This document shows positions 1 to 64,000 of a stretch of 64,000 nt of DNA, piece by piece. Source of the stretch: Mya arenaria (lineage: Eukaryota > Mollusca > Bivalvia > Myida > Myidae); NCBI RefSeq assembly GCF_026914265.1, contig NC_069123.1:32663678-32727677 (forward strand), written 5' to 3'. Made by a program: the position numbers and the translations under genes. The notes under the pieces were generated by a model, which did no database searches, was not told where the DNA came from, and worked only from the letters and a program-made list of their open reading frames with translations. Position 1 is the first letter of the stretch; every line of letters starts with the position of its first letter.

Positions 1-233
1 AGATAGAAATAACTACCAAGGCCATTTCCATCAAGTGACCAAATTGACTTGCCTATGAGAATGTTGGAACCCATGACACTTTTTTGAGAGGTAGACAACC
101 ATACACGTCCAAACCACTTTCACACTTTCGAAAGTTTCCATAAGTCAGGTAAAATTGTCAGCTAGTGTTTCAAACACAAAATATAAACTTGAACAGAAAT
201 ATAAATAAAATTCAACTTTACTGATAAGCCTAA

Positions 234-3200
234 TCAGTGATAAGCCTCTGTCTCACCGTGTGTGATCTTGACCTCATAGGGTGGTTGAGAGTACATGGAG
301 AGAAGTCTGTTGGCAATTTTTGGATTCAGCCTCTGGTTAGCACCTTCACCTAGCTCTGTCTGCTCGCTGAACGCAGCCGCTGCTTCAAGTTTAGTCTACA
401 AGTAATAAATAGATGTTGTAAAAGGACATGGAGAAAGGTTTATTGGCAGTTTTTGAGTTAAGTTTGAAGTCGCTGGCAACACCAAGGTCGGTGTGCGGGC
501 TTAACATCATCACAGCATCAAGTTTGTTAAATAATAATGCAGTGTTCAAAATCAATAACAAAAGCTGTACAAAATGCATTTTCATTTACTATGGTTATTC
601 AAGAACACATGACAATGCGGTTAATAGGGACTGAAGACTTTCAAGTTAATAATGGTGGTTAAAGATTTCTTTTGAAATAATGATGGTTTAAGATTTTCAT
701 GATGATAATGCTGATTCAATATTCACATGGTGATAATGAGGATAAAAAAATCCTTACAAGCCTAGTTTAATCCATCTATAAGTGACCCCTCCCCCAAAAA
801 TACAAACAAACAAAAAAACAAAACAACAACAAACAAAACAACAACGTTTATTGTACACAACCTCTGTGCACTGATCTTAAACTAATTGCCTTATTGTCTT
901 ATCAGATCTCTGATCTGAGTATCCAGCTGCAGCCTTTTATGGTTTTTCAAGATTTCCATGGTGATAATAGTGGTTCAATATTCCCATGGTGGTTCATGAT
1001 TTCCATGGTGACAATAGTGGTTCAATATTCCCATGGTGGTTCATGTTTTCCATGGTGACAATGGTGGTTCAATATTCCCATGGTGGTTCATGTTTTCCAT
1101 GGTGACAATGGTGGTGCAATATTTCCATGGTGGTTCATGTTTTCCATGGTGACAATGGTGGTGCAATATTCCCATGGTGGTTCATGTTTTCCATGGTGAC
1201 AATAGTGGTTCAATATTCCCATGGTGGATTATGATTTCCATGGTGACAATAGTGGTTCAATATTCCCATGGTGGTTCATGATTTCCATGGTGACAATAGT
1301 GGTTCAATATTCCCATGGTGGTTCATGATTTCCATGGTGACAATAGTGGTTCAATATTCCCATGGTGGTTCATGATTTCCATGGTGACAATAGTGGTTAA
1401 ATTTTCCCATGGTGGTTCATGATTTCCATGGTGACAATGGTGGTTCAATATTCCCATGGTGGTTCATGATTTCCATGGTGATAATAGTGGTTCAATATTC
1501 CCATGGTGGTTCATGTTTTCCATGGTGACAATAGTGGTTCAATATTCCCATGGTGGTTCATGTTTTCCATGGTGACAATAGTGGTTCAATATTCCCATGG
1601 TGGTTCATGATTTCCATGGTGACAATAGTGGTTCAATATTCCCATGGTGGTTCATGTTGTCCATGGTGACAATGGTGGTTCAATATTCCCATGGTGGTTC
1701 ATGTTGTCCATGGTGACAATGGTGGTGCAATATTCCCATGGTGGTTCATGTTTTCCATGGTGACAATAGTGGTTCAATATTCCCATGGTGGATCATGATT
1801 TCCATGGTGACAATAGTGGTTCAATATTCCCATGGTGGATCATGATTTCCATGGTGACAATAGTGGTTCAATTTTCCCATGGTGGTTCATGTTTTCCATG
1901 GTGACAATAGTGGTTAAATTTTCCCATGGTGGTTCATGATTTCCATGGTGACAATAGTGGTTCAATATTCCCATGGTGGTTCATGATTTCCATGGTGACA
2001 ATGGTGGTTAAATTTTCCCATGGTGGTTCATGATTTCCATGGTGACAATGGTGGTTCAATATTCCCATGGTGGTTCATGATTTCCATGGTGATAATAGTG
2101 GTTCAATATTCCCATGGTGGTTCATGTTTTCCATGGTGACAATAGTGGTTCAATATTCCCATGGTGGTTCATGTTTTCCATGGTGACAATAGTGGTTCAA
2201 TATTCCCATGGTGGTTCATGTTTTCCATAGTACAATGGTGGTTCAATATTCCCATGGTGGTTCATGATTTCCATGGTGATTAAAGCGGTGCAATATTCCC
2301 ATCGTGATAAAGGTGGGTTAAGATTTCACTGGAAATAATATTTTGTCAAGAATTCCATGATTATTTGAAATGTCCCTTCACCAATGAGATCGGCGGACAA
2401 ATTATGATTAAATAATTCTGACAAAAACGACTGCCAAAGTTCCGTTTCGTCATTAACAGAATTTATAAATAGTCAGCTGTTCGCACTCACAAGCTAACTA
2501 GTTAAGAGACATTCATGCCAACACTAATATAGTTATTTTCCATTTCTGCCTTACTAAAACAATGTTATTTGCGGCTGGGCATAGGGGCTAACTTATTGGT
2601 ATGATTTTTTTTTCAAATGTTTTCAACACAAAATAAATACAAATTGTGAGTAGTAAGTGTTTTCCATACAAAAGTTCAAAATCATTATTTTTTGCCTTGT
2701 GTTGGTGTATCCTTTGACTCTGCCAGACTATGTCAAATTCTGGTAGTCTCAGACTGCTGGTTATTTCACACAATGGTATTTAAGCATTATGTACCAAAAG
2801 CACCTAGTAAACGAATTGCAAACTTCACTAAATTTCAGATTACATTTCAATCTTCCTCATTCACAGGAGTTTCTTGAAATGCCACACAGATTCAATGGTA
2901 TCACAAATCATGAAATCTTTCTCGATTCCAGCAATCTGTTTATGTGTTTGGCTGTCAATACCCGATTCCTTTCATTAATTTATAGTTTCATGATTTACTA
3001 AGTCTGTTTTTGCATCCATACATTACCTGGAAAAGTTCTATGTCGGGAAAATATTTGTAAAGGACAAGCATTGTGGGTAATTTAACGTTCATATTATAGG
3101 AGTAGATGTTCTTTGATGCTTACATTAACTAAAAAAATGCTGTAAGAAAATATACAGTTCAACTTCAACAGTGTCTGTATACTAGCAAGTGCGCACATGT

Positions 3201-6200
3201 GCTTTTGCTGAATAACACATTTAATAAGGTGACTATAAATTAATTGCTTGATTTTGATCACGGCCCACTCCCTCTTTTTCTGCCATTCATTAAATTTTAT
3301 TGACTCAAATAAAAATGATGAACTAATGTTTGTATTTGTGTATCAGTCCGGAACTGTTTGGGAACGGCGTTTATTCATACCTACAGTGTCGATGTATGAC
3401 ATTCACGTGTAAAAAAGGAAAATTGACATGTATATGGTCCTTTATGCAATAAGGAAGAGCGCGATACAAATTCAACGGTGAAACAGTCACCTAATAAAAC
3501 AAGTCAACCCCCGCCCCAATATAAAACAAGAGATGTTTGTCAAACATTATGCCCCCCCCCCCCCCCCCCCTGAGCGCCATGTTGTCAGGATTATATGGAC
3601 AATTGAATGAAATATGCATGGACCAAAATGACAGCTGATTTGTCACTGACATTGGATGCTGTTTAGGCAGTTTTATGATTATGACCATTCAAAGTGTGAG
3701 GATAGAGTGTGTTATGACCATGACCTTTGACTCTATGAACTCAAAATCCATAGGATTCATCAGCTGATCACCAAAAATCTAAATGTCAAGTTTGAGGGCC
3801 ATGGGTGCATGCATTGACAAGTTATCACACTGACAAAGCTTTTTTCGCTCAAGGTCACTGTGACCTTGACCTTTGATCTGATGACCCCTAAAATCATAAG
3901 GGGTCGTCTAGAGGTCAGACACAACTCCAAGTCAAGTTTGAGGGCCATGGATGCAGACATTGTCGAGTTATCACTCTAAACATCTTCGCATTCAAAGTCA
4001 CTGTGAACTTAAGGGTCATCTTCTGGTCAGGCCCAACTTCCATGTCAAGTTTGATGATCATAGGTTCAGGCATTGTTGAGATATCACTGGGAGAAGATTT
4101 GTTAACTTTTTGCGTTAAAGGTTACTGTGACCATGCCCTTGACCCCAAAAGTCAAGAGGGGTCATCTACTGGTCAGGCCGAACCTTCATGTCAAGTTTGA
4201 TGACCATAGGTCCAGGAATTATCAAGTTTGCTTTCAAAGTTACTGTGACCTTGACCTTTGACCCCCTAGAATCAATAGGGGTCATCTACTGGTCAGGCCC
4301 TACCTCCAAGTTAAGTTTGAGGGCCATGGGTGCAGGCATTGTCGAGTTATCACATGACAACCATTTACCATTCAAGGTCACTATGACCTTCACCTTTGGC
4401 CCAATGACCCCTAAAAACAATACGGGTCATCTACTGGTCAGGCCCAACCTCCAAGTCCAGTATGATGGCCATGGGTGCATGCATTGTCGAGTTTTGACTC
4501 GGACAACCTTTTATCATTCAAGGTCACTGTGACCTTGACCTTTGGCCCGATGACCCCTAAAAACAATAGAGATCATCTACTGGTCAGGCCCAACTTCCAT
4601 ATCACGTTTGATGACCATAGATGTAGGCATTGTTGAGTTATCACTCAGACAAGGTTTAAAATAATCTTACCATTAAAGGTCACTGTGACCTTGACCTTTG
4701 ACCCAATGAGCCCTTAAATAAATAGGGGTCATCTACTGGTCAGGCCCAACCTTCATGTCAAGTTCAGTCGGACAAGCTTTGGTCTACCGACGGACCGACC
4801 GACCGACTGACCGACATGTGCAAAGCAATATACCCCTCTTCTTCCAAGGGGGGCATAAAAATATTAATTATATATTGGCCTAAAACCAATTAATGATTGA
4901 ATGTAATGCAGATGCTTTCGTCAGAAGCTTTCGTACTCTTTTTTAAATCAGAATCAATCCGGCAATTGATTGAAACCTCAGCCTTAACACCAAGAATATT
5001 TGGAAATATTATTATGACCGGAATACACATTTGTGGATGTGGATTTTTTTTTTAAACAAACTGACAAATTGCTTTCCTTGAAGCTAATATTTGTTTTTAT
5101 CTTAATCACATAATTCCAAAGCGATCTTGCACAATATGTAAATGACGACATTAAAACCATTAAAAACGTATCTATCAGATCAAGAACTCTCCCACACATA
5201 CCAGAAATAGCAAAACGCTCATCAATAGTGGACACCTATAATACTTAGCAGAGACAAAAACCAGATTCTGTACGCATTACGCTAGCAGAAAATAATTCCC
5301 TAGAGCTGACCTCAATGCCCATTTATCAAAGTCCCCCCCTCCTCCCGCCTCTTCATTCAATTTCATTTAAAATCTTAATGGCAGTGTTAATGCACTTTTA
5401 TATTAAACATCCCACTGCCAGAAGCCAAGCAATAGCTCCAGTAAGTTGTTTTTGTTAATGAATATTAGCTTCTAGTGTGAGTAATGTTGATTATGACAAG
5501 GCCAGTTATAATTCATGAATGGGTTCAATAAATCATCGAAAATGCCTGCAGATTTCCAGATACAGTCAACATTTCCTGTAGCCTAAGATTCTTTAATCTA
5601 ATAATAAATCAATCACCCGGGAAGGGGCATTTACACTGTGTTATCGTATTTATGATAAATTTGTCATCTTAAGTTTTTTCCTTGTATTCGTTTGGACTAG
5701 CTGAGGAATTAAATTGAATATTGACCTCCTCAGGGAGGCTAATAAAGAATGTCCGTCTTTGACACAACTTTTGCTAAAAAGGATAATACTAATAAATAAA
5801 AAGCAGAAGAAGATTTTTGCTTCACAATAAAGTGACCGAACAAAACACCAAAGGCAGAAGTTGGCAGGGAATTGAATTTTCTGCACCAGGAAAATCCCTG
5901 ACAAAATTTACTGACTTAAACCCCATTCCCATCATGCAGAAAACATTATTCCCTGACATAATTTACTGACATACACCCCCATTTTGAAAGTGCAGAAAAT
6001 TACATTCCCTGACATTATTTACTAACTTATACCCCCATTTCCACAGAACTATAAATTCATGAATCCTGCACACACACCCCCACCCCACCCCATCCCCCCA
6101 AATTAACAGCTTTAGCTTAAAATTCCTTGGGTGAACCTTGCATCAATGTCTGAACATACATATCTATCAAGTTCAGGTTTAAGAGGTTTAAGGTGTGTTA

Positions 6201-9200
6201 TGGTAAAGTTTATTAAATTTTGAAAGTGAAATTTGTATATGGCCTGGTAATCCCATACCAAATTGGATTTTAAAACAATATTGAAATTGGCCAGGTAACC
6301 CATATGAAATTGGCCTGATAACCCATATGAAATTGACCTGATAACCCATATGAATTTGACCTCGTAACCCATATGAAAATGACCTGGTAACCCATATGAA
6401 ATAGGCCTGGTAACCCATATGAAATTGGCCTGGTATCCCATATGAAATTGACCTGATAATCCATATGAAATTGACCTGGTAACCCATATGAAATTGGCCT
6501 GATAACCCATATGAAAATGGCCTGATAACCCATATGAAATTGAACTGATAACCAATATGAAATTGACCTGATAACCAATATTAAATTGGCCTGATAACCC
6601 ATATGAAATTGACCTCGTAACCCATATGAAATTGACCTGGTAACCCATATGAAATAGGCCTGGTAACCCATATGAAATTGGCCTGGTATCCCATATGAAA
6701 TTGACCTGATAATCCATATGAAATTGACCTGATAATCCATATGAAATTGACCTGATAATCCATATGAAATTGACCTGATAACCCATATGAAAATGGCCTG
6801 ATAACCCATATGAAATTAACCTGATAACCAATATGAAATTGGCCTGATAACCCATATGAAATTGGCCTAATAACCCATATGAAATTGGCCTGATAACCCA
6901 TATGAAATTGGCCTGGAAACTAATATGAAATTGACCTGATAACCAATATGAAATTGGCCTGGTAACCCCATATAAAATTGGTCTGACAACCCATATAAAA
7001 TTGGCTTGGTAACACCATATGAAATTGACCTGATAATCCATATGAAATTGACCTGATAATCCATATGAAATTGACCTGATAACCCATATGAAAATGGCCT
7101 GATAACCCATATGAAATTAACCTGATAACCAATATGAAATTGGCCTGATAACCCATATGAAATTGGCCTAATAACCCATATGAAATTGGCCTGATAACCC
7201 ATATGAAATTGGCCTGGAAACTAATATGAAATTGACCTGATAACCAATATGAAATTGGCCTGGTAACCCCATATAAAATTGGTCTGATAACCCATATAAA
7301 ATTGGCTTGGTAACACCATAAAAAATTGGTATTATAATAATAATATAATTGGTATATACACTATATGAAATAGGCCTTGTAACCCCATATACAATTGGCC
7401 TCATTATTAAACTTCATATGAATTTGGTCTGATATCCCATATGAAATTAGCCTTGTAACCTAATATAAAATTGGCCTGATTATTAAACTTCGTATGAAAT
7501 TGGTCTGATAACCCATATGAAATTAGCCTTGTAACCCCATATAAAATTGGTCTGATAACCCCATATGAAATTGGTCTAATAACCACACATGGTATTGATC
7601 TAATTACCCATGTGATATAGGCCTGGTAAACCAAAAGCCCAGAAAGAAAATGAAATCTAGTTGCATTCATTGTCAACAACTTAAAAAACTTGGGTAGTAG
7701 GTACTGATTTGTGCATTCTTTATTAGCAACCAAAACCCTTCAAATGATACCATTATTCATAATTATACAGTCTACAGAGGTCACCAGACATTTAAACTTT
7801 ACGTATATATAACCGACAGTTAAACCGTCAATGGAACTATGAATCATTCATCCAGCTTAATGATGTATGAAATACCTTTTAATATAAACAACATCGCCTA
7901 CACTTCATTGCAATATCTGAATCAATATAACACCATGCTGCCTTGTGAAAATTCCCAGGTACATAATATATGAATCATAGGCATTCACTAATTAAGAGTT
8001 CTTGCATTGAGGTGACAAAGAATTCATATAAAAGGACCATGTGCAAGTCATCTATAGCTCTTCTGTACATATGTCACAAATTGGCATTGGAAAATGGCAG
8101 TTGAATGAGTATTGAAGAATGTGGCATGTAGAACAACAGGATCTGTATGAAAAAACTATAAACATCTTTCAAGTATCTCTTTTTGTGATGTGGTCTAAAA
8201 ACAAAATATGTCTCGTTCAGGTTACCCGACCCTACCTACGAAATTTTTATAGTCAGTTGGTAACAAATTTTTATTTTTTTTATCTTTATTTTTTCAGTGT
8301 GTGTTTCAATATGTAGATTAAACATTTAAAGCTTTATACAGAATATTAATTTACCACAATTCTCCAATGATTACGATAAGGTTCTTACATGAAGCCTTAT
8401 AAAAAAATTAAAAAAAATAATAAAGCAAAGCTAGCCTACCCTACCTGTTTTTGAAAAGGATGAAACCCTAATTAAACTAAATTTATTGTATTGGCCTGTT
8501 CATGATCTTACCCGGAATTTCGTCAGGCAGAGGGCATACTTTGCATACTCGTCCTGACAGGTGTTCTCTTTAAACTCATTCTTTTTCCAGCATGACAACA
8601 TCTGTTGGAGAAGATCCTGACATGGGTCTGAAATAATAACAAAAGCTGAGTTTTGCTACTGCTTCATGTTTCATGGGATATACATTGCATAATCAGGCCT
8701 AAAAAACTTCTGGTAAGGTTTTAGCCATGCTTTAAAGGAAAAAAAAGACAGGGTGTTGAACAAACAGGACATGATGTTGTACAAATAGGACAGGGTGTTG
8801 TACAAACAGGACAGGGTGTTGTACAAACAGGACAGGGTGTTGTACAAATAGGACAGGATGTTGTACAAACAGGACAGGGTGTTGTACAAATAGGACAGGA
8901 TGTTGTACAAACAGGACAGGGTGTTGTACAAATAGGACAGGGTGTTGTACAAACAGGACAGGGTGTTGTACAAACAGGACAGGGTGTTGTACAAACAGGA
9001 CAGGGTGTTGTACAAATAGGACAGGGTGTTGTACAAATAGGACAGGGTGTTGTACAAATAGGACAGGGTGTTGTACAAATAGGACAGGGTGTTGTACAAA
9101 TAGGACAGGATGTTGTACAAACAGGACAGGGTGTTGTACAAATAGGATAGGGTGTTGTACAAACAGGACAGGGTGTTGTACAAACAGGACAGGGTGTTGT

Positions 9201-12061
9201 ACAAACAGGACAGGGTGTTGTACAAATAGGACAGGGTGTTGTACAAATAGGATAGGGTGTTGTACAAATAGGACAGGGTGTTGTACAAATAGGATAGGGT
9301 GTTGTACAAACAGGACAGGGTGTTGTACAAACAGGACAGGGTGTTGTACAAACAGGACAGGGTGTTGTACAAATAGGACAGGGTGTTGTACAAACAGGAC
9401 AGGGTGTTGTACAAATAGGACAGGGTGTTGTACAAATAGGACAGGGTGTTGTACAAACAGGACAGGGTGTTGTACAAATAGGACAGGATGTTGTACAAAC
9501 AGGACAGGGTGTTGTACAAAAAGGACAGGGTGTTGTACAAATAGGACAGGGTGTTGTACAAACAGGACAGGGTGTTGTACAAATAGGACAGGGTGTTGTA
9601 CAAATAGGACAGGGTGTTGTACAAATAGGACAGGGTGTTGTACAAATAGGACAGGGTGTTGTACAAATAGGACATGGTGTTGTACAAACAGGACAGGGTG
9701 TTGTACAAATAGGACATGGTGTTGTACAAATAGGACAGGGTGTTGTACAAATAGGACAGGGTGTTGTACAAACAGGACAGGGTGTTGTACAAACAGGACA
9801 TGGTGTTGTACAAACAGGACAGGGAGCTGAGGGACACAAGATCACATTGTATTGGGCAGTGAATAATTAAAGCATTATACATTTCATACAAAATGCTTGA
9901 AATTGTGACTCATAGATATAGAAAACATTTTTCTCATTCTTATGCAGGACTGGTGCTGATATGAAATATGACATTTGTGTTCCTAGCTTATGTGACAAGG
10001 TAATCCTTTTGCTTATTTATATACATTGTTTTAGGAAAGGGCTGTTACTGAGGTTGGACTCATGGGCAAATCCCTTTGCAAGTCCTTTTTAATATGATTT
10101 TAAACAATGTAACATTGTACCATTTCTGTTGTTTGATGATCTTTTTTGTCATATAATTATATTGCGTAAATGAATGTTCATGTAATAAATTATGATTAAA
10201 ATGCAATCCTTCAAGATATTCAAAATGTATCAGGGTTTTTTAACTTGACATGAAGATACAGAAACTTGGTCTTGTACTGTATATATGAAAATCCAAATAT
10301 TGTAGACTGCTACCATGCGACATATTATGACATCACTCTGACCAAACTCCCATTAGTAATAGGCATATTATTGATATTTTTCGAATATTATTTAAAAGTT
10401 ATATTGCACAGACATACAAATAGATATTATCCCTATTATAAATTATAATGCACCCATATGATACCATTATGCACTAGTCAATTGTAACCACGCCCCCCAA
10501 GTTCCATGGGTATACAAGGGGTAGTGAGGGGAAATGGGTCGTTATTTACCTTTCCAGGTGGCCTCGCAGTGCCGGGTGAATATGGTGATTTTGTTTTCAC
10601 ACCAAAAATAGTGCGGAATGGGCCTTACATTAGTCCAAATAATTGTACGTTGACGGATTTTTTTTAGATTTTTGATATGGCAAATCCTTCACGTACAAAT
10701 TGTTTAGTATCAAAAGTGGGTAGTTGTTCCGATCAGGATTCCGGGTTAAAGCATATAGCGTCTATAAAATATCATAAAAACAAGAAATATTACCAGATAA
10801 TGTTATTTTATATTAGTTCCGTACACAAAAAATAAATATCCAACTTCTGATTATGAGTTTGACGGCTTTTCTTCATTTCATTCTGTCAAAACATAACGAT
10901 ATATACATGAAGGGCACCTGCAAGGCTTCAGGGCACAGTTTTAAATCTCTCGGAACATTTCGGCCATGGCCGAGTTGTTACGATTGTATAAAGAGGTCTA
11001 TCTCGAAGCGGAGTTATTACGATTGTATCGAGTTGTTCCCCTTCGCATAATTGTTGTTTGTGTTAGTCAACTTTTGTTTTATTGCAAAGGTAAACAACTT
11101 GTTTTTATGCATTAAATGCTTGTTTAGTGCAAATTAACATTTCACTTACATGGTAAAATATGAATATTACTCTTTATGATCAATTTCAACAATAAAATAC
11201 TTCACTTAGAACAATTTCAATATTTTTAAAACACCCCTGTTTTTTGCACATTCCCGTTTAGATGTTAGGGATTGGAAGAATCCCGTATAACACGTCTATT
11301 ATTTAAGACTAGGCCTTACATAGGATGTCCCCGGGGTGCGTTGGCATTTCACAAGGACTTTACGAGCACTTTGTTCCCACAGAGCGGGAAATTTACCTTG
11401 GATAGGCTTGACAAAAAGTCAAAGAGTCCGCTATACCCCTGACCTGGGGCGGGGGGGGGGGCATGGTTACAATTGACTGGTGCATTACTTCATAGTCTTT
11501 TGACAGTAACATACCATATAAAATAACTCAACTTGGTAACATGAAGCAAACTTTTAAAAGTATAACATAGTTGCTTTATTTGCAACAGCAGATGATGTTT
11601 TTTCTTCTTCCACAAGGGGATTCAGAACAATATAGGAGAATTAGTTATAAACTACAACCAAAATGCACAATTTCGGGCCATTTCGGGAAATTGGAGTGCC
11701 CACAAATCCCCCTGCCAACACTTAAAACCAAATAAATTATGATTCAACTGGAGGGGCGCAAGTCAAAAGGTTGCACCACTAATCTAACGCCAAATCCTGG
11801 AACTGCCCCTGTTTTCTTAGTCAGTATTCAACATTTAACATGAACATGATAAACCTGATCCAGTTCAAACGGGTTTATTGACATTTTTTTTATCAGAAAT
11901 TTACCTTTAAGTGCAGCAACGTTTGCCACAGCAACTTTGTTTCCAAGAACGTTAGGTCTTGCTATCATTCTATGTCGATAAGTTGGACTCTGAAACCATT
12001 TTGTTTTTATATCGCTACTGTTCCTAGCTTTCTTGAGTAGCACATCTGTTAATTTTGTCAT
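234..12061 (-). CDS. CHCHD1: CHCHD1 / MRPS37 mitochondrial small ribosomal subunit protein (three exons)
   Basis: Exons on the minus strand: 12061-11905, 8627-8512 and 395-234 (stop TGA 236-234). All junctions are GT-AG and keep frame, giving 144 aa. Exon 1 encodes a basic N-terminus starting MTKLTDVLLKKARN. Exon 2 encodes a twin CX9C (CHCH) domain: PC-x9-SC, then WKKNEFKENT, then C-x9-C. The CWKxNEF core after the second cysteine is the feature I recognise from CHCHD1. Exon 3 encodes an NPKIANRLLSMYSQPPYE tail resembling the conserved C-terminal segment of that family. Human CHCHD1 is 118 aa, so this protein is somewhat longer. The family is imported into the mitochondrial intermembrane space/matrix by Mia40-type oxidation and sits in the 28S mitoribosome. 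The start is the only ATG in frame; upstream in-frame codons lack a methionine. Introns are about 3.3 and 8.1 kb and are filled with minisatellites and transposons. No canonical poly(A) signal is visible in the 230 bases before the window edge. Confidence 0.92.
930..2290. repeat. 47-bp minisatellite, about 29 copies, CHCHD1 intron 2
   Basis: Head-to-tail units of 47 bp, for example starts at 1209 and 1256, with consensus halves TTCAATATTCCCATGGTGG and TTCATGATTTCCATGGTGAC plus AATAGTGG. Each unit holds two CCATGG sites about 23 bp apart, so the 47-mer looks like a doubled 23-24-mer. Degenerate single-half copies flank the array (about 690-760 and 2280-2330), consistent with an older shorter unit. 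Variants (GTT/ATT, AATAG/AATGG, AATATT/AATTTT) recur in blocks. No coding role is seen. Confidence 0.95.
2330..3515. other. CHCHD1 intron 2, unremarkable stretch
   Basis: AT-rich intronic sequence with no exon, RNA gene or repeat that I recognise. Short open frames here lack coding features. Confidence 0.6.
3524..4857 (-). mobile_element. HINE/Helitron-like non-autonomous element with ~150-bp monomers
   Basis: The left edge reads ACAAGAG followed by a near-perfect stem-loop (ATGTTTG/CAAACAT) and ATTATGCCCCCC. The right edge is GGGGGGCATAA at about 4847-4857, so short inverted ends enclose the element. The interior is about six degenerate tandem monomers of 145-156 bp, built around GGTCATCTACTGGTCAGGCC and GAGGGCCATGGGTGCAGGC. 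Read on the minus strand it has the order expected of a Helitron/Helentron 3' end: stem-loop, a few bases, then CTCTTGT. A (GACC)n-like microsatellite lies at 4785-4812, another known HINE feature. No transposase or Rep/helicase frame is present. The family name is inference from architecture. Confidence 0.7.
3852..4691. promoter_or_regulatory. Four perfect palindromic nuclear-receptor sites (ERE type)
   Basis: AGGTCA-nnn-TGACCT occurs at 3852-3866 (spacer CTG), 4375-4389 (CTA), 4521-4535 (CTG) and 4677-4691 (CTG). Degenerate copies lie at the same place in the other monomers (about 4000, 4115 and 4235). Most are followed by TGACCTTGACC, an extended ERR/SF-1 type half-site. The match to the vertebrate oestrogen response element is exact; function in this genome is not shown and the sites are inside a transposon. 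Confidence 0.6.
4860..6235. other. CHCHD1 intron 2, with a short ~60-bp triplicate
   Basis: Mostly unremarkable AT-rich sequence. Between about 5895 and 6045 there are three imperfect copies of CCCTGACATAATTTACTGAC followed by ACCCCCATT and GCAGAAAA. No gene recognised. Confidence 0.55.
6240..7620. repeat. 23-bp minisatellite, about 60 units, CHCHD1 intron 2
   Basis: The unit is ACCCATATGAAATTGGCCTG plus ATA (23 bp), degenerating toward the right edge. A higher-order repeat of about 300 bp is visible: the block at 6721-7020 recurs at 7021-7320 with the same private variants (GGAAACTAATATG, CCCCATATAAAATTG). Because 23 is not a multiple of three and the unit lacks stops in minus frames, long repetitive open frames of more than 300 codons arise; these are by-products of the repeat, not proteins. 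Confidence 0.95.
7625..8505. other. CHCHD1 intron 2, no recognised content
   Basis: AT-rich sequence up to the exon 2 donor. I see no repeat family or exon. Confidence 0.5.
8748..9828. repeat. 21-bp minisatellite, about 51 units, CHCHD1 intron 1
   Basis: The unit is GGACAGGGTGTTGTACAAAY plus A, exactly 21 bp with hardly any indels. Each unit holds the 8-bp palindrome TTGTACAA. Nearly all variation is two-state: AAACAGG or AAATAGG, plus occasional GGGTG/GGATG. A higher-order pattern of about ten units recurs. The array ends about 120 bp from the exon 2 acceptor. Its left flank (8715-8750, GTTTTAGCCATGCTTTAAAG then AAAAGACAGGGTG) matches the edge of a dispersed element also seen near 23565 and 36130, suggesting the unit was seeded there. 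Long open frames in minus direction are repeat artefacts. Confidence 0.95.
9850..10465. other. CHCHD1 intron 1, no recognised content
   Basis: AT-rich intronic DNA with no repeat family, RNA gene or exon that I can support. Confidence 0.5.
10470..11484. mobile_element. TIR transposon (~1.0 kb) hosting a second transposon
   Basis: Ends are inverted copies: TGCACTAGTCAATTGTAACC with ACGCCCCCC on the left and GGGGGGGCAT with GGTTACAATTGACTGGTGCA on the right. TTA abuts both ends and may be a 3-bp target duplication. The middle (10631-11311) is occupied by a separate element with its own 10-bp duplication, so the original host element was only about 325 bp. No transposase frame. Confidence 0.75.
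10631..11311 (+). mobile_element. TAGTC-family MITE, copy A
   Basis: Left end TAGTCCAAATAATTGTACG; right end, read inward, TAGTCTTAAATAATAGACG, an imperfect TIR. The 10-bp direct repeat GGCCTTACAT flanks it exactly (10621-10630 and 11312-11321). The copy is about 97% similar by eye to copy B at 16667-17316 in inverted orientation, so it is recent. The length and TSD size suggest a Mutator-like non-autonomous element; this assignment is inference. The short open frame inside is shared only between copies and is not a recognisable protein. Confidence 0.85.
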
Positions 12062-15000
12062 TTTACTAAATAGTTCGTTCCGAATGGTCAATTTTGTTTC
12101 ACTGAAGGCAGCTTGTAGAGTTAAGACATTTAACTACATGTTAAAATGTATATTAACTACTTTGACATTGAATTTGTGAATTGGTATCGCGAAAATATAT
12201 GATATCAATCATGGGCGACCGCTTTATGATAGGGGCCTTTCTAAAACGCGGCGCATCCCGGTATCCTGAAGTTCTTTTAGAAGTCCCATATTATTGTAAT
12301 ATTCGTCCGTATTTAACTGCACGTGGATTGCACGTATGCTTAGATTCATTTACTCTGGGAGTAGGATTTTGTCATTGGTCCCAGATTCACTTAATAATTC
12401 ATTTTAATCAGGAGCATTTGCCTCTGATCTACTCTATATATGGTTAAGTTGGCAAACATTTTTTCTGACTCTCATGTCGACATTAGGGCACTCTATTTCA
12501 AGTTACATGTCGCCGGGTAATTCCAAAATATTAACACCTCAATTTCTATTTCTTAAATATTAGGTATCCTCAATCTTAAACCAGCCCAACTGCGTTCATA
12601 CCCCGAAAATAACCTAAATCGCCCAATTAAGTTTTTAAATACACTGAAATGCCTAGGTCGCAATAGAACTAAAACAAATAAATAATTAAAGAATTGATAA
12701 AGTAGGCAAACAAAAGTAAGTGGGTAAAGTTGGCTTCAGCATTTCGTCAGGAAAGCTCGAACACTGTTTGACAGCATATTATTTACTTTTTGTACCTTGA
12801 TACAATCATTATGAGACTGTATAGATGAGCACATACTAAGAGTAGTTTTAAGTCTTGAAATTTACTAAGGTTCGCTATGTCCTTTGAGAAGTTGGCACTG
12901 CTCCGGTTGAATTTATTCTTGTACAGGTGATGTCTGTACCTGCATGGTCGTTTAGTACTTAATAATAGTTTATCAGGTTATATGTTAGTAGTAGTTCCAC
13001 ATTGTCGTCAATTTGATGCTGGCTACGATTACATGCTATAAACATTTGGACAAGTGTGAAGTAAACCCAATGAGTGTAGATTGGCTGGTTTATTGGGACG
13101 TAATCACTTGGCCATAACCTGTCTGTAAACGTGGCCCTGTAGTATAACATTCCATCACAACATTTTCGAAAAGAATCAATTATCAGGGTTTTTTCCGGCA
13201 TAAAGGGAGGGCGAAGAAGGAAGATAGAGGAGATGAATATATAGAAGATGAAGGGATAGAAGAGGACGGATAATAGAAGAGAGGAAATATGTGAGAGGAC
13301 AGATAGGAAAAAGCGAAGAGAAGATGAGAAACGGGGAGTGAGATTAAGCAGATTTAAGAGGTGTGGTGAGGAGGAAAATGGAGGAATAAGGGTGGGAGAC
13401 AAGGTATGAAGATGATGAAACGAGAAGGATGATGAAAGGGAGGAGGACGGGTGAGATAAACGGTTAGAAAAAGAAATGAGAAGTAGAGACCATACAGGAG
13501 AAGACCGATGAGGAAAGAGAGGAGTGAGATATAAGGTAAGAAGAAGGAGAAACGAAAAGTAGAGATTGACGAAAAGAAAAGGGGTGAATAAGAGTGAGAA
13601 ATAAGGTAAGAAGAAGGGATAGGGTGAAATAAAGACCATAAGTGCTAGTAGTAGTAGTAGAGAACGGCGATTGGATAGTTCTCGTAGCATGCGCGACCAC
13701 ATACGCATGTACGATGGTGACTGAGAGTCAATGGAAAGGCAGAAGAGAAGACAGATCTCGTACCATGCACGACCACACGTACGAGTGGTGGCTCTGAGAG
13801 CCAGGCTCGAAAACCAGCACCGCTAGTTCCCGTACAAATATGTCCAAGATTAGAAACCTTGGGAGGTTGTGTCATAATATAAAATTTTGAGGTTTAAATG
13901 GCGGATTTCTATATCTCTTTCCGTGGAAATAGTATTTGTATATAGTTAGCAGAGGTGCACAGAAAACCTACATGTTATATTATCATATTTATAGAGCTTT
14001 AATTTAGAGCGATAATTCTTCAAAATTGAGGGCTTTGTCCTATTTTATCTATTTAGTTATTTTTTTATGCTTTCCGGTTTTGTTTTCTTCAGTCTATTTA
14101 TATTATTAATAAACGTAATACATATTCTATTAATAAAAGGGCGTTAGGCCATAACTATAAAAGATGCGAAAAAATGGTCATGGATGAGAGAAGCTTTGAA
14201 ACTTAAGTTGTATATATTTGTTGTGCGTGTTTCTACTACAAATTTAAGTAACTGTAACTATGCTAAAATATGAATAAGAGTTAAAATAAGAATTCTTCTG
14301 TTAACAATTAGTTAAAAATATGACTTGTGAATGCTATTTTTTGCTAAAAGGCGTCAGTAACGCTATTGAAAATTGACTGATTTTAGGCTTGGGTTTATAA
14401 AATAAGTTCAAAAGTGTATTGTTGCGTGCTTGTTGATGAAAGTATATAAAATAATTTAATTTGAACAAAGTTTGCAAAAAAATAATAATGCCACCATTAA
14501 ATCTGTAAACATATTATGAAGATGTTAGTTTATGAATAATTTAACAATGTCTATTTGGGGTGAAGTAATGTTATAAACAATAAAACGTGGCTGCGATTAT
14601 AAACATTCATTTTGTATTCGCTCTAGGACACCATATTGATAGGGAGCCTTTAGGTAAGCGTCATTTTTTTGAGCGAGCATGTTAAAATATGACAATTTTA
14701 TATCTGATGGGTTCTCCAATAATGATGTACCCTGATATTGGTCGGTTTGGTACATTATCACGGTTCCCAAATAGAAATACAAAAATATGCATGCCAACCT
14801 ACCATATTTTTGGAGATGTTAGTGCAGACAAAGAATTATTTTTATATATATATATATAATCGGGGGGGGGGGGGGATTTAATTCCCAGATCCATGGGCTT
14901 GACAGGTTTCATGGTGGGTCAATTCATTTATGACGATTTATACCGTGGTTAAAGTTTAACTTGTCATTGTTTTACCATCATGTATTACAACTATGCGTGA

Positions 15001-16142
15001 ATTTGAAAATAGCATATGAAAATAAAATGCATACAATGGACAAATTCATGAATATTTTCATAGAACTTATAATGCGAACGTTTAAAAATCCTGCTCACAT
15101 CTTGTATCCGTGTTGCAACCATGGTGAGATTCCCTGTTTTTACCTGAATTTGTTCAGTTAGGCTCGCGTGTTGATACAATTATTATGTCTTTAATATCTA
15201 CTGTAATAAAAACAACCACTCAAATAAGATCAAATTACTGGCCTTATCATTTGAGAAACAAATGTCTTAATTATTATCTGACTATAATTAATATTGCGTA
15301 CTTGCATGTCAGGAAAATATAGTTGCGAGTGCATTGATTTTTTATATGATCTTTTGATGAATTGTGTAATTTTTCGTTGGTAACCCTTTTACTTATTAAT
15401 GCAAAAAATCTGACGTATTTTTAAACTATCTATTTATAATGAACTTCAGGCTAAATCATATTCATAATATTTGGGGTGACATTTTGTGCACTATAAATTT
15501 GTTGGTCTAGTGTTTGAAATTGAGTTGTTCGACGTTTCGCACGTTGCTGACGTCTGTCGCGCGCTTTAATACGCAACCAAAAGTACATACGTAACCTGAT
15601 GAAATAATATTAAATTAACACTCAATCTTATGAGTCTCACGTTTTATAGACACAAAAAGTCCTAGCAATATAATATAATATTTTGAAATGTTGCGTGCCA
15701 TTTTCAACGCTTATCATATCCTTTAAATTCGATCTATTTTACATACATGTATGATAATGTATATGATTATATCTTTATCGAGACTCTGTCATAAAAAATA
15801 TATGTACAGGTTTTCTGAAATATAAACACCACTATATGGAACAAGTTTACAATAAATTACCCTATTAAATTTATTATTGATTTTTAGTAGGAGGTAGTAG
15901 TTCTAAGTGGCTTCATGGGCCAAAAAATTGTTCATAGGTCCGTGATGGTTTAGGCAGGACTGAAAGATGTTATATGTAATATGCATCTTTTACTAAAGTT
16001 TCACTCTTTGTTACTGTATTAATTGTGTATGTCTGGAATATTTGGATCCCGGTTTTATCTTCACGATTATCGGATTACCAGTATTGTATCCGACATTTTG
16101 TATTTACGACATTGTCGATCCGGTGAGGCGACAATTTGCAAA
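12062..16142. other. Divergent intergenic region between CHCHD1 and METTL14
   Basis: About 4.1 kb separates the two start codons. It contains the polypurine tract listed separately, an imperfect direct repeat at about 13677-13800 (two CTCGTA-CATGC-CGACCAC blocks), a short (AT)n/(G)n run at 14841-14874, and otherwise AT-rich sequence. No TATA or CpG-rich promoter could be placed with confidence. An 88-codon plus-strand open frame at 12181-12447 resembles nothing I know. Confidence 0.6.
13200..13660. repeat. Polypurine/polypyrimidine tract (~460 bp)
   Basis: The plus strand is dominated by GA-rich words such as GAAGAAGGAAGATAGAGGAG and GAGAAACGGGGAGTGAGA, with few pyrimidines. The complementary strand therefore gives a Leu/Ser/Phe/Pro-rich open frame of no significance. 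Such tracts can adopt triplex structures and often mark regulatory or nucleosome-poor DNA; that is inference. Confidence 0.8.
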
Positions 16143-19100
16143 ATGAGTTGTCGACTGAAAGAGTTAAAAGAACGGTCACAAAAGAGAAAAGAACTGCTTG
16201 CAAAAGCTGTAAGAGATATCTTGTTCATTTCAAGCCAAGTGTCATTGTTTTTTTAAGCTATGTACATGTATTTCTTTCAACCTAGGTGTCCGATTTATAA
16301 GGTTATCCGAAATTATGTCATTTGCTAAAGTAAACCTAAGTTAATCGAACAACAGTTGTATTATCTGAATGTGTCAAAGCATTTGATCAGACGTCTTCAA
16401 TCACTTTAGCAATAAATACCCATTTTAATGTTTCGATACAGTGCGTATGACTGTTGCTTCGGCTCCCCCGAGTGTCCCTGATAAAACTTTTTTGCAGCTA
16501 ATACGGCACGATTAAAATACCATCCAGCAAATTTACATTGGGGCAGTAGAAGGGATTGGTTCGGGAGGGGGTCTCTCCCTCCCTTGGGGTGGAGGAATAT
16601 GCTTGGGTTACCAATACAAAATATTAATTTTATAATAAACTTCTAGTAAAAAACATGGCTGTAATGTAGTCTAAAATAATAGACGTGTTATACGGGATTC
16701 TTCCAATCCCTAACATCTAAACGGGAATGTGCAAAAAACGGGGGTGTTTTAAAAATATTGAAATTGTTTTAAGTGAAGTATTTTATGGTTGAAATTGATC
16801 ATAAAGAGTTATATTCATATTTTACCATGTAAGTATAATAAAAGTCCAATAAAACGAAAGTTGACTGACACAGACAACAATTATGCGAAGGGGAACAACT
16901 CGATACAATCGTAATAGCTCGGCCTCCTCCGACAAAGCTTCGAGATAGACCTCGTTATACAATCGTAACAACTCGGCCATGGCCGAAATGTTCCGAGCGA
17001 TTTAAAACTGTGCCCTAAAGCCTTGCAGGTGCCCTTCATGTATATATCGGTATGTTTTGACAGAATGAAATGAAAAAAAGCCGTCAAACTGATAATTATA
17101 AGTTGGATATTTATTTTTTTGTGTACGGAACTAATGTAAAATAACATTATCTGGTAATATTTCTTGTTTTTATGATATTTTATAGACGCTATATGCTTTA
17201 ACGCGGAATCCTGATCGGAACAACTACCCACTTTTGATACTAAACAATTTGTACGTGAAGGATTTGCCATATCAAAAATCTAAAAAAAATCCGTCAACGT
17301 ACAATTATTTGGACTAGGCTGTAATGTTACATATTTTATCTATATTAGATATTCATTGAGTTTTGGGATCAATAACTTGGTAATCAAAAGCATAGACGTG
17401 ATCATTAATGGCATATATACATATAAATTCAAGCATTGTTTAAAAGCTGTACTTACTGTTTAAATTTTGCTTAAAAAGCTGACACAACCACACTTGTTAA
17501 CTTAGGTACACAAATATTTTTCATGAAAAATAATTCAAATCTAGGATATTAATTTTACCTCATCACAGTGTATCCAGGAGAGATTCTTAAACCACTGAGC
17601 GTTAAATGAACGCTGTTCTGGCTTCTTTTTTTTCTGGATTTTAGAAATTGCTACCTTGATTAGGTGTAGCCATGTTAACATTATGAACAAATGTTGAGTA
17701 GAGACAAAAAAACATCTTTCTGTGAGTTAATGCAATAAAAGATTGTATTTTCAAATATTTTAATATATATTATTAAGTTAACAATAATAAATAGAATACC
17801 TGACATGACTGGTGACACATCCTTAGATCAATAAGAGGTAACATTGATGAACCTCTTGTCCAGATATTTTATGTGCTAGATTACCAGTAGTACTTTTCAA
17901 TGATAACTGCTATTTGCTTCACTTGTTGGACCTTAGTAGTATACTGTAAAGAAACCCCGCAAAAACACAACCTACACATGTACCTTTCCAGATTTTTTTA
18001 CCAATATGAGGGATGTCTGGAAAGTTTTGAGACCTCCATATTTTAAAACGTTTTTAATATAAAACAAACAAACAATATATAGCTGTGTATATAGACTGTT
18101 CACAAGTTTCATTTTGAAAAATAAAATTATATAGTCTCATATTAAGAAAGGAAAAGGTTGTCAAGACCAGTTGTTAATGGTCAAAGGAAGTAGACAGGTA
18201 ATTCGAAGATGTCGGAAAAACTTTAATGTTGACATCACGCAGCGTGCTGTGACCAAACACTGTGTTGGCAGCGTGATGACTCCTACAAATACTTATACCT
18301 TTCTAGCACAGGATAAATCAAAGCCAACATGTTCAAGGGTTTTGGTATTTGTGCTAGCATGGACGTTTTAGTGACATACTCTTATCCTTTTTTTCAGTTT
18401 GGTGTTGAGAAACCAGAGGACCTAAAGAATGTGTTAAAAAGCAAGGAAGAAATAAAACAATCTAAGGCTGCAAGGTCAGTCAAATGTAAAGATGGACTCC
18501 TCTCGAAAAGAATGTTTGTTTGTTTCTAAAAAAAGTCCATTAGCTGCATGATCCTGATATGGTTGCGATACCCTAGCTCCATCTGAAAAGTCCACTTGGT
18601 TGTTTAATGGTTGCTATTCTCTAGCCCTATGTGAAAAGTCCACTTAATTGATTAATGGGTGCTATACTCTAGCCCTATGCGAAAAGTCCACTTGGTTGTT
18701 AAATGGTTGCGATACCTAGCCCTATGCGAAAAGTCCACTTGGTTGTTAAATGATTGCCTATTATCGTAGCTCCATGCGAAAAGTTCACTTGGTTGTTTAA
18801 CGGTTGTGATACCCTAGCTCCATGCAAAAAGTCCACTTGGTTGTTTAACGGTTGTGATACCCTAGCTCCATTTGAATAGTCCACTTGGTTGTTTAACAGT
18901 TGTGATACCCTAGCTCCATTTGAATAGTCAACTTGGTTGTTTAACGGTTGTCACACCCTAGCTCCATGCAAAAAGTCCACTTGGTTGTTTAACAGTTGTG
19001 ATACCCTAGCTCCATGCAAAAAGTCCACTTGGTTGTTTAACGGTTGTGATACCCTAGCTCCATTTGAATAGTCCACTTGGTTGTTTAACGGTTGTGATAC

Positions 19101-22100
19101 CCTAGCTCCATGCAAAAAGTCCACTTGGTTGTTTAACAGTTGTGATACCCTAGCTCCATGCAAATAGTCCACTTGGTTGTTTAACAGTTGTGATACCCTA
19201 GCTCCATGCAAAAAGTCCACTTGGTTGTTCAACAGTTGTGATACCCTAGCTCCATGCGAATAGTCCACTTGGTTGTTTAATGTACTCAATGTTAAGAACC
19301 AATACACACAGAGACATCTTTCCTGGGTTTAACCAGTACTGAGTACAGGACACCATTCCTGGGACTACCTTTTTAATGCCAAGTGCCAAGCAAGGAAGCT
19401 ACTGTTACCATATTTTAATTGTATGGCAGTGGCGTAGCTACATATAGGCCTTGTAGGCCTGGGCCTACAACTTTTTGGTAAAATGACAAAACTTAAATAA
19501 CCCGGAAATGCAATAAAAACTAATAGCTACTCAAACACTTTGAACGACTTAAAAGTTTGTTTTATTTTAACCAAAGCAAGCTTGGTGTTTATTTAAACTA
19601 CATGCAGGGTGCATTGCTTGATTTTATTGTGATCATTGCAAGTTTTATTAAGTGTGTGTAATGTGCATATAACAGTCCCCAACTCACATAGACTCATCGG
19701 GCCTACAAGTTTTTAAGGCCCTAGCTACGCCCCTGTATGGCACAGCCAAAGATTTAGCCCAAAATCTACCACACCTAAAGCGAGTGATTAACATTCAGCT
19801 ATTTGGGCAGTTTGGATGTTTGATTTTTTGGGGAAACATGTTATAGTAGACCAACATGTAATTATAGCGAACAGGAATTTAGGTTTGGATAAACCCTTAA
19901 ACTTGAATGTAAAAATATTTAAAACTACATGATTTACAATATTTGATTGTTGTATTTTATTTCCTGTTTTTTTTTTTCTTATTAAAAAACAAATGGTATT
20001 AACAACTTTGTGTTAGTTTCCTTATTATTTAAATATAAATTTGATTTTTCAGAAAAAAATATATTATTATTTTTTAATTATTCTGAACAAAACAGTAGAC
20101 TTTGTTCATTTAAGATCAAAACTGTTTATATCTGTAACATTTATTTAAAAGATTGGTTTCTCCTGTTTCAGTCAAGATTCCTCTGTAAAGAAAAAAGCTA
20201 AGAAGGAAGACTTACCTAGTGATGATGGCGCCTCTGGCTCTGGGGCGGTAAGTTGTCCAAGGTTCACTTAGTATCTGATAGAATTAGTATTGTTGCTGAT
20301 AAATATGAAATTCTGAACCAGAGGGCCTCAATCAGTTCTATGATTAAAGCTTTTAATTTAAAAGACTTAAGAAAAATAAATCTCAACTTTATATTTGACC
20401 TGTTAGATGGTGAAGTGATACTCGTATTTAAAATCATTACATACACATGTATAACAAACATTTTGAGTGATAAACCTTCAACTACTTACTGAATAAAGCA
20501 TTTATGGAATATATTAATAACTGATAACAAGATTGTAACCATACAGATGAAAACGCACATATATTAGATACTGCCGGGTCCTAAAAGATTGAAAGTGACC
20601 AACTATTGTCTCATATTGAAAGGTAGAAATACCGTTTTTTCTGCACCTTTCTTTGAAAATAAACAGGTTATCTTTCATAAGAACCATTGTTTTCAATATT
20701 TATTCATCCTTTTTGGTAAATTAAAACAATTGTATTATTTGTGGTACATCTTATTTGTGAGTAAGAGTGCATCTTTAAGTACATCTCTATAAACCATACA
20801 TTACCTTATCATACATGTATGTTATCATGGACATATCTACCAGGTTTATAGGTCTGTGATGATATCTAACGTTCATATTTTCATATGTGTACATTATCAT
20901 ACATGTGCATTATTATACTTGTTGCTGTATACTGGATATATATTTATGTTTTTACTTTTTTTTGCAGAAAAAGGAGCCTGAATTTGAAACAGAAGAAGTG
21001 TACACAGACTCAAGTGCTTTTTTAAAGGTAAATTCTTAAACTCACTGACAGTGAGTCACTGTTGTCAAATGTGTTTTTCATAAGCAGCCAATGATATTGG
21101 TAAACTGGGTAAAAATCCACTGATGTTTATCGAATAAAGGCATTCTCTCTTTTTGTGTTTTGCAGGGCACACAGAGTGCAAACCCACACAATGACTACTG
21201 TCAGCATTTTGTTGACACGGGGGAGCGGCCACAAAACTTTATCAGAGATGTTGGTAAGTTAATGAAGGCCTCTTTCAGTTAGTTATAATGGGTGTTTTTT
21301 GTTCTTTCTGTATATGCATGAACTGAGAAGGGGCAGGGGCATTGGGGATCTAAGAATAATTTATGAAAAACTTAGTTGTGAAAGGATGATTTATTGAAAA
21401 TTTAACTCTCAGTCAAACACATAGAATCGTTACAGACCTAATGTACAATGATATTTTAGTGCTTGTTATCTGAACTTCGGTAGTTCAAAAGCATTTATAG
21501 TTGTATGAGTTTTTTAAAACAACACTAAATTATTTTGGCAAAAGAAGTATCTTAAGTACATTATGATATGGTTAGTTACTGCTTTTTTTTAACAGGGAGG
21601 TTGTATTCAATCTCAATGGGTTTTTCTAATTAAATTGAAATCTGCAAAATCCACAAGAGTAGAATACGGTCGCCCAGTTTAAAACTATGTACTAATAAGC
21701 CTTTAATGGTATGTATTTCATGTAGAAAGTGGAAACATTGTTATTTACATTTTAATGACTACCTTGTTTGGTTTTTGACATTTTTCCACACACAATAGTA
21801 CTTGTTATGACATCAGCAGAGTGATTGACATTGTTGGAACACAGACAAATGCATCTTATGATTTGCGTTGCTTGCAGATGTATGGTGCATATAATTAACA
21901 ACGAAAGATAATGTTATAATGTATCGTTATGTCTAAGCTAAAATCTGTATCTTTTGTTTGAAATTTTCAGGTCTGGCAAATCGGTTTGAGGAATATCCCA
22001 AACTGCGGGAATTGATCAGATTGAAAGATGAACTTATTGCCCAAACAAGTATACCACCAACGTATGTGCTTACTCTAAAGTTTTAAAGTCAGCCTGAGAA

Positions 22101-25100
22101 ACCAGTATACCCCCTGGTACCACCCATGTTCTAATAAGGGTGTAGGAAGGCTTGGTTTCTGTGTATTATCTATAGGAAAAAAAATTGGTCTCCAACCCGA
22201 CCTTAATTTTTGGCACCTGAAGCAATGTTTTTGCATCTGATCCTTTTCTTTTGGGACAAAACTTTTACAAAGTTTATTGCACTGGAAAGACGCATACATG
22301 TACTGTTTTTATAGAGTACCGGTACTCTAAAATTTGTCTCAGTTTTTTGTGTGAAAATGATATACAGACACAGCTTGACATTAAATAGAATCCACAACCT
22401 ACAGACTTTATTTATTCATATAAGTGAAATAAAAACAACAACATATTTATCTTATGTTTGGTTTGAAATACTTTCATATACGTTTTATATAATACAGGTA
22501 TATGAAGTGTGATTTGGAGACATTTGAGCTGTCGGAGCTCCGCTGCCAGTTTGATGTAATTCTTCTGGAACCCCCACTTCACGAGTATCAACGTGCCCAG
22601 GGCATGGTGTTCGACAAATACTGGGATTGGGATGAGGTATAGTGTTTAAGAAAGGGAAAAAATGTTGATCGAGTATTATCGAAAATTGATTGTTTTGTAT
22701 TGAGGTCGTCATTAAATCATTTGCATAATGCCTGAATCATTTAAAGCTATGTGGCTGTATTTTTTAAAAACAGAAAAATATTTGTAGAACAGCAGTATAT
22801 TTTTTTTATATTTATCTAAAAAACTTAAGCTTATCAGTAAAAAATACTTCAAAATATTAAAAATACCGCAAAAGAATTTGCTTTCATTTATGTGAAGCTT
22901 TTAATTTTTTTCAACATTTTTATGAACTTTCCATTTTGATAAAATAATTGAAAATTGATGGAAATGGCTTGATTGATGATCGATTATGATATTGGACTGA
23001 TTTTCAATCCCTAGTACGAGACAATTTCTATGTTGTATGTACAAACGTATTATTACTCAACATAAGACTATACTTTCCAAACCTGTTTTTGGAGTACCAA
23101 ACACAGGGCAATGTGTTGATGACAGTTCATGAATAAGATACTAAGTTGCTGTATATACAGTATAGTGTAGCTTGCTCACAAAAATAACAAGAATTGAACA
23201 GTTATTTAAGGTAATAACAATCCTACTGATTCAAACATGATTCTCCTTTCTAAATTAAAAGCAACACTATCATTTAAGTCTTTTTAAGCTTGATCTTTCA
23301 ATATTGCACGCGAAAATTGGAATTTTTCATTCAATACCATTAAAAAACAAAGTTATGCCTTTAACAAATATAACAGTTTCTCTTTATTTTCCCAGATTGA
23401 GAAACTAGACATTCCCTCTGTGGCAGCCCAGCGATCGTTTATCTGGATTTGGTGTGGGAATGCAGAGGGGCTGGAAAGAGGCAGAAAGGTACAATGTAAT
23501 TTTAGCATGGCCCTTAGATAACACTAAATCAATATTTAATGGTCACTATTAAAATGTATAGTTACAGGGTTTTAGCAAGGTTTTAAAAAGGACAGGGTGC
23601 TGCAGAAAACTAAAAGGCTACACTGGACTTCAAAAAACTTACATATTGTAAACTTGGCAAAAAAACGTGAGAAATATTTTTAACTTTTAGGAGGTCTATG
23701 TTTTGAACAGCTGCCAGATATATTGAGTGTGTATATATTTATAATCATGAAATAAGCTTTTCAACAAAACATTTGAATTATTTGATTATCTAAAAAAATT
23801 CAATTCTAAAATGCAGAAGAGTGCACATGCTGGTGCCCATGAGGACAAAGGTTGCTACCAGAATAGGACAGGGTGTAGCATCCTCTGAAAGCTCATTAGT
23901 TAAAAGCATAAGATCTCTGACTGGGGATCAAATAATTAAAACTTTGAATATATTTTTTTTATCTAGACACAATAATAGCATATCTTTTTTATAATCACTC
24001 AAAACAGAAGTTTCTCATGACTTGGCATTTCTTTCAAACATTTCCATCAGACTTGAAAGCTTATACCATTTTTTGCTCGACTTTTCGAAGAATAAGGAGA
24101 GCTATACTACTCACCCTGGCGTCGGCGTTGGCTTCACACCTTGGTTAAGGTTTTGCATGTAAGCACCTTTAAGTCATTATCTCAGTAAATACATCAGTTA
24201 TTGCATTGAAACTTTGGATATGTATTCCCAACTATCTTACATGCTAAATTAATGAAGTTAGATAACAATTATTTGAATATAATGCAAATAAAAGGCCTTT
24301 ATTATTCGACTTAGAAATTCTGGTTAAGGTTTTGCGTGTAAGCACACATAGGTTAATATCTCAGCAACTACTTGAGGTATTGCATTGATACTTGATACAA
24401 TGGTACTCAACCCGCCAACCTACTAAATTAACCAAGTTAGATAACTCTAGTTTGCATTTAATGCAAATAATTGCCCTTTATTATTCAACTTAGAAATTCT
24501 GTTTAAGGTTTTGCATGTTACCACATTTAAGTCAATATCTCAGCAAATATATCATGTATTGCATTGAAACATTAGATATGTATTCCCAGATAACACTTTT
24601 TTGAATATAATGCAAATTATGGGCCTTTATTATTTGACTTAGAAATTCTGGTTAAGGTTTTGCATGTAAGCACACATAGGTTAATATCTCAGCAATTACT
24701 TGATGGATTGCATTGATACTTTATACAATGGTACTCAACCATCTACTTAAATAACCAAGTAAGATAACTCCAGTTTGCATTAAATTAAAATAATGGCCCC
24801 TTTTTTATTCGACATAGAAATTCTGGTTAAAGTTTTGCATGTAACCACTTTTAAGTCAATACCTCAGCGAATACGTCATGTAGTATATTGAAAAAATACA
24901 CACAGGCTCCCATCTATTTAACCTTCTTATTGAATCAAGTAAGATAACTCTTATTGAGACTTTATACAATGGTATTCAACCACCCAACTTAATTGAATAA
25001 CCAAGTTAGATAACTGTATTTTGCAAATAATGGCCCTTTATTATTAGACTTAGAAATTCTCGTTAATATTTTGCATGGAACCACATTTATGTTTATATCT

Positions 25101-27742
25101 CAGCACACCATGTATTGCATTGAAATCTAATCTAACAGTGATCCATGCATGTTTCGCCAAAACTTTTCAATCCTTACATTGAAAAGCGGCGGAATAGTCG
25201 AGCGCGCTGTCTCTGTGACAGCTCTTGTTTTATAATCACTCAAAACAGAAGTTTCCCATGACTTGGCATTTCTTTCAAACATTTCCATCAGACTTGAAAG
25301 CTTATACCATTTTTTAATGCGTACTATGTGGAATTAAAAAACATAACATTAAATCTAGAATGGCAATGTTGACTTTCTCAAAACTTTACGCTACAAAATA
25401 TTGAATTCACACAACAACAAAATAATTTTTAAAATCCTTATCAAACTTGGTTGTAATGCTTATTTACATACCATACTATTTTCACTGAATTTTATCAACA
25501 GCCAGATCACAGCCACATCATACCCTTTACTCAGGTTTAACAGCCCTTCACTTTTCAATTTTAACCATGTAGCATTCCTTACTCAATCATATTTTATCCA
25601 ACCATTACTAAACTTGATAGCAATGTTAATAGACAAACTTTATCCCTCAAGTTTCATATCCTGTCAAATTGCAACATTCACTTAGAGTATTAGACTTTAA
25701 TTTTCAAATTTAACCATCCATCTGAGGATAGATATGAAGAATTTGGTCCCATCTCCATTTGTATAGAATAATGTTTGGAGTAAATTTTTCAAATTTATCC
25801 TCAATTACATCAGTCCTAATCATAATCAATGACTGTTTAATCATTTCCAGTGCATTCCAAGCAGTCGACAAAGTAGATTTTTGTTTTATTTTCATATTTC
25901 TGTTCCATGTTGCAGTGTTTGAAGATGTGGGGATATCGTCGATGTGAGGACATCTGCTGGATCAAGACAAACATACAACGACCAGGGGACAACAAGAGCC
26001 TGGAGCCAGGGGCAGTACATCAAAGAACAAAGGTAGCTTTAAATATAGAGCTTTGAAACTGGGGGAAATGAAAACGTTAACAAGACTGCTTAGTATGTAA
26101 AACATCAATTTCTAGCTTTTGATTACTTCAACCACTCCTAGATGTGAAAATTTAATGAATCATTGTTTGTAGCTGAGGTTTTATTTTCTGGTATTCATTC
26201 GCATATTGCTTAGTCATAGTTTTCTCATATTAACGCCTAGATAAAAATCGCCCCTGTGATAGTTAAGAGCTACATGTCATTATGATAACATGTCGTGATT
26301 AACACAAAGAATAAAAAATGAATTAGACTTGGAAACAAAAGGGTCACACTAAATTATATTAGCTTTATTATGTAAGGTTTATGTAGGAAAGATATTAATA
26401 ATAGATATTAATCATGAATTAATAACTGCAGAAATGTGATTTGTCTGAAGATTTCCACAAATCTAATTTCACTAAGATAAAAAATAAATCATTTACCGGT
26501 AATAAAAACAACAAAAAAACCTTAAAAACCAGTAAGCTTCAACCCCTTTGACCCCCACTGATGGCCTCAAGCGCCCCCAGAACTCATCACCAGAAATGGT
26601 CAAAGCCTTCGGCTGTCAGATCAATCACATCCCTGTGATGGAAAATGGTCAAAGTCATATCTAATGGAACGATAATGAAAGTGGACCATTAGGGCTCAGT
26701 TTCAATAAATCAAAAGGCTTACAATTGTACAATTACAGACAGAGTCTCGATTTCGGTGTAGCAGAATACTGAATTTCAATGAAAATATTGTAAGGTCATT
26801 TATGGCATAGATTCTGTCCGTATAAAGGTGTACCCAAACCCTTAAAAGCAGCGGTTTACGACCAAGATATCTTGTTGAAACAGGCGCCAGGCAATTCTCG
26901 GTTGTTACATGATTGAACATTTATATGAAAAACTACAGAAGCAAGTCCAGTAGTCAAAAGATTAAACATAAACTCCTATCAATGGCACTAAGGGAATACT
27001 GAGCCAGAAATACTGAACAACAACATACACATTCACAAGCCAGAATTGATGGATAGTGATAAAGGGTGGTGTGTAGGTAGCTTATGTGTTTATTAAGGAT
27101 TGTTGGGTATCGCCTTTGGACGGTCAGTGAAATGCAATTTTACTGGGGTTGTAAACTAGTTTATGTGCTCAACCTCACCTCACACTTGTATATTTTCTTT
27201 TAAAGGAGCATTGTCTGATGGGCATCAAGGGAACTGTCAAGCGGAGTACAGATGGTGATTTCATCCATGCCAACGTTGACATTGACCTTATCATAGAGGA
27301 AGAGCCGGAATACGGCAGCAAAGAAAAGCCGGTCGAGATATTTCACATGATCGAGCATTTTTGTCTAGGTCGTCGAAGGCTTCACCTCTTTGGCAGAGAC
27401 AGCACAATCAGACCAGGATGGCTTAGTCTCGGGGATGAGTTGACAAGCAGTAATTATGATCGGGAGAATTATATGAATTACTTCAAAACGGAGGCCGATA
27501 AGACTACAGGGTGTTCGGAAGAGATTGAAAGACTGAGGCCAAAATCTCCAGTATCAAAGAATAAGCAGATGGGTGGACCCCAGCGGGGAGGTAGAGGGGG
27601 TAGGGGAGGACCACAAAGGGGTGGGGCCATGGGAGGGGCCCAGGGCAGAGGGGGGCGTGGCATGGGGGTCAATAGGGGAGGCCCAGGGAGAGGAGGCATG
27701 AGAGGAATGGGGAGGGGACCACCAAGGGGTAACTTCAGATAG
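16143..27742 (+). CDS. METTL14: METTL14, N6-adenosine methyltransferase non-catalytic subunit (ten exons)
   Basis: Exons: 16143-16208, 18398-18474, 20172-20247, 20968-21027, 21166-21253, 21971-22061, 22498-22636, 23396-23488, 25916-26032, 27206-27742 (TAG). All are GT-AG and in frame, giving 447 aa against 456 in human. METTL14 pairs with METTL3 in the nucleus; it does not catalyse but binds RNA and supports m6A methylation. Visible marks: N-terminal helix [19 protein letters not shown], then an acidic/lysine linker, then [20 protein letters not shown] (from residue 92) and the methyltransferase fold. EPPL (residues 177-180) replaces the catalytic DPPW of METTL3. [15 protein letters not shown] and [19 protein letters not shown] follow, then an Arg-Gly-Gly tail (about residues 388-447) used for RNA binding in the family. 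An upstream in-frame ATG near 16029 would add residues not seen in the family, so 16143 is preferred. A poly(A) signal lies at 27883. Confidence 0.97.
16667..17316 (-). mobile_element. TAGTC-family MITE, copy B (METTL14 intron 1)
   Basis: This is copy A in reverse orientation: it starts TAGTCTAAAATAATAGACG and ends CGTACAATTATTTGGACTA. The 10-bp direct repeat GGCTGTAATG flanks it exactly (16657-16666 and 17317-17326). Similarity to copy A is very high throughout. Confidence 0.88.
18545..19285. repeat. 48-bp minisatellite, about 15 units, METTL14 intron 2
   Basis: Units such as GTTGTGATACCCTAGCTCCA followed by TGCAAAAAGTCCACTTGG and TTGTTTAACG repeat every 48 bp (for example 18851 and 18899). 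The array starts about 70 bp after the exon 2 donor. Because 48 is a multiple of three, one minus-strand frame reads a 16-residue period through the array; this is not evidence of coding. Left-hand units are more diverged. Confidence 0.93.
19427..19735. mobile_element. Small TIR transposon (CAGTGGCGTAGCTA type)
   Basis: Left end CAGTGGCGTAGCTAC; right end CTAGCTACGCCCCTG, an inverted pair with one mismatch plus a subterminal inverted GGCCT-GTAGGCC/GGGCCTACAAG. Direct repeat TATGG lies on both sides (19422-19426, 19736-19740). About 309 bp, no coding capacity. The element sits in METTL14 intron 2. Superfamily not assigned. Confidence 0.8.
20395..20785 (+). mobile_element. CACTCTTA-family dispersed element, copy 1
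   Basis: Intronic sequence matching, in the same orientation, 56880-57253 and 58275-58640. Shared words include AATAACTGATAACAAGATTG, CATAAGAACCATTGTTTTCA and TTATTCATCCTTTTTGGTAA. It ends AGTAAGAGTGCATCTTTAA. In the best copies the left edge AAGTGACACTCTTA is inverted relative to this right edge, so the family appears to be a MITE. The left edge is eroded here. Confidence 0.7.
23565..23900. mobile_element. Dispersed element with GGACAGGGTGCTG edge
   Basis: The left edge AGGGTTTTAGCAAGGTTTTA followed by AAAAGGACAGGGTGCTG is also seen at 8715-8760 and, inverted, at 36120-36180 and near 36450. The right part at 23865-23880 carries another GGACAGGGTG. It is relevant because it looks like the source of the 21-bp minisatellite unit in CHCHD1. 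Boundaries are approximate. Confidence 0.5.
24075..25227 (+). mobile_element. HINE-like element flanked by 88-bp direct repeats (METTL14 intron 8)
   Basis: The interior has five or six ~170-190 bp tandem monomers built on GGTTAAGGTTTTGCATGTAA and ATATCTCAGCAA. The left edge has GCTCGACTTTTCGAAGAATA; the right edge has AATAGTCGAGC and then a stem-loop (GCTGTC/GACAGC) followed by TCTTGT. The flanks at 23987-24074 and 25228-25315 are an 88-bp direct repeat with one visible mismatch. No coding capacity. Confidence 0.75.
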
Positions 27743-27882
27743 AAAGAGAATGATGACCTCGATCATATACATGTGTTGTAAAGATAGACAATGACTTTTT
27801 AGGAGATTATGTTTTTGTATTGTATATTAAAATATTTTTGTAGTGCCACAAATTTGTACATATTTAAATTGTATCATAAAGG

Positions 27883-27888
27883 AATAAA
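27883..27888 (+). terminator. METTL14 poly(A) signal
   Basis: AATAAA about 140 bases after the METTL14 stop codon, in a 3' UTR-like AT-rich context. Confidence 0.7.
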
Positions 27889-27899
27889 AACAGCCTCAT

Positions 27900-29340
27900 C
27901 AATCACTTTTTCTTTTCTCTGAATAACATACCGTATACCCATTTTCAATTTTATTCACAAAAATTGGCCCCCAAAATTTCACAATTTTAGAGGGTAAAAA
28001 AACTACTTTGTTTACCCCGGTATATATTTTGTTGCTATTTTTACAATTCTAAAGCACCTTCTATTTGTACATGTTGCAACATGTTCACAGCCATGATACA
28101 AGTGTTTTGAATGAAGTGATGGATGCTCCCTGAATGCCCATGGCAGCAATTTTAATACACATATCAGTAAGATGGCTGTCTGCTGCATTTTTATTGACTG
28201 GTTAAAACACTATAATATGCAAAAGAATTTGCAATTTCCGGGAATGAAATTATAATTGTAATAAGCGAATATCGAATATTGTATAAGCATGAATATGGAT
28301 ATTGAAGCTTTTTATATTTTATAGTGCAAATATATTCTTGAAGATGGGGAAAGAAACATCCTGTACATTTCAAGAAAAGAACTGAAATGGTGACCACTTG
28401 AAGTTAGCAATGATATCAAAATGTTACAATTTATTTTTATTTTTATGTATTTTCATGTTCAACTCATTTGACTTTCATGATCAAAACAAAAGAAAACCTG
28501 TAATGTTATAGCACAGACTCAAAACATGAGTGAAATGTTCACACTTTCAACTGCCAGGGGAATTTGTGGCCACATAGCTATTTATTAAAAAAACAAGAAC
28601 AGTCTATGCTGCCTAAAGAGCCCAACCTTTAATTGTAATTCATATGTACCATTACATAGGTCAAGCTGTTCTCTAGTTTTCAGACAATATTTGCTAAATA
28701 ACATTGGCTGCAACCTTAACACTTAAATAATGCTTCAAACAATAGAGGTAAAGGACAACCTACTAAAGAAGTTTCATTGCCCTAGAGGTCAAACCATTCT
28801 CTAATAAAAGTGTGGCCAAACTTTTATACCACTATTGGCTGTGACCTTTCACCTTCTGACCCCTAAACCAATATGGGTCATCTACTGATCATGTACAATC
28901 TACTCCTGAGGTTTCACAATCCAAAGTTCAATGAGTTTTTAGGCAGAATAAGTTGACCTTATCCCAGATACAAAATCTACCACATTCATGGTCCTAGAGT
29001 GGTTAACCAAGTTCTCAACTTTATATTTCTAAACATAAGGGGACATCTACTTGTAAAGTACAGTCTACCATAGAAATTCCTTAGTCATAGAGCTGTCGAG
29101 TTTTTGAGCACACAAAGTTGGCCATGACCTTTGACTAATAAAACAATGCAGGGGTCATCTACTTGTTAAGGGCAACCTATCAATGAAGTTTCATGATCAC
29201 ATGTCAAACTATTCTGGTGTTATTTTCCGGCAAAGACTTGGTAAAGCCAGTTAACAAATGCACAAATGGACTCGGTTATTAATATGTGTAAATTTTACAT
29301 AATGCAGGAGATGGAATTGAAAACAACTTTTAACAATAAA
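27900..29340. other. Tail-to-tail intergenic region METTL14/UQCRC2
   Basis: AT-rich sequence without a gene. From about 28730 to 29230 it holds a heavily decayed relative of the HINE monomers (GACCCCTAAACC, GGGTCATCTACTGATCA, repeated AAGTTTCAT-ATC blocks). Confidence 0.6.
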
Positions 29341-29343
29341 TTA

Positions 29344-29349
29344 TTTATT
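29344..29349 (-). terminator. Candidate UQCRC2 poly(A) signal
   Basis: AATAAA on the minus strand, about 280 bases beyond the UQCRC2 stop. It is the nearest canonical hexamer I noticed. Confidence 0.45.
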
Positions 29350-29625
29350 TCATAAAAGATGCATCGCATTCAAATGAATGCAATAATTCACAATTTTAAA
29401 CAAACACTGTCATACTACAATTAGCACAAATGTTTACCTGGAATTTAATACCTTTACAGAAAAAGAACAAAGCACACTTTTCAACGGCCAAATAGGATCC
29501 AAACTTTTATCCAAATCTTTAAATTTTGCCGTAAATGTCCAAAAAATATTTTGTTATCATACTTCAATCACAGCTTGCAACACAATGAAATGAATTGTCT
29601 ATAGATCTAGTTCTAGTATAGTTTG

Positions 29626-32600
29626 TCAGTTTAAATCCTTCAATTCGTCAAGGTAAGGTACGCCTGCCAGATTTCCGATAGATGACATCGTGAACTTTCC
29701 TGCGGAGAGCTGCTTTGCTACCTGTAAATAGGAATACAACCATGAATACAAAATAGAAGTCGTGTTTAAAAGGAAATTACTCATACTTAGTTCTATACTT
29801 GACTGATTTGCCCCTGCCCCAGATAAGTAGATCCCAATTTTTGGCCATGCTGGTAATCCTTATTTTGCCCATGGGCACAGATAAAAACTAGAAGCGCCGC
29901 AATGCGACGAAACCAGGTTTTTGTTATGGGCAATCAGAAATTATAGCCAATTAATTTGTTGTATGACTTTATCTTTACTTTAATCAAAAAGAGAAGTAAC
30001 TGAAAATTACTGTTGGCGGAAACCATTTTTCTATTTTTAGTAATAGTGACCTTGACCTTAGCCCCTCCCCACTCAAAAGCAATCCCAAGCTAGCTCTTCA
30101 CATAAGCAACTTACACACCAAGTTTCATCAATATCGGTCAATGCTAACTAAAGTTATTGGGCAGAAACCATTTTTATGCGATGGTAATGTGTACGTAGTA
30201 TGTGCATCCGTGCGTCTGTAAACAATTGCTTGTGAACACGATACAGTCTTCAGTTTTGATTGTATCTCGAAGAAACTTGTACAGTATCTAGATATCCATT
30301 AGAGCTGGGTTCCTTTCGAAAACCAAGCCAGATCCACCCATGCATGCCTAGATTATGTCCCTTGATAGTATAAAAAAATGCTGTTGTGTAAACAATCCGC
30401 CCATGAATGCCTAGATTATGGGCCATGAAAGTTTTAAAGAAATGCTTTCTATTTTTAGCCAGGTCTGCATGAGCGAATTCTATTTTTAGCCAAGTTTACA
30501 TGTACATGTAAATTCAAGTCTAGAGTTAAGATAGACAATTTGCAAGTCTTGGATTTTGAGAGACAATTTGCTTTTTGCTTCTGCAGTTGATTTTGTGAAT
30601 TACTCTGCCTTGTTCTTGTTCAAAGCCCAAAGGCCATTTTTTAGCTTTAAGTTCTGTAGTTTGTGCATTCATCTTAACAAAATTGGTTGTGAATGTTTAA
30701 GTTATGCTATTGGTGTCATTACTGGCCACACCCAGGGTTCACAGGTTTGGTAAACATAAATCTGGAAAGGTTTGAAAATCTTTTTGTGTGTTGTGCACAT
30801 CCATCTCAGCACAATTGATTGTGAATGTATGTTCAAATTGATCAACGTTGTCCTAGGATGCCCTTGACTTTGACCTTTTGACCAACTTTTTTTAACTTTT
30901 AAAACTACAGAATTTTTTACTATGAGTACAGTTTTGAAAGCAATTTTTTTTATCAGATGACTTTTACTTGGCACATATTAAAATAGTTCATGAAACTAAT
31001 CTGCTTACAATACTTTCTGGGCTCAGATGTTGAATGTGCTACGTTTTCAGGTAACCCAAACACAAATCATAAACTATATGTCTGTTGCCTTTTACCCATA
31101 CATACATGCTGTGGATTGATATGACCACAAAAGCCATGCCAGTAGAGCATGGGCCCTTTTGGGCCTCTTGTTCTATTTTAAGTAACAGTGACCTTGACCT
31201 TAGCCCCGCCCCCCCTCAATAGCAATCCCAAGCTAGCTCTTCACATAAGCTACCTACACACCAACTTTCGTCAATATCTATCAATCCTAACTAAAGTTAT
31301 TGGGCAGAAACCATTTTTCTATTTTTAGTAAAAGGCAACCTTGACCTTAGCCCCACCCCCTCAAAAGCAATCCCAAGCTAGCTCTTCACATAAGCTACCT
31401 ACACACCAAGTTTCATCAATATCTGTCAATGCTAACTAAAGTTATTGGGCAGAAACCATTTTTCTATTTTAAGTAACAGCGACCTTGACCATTTTTCTAT
31501 TTTAAGTAATAGTGACCTTGACCTTAGCCCCTCCCCACTCAAAAGCAATCCCAAGCTAGCTCTTCACATAAGCAACTTACACACCAAGTTTCGTCAATAT
31601 CTATCAATGCTAACTAAAGTTATTGAACAGAAACCAATGTTTGATGCCCGCCCGCCCGCCCAACGACAACCTCATTCTAATAACCCGGTTTTCGTTGAAA
31701 ACCTGGTTAAAAATGGTACCCATATGTAATACAAGAGCTGTCACAGTATGTGACGAATGCCCCAGAATGTGACATTGACCTACGAACAAGGTCAGTACAT
31801 GAAAAGTTGATCTTGCCTTCACGTGTCAAAAACATATGGCAAGTTATTTTAAATTGCCTCTGAACATAAAAAAATACCACCCATACTTGACAACCTACAC
31901 TGTTATGTCCTTATATTCAGAATTCCCTTGTGAATAAACACTTAGTGTATCTTTCATCTAAGAGGTAGGGACATGGGTCTTGCACACCACACGTCGTCTT
32001 CGTATGTGGAATAAATGTAGCAAGTGATTTTAAAATCTGTCCATACAAGGGAAAGTAACAGCCCTGACACGACAACTTATACTCTATGTCCTTATATGCA
32101 GCACTCCATTGTGAATAAACACTAAGTGTGACCTTGACCTTTGAGGCAGGGACACGGGTCTTGCACGCAACACGTCGTCTTGGTATGTGGAACACATGTG
32201 GCAAGTTATTTTAAAATCTTTTCATACAAGGGTAAGTTACAGCCCGGACACGACAACCTATACTCTATGTCCTTATATGCAGCACTCCATTGTGAATAAC
32301 CACTAAGTGTGACCTTGACCTTTGAGGTAGGGACATGGGTCTTGCACGCAACACGTCGTCTTGGTATGTGGAACACATGTGGCAAGTTATTTTAAAATCT
32401 GTCCATAAAAGGGAAAGTTACAGCTCGGACACGGCAATCTATACTCTATGTCCTTATATGCAGCACTCCATTGTGAATAAACACTATGTGTGACCTTGAC
32501 CTTTGAGGCAGGGACACGGGTCTTGCACGCGACACGTTGTCTTGGTATGTGGAACACATGTGGCAAGTTATTTTAAAATCTGTCCATACAAGGGAAAGTT

Positions 32601-35600
32601 CCAGAGCCGGACGGACGGACGGTGCGATTTTAATATGCCCACCTTCGGGGGCATAAAAAATGTATCTTATATCCGTAAAACACCCTACACTCAGGTTGGG
32701 ATGAACCTATCTTTCACTCGCAGCCATGGAAGATAACTTATATTCTTTAATATGAGCAGCCTGGGGATGCACTGTCCCAGAATGCACTGGGTTTTGTTAA
32801 TATGATGCCTGGGACTCCAAATATTGCTCCTGACCCAAGGTTGTGAAATATATGAGTCTCAAGGGATGAACTTGAGCAGTTTGAAAATGAATTACTGAAT
32901 TAACCTTTTAAAGTTAAACACAAGAACCCACCTTGTTGACGTCAGCTGCCGTAAGTTTGTTGATCTGAGAGATGATCTGGTCTGGGGTAGAAATTGGGAG
33001 CCCTGCCAGGGACTGTTCCGCTTGGCTAAACATACGGGCTTCCTTGCTCTCCAGGGTCATAGATACGGCAGTTGCTAGCTTTGTCCTTAAACATATTCAT
33101 CTGGATGCAGTGAAGCAAAGGGAAAAATATGTAAACAAGACCTTACAGTATGAAATAAAATACACAATAACTCCCTTTTACTACCTAATTCAAACACACC
33201 ATACAGCTTTAAATACCCAGTACATGTATAAATACCCAGTACATGTAAATCAGTAAGACTTACTTTCCGGCCTGCAGTTCCGCATCTGTGATGCCATTTT
33301 TCATAACATTGGCAAACGCCTCAGTGGTTGCACTAAGGGCCTGGAAAACAAATTGTAGAATTTGCATTGACCATTCCAAACCCTGAATTCTCAAACAATC
33401 CTACAGCTGCACTGTCTCACAGTTTGTATGTTTTGACACTCCTTCAAACATTTGTCCCTGAATCAGCCGATTTTGGCATCAATGTCTTTAATTTAGTCAT
33501 ATTAGATAACTCAAAATAGAACAGATATCAAATGTTTGGTAAACTACTGAACATTTCATTTTTCTTAAAGCATTAGTAAGGCTTTTTGCCATAAAACATC
33601 AACTTTCATATGAAAATATGATAAACTGAGATCTGATCTTATTTCAGCAGTCTTGTATCACTGGTTTCATTACACAAAAATTGGCCATTCAAAGATAAAA
33701 ACCAACTAGAAATGTGTCCATAGGACACGGATGCCCCCACTTCGATTTTTTGTCACAGAAAATAAGCCATAATGATTATTCAGGATAATCTGAGGGCCCT
33801 AACTCCTAAATGATTAAAGCGATTTCCATGGCTATCGAACTTGATCAAGATATTATGGTCACAAACATGTGTTAAAAGTTTGGTGAGGATTGGACAAACA
33901 GTTTTCAAGAATTAGATCGGAAACAATCTTCGGGACGTATTTTTCAAGTCTTTTTTTGCAAATAAAGGGCCGTAACTCCTAAATGACAAAAGCGATTTCC
34001 ATGGCTATCGAACTTGATCAAGATATTATGGTCACAATCATGTATGTAAAGTTTGATGAGGATTGGACACATACTTTTCAAGAATTAGATTGGAAACATA
34101 TATTTTTGAAGTATTTTTGGCAAAAAAGGGCCGTAACTCCTAAATGACTAAAGCGATTTCCATGACTATCGAACTTGATCAAGATATTATGGTCACAAAC
34201 ATGTGTTTAAAGTTTGGTGAGGATTGGACAAACGGTTTTCAAGAATTAGATCGGAAACAATCTTCGGGAATTTTTGGCAAAAAAGGGCCGTAACTCCTAA
34301 ATGACTAAAGCGATTTCCATGACTATCGAACTTGATCAAGATATTATGGTCACAAACATGTGTTTAAAGTTTGGTGAGGATTGGACAAACGGTTTTCAAG
34401 AATTAGATCGGAAACAATCTTCGGGACGTACGTACGTACGGACAAGGGCAACCCTATATGCCGCCACTTTGTGGGGGCATAAAAACATTGTCAAACCGAC
34501 AGATGTGTGAGAGTCCAGCTTTAGTCACATTTTTTTTTGGTATGTTTTGTGTAATATTCTCATTTGTTTCATTAAATTATATTTATTATAATCATTGTAG
34601 ATACGTTATTCATACTATATTACAAGTTTGTTTCAAGAGGGTTTAATATTCCAGATTTTTCCAAATAGATCTTTAAAATTCAAAAATCTAGCTAAATTTT
34701 AATTTGCCAACGATCAAATAATGACTTTGCGATTTATAAAGCATACAAATAGTATTTTCTGCATTTTTTTTTTAAATTTTAAAATTAATTTTAGTATTTC
34801 TTTAATGTCTCAAATGAATAAGATATAGCAAATGAAACTAGAAGGTCTAATTCACTCACTGTGTTGATTGAGTCACTGGGTGCAGCTACAACGAAGCCAA
34901 ACAGTCCTGAATCTGAGTAGTTGATGTTCAATGCATTTGTCTGAAATGGAAAGGAATAATATGTGTAGTATATATTATGCATAGGTATCTATTTATCCAT
35001 GGGTCGATTATTCTGAGTTTTGTTTGTTCACAATGCGATCACAGGTGTATCCAATAAACCAGAACAGTAACGATTCAGAAGATAACAGCTATTTCAACTT
35101 TAACTAAATTCTGAACATTCGGCCCATGGTTTATAGAGCAGCTAGTCATTTGTCAAAATTCAAGAAGCCTATTTAATGCATCGTAAATTCTCAGAAGTTA
35201 AAACCCAATTTTTCCATTTATAAGAATGCTCTGCCTATGGTGTTAAAAATAGTCACTGCTCTTAAGATGGCTGCTGCACTTAAAATCTCATATTAATTTA
35301 TTTATTTAAATTTAAGTTTGCAGGAACAAAGATTTTTATTAGAATTACCAAAGCTCCACGCAAGTTTTGAGGAAAATACTACTCTGGGCAGTCTTTTGAT
35401 GATTTTTTGGTTCCCAACATTTTGGTTAAAATTCCATTCCCTATCTTCAAAGATTGAACAAAATTATTGCAGGTCTAATGTTAATTAAAAAGTTCAACAA
35501 TTATAAGCACATTGTGTACTGTGTTTTAATATATTTATTTTACATAAATTTGCAGTAAAATGTGTTTTTTGTTTGTTTCTGTCACGTTGCAAAATTCCCC

Positions 35601-38600
35601 CTAAATTCAACTTTTTGAGGGCCCCGGTCCCATTCCCCAAAGGCAGCCTTGTTACATACATCAAACACTGTGTCCCCAAGTGCCTTGGAGACAGCTGTAT
35701 TCAGTCGAGGCCCTTCTGGGTTGAGGCTGTACTTGATACGTCGACCCTGTCCCAACACTGCCTGCAGAACACCGGCTGCAAGAGCCTCCTGGCTGCCCAG
35801 TCTGAAATGTACGAGAGGGGCTAGTTTAAAATATACAATAACAGCAATCAAAATAAGACTTATGGATGAACAAGCCACAGTTACACCAGGGCTGGGCATC
35901 AATGCTACAAGCTAAACCAGTTTAAAATATACAATAACAGCAATCAAAATAAGACTTATGGATGAACAAGCCACAGTTACACCAGGGCTGGGCATCAATG
36001 CTACAAGCTAAACCAGTGCAAATCATGATCACTGCAATATATACAATAATAATTTTATTTGGTAGCTTTCCATTTAGTGTCTACCCATCTTTTTTTTGCT
36101 ACAATTCCTAATGAAAAAGAGTTATGGAAGGGTGCTGCACACTGTCCTTTTTTTAAAACATGCTTCTGCCCTAACGGTGCCCTGCATGGCACCTTCAAAC
36201 TGCAGAACCGTCATAGAATTAAAAGCTAAAGACAGTCAAATATATAACTTCAATTAAACATGATTCCTAGATTTTCTGCCATTTTTATGATGCTCAAGAC
36301 AGTAACTGTCAAGGGGTGAATGCGAAAAGGTTCTAAGTGACATTAATTAAAGAAGCAGACAGAACCTTTTCGCTTTCAACCCAACTTAGTTCTTCACAGC
36401 TCAATACAATGTGCCCTTTTCTTCTTAGCCCCTGTACCTCTTTTACAGCACCCTGTCTTTTTTAAAACCTGGCTTAAACCCTATGTACATGTATATGCAG
36501 CCTTAGGAACCAAATTATCCCTCATTTATCGATGTATTAGTTCCACTTACTTGGGTCCTTCAGTTGCCACGGCGACATATGTTGCATCTAGGTCTGGCTT
36601 TTCCTCCCTGGCTTCTCCTGTAACCATGGAAACCAATCTCATTATTTTGATATAATCAATACATTGAAGATACAGTCAAACCTGGTTGAACGGTCACCTG
36701 CTTTAAATGGCCACCTGCCTTAACGGGCCACTCCAAATTCCCCCCGTACGTTTTTACTATATAATGTACGTGCATTAACCGGCCAACTGTCTAACGCGGC
36801 CACGGCCACTAATTTTTGTCCCCATGAAGCCATATAATCACTAATTAGCAGCCACTAATCCCTTGTCACTGACACCTCCGCTGATATATTTGTCCGATAC
36901 ACAGCTTTAATTGCGAATAGAAGTTTACGGAAAAGAACGACGGCCTCGGGTATTTCCGTCATCCAATGAAAATGAATATTGCATCACACGATTGTCATGC
37001 GTGTTTACTCATCGAGAAATAATGTTTATTACATGTCGGCGAATGTTTTGATCAGAATTGACACAATTAATGACACAATTAATACGATAATTAAATAATA
37101 AAGAAGTTTATTATTAAATACCGACAAAAAAACGGTCATTTTAAATTCACAGTTTGCATTGTCATTCGACGGCGTGAAACGAGTTACGATTTTTCTATAT
37201 TATTTTTCAAAGTGCACGGATTTATATTTCTACGAACGAATAGTCACAATGCATTGTTCTTAATATTTTTTTAACTTTGATTATGGCTGAATTTTTTTTT
37301 ATCGAAAGTGTTTGACTCTAAAAGAACTTGTCGAGTGAATAAAGTTATTAAAAAACGGCCGTAGTGGAAAAAGTTTTACCAAGGAATTTAACTGTGGACG
37401 GACTGAAATCAATGGAAATCCTAACACAAAAAGACAGAGGAAATTACAAGAAATGTGTATGCACATGTAGTTATGTAAATGTGTAGACTGATATGTGGTG
37501 TCAGTGTGTTTTATTTATGCTATGCATCAACATTTATTTAATGTACGGACTACTTTAAAAAGTGAACTCAAAAATGTGTATGTACATGTAATTGTGTAAT
37601 TGATATGTGGTGTGTTTTGTTTATGCCTTGTATCAAAATTTATCTTATGTATTTTATTTATAAATTTGAAATAAAGTTATCTTATCTATACAAATGTATT
37701 TGTATTTGACCTTCTTCAATAATATTGATACAGATGTTATTGATTAAGGTGTGAGGTGGTGGTCAAGATACATAATCCATCTCTGAATAAAGCTAATGTG
37801 GCGGAAATGTCAAACCTGGATTAAGTGGCCACCTGTCTTAAGCAGCCACTTTGATCATTTCCCAAGGGTGGCCACTTAATACAGGTTTGACTGTATGTGT
37901 AACTATGAAATTACATGATAAATGCAGATCAAGTTGAGATACAACCTTAATATACAAGGATATTAATTATTCAGATGGAAGACAAAAGAACTGCAAATAC
38001 TATATACAGTTACTTTCATAAATTTGAAGTATCCGATTCAGTTGAAATATTGGATAGTTTCTTCCAAATAATACAAACAGTAGAACCCAAAATAAGAACA
38101 CATTATTCATCACCAGCATTGTACTGGCAGCAATAGCCATACTGGCGGCTGGCTAAATAAAGGATTCTAGTCATAAATTAAATTAGGGCTATTCCAGGAA
38201 TAGCCCTTACCTTAAATCAGTGTATACCGGAATAGCCCTTACCTTAAATCAGTGTATACCGGAATAGCCCTTACCTTAAATCAGTGTATACCGGAATAGC
38301 CCTTACCTTAAATCAGTGTATACCGGAATAGCCCTTACCTTAAATCAGTGTATACCGGAATAGCCCTTACCTTAAATCAGTGTATACCGGAATAGCCCTT
38401 ACCTTAAATCAGTGTATACCGGAATAGCCCTTACCTTAAATCAGTGTATACCGGAATAGCCCTTACCTTAAATCAGTGTATACGTCACAGATTATATTTA
38501 TTTCCTCAACTTTGTGTTAATTTTTTTTTTCAATGTTGACTTCAATTTTCACAAATATGTTGCAAAATGAAACTATGGGACTAAGATAATTTCAATTTAC

Positions 38601-41600
38601 AACTCTAATCTTGATTGAAATAGCTCCCTGAACATTTATATTTCATATTTTTTAATCTTTATCTATTGCAAACTTTTTCAAAAAAATACCAAACCCACTC
38701 AAAATTTACGGTACCATACTGGGGGCTGTTGGTCAGGCAAGTCTTGCGATCACTAAATCATTGTTATTACCTCCGGTATAACGCGCCTTCTCATCGTTGG
38801 ATTTTGCTCCCTTCCTATTGTACGCGTAATGTGGGAACCCGTCCAGACATCCTGTCAGTGACTGGTACAGTTCCTCATCCACACCCGATGTTACAATGGC
38901 AACCCGGTTGTTACTGTAGTGATTCTGAATAAACTCACTGGTCTGCAAAGAAAATATAAACAGAATTTGAAAAGCATCAAGAAATTTACAATTGTGTCAA
39001 TGAATTTTTTAGAGTAATTAAGATTTTAAAATTTACAATGATCATGTTAACACCACTGTTAATCATAACAAATTTCTGAAAAATCGTCCCATTGTTTATC
39101 ACAATAAATGCTCTTACCTGTTCCTTGGTGAATGAGCCGATGAAGTTTCTAGAGGCATACAGAGGATTTCCCAGGGTGTCTCTGTAAGCTGCTGAGTGCA
39201 AGTTCTCCATCAATTCTAAAAGAATACAGTGATTCCTATTATACATTCACATATTTATGATGAAGCTTTTAAATACTTATCACTTCAAAGATTTTCTGAC
39301 AAAGGGATGTACCAGTAGTATGTTTAAACACGATATCAGACAGCCGAAAAACAATAATGTAAATGTACAAAAGTTTTAATTTTAAATATATTTATGACAT
39401 AATCTAACGCAACACAATCATTTCATACTTCCAAGATTAAATGTACAAAGATTAATAAATTCATCAACAGTACCATAATCGCACGAACATGACCTATGGA
39501 TGGATAGGGCAATTCCAGTAAAAATATAACCCACAGAGGGAAGGCAAATATTTAAACAGTATATGGGTGGGTGTCTTCTTTCGCTTTTTTGGACCCAAAA
39601 CGGGTAAATTTGCTTCTGTAGGGGTTATATGTTTAAAAGGAATAGCCCTAATTGAAATTTGAAATTTTCTACATTTTGAACTAGCAAAGCAAAATCTCAA
39701 AATACTTACTGACATTAGGCTGGTTGCTAAGAATTTGCAAATCATGTAGCATTTTATTCTGACAACCTGCGAATGCGGCCCAGTCTAAATCGGAGAACCC
39801 AGCGCGGAAAACGTTCCGTAATACTGCCTCAACAGCTTCCATCCTGCAATGGAAACAAACAGTTGTCCCAATAACAAAAAGCTGTCACAAAAATATTACA
39901 AATATCCCCAATTTGGCTCCATTGCAGTGACAGCCAACTGGCCTTTTAGGGCGACATTGACCTTTCATGCAAATCAGACCTTTCCTTGCTGCTGTTTGCT
40001 TATGCATAGTTTCTTTTTTCTGCTACTATATAAGTGATATTGGTTGTGTTACAAGTTTAATGCTATAAGTGAAATGGACATCTTGCCTAAGAATTGTCTC
40101 CAAATTTGTCTTGTTCAAAAATCATAATAATGTATAACTTCTTAGTTCACCAGTCAGACCTCCGGGGTGCTTTCAAATGAATATTTTCCAGCATTGTGCA
40201 GAGTACATAATAGACAATCTAACTAGGCTGTTGACTTACCCATACTGATTAGATCCACTGTAACATAGATATGCTGTCTCTTTCCCTGTGTTTGTACTGA
40301 AACACACAATCATTCATGAAACTTAGCATTACAATGAAATACATATTCACCAATGTCACAAAACAAAATCATTTTGATGGTAAAGAAATAGCATTCATAA
40401 TTAGACTTTTTGATCAATAAATAAGCCTAACAATATTTCTTGGCATAAAACATATTTTAAACAAGTCCTGCTATATAAAATTCATAATCTGAATAAGCCG
40501 GGTGAAAGCATTTTACCAGTGCAGGGCTTGTGCTAATTATGACCACTGAAGTGAATAAACATTCAGTAAATAAATCATATTAACATTGTACTCACGAGAA
40601 TGTGCTTCCAACCACCTCCAGTGTATTGTAGAGGTTGAGGGCAAATGTGTTGGCATTTCCCTGAAGATGAAAGGCATTTGGGAGTTACAGTTTTAGTTTT
40701 GTCCATCTGGGTTGAAGGTTCCAACTTGGAACTATCTCTTTTTTAAATATCCATTCATATCTTTTGAATATCATAAATGAATGGATTATCTACAGTTTAA
40801 GGATTCCAAATTTTTAAAAAGTTATTCCTGAGTTTTCATTCCGAATTCATGAAGCAACAACTATTTTGTAAATTTAGGTGCAAATACTTCTCTCAAAATC
40901 CCTAGAAAAGACTTTTAAAAGGTTAAGAAATGAGTATTTACTTACAATCTGAATGGCATGTCTGAGGAAGTGTGTGATCCCCCTGTTTGTTCGACTCTCG
41001 TGTCTTGATCCAGCTCTCACAGCGACAACAACTCGTGTAAGTTGGGAGTCATCCAAGTTCTGAATGATCTTCCAGTCTTTGGCAGTGGTTTCAGCAACTT
41101 TTGCCTTAAGTCAAATTTTAACTCTTCAGTAAAGAAATAAATTGACAACTATGAATTTCCAGAATCTTATTATGGGCATCTAGTTTCTTCATTTAGTCAC
41201 TAACAAAAAATTCATTCAAAATAACAGTTGATGCTGAGTCGGTCATCTATTTATTGTACTGTTTTAATCTTTTCTTGAATATTAAAACCTATCGTGCTTA
41301 AATTCTAAGGCATACTGGTTGACAGTACATTTCTGAACAGGGCACAAATCCCGAACACCAGCTAAAACACACGCTTGTTTACTGTAATCGATTATTTGAT
41401 GATCTAGATCAATACAATGGCTTGCCTTGGTCACAATTGCGAAGTTTCATCTTGTTTTGTTGAGTATTTTTCTAAAAAAATGCCATTCAATGTTTATACG
41501 CTTAAAGATCAAAATGTAGCACACATCAGTGGGCGCACTCGCATATTTAGGTTTTGCAGTTATGTTGACCTACATTCAAGATATTTATAAATAGGAATCG

Positions 41601-42630
41601 CGCTTTACATTTGAATTGCATGTTTTGAAAAACATCGGAAACAATAAATAACTTTGCAGTAAATAACTTTGCAGCTAAGTGTTTATTTAATATAGCATAC
41701 TTATTGATTATAATTGTATGCCCATGTATTTTCACTTTTCAAGTGTTCGGTATTTGTGCCCTCCATAGCATAAATTTAAGGGTGATTTACTGTCTATAAA
41801 ATGAACGATTTTTGATATAAAATTGATGAGATCGTGAATCTGTAATTTGACAGATGTTGTCACATTAACCAAAGATGTTTCATCACAATTTTAACTTACT
41901 GCAACAAAAACTCCCCAAGATAATTGTGAAAAACTGCAAAAATTGTTCGGATTTGTGACCTTAGCCAGTAACCGTTATAAAGTTATAACAACATATCCCA
42001 GTCATCCAAAATTAGACTTTTGGATGAACGAGCCCGAATTCTTATACTATTGCTTGGCATCAAATTTTTGAACAAGCCCTGCTATATAAAATGCAGAATT
42101 TGAGCAAGCCCGGTAGACATTTTACCAGTACAGGGCTTGCGGGCTTCTGCTAATTTCGACCACTGATATCCTGTCAACAAATTCAATGCAAAAAATATGC
42201 CTAACCAGCTTAGACAGATAAATGTAATATAATCTGTGATCCAACTCAGAAAACGCCTGTTAGCACTGGTTAACTGTCAAACTAACCCTGTTTGCTGTAT
42301 TAACAGCCGGGCTCACAGCACCATAATTCCGCACGCCAAATCTCGTCTGAAATTAGAAATAAATAAAATAAGTGAAATCAAATCCTCAATACAGAACATT
42401 ATCGACTCAAAAATTGCCACGGGCTACACTGACTGTGTTAAGCTCATTTACCAGCACAAATTTTATGAACTGATGGTTTCCCCACCCAGATTGTTTACAA
42501 CGCGGCGAGACTACTTTCAACCCCCTATAAGAAAACTGTGACGCAAGATATTAAATTAATATGGTACAAACAATTAATAGATATTTACTTTTACAGAATT
42601 GCATATGGCTCTTGAAATCGGAGTTGCCAT
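29626..42630 (-). CDS. UQCRC2: UQCRC2, cytochrome b-c1 complex subunit 2, mitochondrial (thirteen exons)
   Basis: Exons on the minus strand: 42630-42595, 41104-40946, 40660-40596, 40296-40240, 39843-39710, 39215-39118, 38942-38771, 36617-36551, 35801-35660, 34940-34860, 33340-33264, 33085-32932, 29721-29626 (TGA 29628-29626). All are GT-AG and in frame, giving 445 aa against 453 in human. This is core protein 2 of respiratory complex III, a member of the M16 peptidase family on the matrix side of the inner membrane. The N-terminus MATPISRAICNS is a plausible targeting presequence. Family marks: VRAGSRHESRTNRGITHFLR, ENLHSAAYRDTLGNPLYASR, EFIQNHYSNNRVAIVTSGVD, KARYTGGEAREEKPD, NINYSDSGLFGFVV. 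The ancestral zinc motif HxxEH is present as H57-F-L-R-H61, with the catalytic Glu replaced by Arg, as expected for a non-peptidase core subunit. Exon 1 (12 codons) is the least certain because it is short, but phase and splice sites fit. Confidence 0.95.
29890..31715 (-). mobile_element. HINE-like element with ~160-bp monomers, carrying a nested element
   Basis: The left edge ACTAGAAGCGCCGCAATGCG contains a stem-loop (CGCCGC/GCGACG) next to CTAGT on the minus strand, then AAACCAGGTTTT. The right edge AACCCGGTTTTCG-TTGAAAACCTGGTT is the inverted partner. Monomers contain AGTGACCTTGACCTTAGCCC, AAGCAATCCCAAGCTAGCTC and AAAGTTATTGGGCAGAAACC. The element is split by the insertion at 30176-31171. 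It lies in UQCRC2 intron 12. No coding frame. Confidence 0.72.
30176..31171 (+). mobile_element. Nested Helitron-like insertion inside the previous element
   Basis: In uninterrupted monomers the text reads GCAGAAACCATTTTTCTATT. Here CCATTTTT (to 30175) is cut off by ATGCGATGGTAATG and CTATTTTAAG resumes at 31173 after a stem-loop (GGCCC-TTTT-GGGCC) and TCTTGTT. The junction is between T residues with no larger target duplication, as expected for Helentron-type insertion. It contains HINE-type edges but no monomer array. Confidence 0.68.
31731..32657 (-). mobile_element. HINE-like element with ~180-bp monomers
   Basis: The left edge ACAAGAGCTGTCACAGTATG carries a stem-loop (GTCACA/TGTGAC) and GAATGCCCC. 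The right edge is CCACCTTCGGGGGCATAA preceded by a (GGAC)n microsatellite (32611-32622). Four ~183-bp monomers contain GCAAGTTATTTTAAAATCTG, TATGTCCTTATATGCAGCAC and GTGTGACCTTGACCTTTGAG. In UQCRC2 intron 12. Confidence 0.75.
33395..34530. mobile_element. GCTGCACTCTCACA-family MITE, copy interrupted by another element
   Basis: The left end AGCTGCACTGTCTCACAG (about 33402) and right end TGTGTGAGAGTCCAGCTTTA (about 34504-34523) match the TIRs of the intact copy at 56113-56474, and the internal order (AACTACTGAACATTTCATTT, CATTAGTAAGGC, GATCTGATC) matches the copy at 59693. The piece from about 33707 to 34485 is foreign (next entry). Confidence 0.75.
33707..34485 (-). mobile_element. HINE-like element nested in the MITE, ~160-bp monomers
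   Basis: The left edge ACTAGAAATGTGTCCATAGG completes a stem-loop (GTGTCC/GGACAC) and is followed by GGATGCCCCCAC; the right edge is GTGGGGGCATAAAA. On the minus strand this gives stem-loop, ATTT, CTAGT, a textbook Helitron-like 3' end. Four monomers of about 160 bp contain CCGTAACTCCTAAATGACTA, GAACTTGATCAAGATATTAT and TTTTCAAGAATTAGATCGG. A (GTAC)n run precedes the right edge. Confidence 0.78.
35823..36015. repeat. 96-bp perfect tandem duplication in UQCRC2 intron 8
   Basis: AGTTTAAAATATACAATAAC opens each copy (35823 and 35919) and GCTACAAGCTAAACC closes both. The two copies appear identical. The left copy begins 20 bp from the exon 9 acceptor (exon 9 starts at 35801 on the minus strand), so the duplication lies where the branch point and polypyrimidine tract should be. 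Confidence 0.9.
36673..37893. mobile_element. Tc1/mariner-pogo (Tigger)-like non-autonomous transposon
   Basis: Starts CAGTCAAACCTGGTTGAACG and ends with the inverted ACAGGTTTGACTG, with a TA dinucleotide on each side (36671-36672 and 37894-37895). Both ends carry GGCCACCTG/TTAAG words typical of Tigger termini, and the right terminus is itself palindromic (about 37812-37893). About 1.2 kb with no intact transposase frame. Lies in UQCRC2 intron 7. Confidence 0.82.
38197..38483. repeat. 32-bp minisatellite, nine identical units, UQCRC2 intron 7
   Basis: The unit is GGAATAGCCCTTACCTTAAA plus TCAGTGTATACC, repeated exactly every 32 bp (TAG at 38201 through 38457). I see no mismatch among the units. 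On the transcribed strand each reads TTTAAGGTAAGGGC, a good match to a 5' splice site. The first unit forms a palindrome with its left neighbour (GGGCTATTCC-A-GGAATAGCCC, 38186-38206). Confidence 0.95.
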
Positions 42631-44392
42631 GTTCTTTAAATTTGGCCCGATTTCCAAAGTGAAGGTGAACGACGGCCAAAATGGCGAAACTAAGCGGTCG
42701 ACGCAAATCTTTCAAGTTGTAACATTTAGCATGGTCAAAGTGTAAGAATTTCGAAAACAGATAAATTTGTGCATTGTGTACACACCGGTCTTACCGAAAC
42801 ACACCGGTCTATTTTTGAGACCGGTACGAAATTTGTGCAGTTAAAAATTTTCAGCAATGCCTGCTTTTTAAAACGTTAAAATGATCGGCATTCCTCAAAT
42901 TGTCTGAAAAGGGTGTACAGTACGTGTAGCAGCTATTTTTGGATCCTGCTCAGTAAAAGCAACTACGATAAAAAGTAAAGAACTACTAAGAAAAATAGCT
43001 TAGACGAACTAATAAGAGCTACTAAATACTACACAAAACTTATCTTATTGTAGTCCTCATTAACTCTTTAATTGTAGTTGAAAGGACTTTTAAATGGACC
43101 GATGTCTTTATCCTAATAATGTGTAAAAGGTGTAATTGTAAGTTTAAAATAAAACTGTTGAAAGTGCCAAGTTACTGTGTTAATAAATTAAATACATCTG
43201 GAGTAAAATATCAGGTTCTGATACAAATTTACCCATTCATTTTGCATTAACGGGCACAATGCCAATGGACCGAACGCCAACTCAACATTAACTCAAATAC
43301 TAATAAGAGCTTTTTAAACAATTATATACTTCTTCAATTCAATTACGGAGAACTTAAATTGAATAAATGATATCATCAATTGAATTAAAGATATCTCCAA
43401 ATCACTTGAAGAGCTGAAGATATCTGGAAATTAACTGAATAATAGAGCACACAATTTTAATTAGTCATATGGAGGTATTTCCAAAGCAATCAGAGTCCTC
43501 ATATCATTTTAATACATTGTGTTGTTTTAAATTCAGCCGAATAAATGCTCAAGATTAACCATTGAATTAAGAGCTCATTAATAGAATTAGAAGAATCATC
43601 AAATACATTTTGGAAGATCAAAACTTGAGCTATCTATCAAATAATTGTTGCCCTTATTAATTAGAACTTTCTTCAATTGGTTTGAAGGTCTCTCTAATTC
43701 TATCAGTGAAAGCAACAGCTGCCATGGATGTTGCTAGTAAATGGGTCTCAATAATGTTCGTACTCCCATGCAGCTAACAATATAGCTATGTAATCATATT
43801 TTAAACAAGTACTTAATTAGAGACATCTTCAAATCAATTTAAGATGTCTTCAAGATATCTTTATTAAGATCAATTAACAGACGTTGTATTTTTATTTTAT
43901 TTTTGGTGGGGGGGGGGGGGGGGGCACTTATAGAAGACTTAAACTAGGCCTTTAAAATTTAAGTTTATACCAAATATAGATATAGTACCGTAAATTATAT
44001 GATATAAGCACCTTCATTGACCCTATTAAGAAATAGCCTTGACTCGCTTTAATATTATTTTTGCTATCATGCTATTTTAACACTTTTTGTTATTTGCTTT
44101 TAGCATTTCTTGCATTCTTAAAGCACAAACAGCCACAAGGGGGGAAATTGGAGGAAAACCTCGAAAATGTGTGGTCATGAACATTAATAGCAAAAGGCAT
44201 TAACACAAGGCATGTCGTTCAGACGTTCTATAAAAAAAAGAAATGGGTATCTTAACACTGTTGTAAAACATTTCCTACACTGTTACCTTTCCGTGCAATA
44301 GGGCAAAAGGTCACGTGATACTCACATGATTTTTAGTTGTTGACAAAAATCACGGAAGATATTTTCTTTCTAACACGAAAATAACAACAACA
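42236..44392. other. UQCRC2/prosaposin divergent promoter region and UQCRC2 intron 1 end
   Basis: Start codons lie 1.76 kb apart. AT-rich sequence with a poly(G) run at 43907-43924 and no further gene. A 101-codon open frame at 42236-42541 inside UQCRC2 intron 1 lacks an ATG start and any recognised motif. Confidence 0.55.
42678..42686 (+). promoter_or_regulatory. YY1-like site at the UQCRC2 5' end
   Basis: AAAATGGCG lies 48 bases upstream of the UQCRC2 start codon, matching the YY1 core. YY1 sites near the start of transcription are common in nuclear genes for mitochondrial and ribosomal proteins; use here is inference. Confidence 0.4.
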
Positions 44393-47300
44393 ATGAACGT
44401 TGTTGTCTTGCTTGCTTTCATTGGATACGGTAAATAAATCTTTAATGAACATATCAATCGGATTAACATTTTTTATATACTGAGTATTGTTTTTTTTTTT
44501 TAATTTTATTATTTATTAAGTTACAGTTATGTGTTTTCCTTTCTTCACTGTATGATGTATCTGAGTATGTTTATTGATGTTTGTTCAAAGGTAAGATTGT
44601 GGTTTGATTTATAGAGTGAAGGAACATATTTTCCAACCAGTGTAGTGTTTGTGGGTAAGAACCAGCCACCGGTTCGCTCAGTTTGTTGTGGCAGAGCACC
44701 GTGCTAGTGTAGTCTAAAATAATAGACGTGTTATATGGATAATAAAGGTTTATATATATTCATATTTTACCATGTAAGTACAAAGCTATTTTGCACAAAA
44801 CAAGCATTAAACACATGATCTACCTTTCCAATAAAACGAAACTTGACTGACACAGACAACAATTATGCCAAGCGGAACAACTTGACCCAATCGTAGTAAC
44901 TCGGCCACCTCAAACAAGCTTCGTGATAGACCTCGTAAATAATCTTAACAACTCGGCCATGACCAAAGTGCTCCTATTGTTGTAAAACTGTGAACTGCAG
45001 CCTTGGGTTATGTTTTGACAGAATGAAATGAAGAAAATCCCATCAAACAGATATTTATTTTTTGTGTACGGAACTAACATAAAATAATATTATCTAGTAT
45101 TTCTTGTTTTTATGATATTTTATGAACGCAATATGCTTTAACCCGGAATCTCGATCTGAACAACTACCCACTTTTGGTACAAAACAATTTGTACATGAAG
45201 GATTTGCCATATCAAAAATCGTAAAAAAATCCGTCAACGTACAATGATTTGGACTACGTGCTAGTGCTCTAGTGGACAGGATTCAAGCCCCACACCAGAC
45301 TTTTACTCCCAGGTATACTTTTATGGTGGCAATGGTAATTGGCAGGAGTGCCTCCATCGGCCTAAAAGTTAAATGAGGGGAGGAGTGTAGTGTGTGAGAG
45401 TAAGAACCAGCCGCCCAGTTATCTCTGTTGGTTAGAGCGCCATGCTAGTGTTCTAGCGATCATGGCTTCGAGCCTCCCTCCAGGCCCCCCTTTCGGAAAG
45501 TTTACTCCACAGTTTACTTTTCCAGTAAACCAGGAGTTCAAAAGATAATTTGGCCTAATTCTGATAAGTCAAAACTAGATTTTCAGGAGTCATGGTCTGT
45601 TTTTCTATTTTTACAATTTTCAAAGTTTTATAAATAGCTACTGAGGCTGAATAAGATTTAATTTTCATTCTGGTAAAATCTCAAGAAAAACAAAAAAAAT
45701 ATGCAATGTTTGTTTTGAACAAACAGGGCTTTTTCTGTAGTGCCAACGGGTCCGACTGTCAGACCCATTTCCAAAGCAAAATATAAGATATTTTTCCCAA
45801 TCTTCAGAAAAATTCCCAATCAAAATTGAAAAAAAGAAGTTTTTTATTTTTGTGTTATGAATGACTTTTTGCCTGAACTGGTTCATTCAACATCATAATA
45901 AATTAAGATGCTGTAAAGTTTTGGGAGTAATTGAATGAAGAAACATTGATTTACATCACATTCAGAGATCAGTATGAAATATTATCTGTCATGATTTATT
46001 GCAATTGATATTTCAGCCTTTTCAGGTATTTTGAAAGGGAAAAGGAACTAATATTAAGTAATTTCCTCATACGCCAGAGACTGGAAAGCTTTTTTTTTTA
46101 CTGTAAAATTTCCCAATTTTACGACACAAGTTTTCCCAAAATGTTTAGGGTCTTTTTCCAAAATGGGCAGAAAAAGCCCTGATTAGATGGTAAGAGATAT
46201 TACATGATTGTTTTTTATTTAATGATGACTGTGTAACGCCCAAACATTAAGATATACATGTACAACTGATGAATTCCTGTTTATTGAGTATCTACCAGTT
46301 TTTGTCACAAAGAGGTGTTGGGTGCTTGTTAATAAAAGTAGGTAAAATAAATTAATCTTAAAAAAAAGATTGAAAATTAATGTTGCCAATATAAAATCTT
46401 TGAACAAGTGCCTTTAATGTATTGTCAGTTAAAAAATAATGTAATTATTTTTATGTATATAATTTAGAAATTTAAACTTATAAAAGCTGAACAACAATTT
46501 CATTTCATCAAACTTGTAAAAATATCAAGAAATTAAAATGTGCCAGTATTTAAATTAAAATGTGCCAGTATTTAAATATTTAATAAGTATTTGTAGTATA
46601 TTTTCACAATGACCCATATTAAATACAGGTACATACATTTTAATGGCTAAAGATCTGTCATATATAAACTGAGTATCACATTTTTACCCCTGTGTCTAAA
46701 TATAGCAATTCCATTATGTTGTTAGTCATGCGTTACAAAGTTCAAAATCACGCTCTTTGGACCAAGTTACATTTAAAGCACTCACATGGTCTTAATTCAG
46801 TTTCTTATGGTTTAAACAGTATTGATATTTAATGAATAATGTTTATGAAATATAAGTTTCAGAATAAACATTTTAAAACATAAACTTTGAAAGTCAGCTG
46901 TATCATCATGGTAGATTTTGTTCCGTATATATTACATTTGTTGTACATGTAGTATTTTTATATGAGAAATCTGATTGTGATGGTGATCTTTTTTGAAGGC
47001 AAGAACTGCTTTCATTGAAATTGCCTTGCATTTTTAAGTATGTTTTTTGCACTCAAAAAGGAGGCATGTGGTAGGCACTCCTTCTGTTGGTCATATTCAC
47101 AATTCATTACTTCTAACAGTGTCGTAACTTTAAAGATGCACTCTTACTCCCAAATAAGCTGTACCACAATAAATACAATTGTTTTAATTTTCTAATAAGA
47201 ATGAATAAATATCGAAAAAATAAGGTGCAGAATGCACAGTATTTCTACCTTATGAGATAATCATCGATTTTGTTAATATTCAAGGACTTAATATTTGTGC

Positions 47301-50300
47301 ATTTCAGCTATTAAATACACTTTTACAATCTTGTCTTGTTGTCAGTTATTGATATGTTCCATATTAAAATCCATTATTTAGTAAGTAGTTTAAGTGTTTC
47401 ACTCAAAATTTATGTTTGTTATATTGAATGATTATGAATACGATTATCATTTTAAACATTCTAAATTTTATTCAAATTTCGATCACTATTTTTTTGGACT
47501 TCAGAGAAATGTACAGCAACATATTGCTGTTGCCAAATTACCCAAGCCCAACAATGCCGAGTTGTCAAACACTGGGGAATCCCAATTTCTATTTATATCC
47601 ATTTCTATTTATAGTTGCTGGGGATGCCCTGCTAGGCCAGGAAGAATGTGTGTGGGGTCCAACATATTGGTGCAGTCACGTCAGCCATGCCCGACAATGC
47701 GGGGCTGTCCAACACTGTATGGGCACTGTATGGAAGTACCAGATCCTGCCCAAACCTGCAGATGCAGACAAGGAAAAGGTGGGTGTGAGAAGTGACAAAG
47801 TTGAAGTTTGGTTTCATCTTTTATGATGACTCAGCTAAAATGTTAAACACTTTGTTTAAAAAATCAACTTAGTGGAGTACCGATAAGTTTGCCTAAAACC
47901 ATAAATCTGCCCTAATAATTCCCCAGAATTTATAGACCAATGTGGCCGAGCATACAAATGGCAACAAACAGACTTTACTTACTTTGTGTTTGGTGTTGTT
48001 TTTTCAGACCTCAGTGAAAGCCTGCACCTACTGTGAATTGCTGGTCAATGAAGTGAAGGATGTCCTCCATGAAAAGATGACAGAGGTGAGTTCATTATTT
48101 GTGAAGGGTCATGAAAACTAAAGCACAAGGTCTAAAATATTTTCAAGCCTATAAAACCTGTACAGAATGAGCTGCTAACATTTGACGTTATTATTTTGAA
48201 CGCATTGATGTGGGTTTTTTTCTCATTTATTTTTCACTGATATATGCACACAAAAAAGTCATGTATCAGTACACAGTTTTATAATAAATTCTCAACCTAA
48301 AAAACAAATCTATGCATTTTGATAGGATAAACATATATTCAGAAACAATAATGCTCACACACGCACATACACACGCACACACACACACACACATTCACAT
48401 GCATACACACTCAATCATATAATGTTTATACGCATTGAAATTGAAAAAAAAATATTTGCATCACCCTATATTGTGCCCCTTAAAGAATAATCTTGACTAT
48501 CTCATATTTTATTATGCATCTATATTTTCAGGCTAAGATCGCATCCCTGTTATCAAACGTGTGCACCTACCTGCCTAACTCTGATCTCATAGATCTATGC
48601 AAGGGCATTGTTACAGAGTATGCGCCGGAAATTATCGAAATGATCAACAATGATATAGTAAGTGTCTTTGATATTTGTAGATAATTTCTATTGTTAAATC
48701 ATGCTGGTTTTGTTGAGTTCCTCGAGATTGTTAAGGATTCATGAATAGGTTTAAAGAGGTAATATTTGAATTGAAAATATGAAACTACACTTCAATTACC
48801 ATTTTCACAAAGCATCTATGGTAATATTGACTGTATTTGTGGCAGATTTCAATATTGATCTTATCCTTATCCTTAGACATGCCTCAATGATTCCATTCAG
48901 CCTATTGGTCCACTAAATATACAGGCCAATCAAAACACTGTTTCTAATCTTAAATTTAAGTTCACTCTAAGTTGCTTATTGAATACAGCGCCAGATGCCA
49001 CATTGATTTTTAGACAAAAAAAATCTGTATGAGTCTCAAACTTAGATTTTAGATTTAAGATGTTAGTAAATATGGAACCTGTCTACACAAATGTAACTAG
49101 TAAAATAGTATAACATACTTCACAGAATGAGCACCAAAAGATATATTTCATGAGTGGGATAGCCACAAGTGAAATATTCACTTTTGGTGTTCAAGAGGCG
49201 AAATATATTATGTCTTACACTGTAACAAACAAATTTCTTTTTATTGTATGCCTGAAGTTGGTTCATTTAATAACACTTTTGTAGAAAAACACCCTTATTC
49301 GCATGCGCAAGTAATGTGATTTAGAAAATGACTTCATTAAAATTGTGTCCTAGCCCTGTGCCACTGACATTTGATTTGGAACTGTGATCGGCTTAAAATT
49401 TCAAAACATTGAAAAATATCAATTTTATATTTTCACTGTTTAAAACAGTGAAATATCAATTTTATTTCACTGATAAACTCTATAAACCACCAGAAAACAT
49501 ATGTTAATTTTTTTTTCTACTCTTTGCATTTGAATACTCCACTATCTGACTAGCTCCAACTACATGTACATTTGTATGTATGTAAAGGTTAATATTAAAG
49601 CATTTACATGAAGAACATTTAAGTAGAATGTTTAATGTTACCGGAAATAAAAACACAAAAAAAACACTTCATGTATCTACCATGTCTCCTCCCCAAACCA
49701 GAGCACAGACATGATCTGCACAGCAGTCGGCTTCTGCCCGGGCTTGGAGGATGCCAGGACGCCAAATCCTGAGCCCACGAAGCTGTACACACCTGAAGGA
49801 ACGCAGGCGGTCGGGTCACGTGTCGCCAAGAACACAACATACTGCCAGGATTGTATGAGATTCTTCCATGACGTACAGGAGAGCATTACATCAAAGGAGA
49901 CTGAGGTTGGTGGCTTTGTAATTAAGAAAGGAAAAAGGAAGGTTTTGATAGAACTTGTTTCAATCAGATTATAAATAAACAACCACAGTCTGACCCCGTT
50001 GGCTGGAACTTCCAGGGATCAGCAAAAATACCTTTAGCCTCGGGGAGTTCAAGCCAAGGGGGAATACTTACCTGCAGTATGAAGAAATTGGTTCTTTAAA
50101 TCCAGTTCGAGCTAATGAGGAAACCGAGCCAAGCTTGTTCGAGTCAACGGGGTTAAACTGTTTGAGCAGAATCAATCTAAGAGTATAATTTTGAATCATC
50201 AGATGCCAGGATCATACCAAATGTGTTTTGTGCAAAAAAGAAATGTAATTTTAACTAAATTATTGTAGAAGTAGCTATGACCCACACAACACTGTGAGCT

Positions 50301-53300
50301 GGTCTCTTCTGTTCTCAACAACAAGAAACGATGACATCATATTGTTTGCTTATGTCATATTTCTATTTTAGTATGAGACCTGTCTCCTTGTCGATGTTTG
50401 AATAGTGTAAAATGTTTCAAATTCTTGGGATAATCACATGAAACGAAAACTCAATGGAGGTTGATTTTTTGAGGATATTGTTTAGTTTGTTATTGTGGGT
50501 TTTGAGGGGGTGAGGATAGTGCTTGAAGTTTTAATTCTGTGTTCTTGAATAAATTATTTTGATGAGTCGATTTTCTGTGCCAGTTTGTACCATTTCCCAA
50601 ATGTGGATGTTGCTTTGAATAAATTCTTAAAATGGCTCGATCTCTGTGCCTATATTTACCATTTACCAAACGTGTTTTCAGACACAGCTAGAGCAACTGT
50701 TAAACCAGACAATTTGTAGCCATCTTGGTCCGGTGGCATCAGTGGTGAGTATACCAGCTCGGATAGTCCATATCCTAAAAATGTACTACACAAAAAATAT
50801 ATGCTTACATGTATATGCCATTAATGATGATAGCGATTTAATTTAAAAATACAGATGTAATTTTGTAATGTAATTAACATTAATAGGTGACACCTAATGA
50901 TTTTGATGTCAAAATGTTAAAGATCAAGGTCGTAGTGACCTGTGACTCATTTAAATTGGATTTTGATTTAAGTACATGTATAATAAAGTAGGTTCAGCAG
51001 AAAGGCGACACATCCAATTCGCAAATCACGTTATTCTAGTTTCAAAATTGTTAAATCTTTTTTAGATAATTATTAATAAAAAGCAAAATAGAAAAAGAGA
51101 AGAACTTGTGGTATATATCTAAAGTTCAGTGAAATAACTGAACCCAAACATTCTGACATGTCTGCTTTTGTTTCAGTGCATGGACCTGTTACATCAGTAC
51201 CTCCCCATGGGTCTACAGATTCTCGCTAGCCAGATCGTATGTAGTTTATGTACACTTTTGAAGTTAAATGTATGCCAAAGCTGATTTTTGTTCTTTCGAC
51301 ATCCTTTTTACTATCACCATGAACACAAATTGTAGAAAAAATATGTCTCAGTCTATGAAATTAATGCATTTAATTGAATTAGTCTCATGCCAATGTGATA
51401 TTACTACTGTCCACTGACTGAAGTACGATACTTGATTTTCGTTGCTTGAATTATATGATTTTTAAAAAGGATGTTCCACTGTTAAGGTCATCCATACATC
51501 ATTTTAAAGTTACATAAATGTTAAGTTTGAATGTAAGATTTCACCGCAAGCTTTTTTTTTTATATAGGAATCATGTTATTTAAGATAAAATTGCTATAGA
51601 ATCATTGTAAAATTTTGTCTTATTATCTCCCTTTAATATATCATATTATAATTTTATAATATAATAGTACCATCATTATGGTGTTATTCAAAAATATTAT
51701 CCATCCAAAACTAATATAATGGTTAATCAATATAAATAAAACATAATAATAATAATATCGCTGTTAATTTTTCTAAAATGCACTCATTGTTGCATGATAG
51801 ATGATTTAACTTAAATCAAATGGAAATATTGAAGTATTTTTTTTTTGTCCTCAGGATCCAGACATTACCTGTCGAGTCTTCGGATTCTGTTTTTCAAGTG
51901 GCCAACACGTGCCCGTCATTTACATCAAGAACGTTTTCATGGGCAGGGTAAGTACTTGGTGAATGATATCAAAATTGAACCTCGGGGAGGTGAAGTGTTA
52001 ACCTAAATTAGAATTTGGATCAACATGACTAATAGACTTAAACAATTGTAAAAAGCTCGTCTATAATTGACTTTAAAAATAGTAAAAAGCTTGTTCATGT
52101 AAGTGTAAGTTTTTGTAAGCCCATTAAGCATTTTGGGCTTTTGCGAACTTGTGTACTGTAACTTTCGACTATTTAGCAGGGCATGTGGTCAAATTCATCC
52201 TGATTAAGGTTCATGTTAGCTTTGATAAAGATTCAATCTTATATTTCAAAATAAGTGGTAGGGTTCAATTTCAAGTGAGAGTGATAAAGTGGTATATGGG
52301 TCTGCCTGCCTCTCATCCCAGAAGGTTGGCCTAAGAAAGGACTCTAGTACTGGATTTTACTCCCTTAGAACTGATGGAAGAGTGATGCACATCAGCTGTC
52401 TTCGCAATTTGGCTATTAACAAATATGAATTCACTTAAACTATTTTCTTAAAATTTCCTCAATGTGAATTAAATCTATACTCTTTGATAAAAAAGTAACT
52501 TAAATTAGCGGTCAGATTTATTTCCTGGTCTGTCAAAACAGTTTAAATTTTTTCTTCCTTGTTTCAGTACAAGATGTTAATGATATAACCTTGGGATGTA
52601 ATGTTTATGTTTTAAAGCGACTTGACACCAGATGGTCCAAAAGTTTGCTAATTCAGTATTTCCTCAAATAAGCCTACACTTAATATCAATACAAACTAGG
52701 ATGCTTAAAGAATATTTTGTCTTCTTCCCAGATGAGTTAAACATTTAAAAATAGAGCATAATGGTTTCCGAGTTTATAGTGTGTGTATTTAACATTTGAA
52801 AGTCATGTGATTAGTGCAGATACATATACCGTCACCATTTCTAAATTTGCTGGGATTTACACACAAACGCAGTTAATTTCGAGTTGGAAAAATACGCAAA
52901 AACTTCGAAAGATGCATGTGTTGTATGTGATGTGATACATCAGTAAGTAAGATTGAATGCGTTGTACACAAAGATGTCACTGTTATATAAGTTTTTTACA
53001 TTTTTCTTTTTTCTTGCAATGGTATCATCTAGTGTCTAGTCCCTTTGAATAGGATGTGAATCATTCAATTATCTTTGAAGTGCACTTGTTTTTTACAAGG
53101 AAATATATTTTATTAGTTTCAGTTTTGTAATTATTATTATGCCTGTTTATTGTTTATTGAACAATGTTTTTTAACAAGAATGTTAAGGTATTGTTATAGC
53201 GTTAAAGATTCCATCAGCAGTAGTTTGACATCATGCATTGTTAAAGAAAGATGATTCACATAAAAAGACATGGCAAATGTCAATGTTCAGTGAGTTATCC

Positions 53301-56300
53301 TTTAGATCAAATGGGGAAATGTGGCATCTACTTGCATTGCTATTGTCATAGTAAACATGATCAATGAGGACTGGGATATTTGTTGAAATACATATGTATA
53401 ATTCAGGGTCTGTTGTAGGCTGAAAAGTGTGATATTTATAGTCATATTTTTTGTGATTTTTATGGCCCTTCAAATACTGAAAATTGTAATATTTAAATGC
53501 TTGTAGGGCTGTTTAAGGACAGAAAAGTGTGATAGTTATACTCCTGTTGTTATGATATTTTATAGCCCTTCAAGTGTTGTACTTATTCTGCCACTTTTTA
53601 AGGGCTATTTGAACACTGGAAAGTGTGATAGTTACATTCTGATTATAGTGTACATTATGGTCCTGTGAAGATAAAAAAAAGTGATACATGCATTCATTAA
53701 ATCTTGTTTCAAATTGCTTGTAGGATCATTTGGAGTACGAAATTGATAATGTCAGGGGAAAGAGAAGTGTGATATTTATACATTCACTGTTGTATATTTC
53801 ATTGCCCGCAGAAGAGTAAGGAGTGTGATATCTATATTTCCCCAGTTGTATATTTCATGGCCCGCAGAAGAGTGAGGACTGTGATATTTATACTTTCACT
53901 GTTGTATATTTTATAGCCCGCAGAAGAGTGAGGAGTGTGATATTTATACTTCCTCTGTTGTATATATCATGGCCCCTTGAAGAGTAAGGAGTGTGATATT
54001 TATACTTCCTCTGTTATATATTTCAGGGCTCCATGAAGAGTGAGGAGTGTGATATTTATACTTCCTCTGTTGTATATATCATGGCCCCTTGAAGAGTAAG
54101 GAGTGTGATATTTATACTTCCTCTGTTGTATATATCATGGCCCCTTGAAGAGTAAGGAGTGTGATATTTATACTTCCTCTGTTGTATATTTCAGGGCTCC
54201 ATGAAGAGTGAGGAGTGTGATATTTATACTTCCTCTGTTGTATATATCATGGCCCCTTGAAGAGTAAGGAGTGTGATATTTATACTTCCTCTGTTGTATA
54301 TTTCAAGGCCGCCATAAGATTGAGGAGTGTGATATTTATACTTCCTCTGTTGTATATTTCAGGGCCCCATGAAGAGTGAGGAGTGTGATATTTATACTTC
54401 CTCTGTTGTATATATCATGGCCCCTTGAAGAGTAAGGAGTGTGATATTTATACTTGCTCTGTTGTTTATTTCAAGGCCGCCATAAGATTGAGGAGTGTGA
54501 TATTTATACTTGCTCTGTTGTATATTTCAGGGCCCCATGAAGAGTGAGGAGTGTGATATTTATACTTCCTCTGTTGTATATTTCAGGGCCCCATAAAGAG
54601 TGAGGAGTGTGATATTTATACTTCCTCTGTTGTATATTTCAGGGCTCCATGAAGAGTGAGGAGTGTGATATTTATACTTACAAAGTTGTATATTTCAGGG
54701 CCCCCATGAACAGTGAGGAGTGTGATATTTATACTTACAAAGTTGTATATTTCAGGGCCCCCATGAACAGTGAGGAGTGTGATATTTATACTTCCTCTGT
54801 TGTATAATTCAGGGCCCCTTGAAGAGTAAGGAGTGTGATATTTATACTTACAAAGTTTTATATTTCAGGGCCTCATAAGATTGAGGAGTGTGATATTTAT
54901 ACTTCTGCTGTTGTATATTTCAGGGCCCCATGAAGAGTGAGGAGTGTGATATTTATACTTACAAAGTTGTATATTTCAGGGCCCCCATGAAGAGTGAGGA
55001 GTGTGATATTTATACTTCCTCTAATGTATAATTCAGAGCCCCTTGAAGAGTAAGGAGTGTGATATTTATACTTACAAAGTTTTATATTTCAGGGCCTCAT
55101 AAGATTGAGGAGTGTGATATTTATACTTCTGCTGTTGTATATTTCAGGGCCCCATGAAGAGTGAGGAGTGTGATATTTATACTTCCGCTGTTGTATATTT
55201 CAGGGCCCCATGAAGAGTGAGGAGTGTGATATTTATACTTCCGCTGTTGTATATTTCAGGGCCCCATGAAGAGTGAGGAGTGTGATATTTATACTTCCGC
55301 TGTTGTATATTTCAGGGCCCCCATGAAGAGTGAGGAGTGTGATATTTATACTTCCACTGTTGTATATTTCAGGGCCCCATGAAGAGTGAGGAGTGTGATA
55401 TTTGCAAAGATCTTGTCACAGAGATTGACAATGCCATTAAGGATTCAACAACTCAGGTACTATGCCATCCAGTCGTAAAACAATAGGTGTTTTCTTGGTT
55501 TCAACACTGTCTTATCCAAGGGTTCTAAAGTTCCGGATTGAACCTGAAATCAGGATTGAGATCTTTAAACTTTAGACTATTGTGTTGTAAATATTGTTTT
55601 ATACATGGACACTTGCATCAATAAACAGTATGAAGGACCTTGAAATGAATATAAATGATTTCGGAAACAATTTTGAAAGGGGTCTAAGCCCCTTTAACCT
55701 GCTAAGGGCATGAATCCCTCATACAAAGATCCCTAACCATTTTTCAGGATTGACTTTTATTAGCTGTTAGAACCCCTGTTAATATTTATCTGAATGAGAC
55801 TTATCTGATATGCTTTTCAAAAGATGGCATTGTTTCCATATTTACTTTACAAAGATTTAGTCAACAAGCGCAAACATTTACAATACATATGTTATTTCTT
55901 CTGTAGGCCAAGGTGAAGGAGATTTTGGAGAATCAGGTGTGCCCAGAATTGGGTTCATTGCAGGATTCTGTAAGTACTGAAACATTTCATACCTGGATCT
56001 TTTCAATATATCAACACGTTGATGCAATAATGCAATTTCTGCTTCTATCTATTTATGGACTTATTGAGTTATTGCTCTAAGGTGTAGTTATATCTTCTGC
56101 AGTTTCATGGATTAAAGCTGCACTCTCACAGATATACTCTTTTTACAACTTTTTTTATTTTTTGTCTTGGAAAGAGCAAATTTGTGCGTAAATATCTGCA
56201 AACCAATGATAAAATATTGCTGTCAAAAGATCAGATGGGAGATTTTCATATTTCCGTTCGATAATTTATGTGTTATGGCTTAAACAGTTACTAACGCTTT

Positions 56301-59300
56301 AAGAAAAATGCATAAAACATAAATTTTTGAACTGAAATATAAAAACCTGGGATCTGATTTTTAGTCAGCAGTCTTATATAACTGGTTTCCATGCATTTTC
56401 GCAAAAATTGGCTCATTCGAAGACAAAAAATAAAAAAGTTGTCAAAATGTTCAATCTGTGAGAGTGCAGCTTTATGGTGACATTTACTCCTACTGTACCA
56501 AAAGGTTATTCCAACGCTCTATATAGCTTACTTTTCATGCTGTGTTTCTTGCTGTCTTAAAGAACTGCTTGTAACTTACATAATTATATATAGAAGTGAT
56601 GTTTGTGTTATTTAGACCCAGTCATGAATGTATTTTCTTGTTTTCAGTGCAAACAGTTGGTCGAAGAATACCTTCCCATGGTGTTTGAGCTCTTAGCTAA
56701 TGAACTTGTAAGTATGATGTAGATCTGTGGGGCATGTTTTTGATCTTTTTTGTAATATTAGATTTAATATTTTCCATATTTTGCTATATATCAGAATTTT
56801 TTTAGACACTTCTAAAATTGAAAACAGAGTTAGGAATACAAAATCTATCAACTAGTTGCCATTTCTAATGTTACTGAAAGTGACACTCTTATTCAAAATC
56901 AGTACATACACATTTATAACAAACATCAAATTTGACTGATAAACATTAAGTACTTAATATTAAATAATGCAATTATGGAAAATATTAATAACTGATAACA
57001 AGATTGTAACTGTGTATTTAATAGCAAAAAGTGCAAAAATATTAAATGATTGGTGAATGCTAAAAGATTTACAGCGGTCCACTATAGTCTCATAAGATAG
57101 AAATACCATATTTTAGGCTCATTTCTTTCAAATTAAACTTGGTATCCTTCATAAGAATCATTGTTTTCAACATTTATTCATCCTTTTTGGAATATTAAAA
57201 CAATATTATTAATTGTGGTAAATCGTATTTGGGAGTAAAAGTGCATCTTTAAGGTTAAAGATTTTTGAAGTAACTGCTGAGATCCTCCATTAATGAAAAG
57301 GACCCTGTATGTAGAACTGTTGATTGTCTAAGTTTATGCAAATATTTAACATCTTATAATTTTCCACAATTTGGCGAAATTTGGAATGCTAAATCGTAGG
57401 TGAAAATATGACTGTATATTGAGATTTTTACATGAAATTCTTCATTTTTTTTACATTTATTTAGCATTCATGGGTATTATTCAAATACACCTGTAGAATA
57501 GCTTTATTGAACTATTTTATATTATACTTGTTTAATTCTTTTGAAAATTAGTTGTATTATCTAAATTCAATACAAAGTATTAGCAACAAAAAATAATGAC
57601 TTACCATCAACTATTTTCACAATATATATATATTTATTTTATAATTTGTCATACTTTTTAATGTAAAATACAGTTTGATGAATTTATATAATTCCATGAA
57701 AAAAAGAGTCTCTGGCTTTCCTACTTCTTGCCTAGTTTTTATAGGGAACTCTATTATATCTTATTCAATTTCTCGAATTCTTCCAGGACCCCAAGACCAT
57801 TTGTGAAGCAATCAGCTTCTGCACCACACCGCAGCTGGCCCCAGTAGTAGAAGCCGCCCTTGTGGAACCAGCCAAGATGGTGGGGCCAGGAATGGTGAAG
57901 GATGATTTGCCATGTACTGTGTGTAAATTGGTGGTCCAGGAAATTGACACCTTTCTGAAGCAAAACAAGACTGAGGTTTGTGATGAATTTTTGCTGATCT
58001 GTCTTTTTTTTTGAAGAAAAACATTCTACCGTATTTTCTCGACTATAAGACGGGGAAATTGGGTCCTGATTTTTAACCCCAAAGTAGGGGTCCCGTCTTA
58101 TAAGCGAGTCGATAAAATATTAAAAAAAGATTCAAGTCAAAATCAGTAAAATTTTACATAGGGTATTCGTCTATCCAGTATATAGATAGGTATTATGATA
58201 GCCTTGGTGTTGTTTTCATGACATTAATTTTCCTGGGCTGGTATTCATGAAACATCTTAAGTCCTTCCTTAACTTAAAGTGACACTCTTATTTAAAATCA
58301 ATACATACACATGTATAACAAACTTTTGGGTGATAAACCTTTAACTACTTTAAATACGAAATAATGCATTTATGGAAAGTATTAATAACTGATAACAAGA
58401 TTGTGACTATGTATTAAATAGCTGAAAACACATTCTTAATGACTGGTGAGTCCTAAAATATTTACAGTGATCAACTATCATCTCATAAGCTAGAAATACC
58501 CTGTTTTATGCACCTTGCTTTCAAAGTTAACATGGTATCCTTCATTAGAACCATTGTTTTACATATCTATTCATTTTTTTTGGTAAATTAAAACCATTGT
58601 ATTAATCTTGGTACATCTTATTTTGGAGTAAGAGTGGATCTTAAAATCAACTCAATTTCTTAACATTTTTATATGGTTGTTTGTTTTTAAAGCATCTATA
58701 TTCAAGAAAATCAATGAAGATAAAGTATATAAGATAATATTAAGTTATTATATCATAAGTTCTTTACACATTAACTGAAATGGTCAAATTTTTGTTGGAA
58801 TCTTGATTTGGATTTCCCAACCGATAATCAATTTAAGACAATTACTTGCATTTAATGTTTTTTTGGTACCACACTGCAGGAACATTAAAACGAGCTAATT
58901 ATTACTGCACAGAAACTTGTAAAAAGTGCTGATTATTATTAACCAGGTGTGTTTGAGGGTCGGCATTTGACTTTATTTCTTTGATAAAATATTTAATCAT
59001 TTGTTAACATTAACAAGATGAACCCTTACTGTGTTTTCACAGTTTTCAAAAATGCTTAATTGATATTTAATGGCTTAACTATTTTATATCCTTGATGTGA
59101 GTGCATTAATGACCCTAAATTTAACCAATCAATCGATAATTGACATGGGTATCTGGGCTAATTGGCATGTTGTCCAAGTATTTTTCAAACTATGTGACCT
59201 TGTTGATAGATAGCACAAGTAGTTTCATTTTGTATTATTCACAAAATGCAAATCCATGAATTTAAGTACCCATGAAATTTTCCATTTTTGTAAAATGACG

Positions 59301-62300
59301 AAATTTCATGCCCACGAATATAAAATTAATGATTTCACAGTATCACTAATCAGTGAGAAATCCCCTTTTAAATAATACCAAAATTATACATGGAAGTGAA
59401 AAAATGTGTTGTTTTTTTTCTAATTTGAATAATAAGAAAACTGAGAATAATTTTATACCAAAAATATGTAAAAAAGCAGAAACATGTTAAAATAATAAGG
59501 CATATGAATAAATTTGATGACATATAGATGATATTAAATATAGAGGTTTTAAAAATATTCAGAGATATAAAGAAAATCCCCAAGTTAAAAATTTTCACGA
59601 AGAAGCTTTATGAATACTGCTCCATACGTAAACATTTAAGATTAATACCGATGAGAAATTGAAGTGATAAGCTTAGTTGTACATCAGTTATTTTAATGCT
59701 GCACTCTCACAAATTGACAGTTTTGACATTTGTTTAGCATTTGTATCAGAATCATCTGATTTTGGTATCAATGTTTTCAATACAGCAATATATATGATAA
59801 CTCGCAATAGAACAGACACAATTGTTTGGAAACTGCTGAAAATATCATTTTTCTTAAAGCGCTAGTAATGCTTTTAGTCAAAAACAATGTAAATATAAAA
59901 AACTGCGATCTGACAGCAGTCTGGTATCATCGGTTTAAAGACATTTATGCCAAAAATGGCTCATTCCAAGACAAAAATAAAAATAAAAAGTTGTCAGAAT
60001 GGTCAATCTGTGAGAGTGCAGCTTTAACTGATAAAAAACAGGCGAGTGTTTGAATATATCCTGTGCCTCACTTGTATAACTTTCCATCTTCCCTAACCTC
60101 TTTAGTTGCTTTCTCTCCAGTAAAACACATATAATTATAAGCCGCTTGTTCAGACTTTTTTTTAAGTTAACAACGTGATTAATGACATCGTTGTTAACTT
60201 TTAAAAAGTAAAATATTTAATGACATTCTCGCATATTTAAATATAAACTAAAACAGCTGAAACAGTTGTCACAAATCTTGTTTGACATCCAGCAGATAGC
60301 AAGTGTATCCATTTAACTTACAGCGCAGTAACGACTTGAAAGTTAACAACAATGATTAACAATGTTAACTTTAAAATTGTTCTCAACAATCGACCCAATG
60401 TTATACAAATGTCACAGTATTTCCAAGGCTTAAACCCAGTATTTTTACTCCATCTAATATTTTCTTATCAAACAGGAAGAGATTAAGTCTCTTATAGATG
60501 ACGTATGTAAAAAGCTGATGACAAAAGATCTTCAGGACCAGTGCAGTTCTTTTGTGGATGAGTATCTAGAACTGGTTCTAAGCCTTCTCGCCAAGGAGCT
60601 CGATCCTGTTGCTGTCTGCCAGGAAATAAAGCTGTGTTCTAAAACACTTCTTGATGGTAAGAACTTCCAATGTTTAAAGGGGTAAGACACGAGGGGCCAT
60701 ATTCAATATACAACTTAGATCAATCTTAAATTTAAGAGTGAAATCTAAGCTTTTTGATTGGACTGTAAAATAAATTGATCAGTCAACTGAATGGAATCAC
60801 TGAGGCATGTCTAAGGATAAGGATAAGAACTATATTGAATACCACCCCCGGCCCCAATATAATGAAAATACTTAAGTCAAATCTCAAACTCAATCTCAAC
60901 TCATTTTACCATATAATACAAACTTTATTAAAAACAAAAATATGTTGTTACAATTTTTTAAAAACCATCCTTTCATTGAATATGTTGATCAAAACCTTTG
61001 GTCTAGATTCCAATTGAAAACTTTTTTTATAGCCAAAAATGTACTTGAGTTCAATTCTTTGCCTTTTAACAATTACTTATGTATATTTTTTTGCTCTAGA
61101 ATAAGATTTCTTTGCAAAATGTCAAGGGATTTAAGCTAGCATGGCATTTCATTGATGTAAGCTAGCAGTTAGCAACTGGATGTCAGAGTTGTAAGCTAGC
61201 AGTTAGCAACCATATGGCATTTTTGAAAATTGTCAAAATCTTTCAATAACACATTCTCTGAGAAAATAGGTATACAAAAAGTATGAAAACATGCAATGTT
61301 TTGAATAATAGATGCTTGTATGTGGTAAAATGAGTTGAGATTGAGTTTTAGATTTGACTTAAGTATTTTCGTGATATTGGGGCAAGATAGCACCATTGCA
61401 ACAAAAAAAGAAAATTGTCAAAAACTTACATAAAACTGATATCATTGTGTACTTCTGATGTATCACATCGCTTAAGACACATGCATCTTTCGCAGTTTTT
61501 GCACATTTTTCCAAATCAAAATTTACTACAGTTGTCTACCACGTAAATCCCAGTAAATTTAAAAATAGTGTCGGTATATTTATCTGTACTCATAAACAGA
61601 TATGATTTAAACTCAGAATTCTTTATGCGCTGTTTTAAACGGGGAAACACAGATGAGACAGCAACATGATTGTTGCGTTTATTATTTTAGTCATGTAAAG
61701 TGACTTATTATCGGCCTCCTGGTAGCTCACATTGACAATTCTGGGCTTGTTTTGAGGAAATAATGAATTTGCCAAATTTTTGGACCAACTGGTGTCTAGC
61801 CCCTTAAAAGCACATATTTTTCAATTTCATATTAAGAATAATGTTTCTCCCAGCAAAAATGTCAACCAATTGTGTCATTGTAAAAAAGAAAGTAATACTC
61901 AACTTCAGGCTTTCAATGTTTGTCAGGGGATTTTAGCTAGCATAGCATTTCATTGATGTAAGCTAGCAGTTAGCAACTGGATGTCAGAGTTGTAAGCTAG
62001 CAGTTAGTAACTGTATTTCATCATTGTAAGCTAGCAGATAGCAACCATATGGCATTTCTGCAAACTAGCAGCTAGCAACCGTATGCCAGTGTTGTAAGCT
62101 AACCATAATAAAAGATATCTCATTCTTGTATGCTAGCAGTTAGAAACTGGATGCCATTGTGGTAAATGAGCAGCTATGGTATTGTTGTAAGCTAGCAATT
62201 AACTGATGCATGTCATTGTCCTTGAATTGACCAGCAGTCTATTGAAATGACTTGTATGTAAAAATTATGTATTTTTCCAGTCGATATTCAAGCAAAACCA

Positions 62301-62378
62301 CTGAAGGCAGGAGATGGATGTGACATCTGCATCATTGTAGTGCAACGGCTGGAACAACTTCTGGCCAATGCTTCTCAG
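44393..62378 (+). CDS. PSAP: Prosaposin (fourteen exons, 3' end beyond the window)
   Basis: Exons: 44393-44429, 47615-47778, 48008-48085, 48532-48657, 49702-49905, 50682-50744, 51177-51236, 51855-51947, 55373-55456, 55907-55969, 56648-56707, 57787-57975, 60476-60656, 62281-62378. All junctions keep frame, giving 500 codons without a stop. The product is a secreted/lysosomal precursor cleaved into saposins that help hydrolases degrade sphingolipids. Order: signal peptide MNVVVLLAFIGYVAGDA; SapA domain (residues 24-58, CVWGPTYWCSHVSHARQCGA); saposin-B domains at about 73-147, 183-256, 283-356 and 387-461, each with the six-cysteine pattern; a fifth begins at 481 (GCDIC) and is cut by the edge. 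N-glycosylation sequons NTT, NQT, NKT and NAS are present. Exons 1 (12 codons) and the exon after 14 are the least certain. Introns 8 and 14 contain amplified splice-site sequence. Confidence 0.95.
44630..45390 (+). mobile_element. tRNA-like SINE, copy 1, interrupted by a MITE
   Basis: Reading across the insertion at 44710-45256 gives GTAAGAACCAGCC, then CTCAGTTTGTTGTGGCAGAG with CACCGTGCTAGTG, then CTCTAGTGGACAGGATTCAAGCCC. These match a tRNA A box (TGGCAGAGCACC) and B box (GGATTCAAGCCC). The same order of words is found uninterrupted in copy 2. Boundaries approximate. Confidence 0.62.
44710..45256 (-). mobile_element. TAGTC-family MITE, copy C
   Basis: Starts TAGTCTAAAATAATAGACGT and ends CGTACAATGATTTGGACTA. 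The 10-bp repeat CGTGCTAGTG is present at 44700-44709 and 45257-45266. It is shorter (547 bp) and more diverged than copies A and B, with the same orientation as B. It is inserted in the SINE described above. Confidence 0.87.
45390..45500 (+). mobile_element. tRNA-like SINE, copy 2
   Basis: GAGTAAGAACCAGCCGCCCA, then CTGTTGGTTAGAGCGCCATG and ATCATGGCTTCGAGCCTCCC give A-box (TGGTTAGAGCGCC) and B-box (GGCTTCGAGCC) like elements. It does not fold into a full tRNA, so it is called a SINE rather than a tRNA gene. The 3' extent is unclear. Confidence 0.6.
45500..47390. other. Prosaposin intron 1, little recognised
   Basis: AT-rich intron. Around 47134-47220 there is a partial reverse copy of the CACTCTTA family (AAAGATGCACTCTTACTCCC then AATAAGCTGTACCACAAT). 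A short tandem duplication AAATTAAAATGTGCCAGTAT lies at about 46532-46575. Confidence 0.55.
48358..48396. repeat. (CA)n microsatellite
   Basis: Interrupted CA dinucleotide run in prosaposin intron 3. Confidence 0.85.
48842..48992 (-). mobile_element. Small inverted-end element (ATTCAATA family), copy 1
   Basis: Shares, in inverted orientation, CTTATCCTTATCCTTAGACA, TGCCTCAATGATTCCATTCA and CTTAAATTTAAG with the block at 60697-60842. Ends carry TTTCAATATTGATC and TATTGAATACAG, an inverted pair. Possibly a 150-bp MITE. Confidence 0.6.
49985..50160. mobile_element. Small TIR element (CAGTCTGACCCCGTTGGCT type)
   Basis: Left end CAGTCTGACCCCGTTGGCTG, right end GTTCGAGTCAACGGGGTTAA followed by ACTG, an imperfect inverted pair enclosing 176 bp. 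It starts 80 bp after exon 5. Termini resemble pogo/Tigger-type MITEs; no target duplication is clear. Confidence 0.62.
53420..55372 (+). repeat. 56-bp minisatellite built from the exon 9 acceptor region (prosaposin intron 8)
   Basis: From about 53780 the unit is TATATTTCAG|GGCCCCATGA, AGAGTGAGGAGTGTGATATT and TATACTTCCTCTGTTG, repeated every 56 bp (for example 55201 and 55257), about 28 times. More decayed units run back to about 53420. The last unit is the real acceptor and exon 9 (starting 55373), with which copies share about 31 exonic bases (GGCCCCATGAAGAGTGAGGA through GTGTGATATTT) plus the AG-ending intron tail. Beyond that the exon reads GCAAAGATC while the repeat reads ATACTTCC. Unit variants (CCTCTG, CCGCTG, ACAAAG) are interspersed. 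Confidence 0.95.
56113..56474. mobile_element. GCTGCACTCTCACA-family MITE, intact copy
   Basis: Perfect inverted ends of 21 bp (TAAAGCTGCACTCTCACAGA on the left, its complement on the right). Length 362 bp. Lies in prosaposin intron 10. Other copies are at 33395-34530 (interrupted) and 59693-60027. Confidence 0.88.
56880..57253 (+). mobile_element. CACTCTTA-family element, copy 2
   Basis: Left end AAAGTGACACTCTTATTCAA; right end GGGAGTAAAAGTGCATCTTT. Same internal order as copies at 20395 and 58275. About 370 bp in prosaposin intron 11. Confidence 0.75.
58027..58118. mobile_element. Palindromic hairpin element (CGACTATAAGACGGG)
   Basis: TATTTTCTCGACTATAAGAC followed by GGGG, then about 40 bp, then CCCGTCTTATAAGCGAGTCG with ATAAAATA. 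The arms are inverted copies of each other, so the whole ~90 bp could fold into one hairpin. Lies 55 bp after exon 12. Confidence 0.75.
58275..58640 (+). mobile_element. CACTCTTA-family element, copy 3
   Basis: Left end AAAGTGACACTCTTATTTAA; right end GGAGTAAGAGTGGATCTTAA. Close to copies 1 and 2 throughout. In prosaposin intron 12. Confidence 0.75.
59693..60027. mobile_element. GCTGCACTCTCACA-family MITE, copy 3
   Basis: Left end TTAATGCTGCACTCTCACAA; right end CAATCTGTGAGAGTGCAGCT followed by TTAA. Contains the family words CTTAAAGCGCTAGTAATGCT and GATCTGACAGCAGTC. In prosaposin intron 12. Confidence 0.82.
60697..60842 (+). mobile_element. Small inverted-end element (ATTCAATA family), copy 2
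   Basis: GGCCATATTCAATATACAAC on the left and AGAACTATATTGAATACC on the right are inverted. The inner sequence matches 48842-48992 in reverse. Confidence 0.62.
60850..61385. repeat. Inverted repeat pair (~75-bp arms) in prosaposin intron 13
   Basis: The left arm at about 60853-60925 (ATGAAAATACTTAAGTCAAA then CTCAATCTCAACTCATTTTA) is inverted at about 61320-61382 (TAAAATGAGTTGAGATTGAG then TTGACTTAAGTATTTTCGTG). The loop is about 400 bp. It looks like the ends of a small transposon. Confidence 0.65.
61130..62200. repeat. Scattered GTAAGCTAGCAGTTAGCAAC repeats, prosaposin intron 13
   Basis: Units of about 37-40 bp read TTGTAAGCTAGCAGTTAGCA with ACTGGATGTC or ACCATATGGC. They cluster at 61130-61225 and 61933-62200. 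A GTAAGC donor-like word occurs in most units. Confidence 0.75.
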
Positions 62379-62540
62379 GTAAGCAATTTATGATCTCAGG
62401 TAAGCAGTCAATTTCTCAGGTAAGCAGTCAAAGTTTTGCAGGTTAGCAGTCAATGTGTCTCAGGTAAGCAGTCAAAATTTCTCAGGTAAGCAGTTAATGT
62501 TCTAAGGTAAGCAGCCAATGTTCTAAGGTAAGCAGTGAAT
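62379..62540 (+). repeat. ~21-bp tandem array of the exon 14 donor site
   Basis: The true donor CTTCTCAG|GTAAGCA (GT at 62379) is followed by seven more GT sites at 62400, 62420, 62442, 62464, 62486, 62507 and 62528, spaced 20-22 bp. Each sits in TTTCTCAGGTAAGCAGTCAA or a close variant (GCAGGTTAGC, CTAAGGTAAGC). The unit includes the last six exonic bases. Reading on from exon 14 meets an in-frame TGA at 62391-62393. Confidence 0.93.
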
Positions 62541-62559
62541 TTCTTATGTATTCTGTTTT

Positions 62560-63215
62560 TATACGCCTGAAGGGTCGTATTATGTTATGGCCTCCATCGT
62601 CTGTCTGTCCGTCTGTCCGTCCGTTAGCAATTCCGTGTCCGGGCCATAACTTGGTAACTAATAAAGCGATTTTCAAATAACTTTATACAAATCATCACTA
62701 CATTAAAAGGATGTGTTGCGCGCAATTTCCAGGTCCATACCTCAAAGACTAGAATCACCATGGGGGTGCGTTAGCAAATCCGTGTCCGGGCCACAACTTG
62801 GTCACTAATAAAGTCATTTTCAAATAACTTTATACAAAGCATCATTACATTAAAAGGATGTGTCGCGCGCAATTTCCAGGTCCATACCTCAAACACTAGA
62901 ATCACCATGGGGGGGGGACGTTAGCAATTCCATGTCCAGGCCATAACTGGGTTACTACTAAATCAATTTTCAAATAACTTTATACAAATCATCTCTACAT
63001 TAAAAGGATTTGTCAAGCATGCTTTCCAGGTCCGTACCTCAAAGGCTAATTTCACTGGGGGGCATTAGCAATTCCGTTTCAATATTGGAAGTTTAAGCCT
63101 TTGATGTAAACACTTCACACCGAGTAAGCAGTATACTAGCATAACATAAATGTTTATTAAAGACCTCAAGCCGAATCTTCTTCGGGCGTATAATGCTCCG
63201 TTTCGCGGTGCTCTT
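62560..63215 (+). mobile_element. HINE-like element with ~140-bp monomers, prosaposin intron 14
   Basis: Left edge TTTTTATACGCCTGAAGGGT with a (GTCC/GTCT)n microsatellite; right edge CTTCGGGCGTATAATGCTCC, then a stem-loop (CCG-TTTCG-CGG) and GCTCTTGTT. Four monomers include GTTAGCAATTCCGTGTCCGG, TTTTCAAATAACTTTATACA and ATTAAAAGGATGTGT. Same architecture as the other HINE-like elements, opposite to most of them. Confidence 0.72.
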
Positions 63216-63647
63216 GTTAAGGAAAGCAGTCAGAACTTTCACAGAGCTGTTAATGGGTAATTGCGAAAGACTGCTAGTTTACATCTTATCTGATACATAA
63301 AATTACAAGCGTTTTATTTATTTCACAATGTTCTTTGATTGTGTAGATAGCTCGGTTGACTCGGGATGGTTTAGAATTCAGGGTAAATTTTCCACTGTCG
63401 GGGATGTGGCATGTACCCTGTGTAACTGTTAGCTGATTTTGAGTTATGCTTGCATCTCTTTCCTGTGTTGAAACCATGCATTGTCCTTTTTAAGAGGTCA
63501 AGGGAACATAATTATAATTATCATAGAAGCTCGTAAGCATTGAAGCTGCAACGCAGAAAAACAAAACAGAAAATAAAAGTTTTTTTAATGTCTTTGTCAA
63601 TTTAGCTCTGGGAGTAAGTTCCAGCAATTCACAGTTAATTAGCTCAC

Positions 63648-63720
63648 CTTTTTCTTCTAGCTTGCAGATGGAACCCTCAATGTCCACCGCTTTTTTCAAA
63701 TTTGCACCACCAGAGGCCAT
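63648..63720 (-). CDS. Probable first exon of an unrecognised gene
   Basis: ATG at 63720-63718 opens a 24-codon segment ending in phase 1 at a strong donor (GTGAGC, GT at 63647-63646). The peptide MASGGANLKKAVDIEGSICK continues LEEK and looks like the start of a small helical or coiled-coil protein; I do not recognise it. The start lies in AAAAATGGCC, a YY1-like context, and a CRE palindrome lies about 114 bases upstream, both typical of a 5' end. It would be antisense to prosaposin and probably nested in intron 14, or prosaposin may end differently. Downstream exons are not evident within intron 14 and could lie further left. Confidence 0.4.
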
Positions 63721-63833
63721 TTTTGTCTAATACTAATTTAAACTATAAGCAATGACCGCTCGGCTTGCGGCATGCATAGCAATGAAACTTAACTATAAAC
63801 AGCGCCACCTATCAGAGAATTATGGGAAAAAAG

Positions 63834-63841
63834 TGACGTCA
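63834..63841. promoter_or_regulatory. cAMP response element palindrome
   Basis: TGACGTCA, the full CRE consensus, 114 bp upstream of the candidate start codon at 63720. AGCGCCACCT at about 63800 between them resembles the insect CTCF core in reverse. Function is inferred from position only. Confidence 0.4.
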
Positions 63842-64000
63842 GAGATTGCTTGATAATTACCATATTTATGTCTAAACACTTAAATTTAATATGTATTTGT
63901 GATTCATGACTTGCACTTGGTCTTATTCAGCAATATTTCCTAGGTGTATACATGATTTATGGGACAGTCATTATATCATATATAGTTATAAATGGAGGCA

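Follow-up and report, generated by a model that had tools for sequence, protein, structure and literature searches.

An exon-boundary minisatellite at a 3′ splice site of a prosaposin-related gene in Mya arenaria, probably tolerated without a role in splicing

How does an intron come to end in a long series of copies of its own 3′ splice site, each of them carrying the beginning of the following exon, and does such a series have anything to do with splicing? The question is raised by an intron of the soft-shell clam Mya arenaria located in the window, i.e. the whole 64,000-bp stretch of DNA that was analysed (+ strand of contig C2, positions 32663678-32727677; the genome has 18 contigs totalling 1.216 Gb).

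Saposin domains are encoded by exons at 47.6-62.4 kb of the window which, judging by strand, order and phase, would belong to one gene. The joined translation of these exons showed 22-28% identity to prosaposin-type proteins of birds and fish in 30 of the 30 matches listed (7992 best candidates scored), and the host gene is, as far as its predicted protein tells, a relative of prosaposin. No annotated protein containing the part of the gene with the array was found in the protein searches, which had limits on candidate length and in two cases took in the best 7992 or 7993 candidates, and a SAP-like protein of Mya arenaria (P0034) gave near-identity matches only to exons downstream of the window. 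The parts of the gene that matter here are the following:

51855..51947, + strand: exon preceding the acceptor array (DPDITCRVFGFC...FMGR), delimited by its AG and GT boundaries and the saposin reading frame, with a phase 0 end before GTAAGT

51948..55372, + strand: host intron of the acceptor array, 3425 bp

55373..55456, + strand: true saposin exon (GPMKSEECDICKDLVTEIDNAIKDSTTQ), placed by frame and homology, with in-frame joins to its two neighbouring exons; the array has its last repeat in the first 31 bases of this exon

62281..62378, + strand: later saposin exon of the same gene (..GDGCDICIIVVQRLEQLLANASQ), with its donor in phase 0

The reading frame is continuous across the junctions 51947/55373 and 55456/55907. 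Because of frame and homology the acceptor at 55373 is presumed to be the authentic one, kept as the unit that adjoins the intact exon, and 55373 and the donor at 62379 would be the only sites of the two arrays described below that are used in splicing.

The acceptor array itself consists of these elements:

53762..55387, + strand: main part of the acceptor array, with 29 units (55-57 bp) that combine about 25 bp from the end of the intron with 31 bp from the start of the exon

53366..53761, + strand: decayed old units, recognised by local alignment to the unit consensus and present as the same pieces in a second copy of the locus; the last piece (53618-53761) is weakly supported

54772..55218, + strand: higher-order doubling within the array, in which units −11, −10 and −9, counted from the exon, reappear 224 bp further on as −7, −6 and −5, with two of the three pairs identical in the unit table

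The preliminary description of this DNA had proposed a minisatellite at the 3′ splice site, starting at 53420 and made of about 28 clear 56-bp units plus older decayed ones, with a unit derived from the intron end and about 31 bases of exon 9 and with the real exon as the last unit. The array is confirmed as real, with some corrections. TRF reported it at 53762-55403 with a period of 56, 29.3 copies and 89% matches, and manual cutting gave 29 units (lengths 55, 56 and 57) at 53762-55387; the last partial unit is the start of the exon and holds 55373, as proposed. Clear and decayed units are both present, but the decayed part reaches further out than 53420, to 53366. Compared with 300 shuffles, alignment of its pieces to the unit consensus gave z values of 4.5 (53366-53421), 9.2 (53422-53521), 8.5 (53522-53617) and 3.5 (53618-53761), the last of these being weak as its score of 20.0 is below that of the best shuffle (21.0). 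No traces of the array were found in 53000-53365 by local alignment to the consensus (z −0.6).

The exonic bases common to the exon and several units number 31 (GGCCCCATGAAGAGTGAGGAGTGTGATATTT), and a 48-mer spanning the junction, when aligned to its own intron, scored 46 (z 26.8), the best of 60 shuffles reaching 14.5. The derivation from this exon, putatively number 9, was thus borne out, and the possibility that the units share no exonic bases with it is removed by the 31 found on alignment. The repeat boundary falls between the cysteines of the saposin CxxC motif, with the first inside the repeat and the second outside; since the repeat ends at this point, the exon is the source and the direction of copying is from exon to array.

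Among the 28 units upstream of the one with the true AG, 18 have TTCAG, two have TTCAAG, which places the AG one base later, and eight lack an AG in this position, though one of them, unit −27, has one two bases further on. The statement that each copy keeps TATATTTCAG/GG (the slash marks the splice junction) therefore does not hold. All eight AG-less units of the window are among its 12 outermost units, and all three of the second copy are among its five outermost; AG loss toward the outer units is as expected of unconstrained decay. Use of an upstream copy was also said to add 56n bases, which is not always so given the 55- and 57-bp units, and to meet a stop, which is what was found at all upstream sites tested. 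Read in the frame of the preceding exon, 20 of 20 upstream acceptors of the window reach a stop (the twentieth stop-bound site being the acceptor at 55037), the off-place AGs at 53917 and 55039 likewise reach one, and in the second copy the same is true of 15 of 15 upstream acceptors tested (14 array sites and one from the decayed part). Such an outcome is expected without selection because a 56-bp unit has stops in several frames, which are hard to avoid.

In the second copy, four upstream acceptors share the whole range from −54 to +31 with the true one. Local signals therefore cannot discriminate between them, and position or exon sequence beyond +31 must, which makes the locus a natural test of the choice among identical splice sites. 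Of the 22 upstream AGs compared in the window, none matches the true one over this range, and nine have no more than two mismatches over −40 to +31.

A mirror image of the acceptor array, absent from the preliminary description, is found after the later saposin exon of the same gene:

62379..62544, + strand: donor array, in which the true donor TCTCAG/GTAAGC is followed by seven more donor-like copies at 20-22-bp spacing (edge scan score 23, z 8.1)

Four of the seven extra donors keep TCTCAG/GTAAGC, one reads TGCAG/GTTAGC and two read CTAAG/GTAAGC. Any extra donor, if used, gives the reading GTA AGC AAT TTA TGA with its in-frame stop, and all seven lead to a stop in each of the two copies of the locus. 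The number of units in the donor array is equal in both copies, and over the exon and donor array together the two copies differ at 2 of 263 aligned bases, with 3 gap columns.

The second copy is located at 29.98-30.04 Mb of C2 on the minus strand, 2.7 Mb away and inverted. It is colinear, with interruptions, to 22654-64000 of the window, i.e. up to the right end, with aligned blocks 93-99% identical, and a saposin match further out is likewise present as a matching pair. The coding parts differ at 7 of ~1418 bases (4 differences synonymous and 3 not, with some exon edges approximate), and the divergence amounts to 4.3% in the host intron upstream of the array and 2.9% in the next intron. It may represent an inverted duplication or, alternatively, the other haplotype retained in the assembly. 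In genome searches, the 14 rows listed for the acceptor end all fell at the two loci, and the two places listed for the donor stretch were itself and the second copy, neither listing being proof of rarity.

The acceptor array of the second copy has 18 units versus 29 in the window, which agrees with the suggestion that the array is a source of intron length polymorphism. Units −1 to −3 are identical between the copies and the outermost pair differs at one base, and the inner units are copy-specific, for example a run of four CCACT units without differences, peculiar to the second copy, and the 224-bp doubling of the window. Turnover confined to the exon side was considered and rejected, since the changes lie inside the array and leave the three units nearest the exon identical between the copies. 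The exon beside the array has the same length in both.

Within the unit, a core lying across the unit joint (GGAGTGTGATATTTATACTT) varies less than the rest, with 6 of 20 columns variable versus 26 of 37 elsewhere (p 0.005, the core having been picked after viewing the alignment). A piece of it, AGTGTGATATTTATA, is kept in the decayed units at 11 of 15 positions (53366), 15 of 15 (53422), 14 of 15 (53522) and 13 of 15 (53618), these units having been found with the core itself. The lower variability could reflect constraint, which would count against a neutral reading. Together with the next two bases the core can form a hairpin of nine pairs. The energy of the single hairpin is ordinary (78 of 400 shuffles were as stable), that of the doubled unit is less so (matched by 6 of 400 shuffles), and folding of 55219-55456 gave a z of −2.77. 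RNA structure as the selector of the splice site was rejected because the accessibility of the G in the AG is as low in the true site as in the decoys (an unpaired probability of 0.00-0.09 in seven acceptors of the window and 0.01-0.02 in eight of the second copy). That the core hairpin helps slippage is a guess.

It is quite reasonable to suggest, and we consider it probable, that the acceptor array belongs to the exon-boundary minisatellites known as ‘mirages’, and that it is neutral and tolerated, with no job in splicing. An original tandem duplication would have covered ~25 bp at the end of the intron and 31 bp at the start of the saposin exon. The copies then multiplied, as we infer, by unequal exchange or slippage, and did so on the intron side because no damage can be allowed to the copy that continues into the remainder of the exon. 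The array would be tolerated because the splicing machinery picks the innermost site, the one with the whole exon and a donor behind it. Under exon definition the innermost site is taken, which guards against an acceptor array before an exon and a donor array after it. The donor array would obey the same rule, and the two arrays in one gene both predict the innermost site, a choice demanded by exon definition and not by intron definition. Upstream acceptor use, if there is any, would yield transcripts with early stops. The tolerated decoy array already proposed for this locus is thus the favoured reading, and the tunable splicing buffer proposed beside it is left without a supporting finding.

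A role in splicing could nevertheless be imagined, in which part of the transcripts is spliced to upstream acceptors or downstream donors and, having early stops, undergoes nonsense-mediated decay, so that array length tunes the amount of the saposin precursor. The stops behind all tested upstream acceptors and all extra donors in both copies, the many upstream acceptors identical or near-identical to the true one, and the less variable core would all fit, but the stops need no selection in a unit of this composition, the difference in unit number between the copies gives no sign of a set length, eight of the 28 upstream units are without the AG, and the lancelet mirages discussed below are reported not to interfere with splicing, all of which makes this role unlikely. 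A more elaborate version, in which both arrays divert a steady share of transcripts to decoys to be destroyed, the mutable length sets saposin dosage and varies among clams, and the less variable core, with its hairpin across the unit joint (a structure not fully available to the true exon), makes the decoys rank lower than the true site, appears quite improbable. Tandem arrays are prone to assembly error, and an array made by collapsed or stuttered reads has to be weighed as well, the more so as the second copy may represent a second haplotype retained there. Such an artefact is hardly credible in view of two separately placed copies with different unit numbers and shared old units, and of units differing in an ordered way that includes the 224-bp doubling, although the unit count may still be inexact.

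The two junction arrays in one gene might also suggest that splice sites are the preferred birthplaces of minisatellites in this genome, in which case such arrays would be common and have a mechanistic cause. In a scan of 39 exon edges (20 acceptor and 19 donor edges of 18 saposin and two METTL14-like exons, the tested place being approximate at eight edges without AG or GT), a copy of the junction was sought in the neighbouring 2 kb; two edges proved to be repeated (z 26.8 and 8.1), and the other 37 stayed at z 1.6 or below. Minisatellites, taken as arrays with a period of 10-100 bp and three or more copies, account for 10% of the window and, in a 180-kb sample drawn from 18 places, for 7.8%. 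At a coverage of ~8-10%, about 3-4 of the 39 edges are therefore expected to be repeated if arrays are blind to exons, and the two observed are no more than chance. Genome-wide, donor triplets (CAGGTAAG) gave 1256 matches versus 451 for the motif read backwards, an excess in favour of preferred birthplaces, but matches inside one array are not independent, and no clear excess is left when distinct places are counted among the matches listed, from C1 to C4:73.3 Mb: 22 versus 13 backwards, or 18 versus 12 with look-alike pairs merged (a manual count in which the donor array described above is among the 18). At four of the 17 other places (picked by eye, 451 bp each) there is no evident exon before the first donor, the upstream array edge lying outside the stretch in L036 and perhaps in L037. 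There is accordingly no good evidence, in this small sample, for splice sites as special seeds of minisatellites, and we regard this explanation as very improbable. Among the matches listed there are three other look-alike array pairs, each on one chromosome, which may mean haplotypes left in the assembly.

Mirages have been described in lancelets (Branchiostoma) in Adh3, the globins BflGb6 and BflGb9, TnC and PGBD5 (PMC3087553, PMC3902484), with the last two added by PMC3902484. According to the parts of these papers drawn on here, the BflGb6 mirage reported by Ebner and co-workers repeats the intron end and the exon start, with 6 and 3 units in two haplotypes (PMC3087553). Either exon edge can be repeated, the length differs between haplotypes, and the mirages seem not to interfere with splicing, as indicated by Adh3 data and globin RT-PCR (PMC3087553); somatic instability has been reported for the Adh3 mirage.

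The clam arrays resemble those of lancelets, as far as the latter are described in these parts, in being minisatellite-like tandem duplications of an intron-exon boundary, in which many copies keep the AG or GT. The length differs between haplotypes there and between two copies here, which may be alleles or paralogs, and in both cases the inner units are homogenised but the boundary units are not. The acceptor array thus shows four mirage features, namely a unit spanning the boundary, the authentic junction kept beside the exon (by frame), a copy-number difference, and concerted evolution sparing the boundary units, and the donor array, with its equal number in both copies, shows the first two. 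The differences lie in the mollusc host, in the 29 units compared with 6 and 3 in the BflGb6 haplotypes, and in unit length, which is 56 bp and 20-22 bp here versus 150-160 and 157 bp in the globins, 10-72 bp in Adh3, and 60 and 108 bp in PGBD5. The clam gene has an acceptor and a donor array; contact of the repeats with 5′ and 3′ splice sites is mentioned for PGBD5 as well. Lancelet splicing is reported to be undisturbed, and that of the clam gene would be so on the reading favoured here.

Internal tandem repeats at exon-intron boundaries have also been described in human segmental-duplication genes (PMC2812944). As far as that description was drawn on, these too are minisatellite expansions at the boundary, with units of ~30 bp, which can change gene structure; the changes are seen between paralogs, with 4 repeats on average and some making new introns, whereas the clam exon has the same length in both copies. 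The tandem duplication of an AG/GT proto-splice site was proposed as a route of intron gain (Rogers 1989, as cited in PMC3087553 and PMC2812944). The clam locus shares with this model, in its cited form, a splice site duplicated in tandem as a possible start of a new intron, but no strong donor was seen by eye beside the acceptor in the unit, and therefore no new intron is expected.

No mollusc precedent for junction arrays was recognised among the papers listed in searches of the open literature, part of which named molluscs, bivalves or Mya, and one may have been reported elsewhere; in two papers on mollusc gene structure (PMC3862624, PMC4732748) the text on tandem repeats and splice sites describes no such arrays. 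If the mirage reading holds, mirages are no lancelet oddity and can arise where minisatellites are common.

Several other repeats were observed in the window and elsewhere. At 38197-38483 there are nine perfect 32-bp repeats with AAG/GTAAGG on the minus strand, of which one unit is left in the second copy; the array, which was outside the edge scan, was rejected as a junction array as it lies away from any visible exon end. The exons near it resemble UQCRC2. A 30-bp array that begins at 78990 of the extended sequence, 44 bp past an exon with whose end it has a few bases in common, was also rejected (edge scan z 0.3). The + strand exons at 16023-27742 are those that we take to resemble METTL14; a 48-bp minisatellite begins ~90 bp after the one at 18473, and this array, at 18561, was likewise rejected as a junction array with an edge scan z of −1.2. 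At 8747-9824 a 21-bp unit is present in 51 copies, with frames open throughout the array on both strands; the array is at most putatively coding. At a further place (L031, 7220-9115), a 68-bp unit, which resembles the 3′ part of a tRNA-derived element, is repeated in 28 copies.
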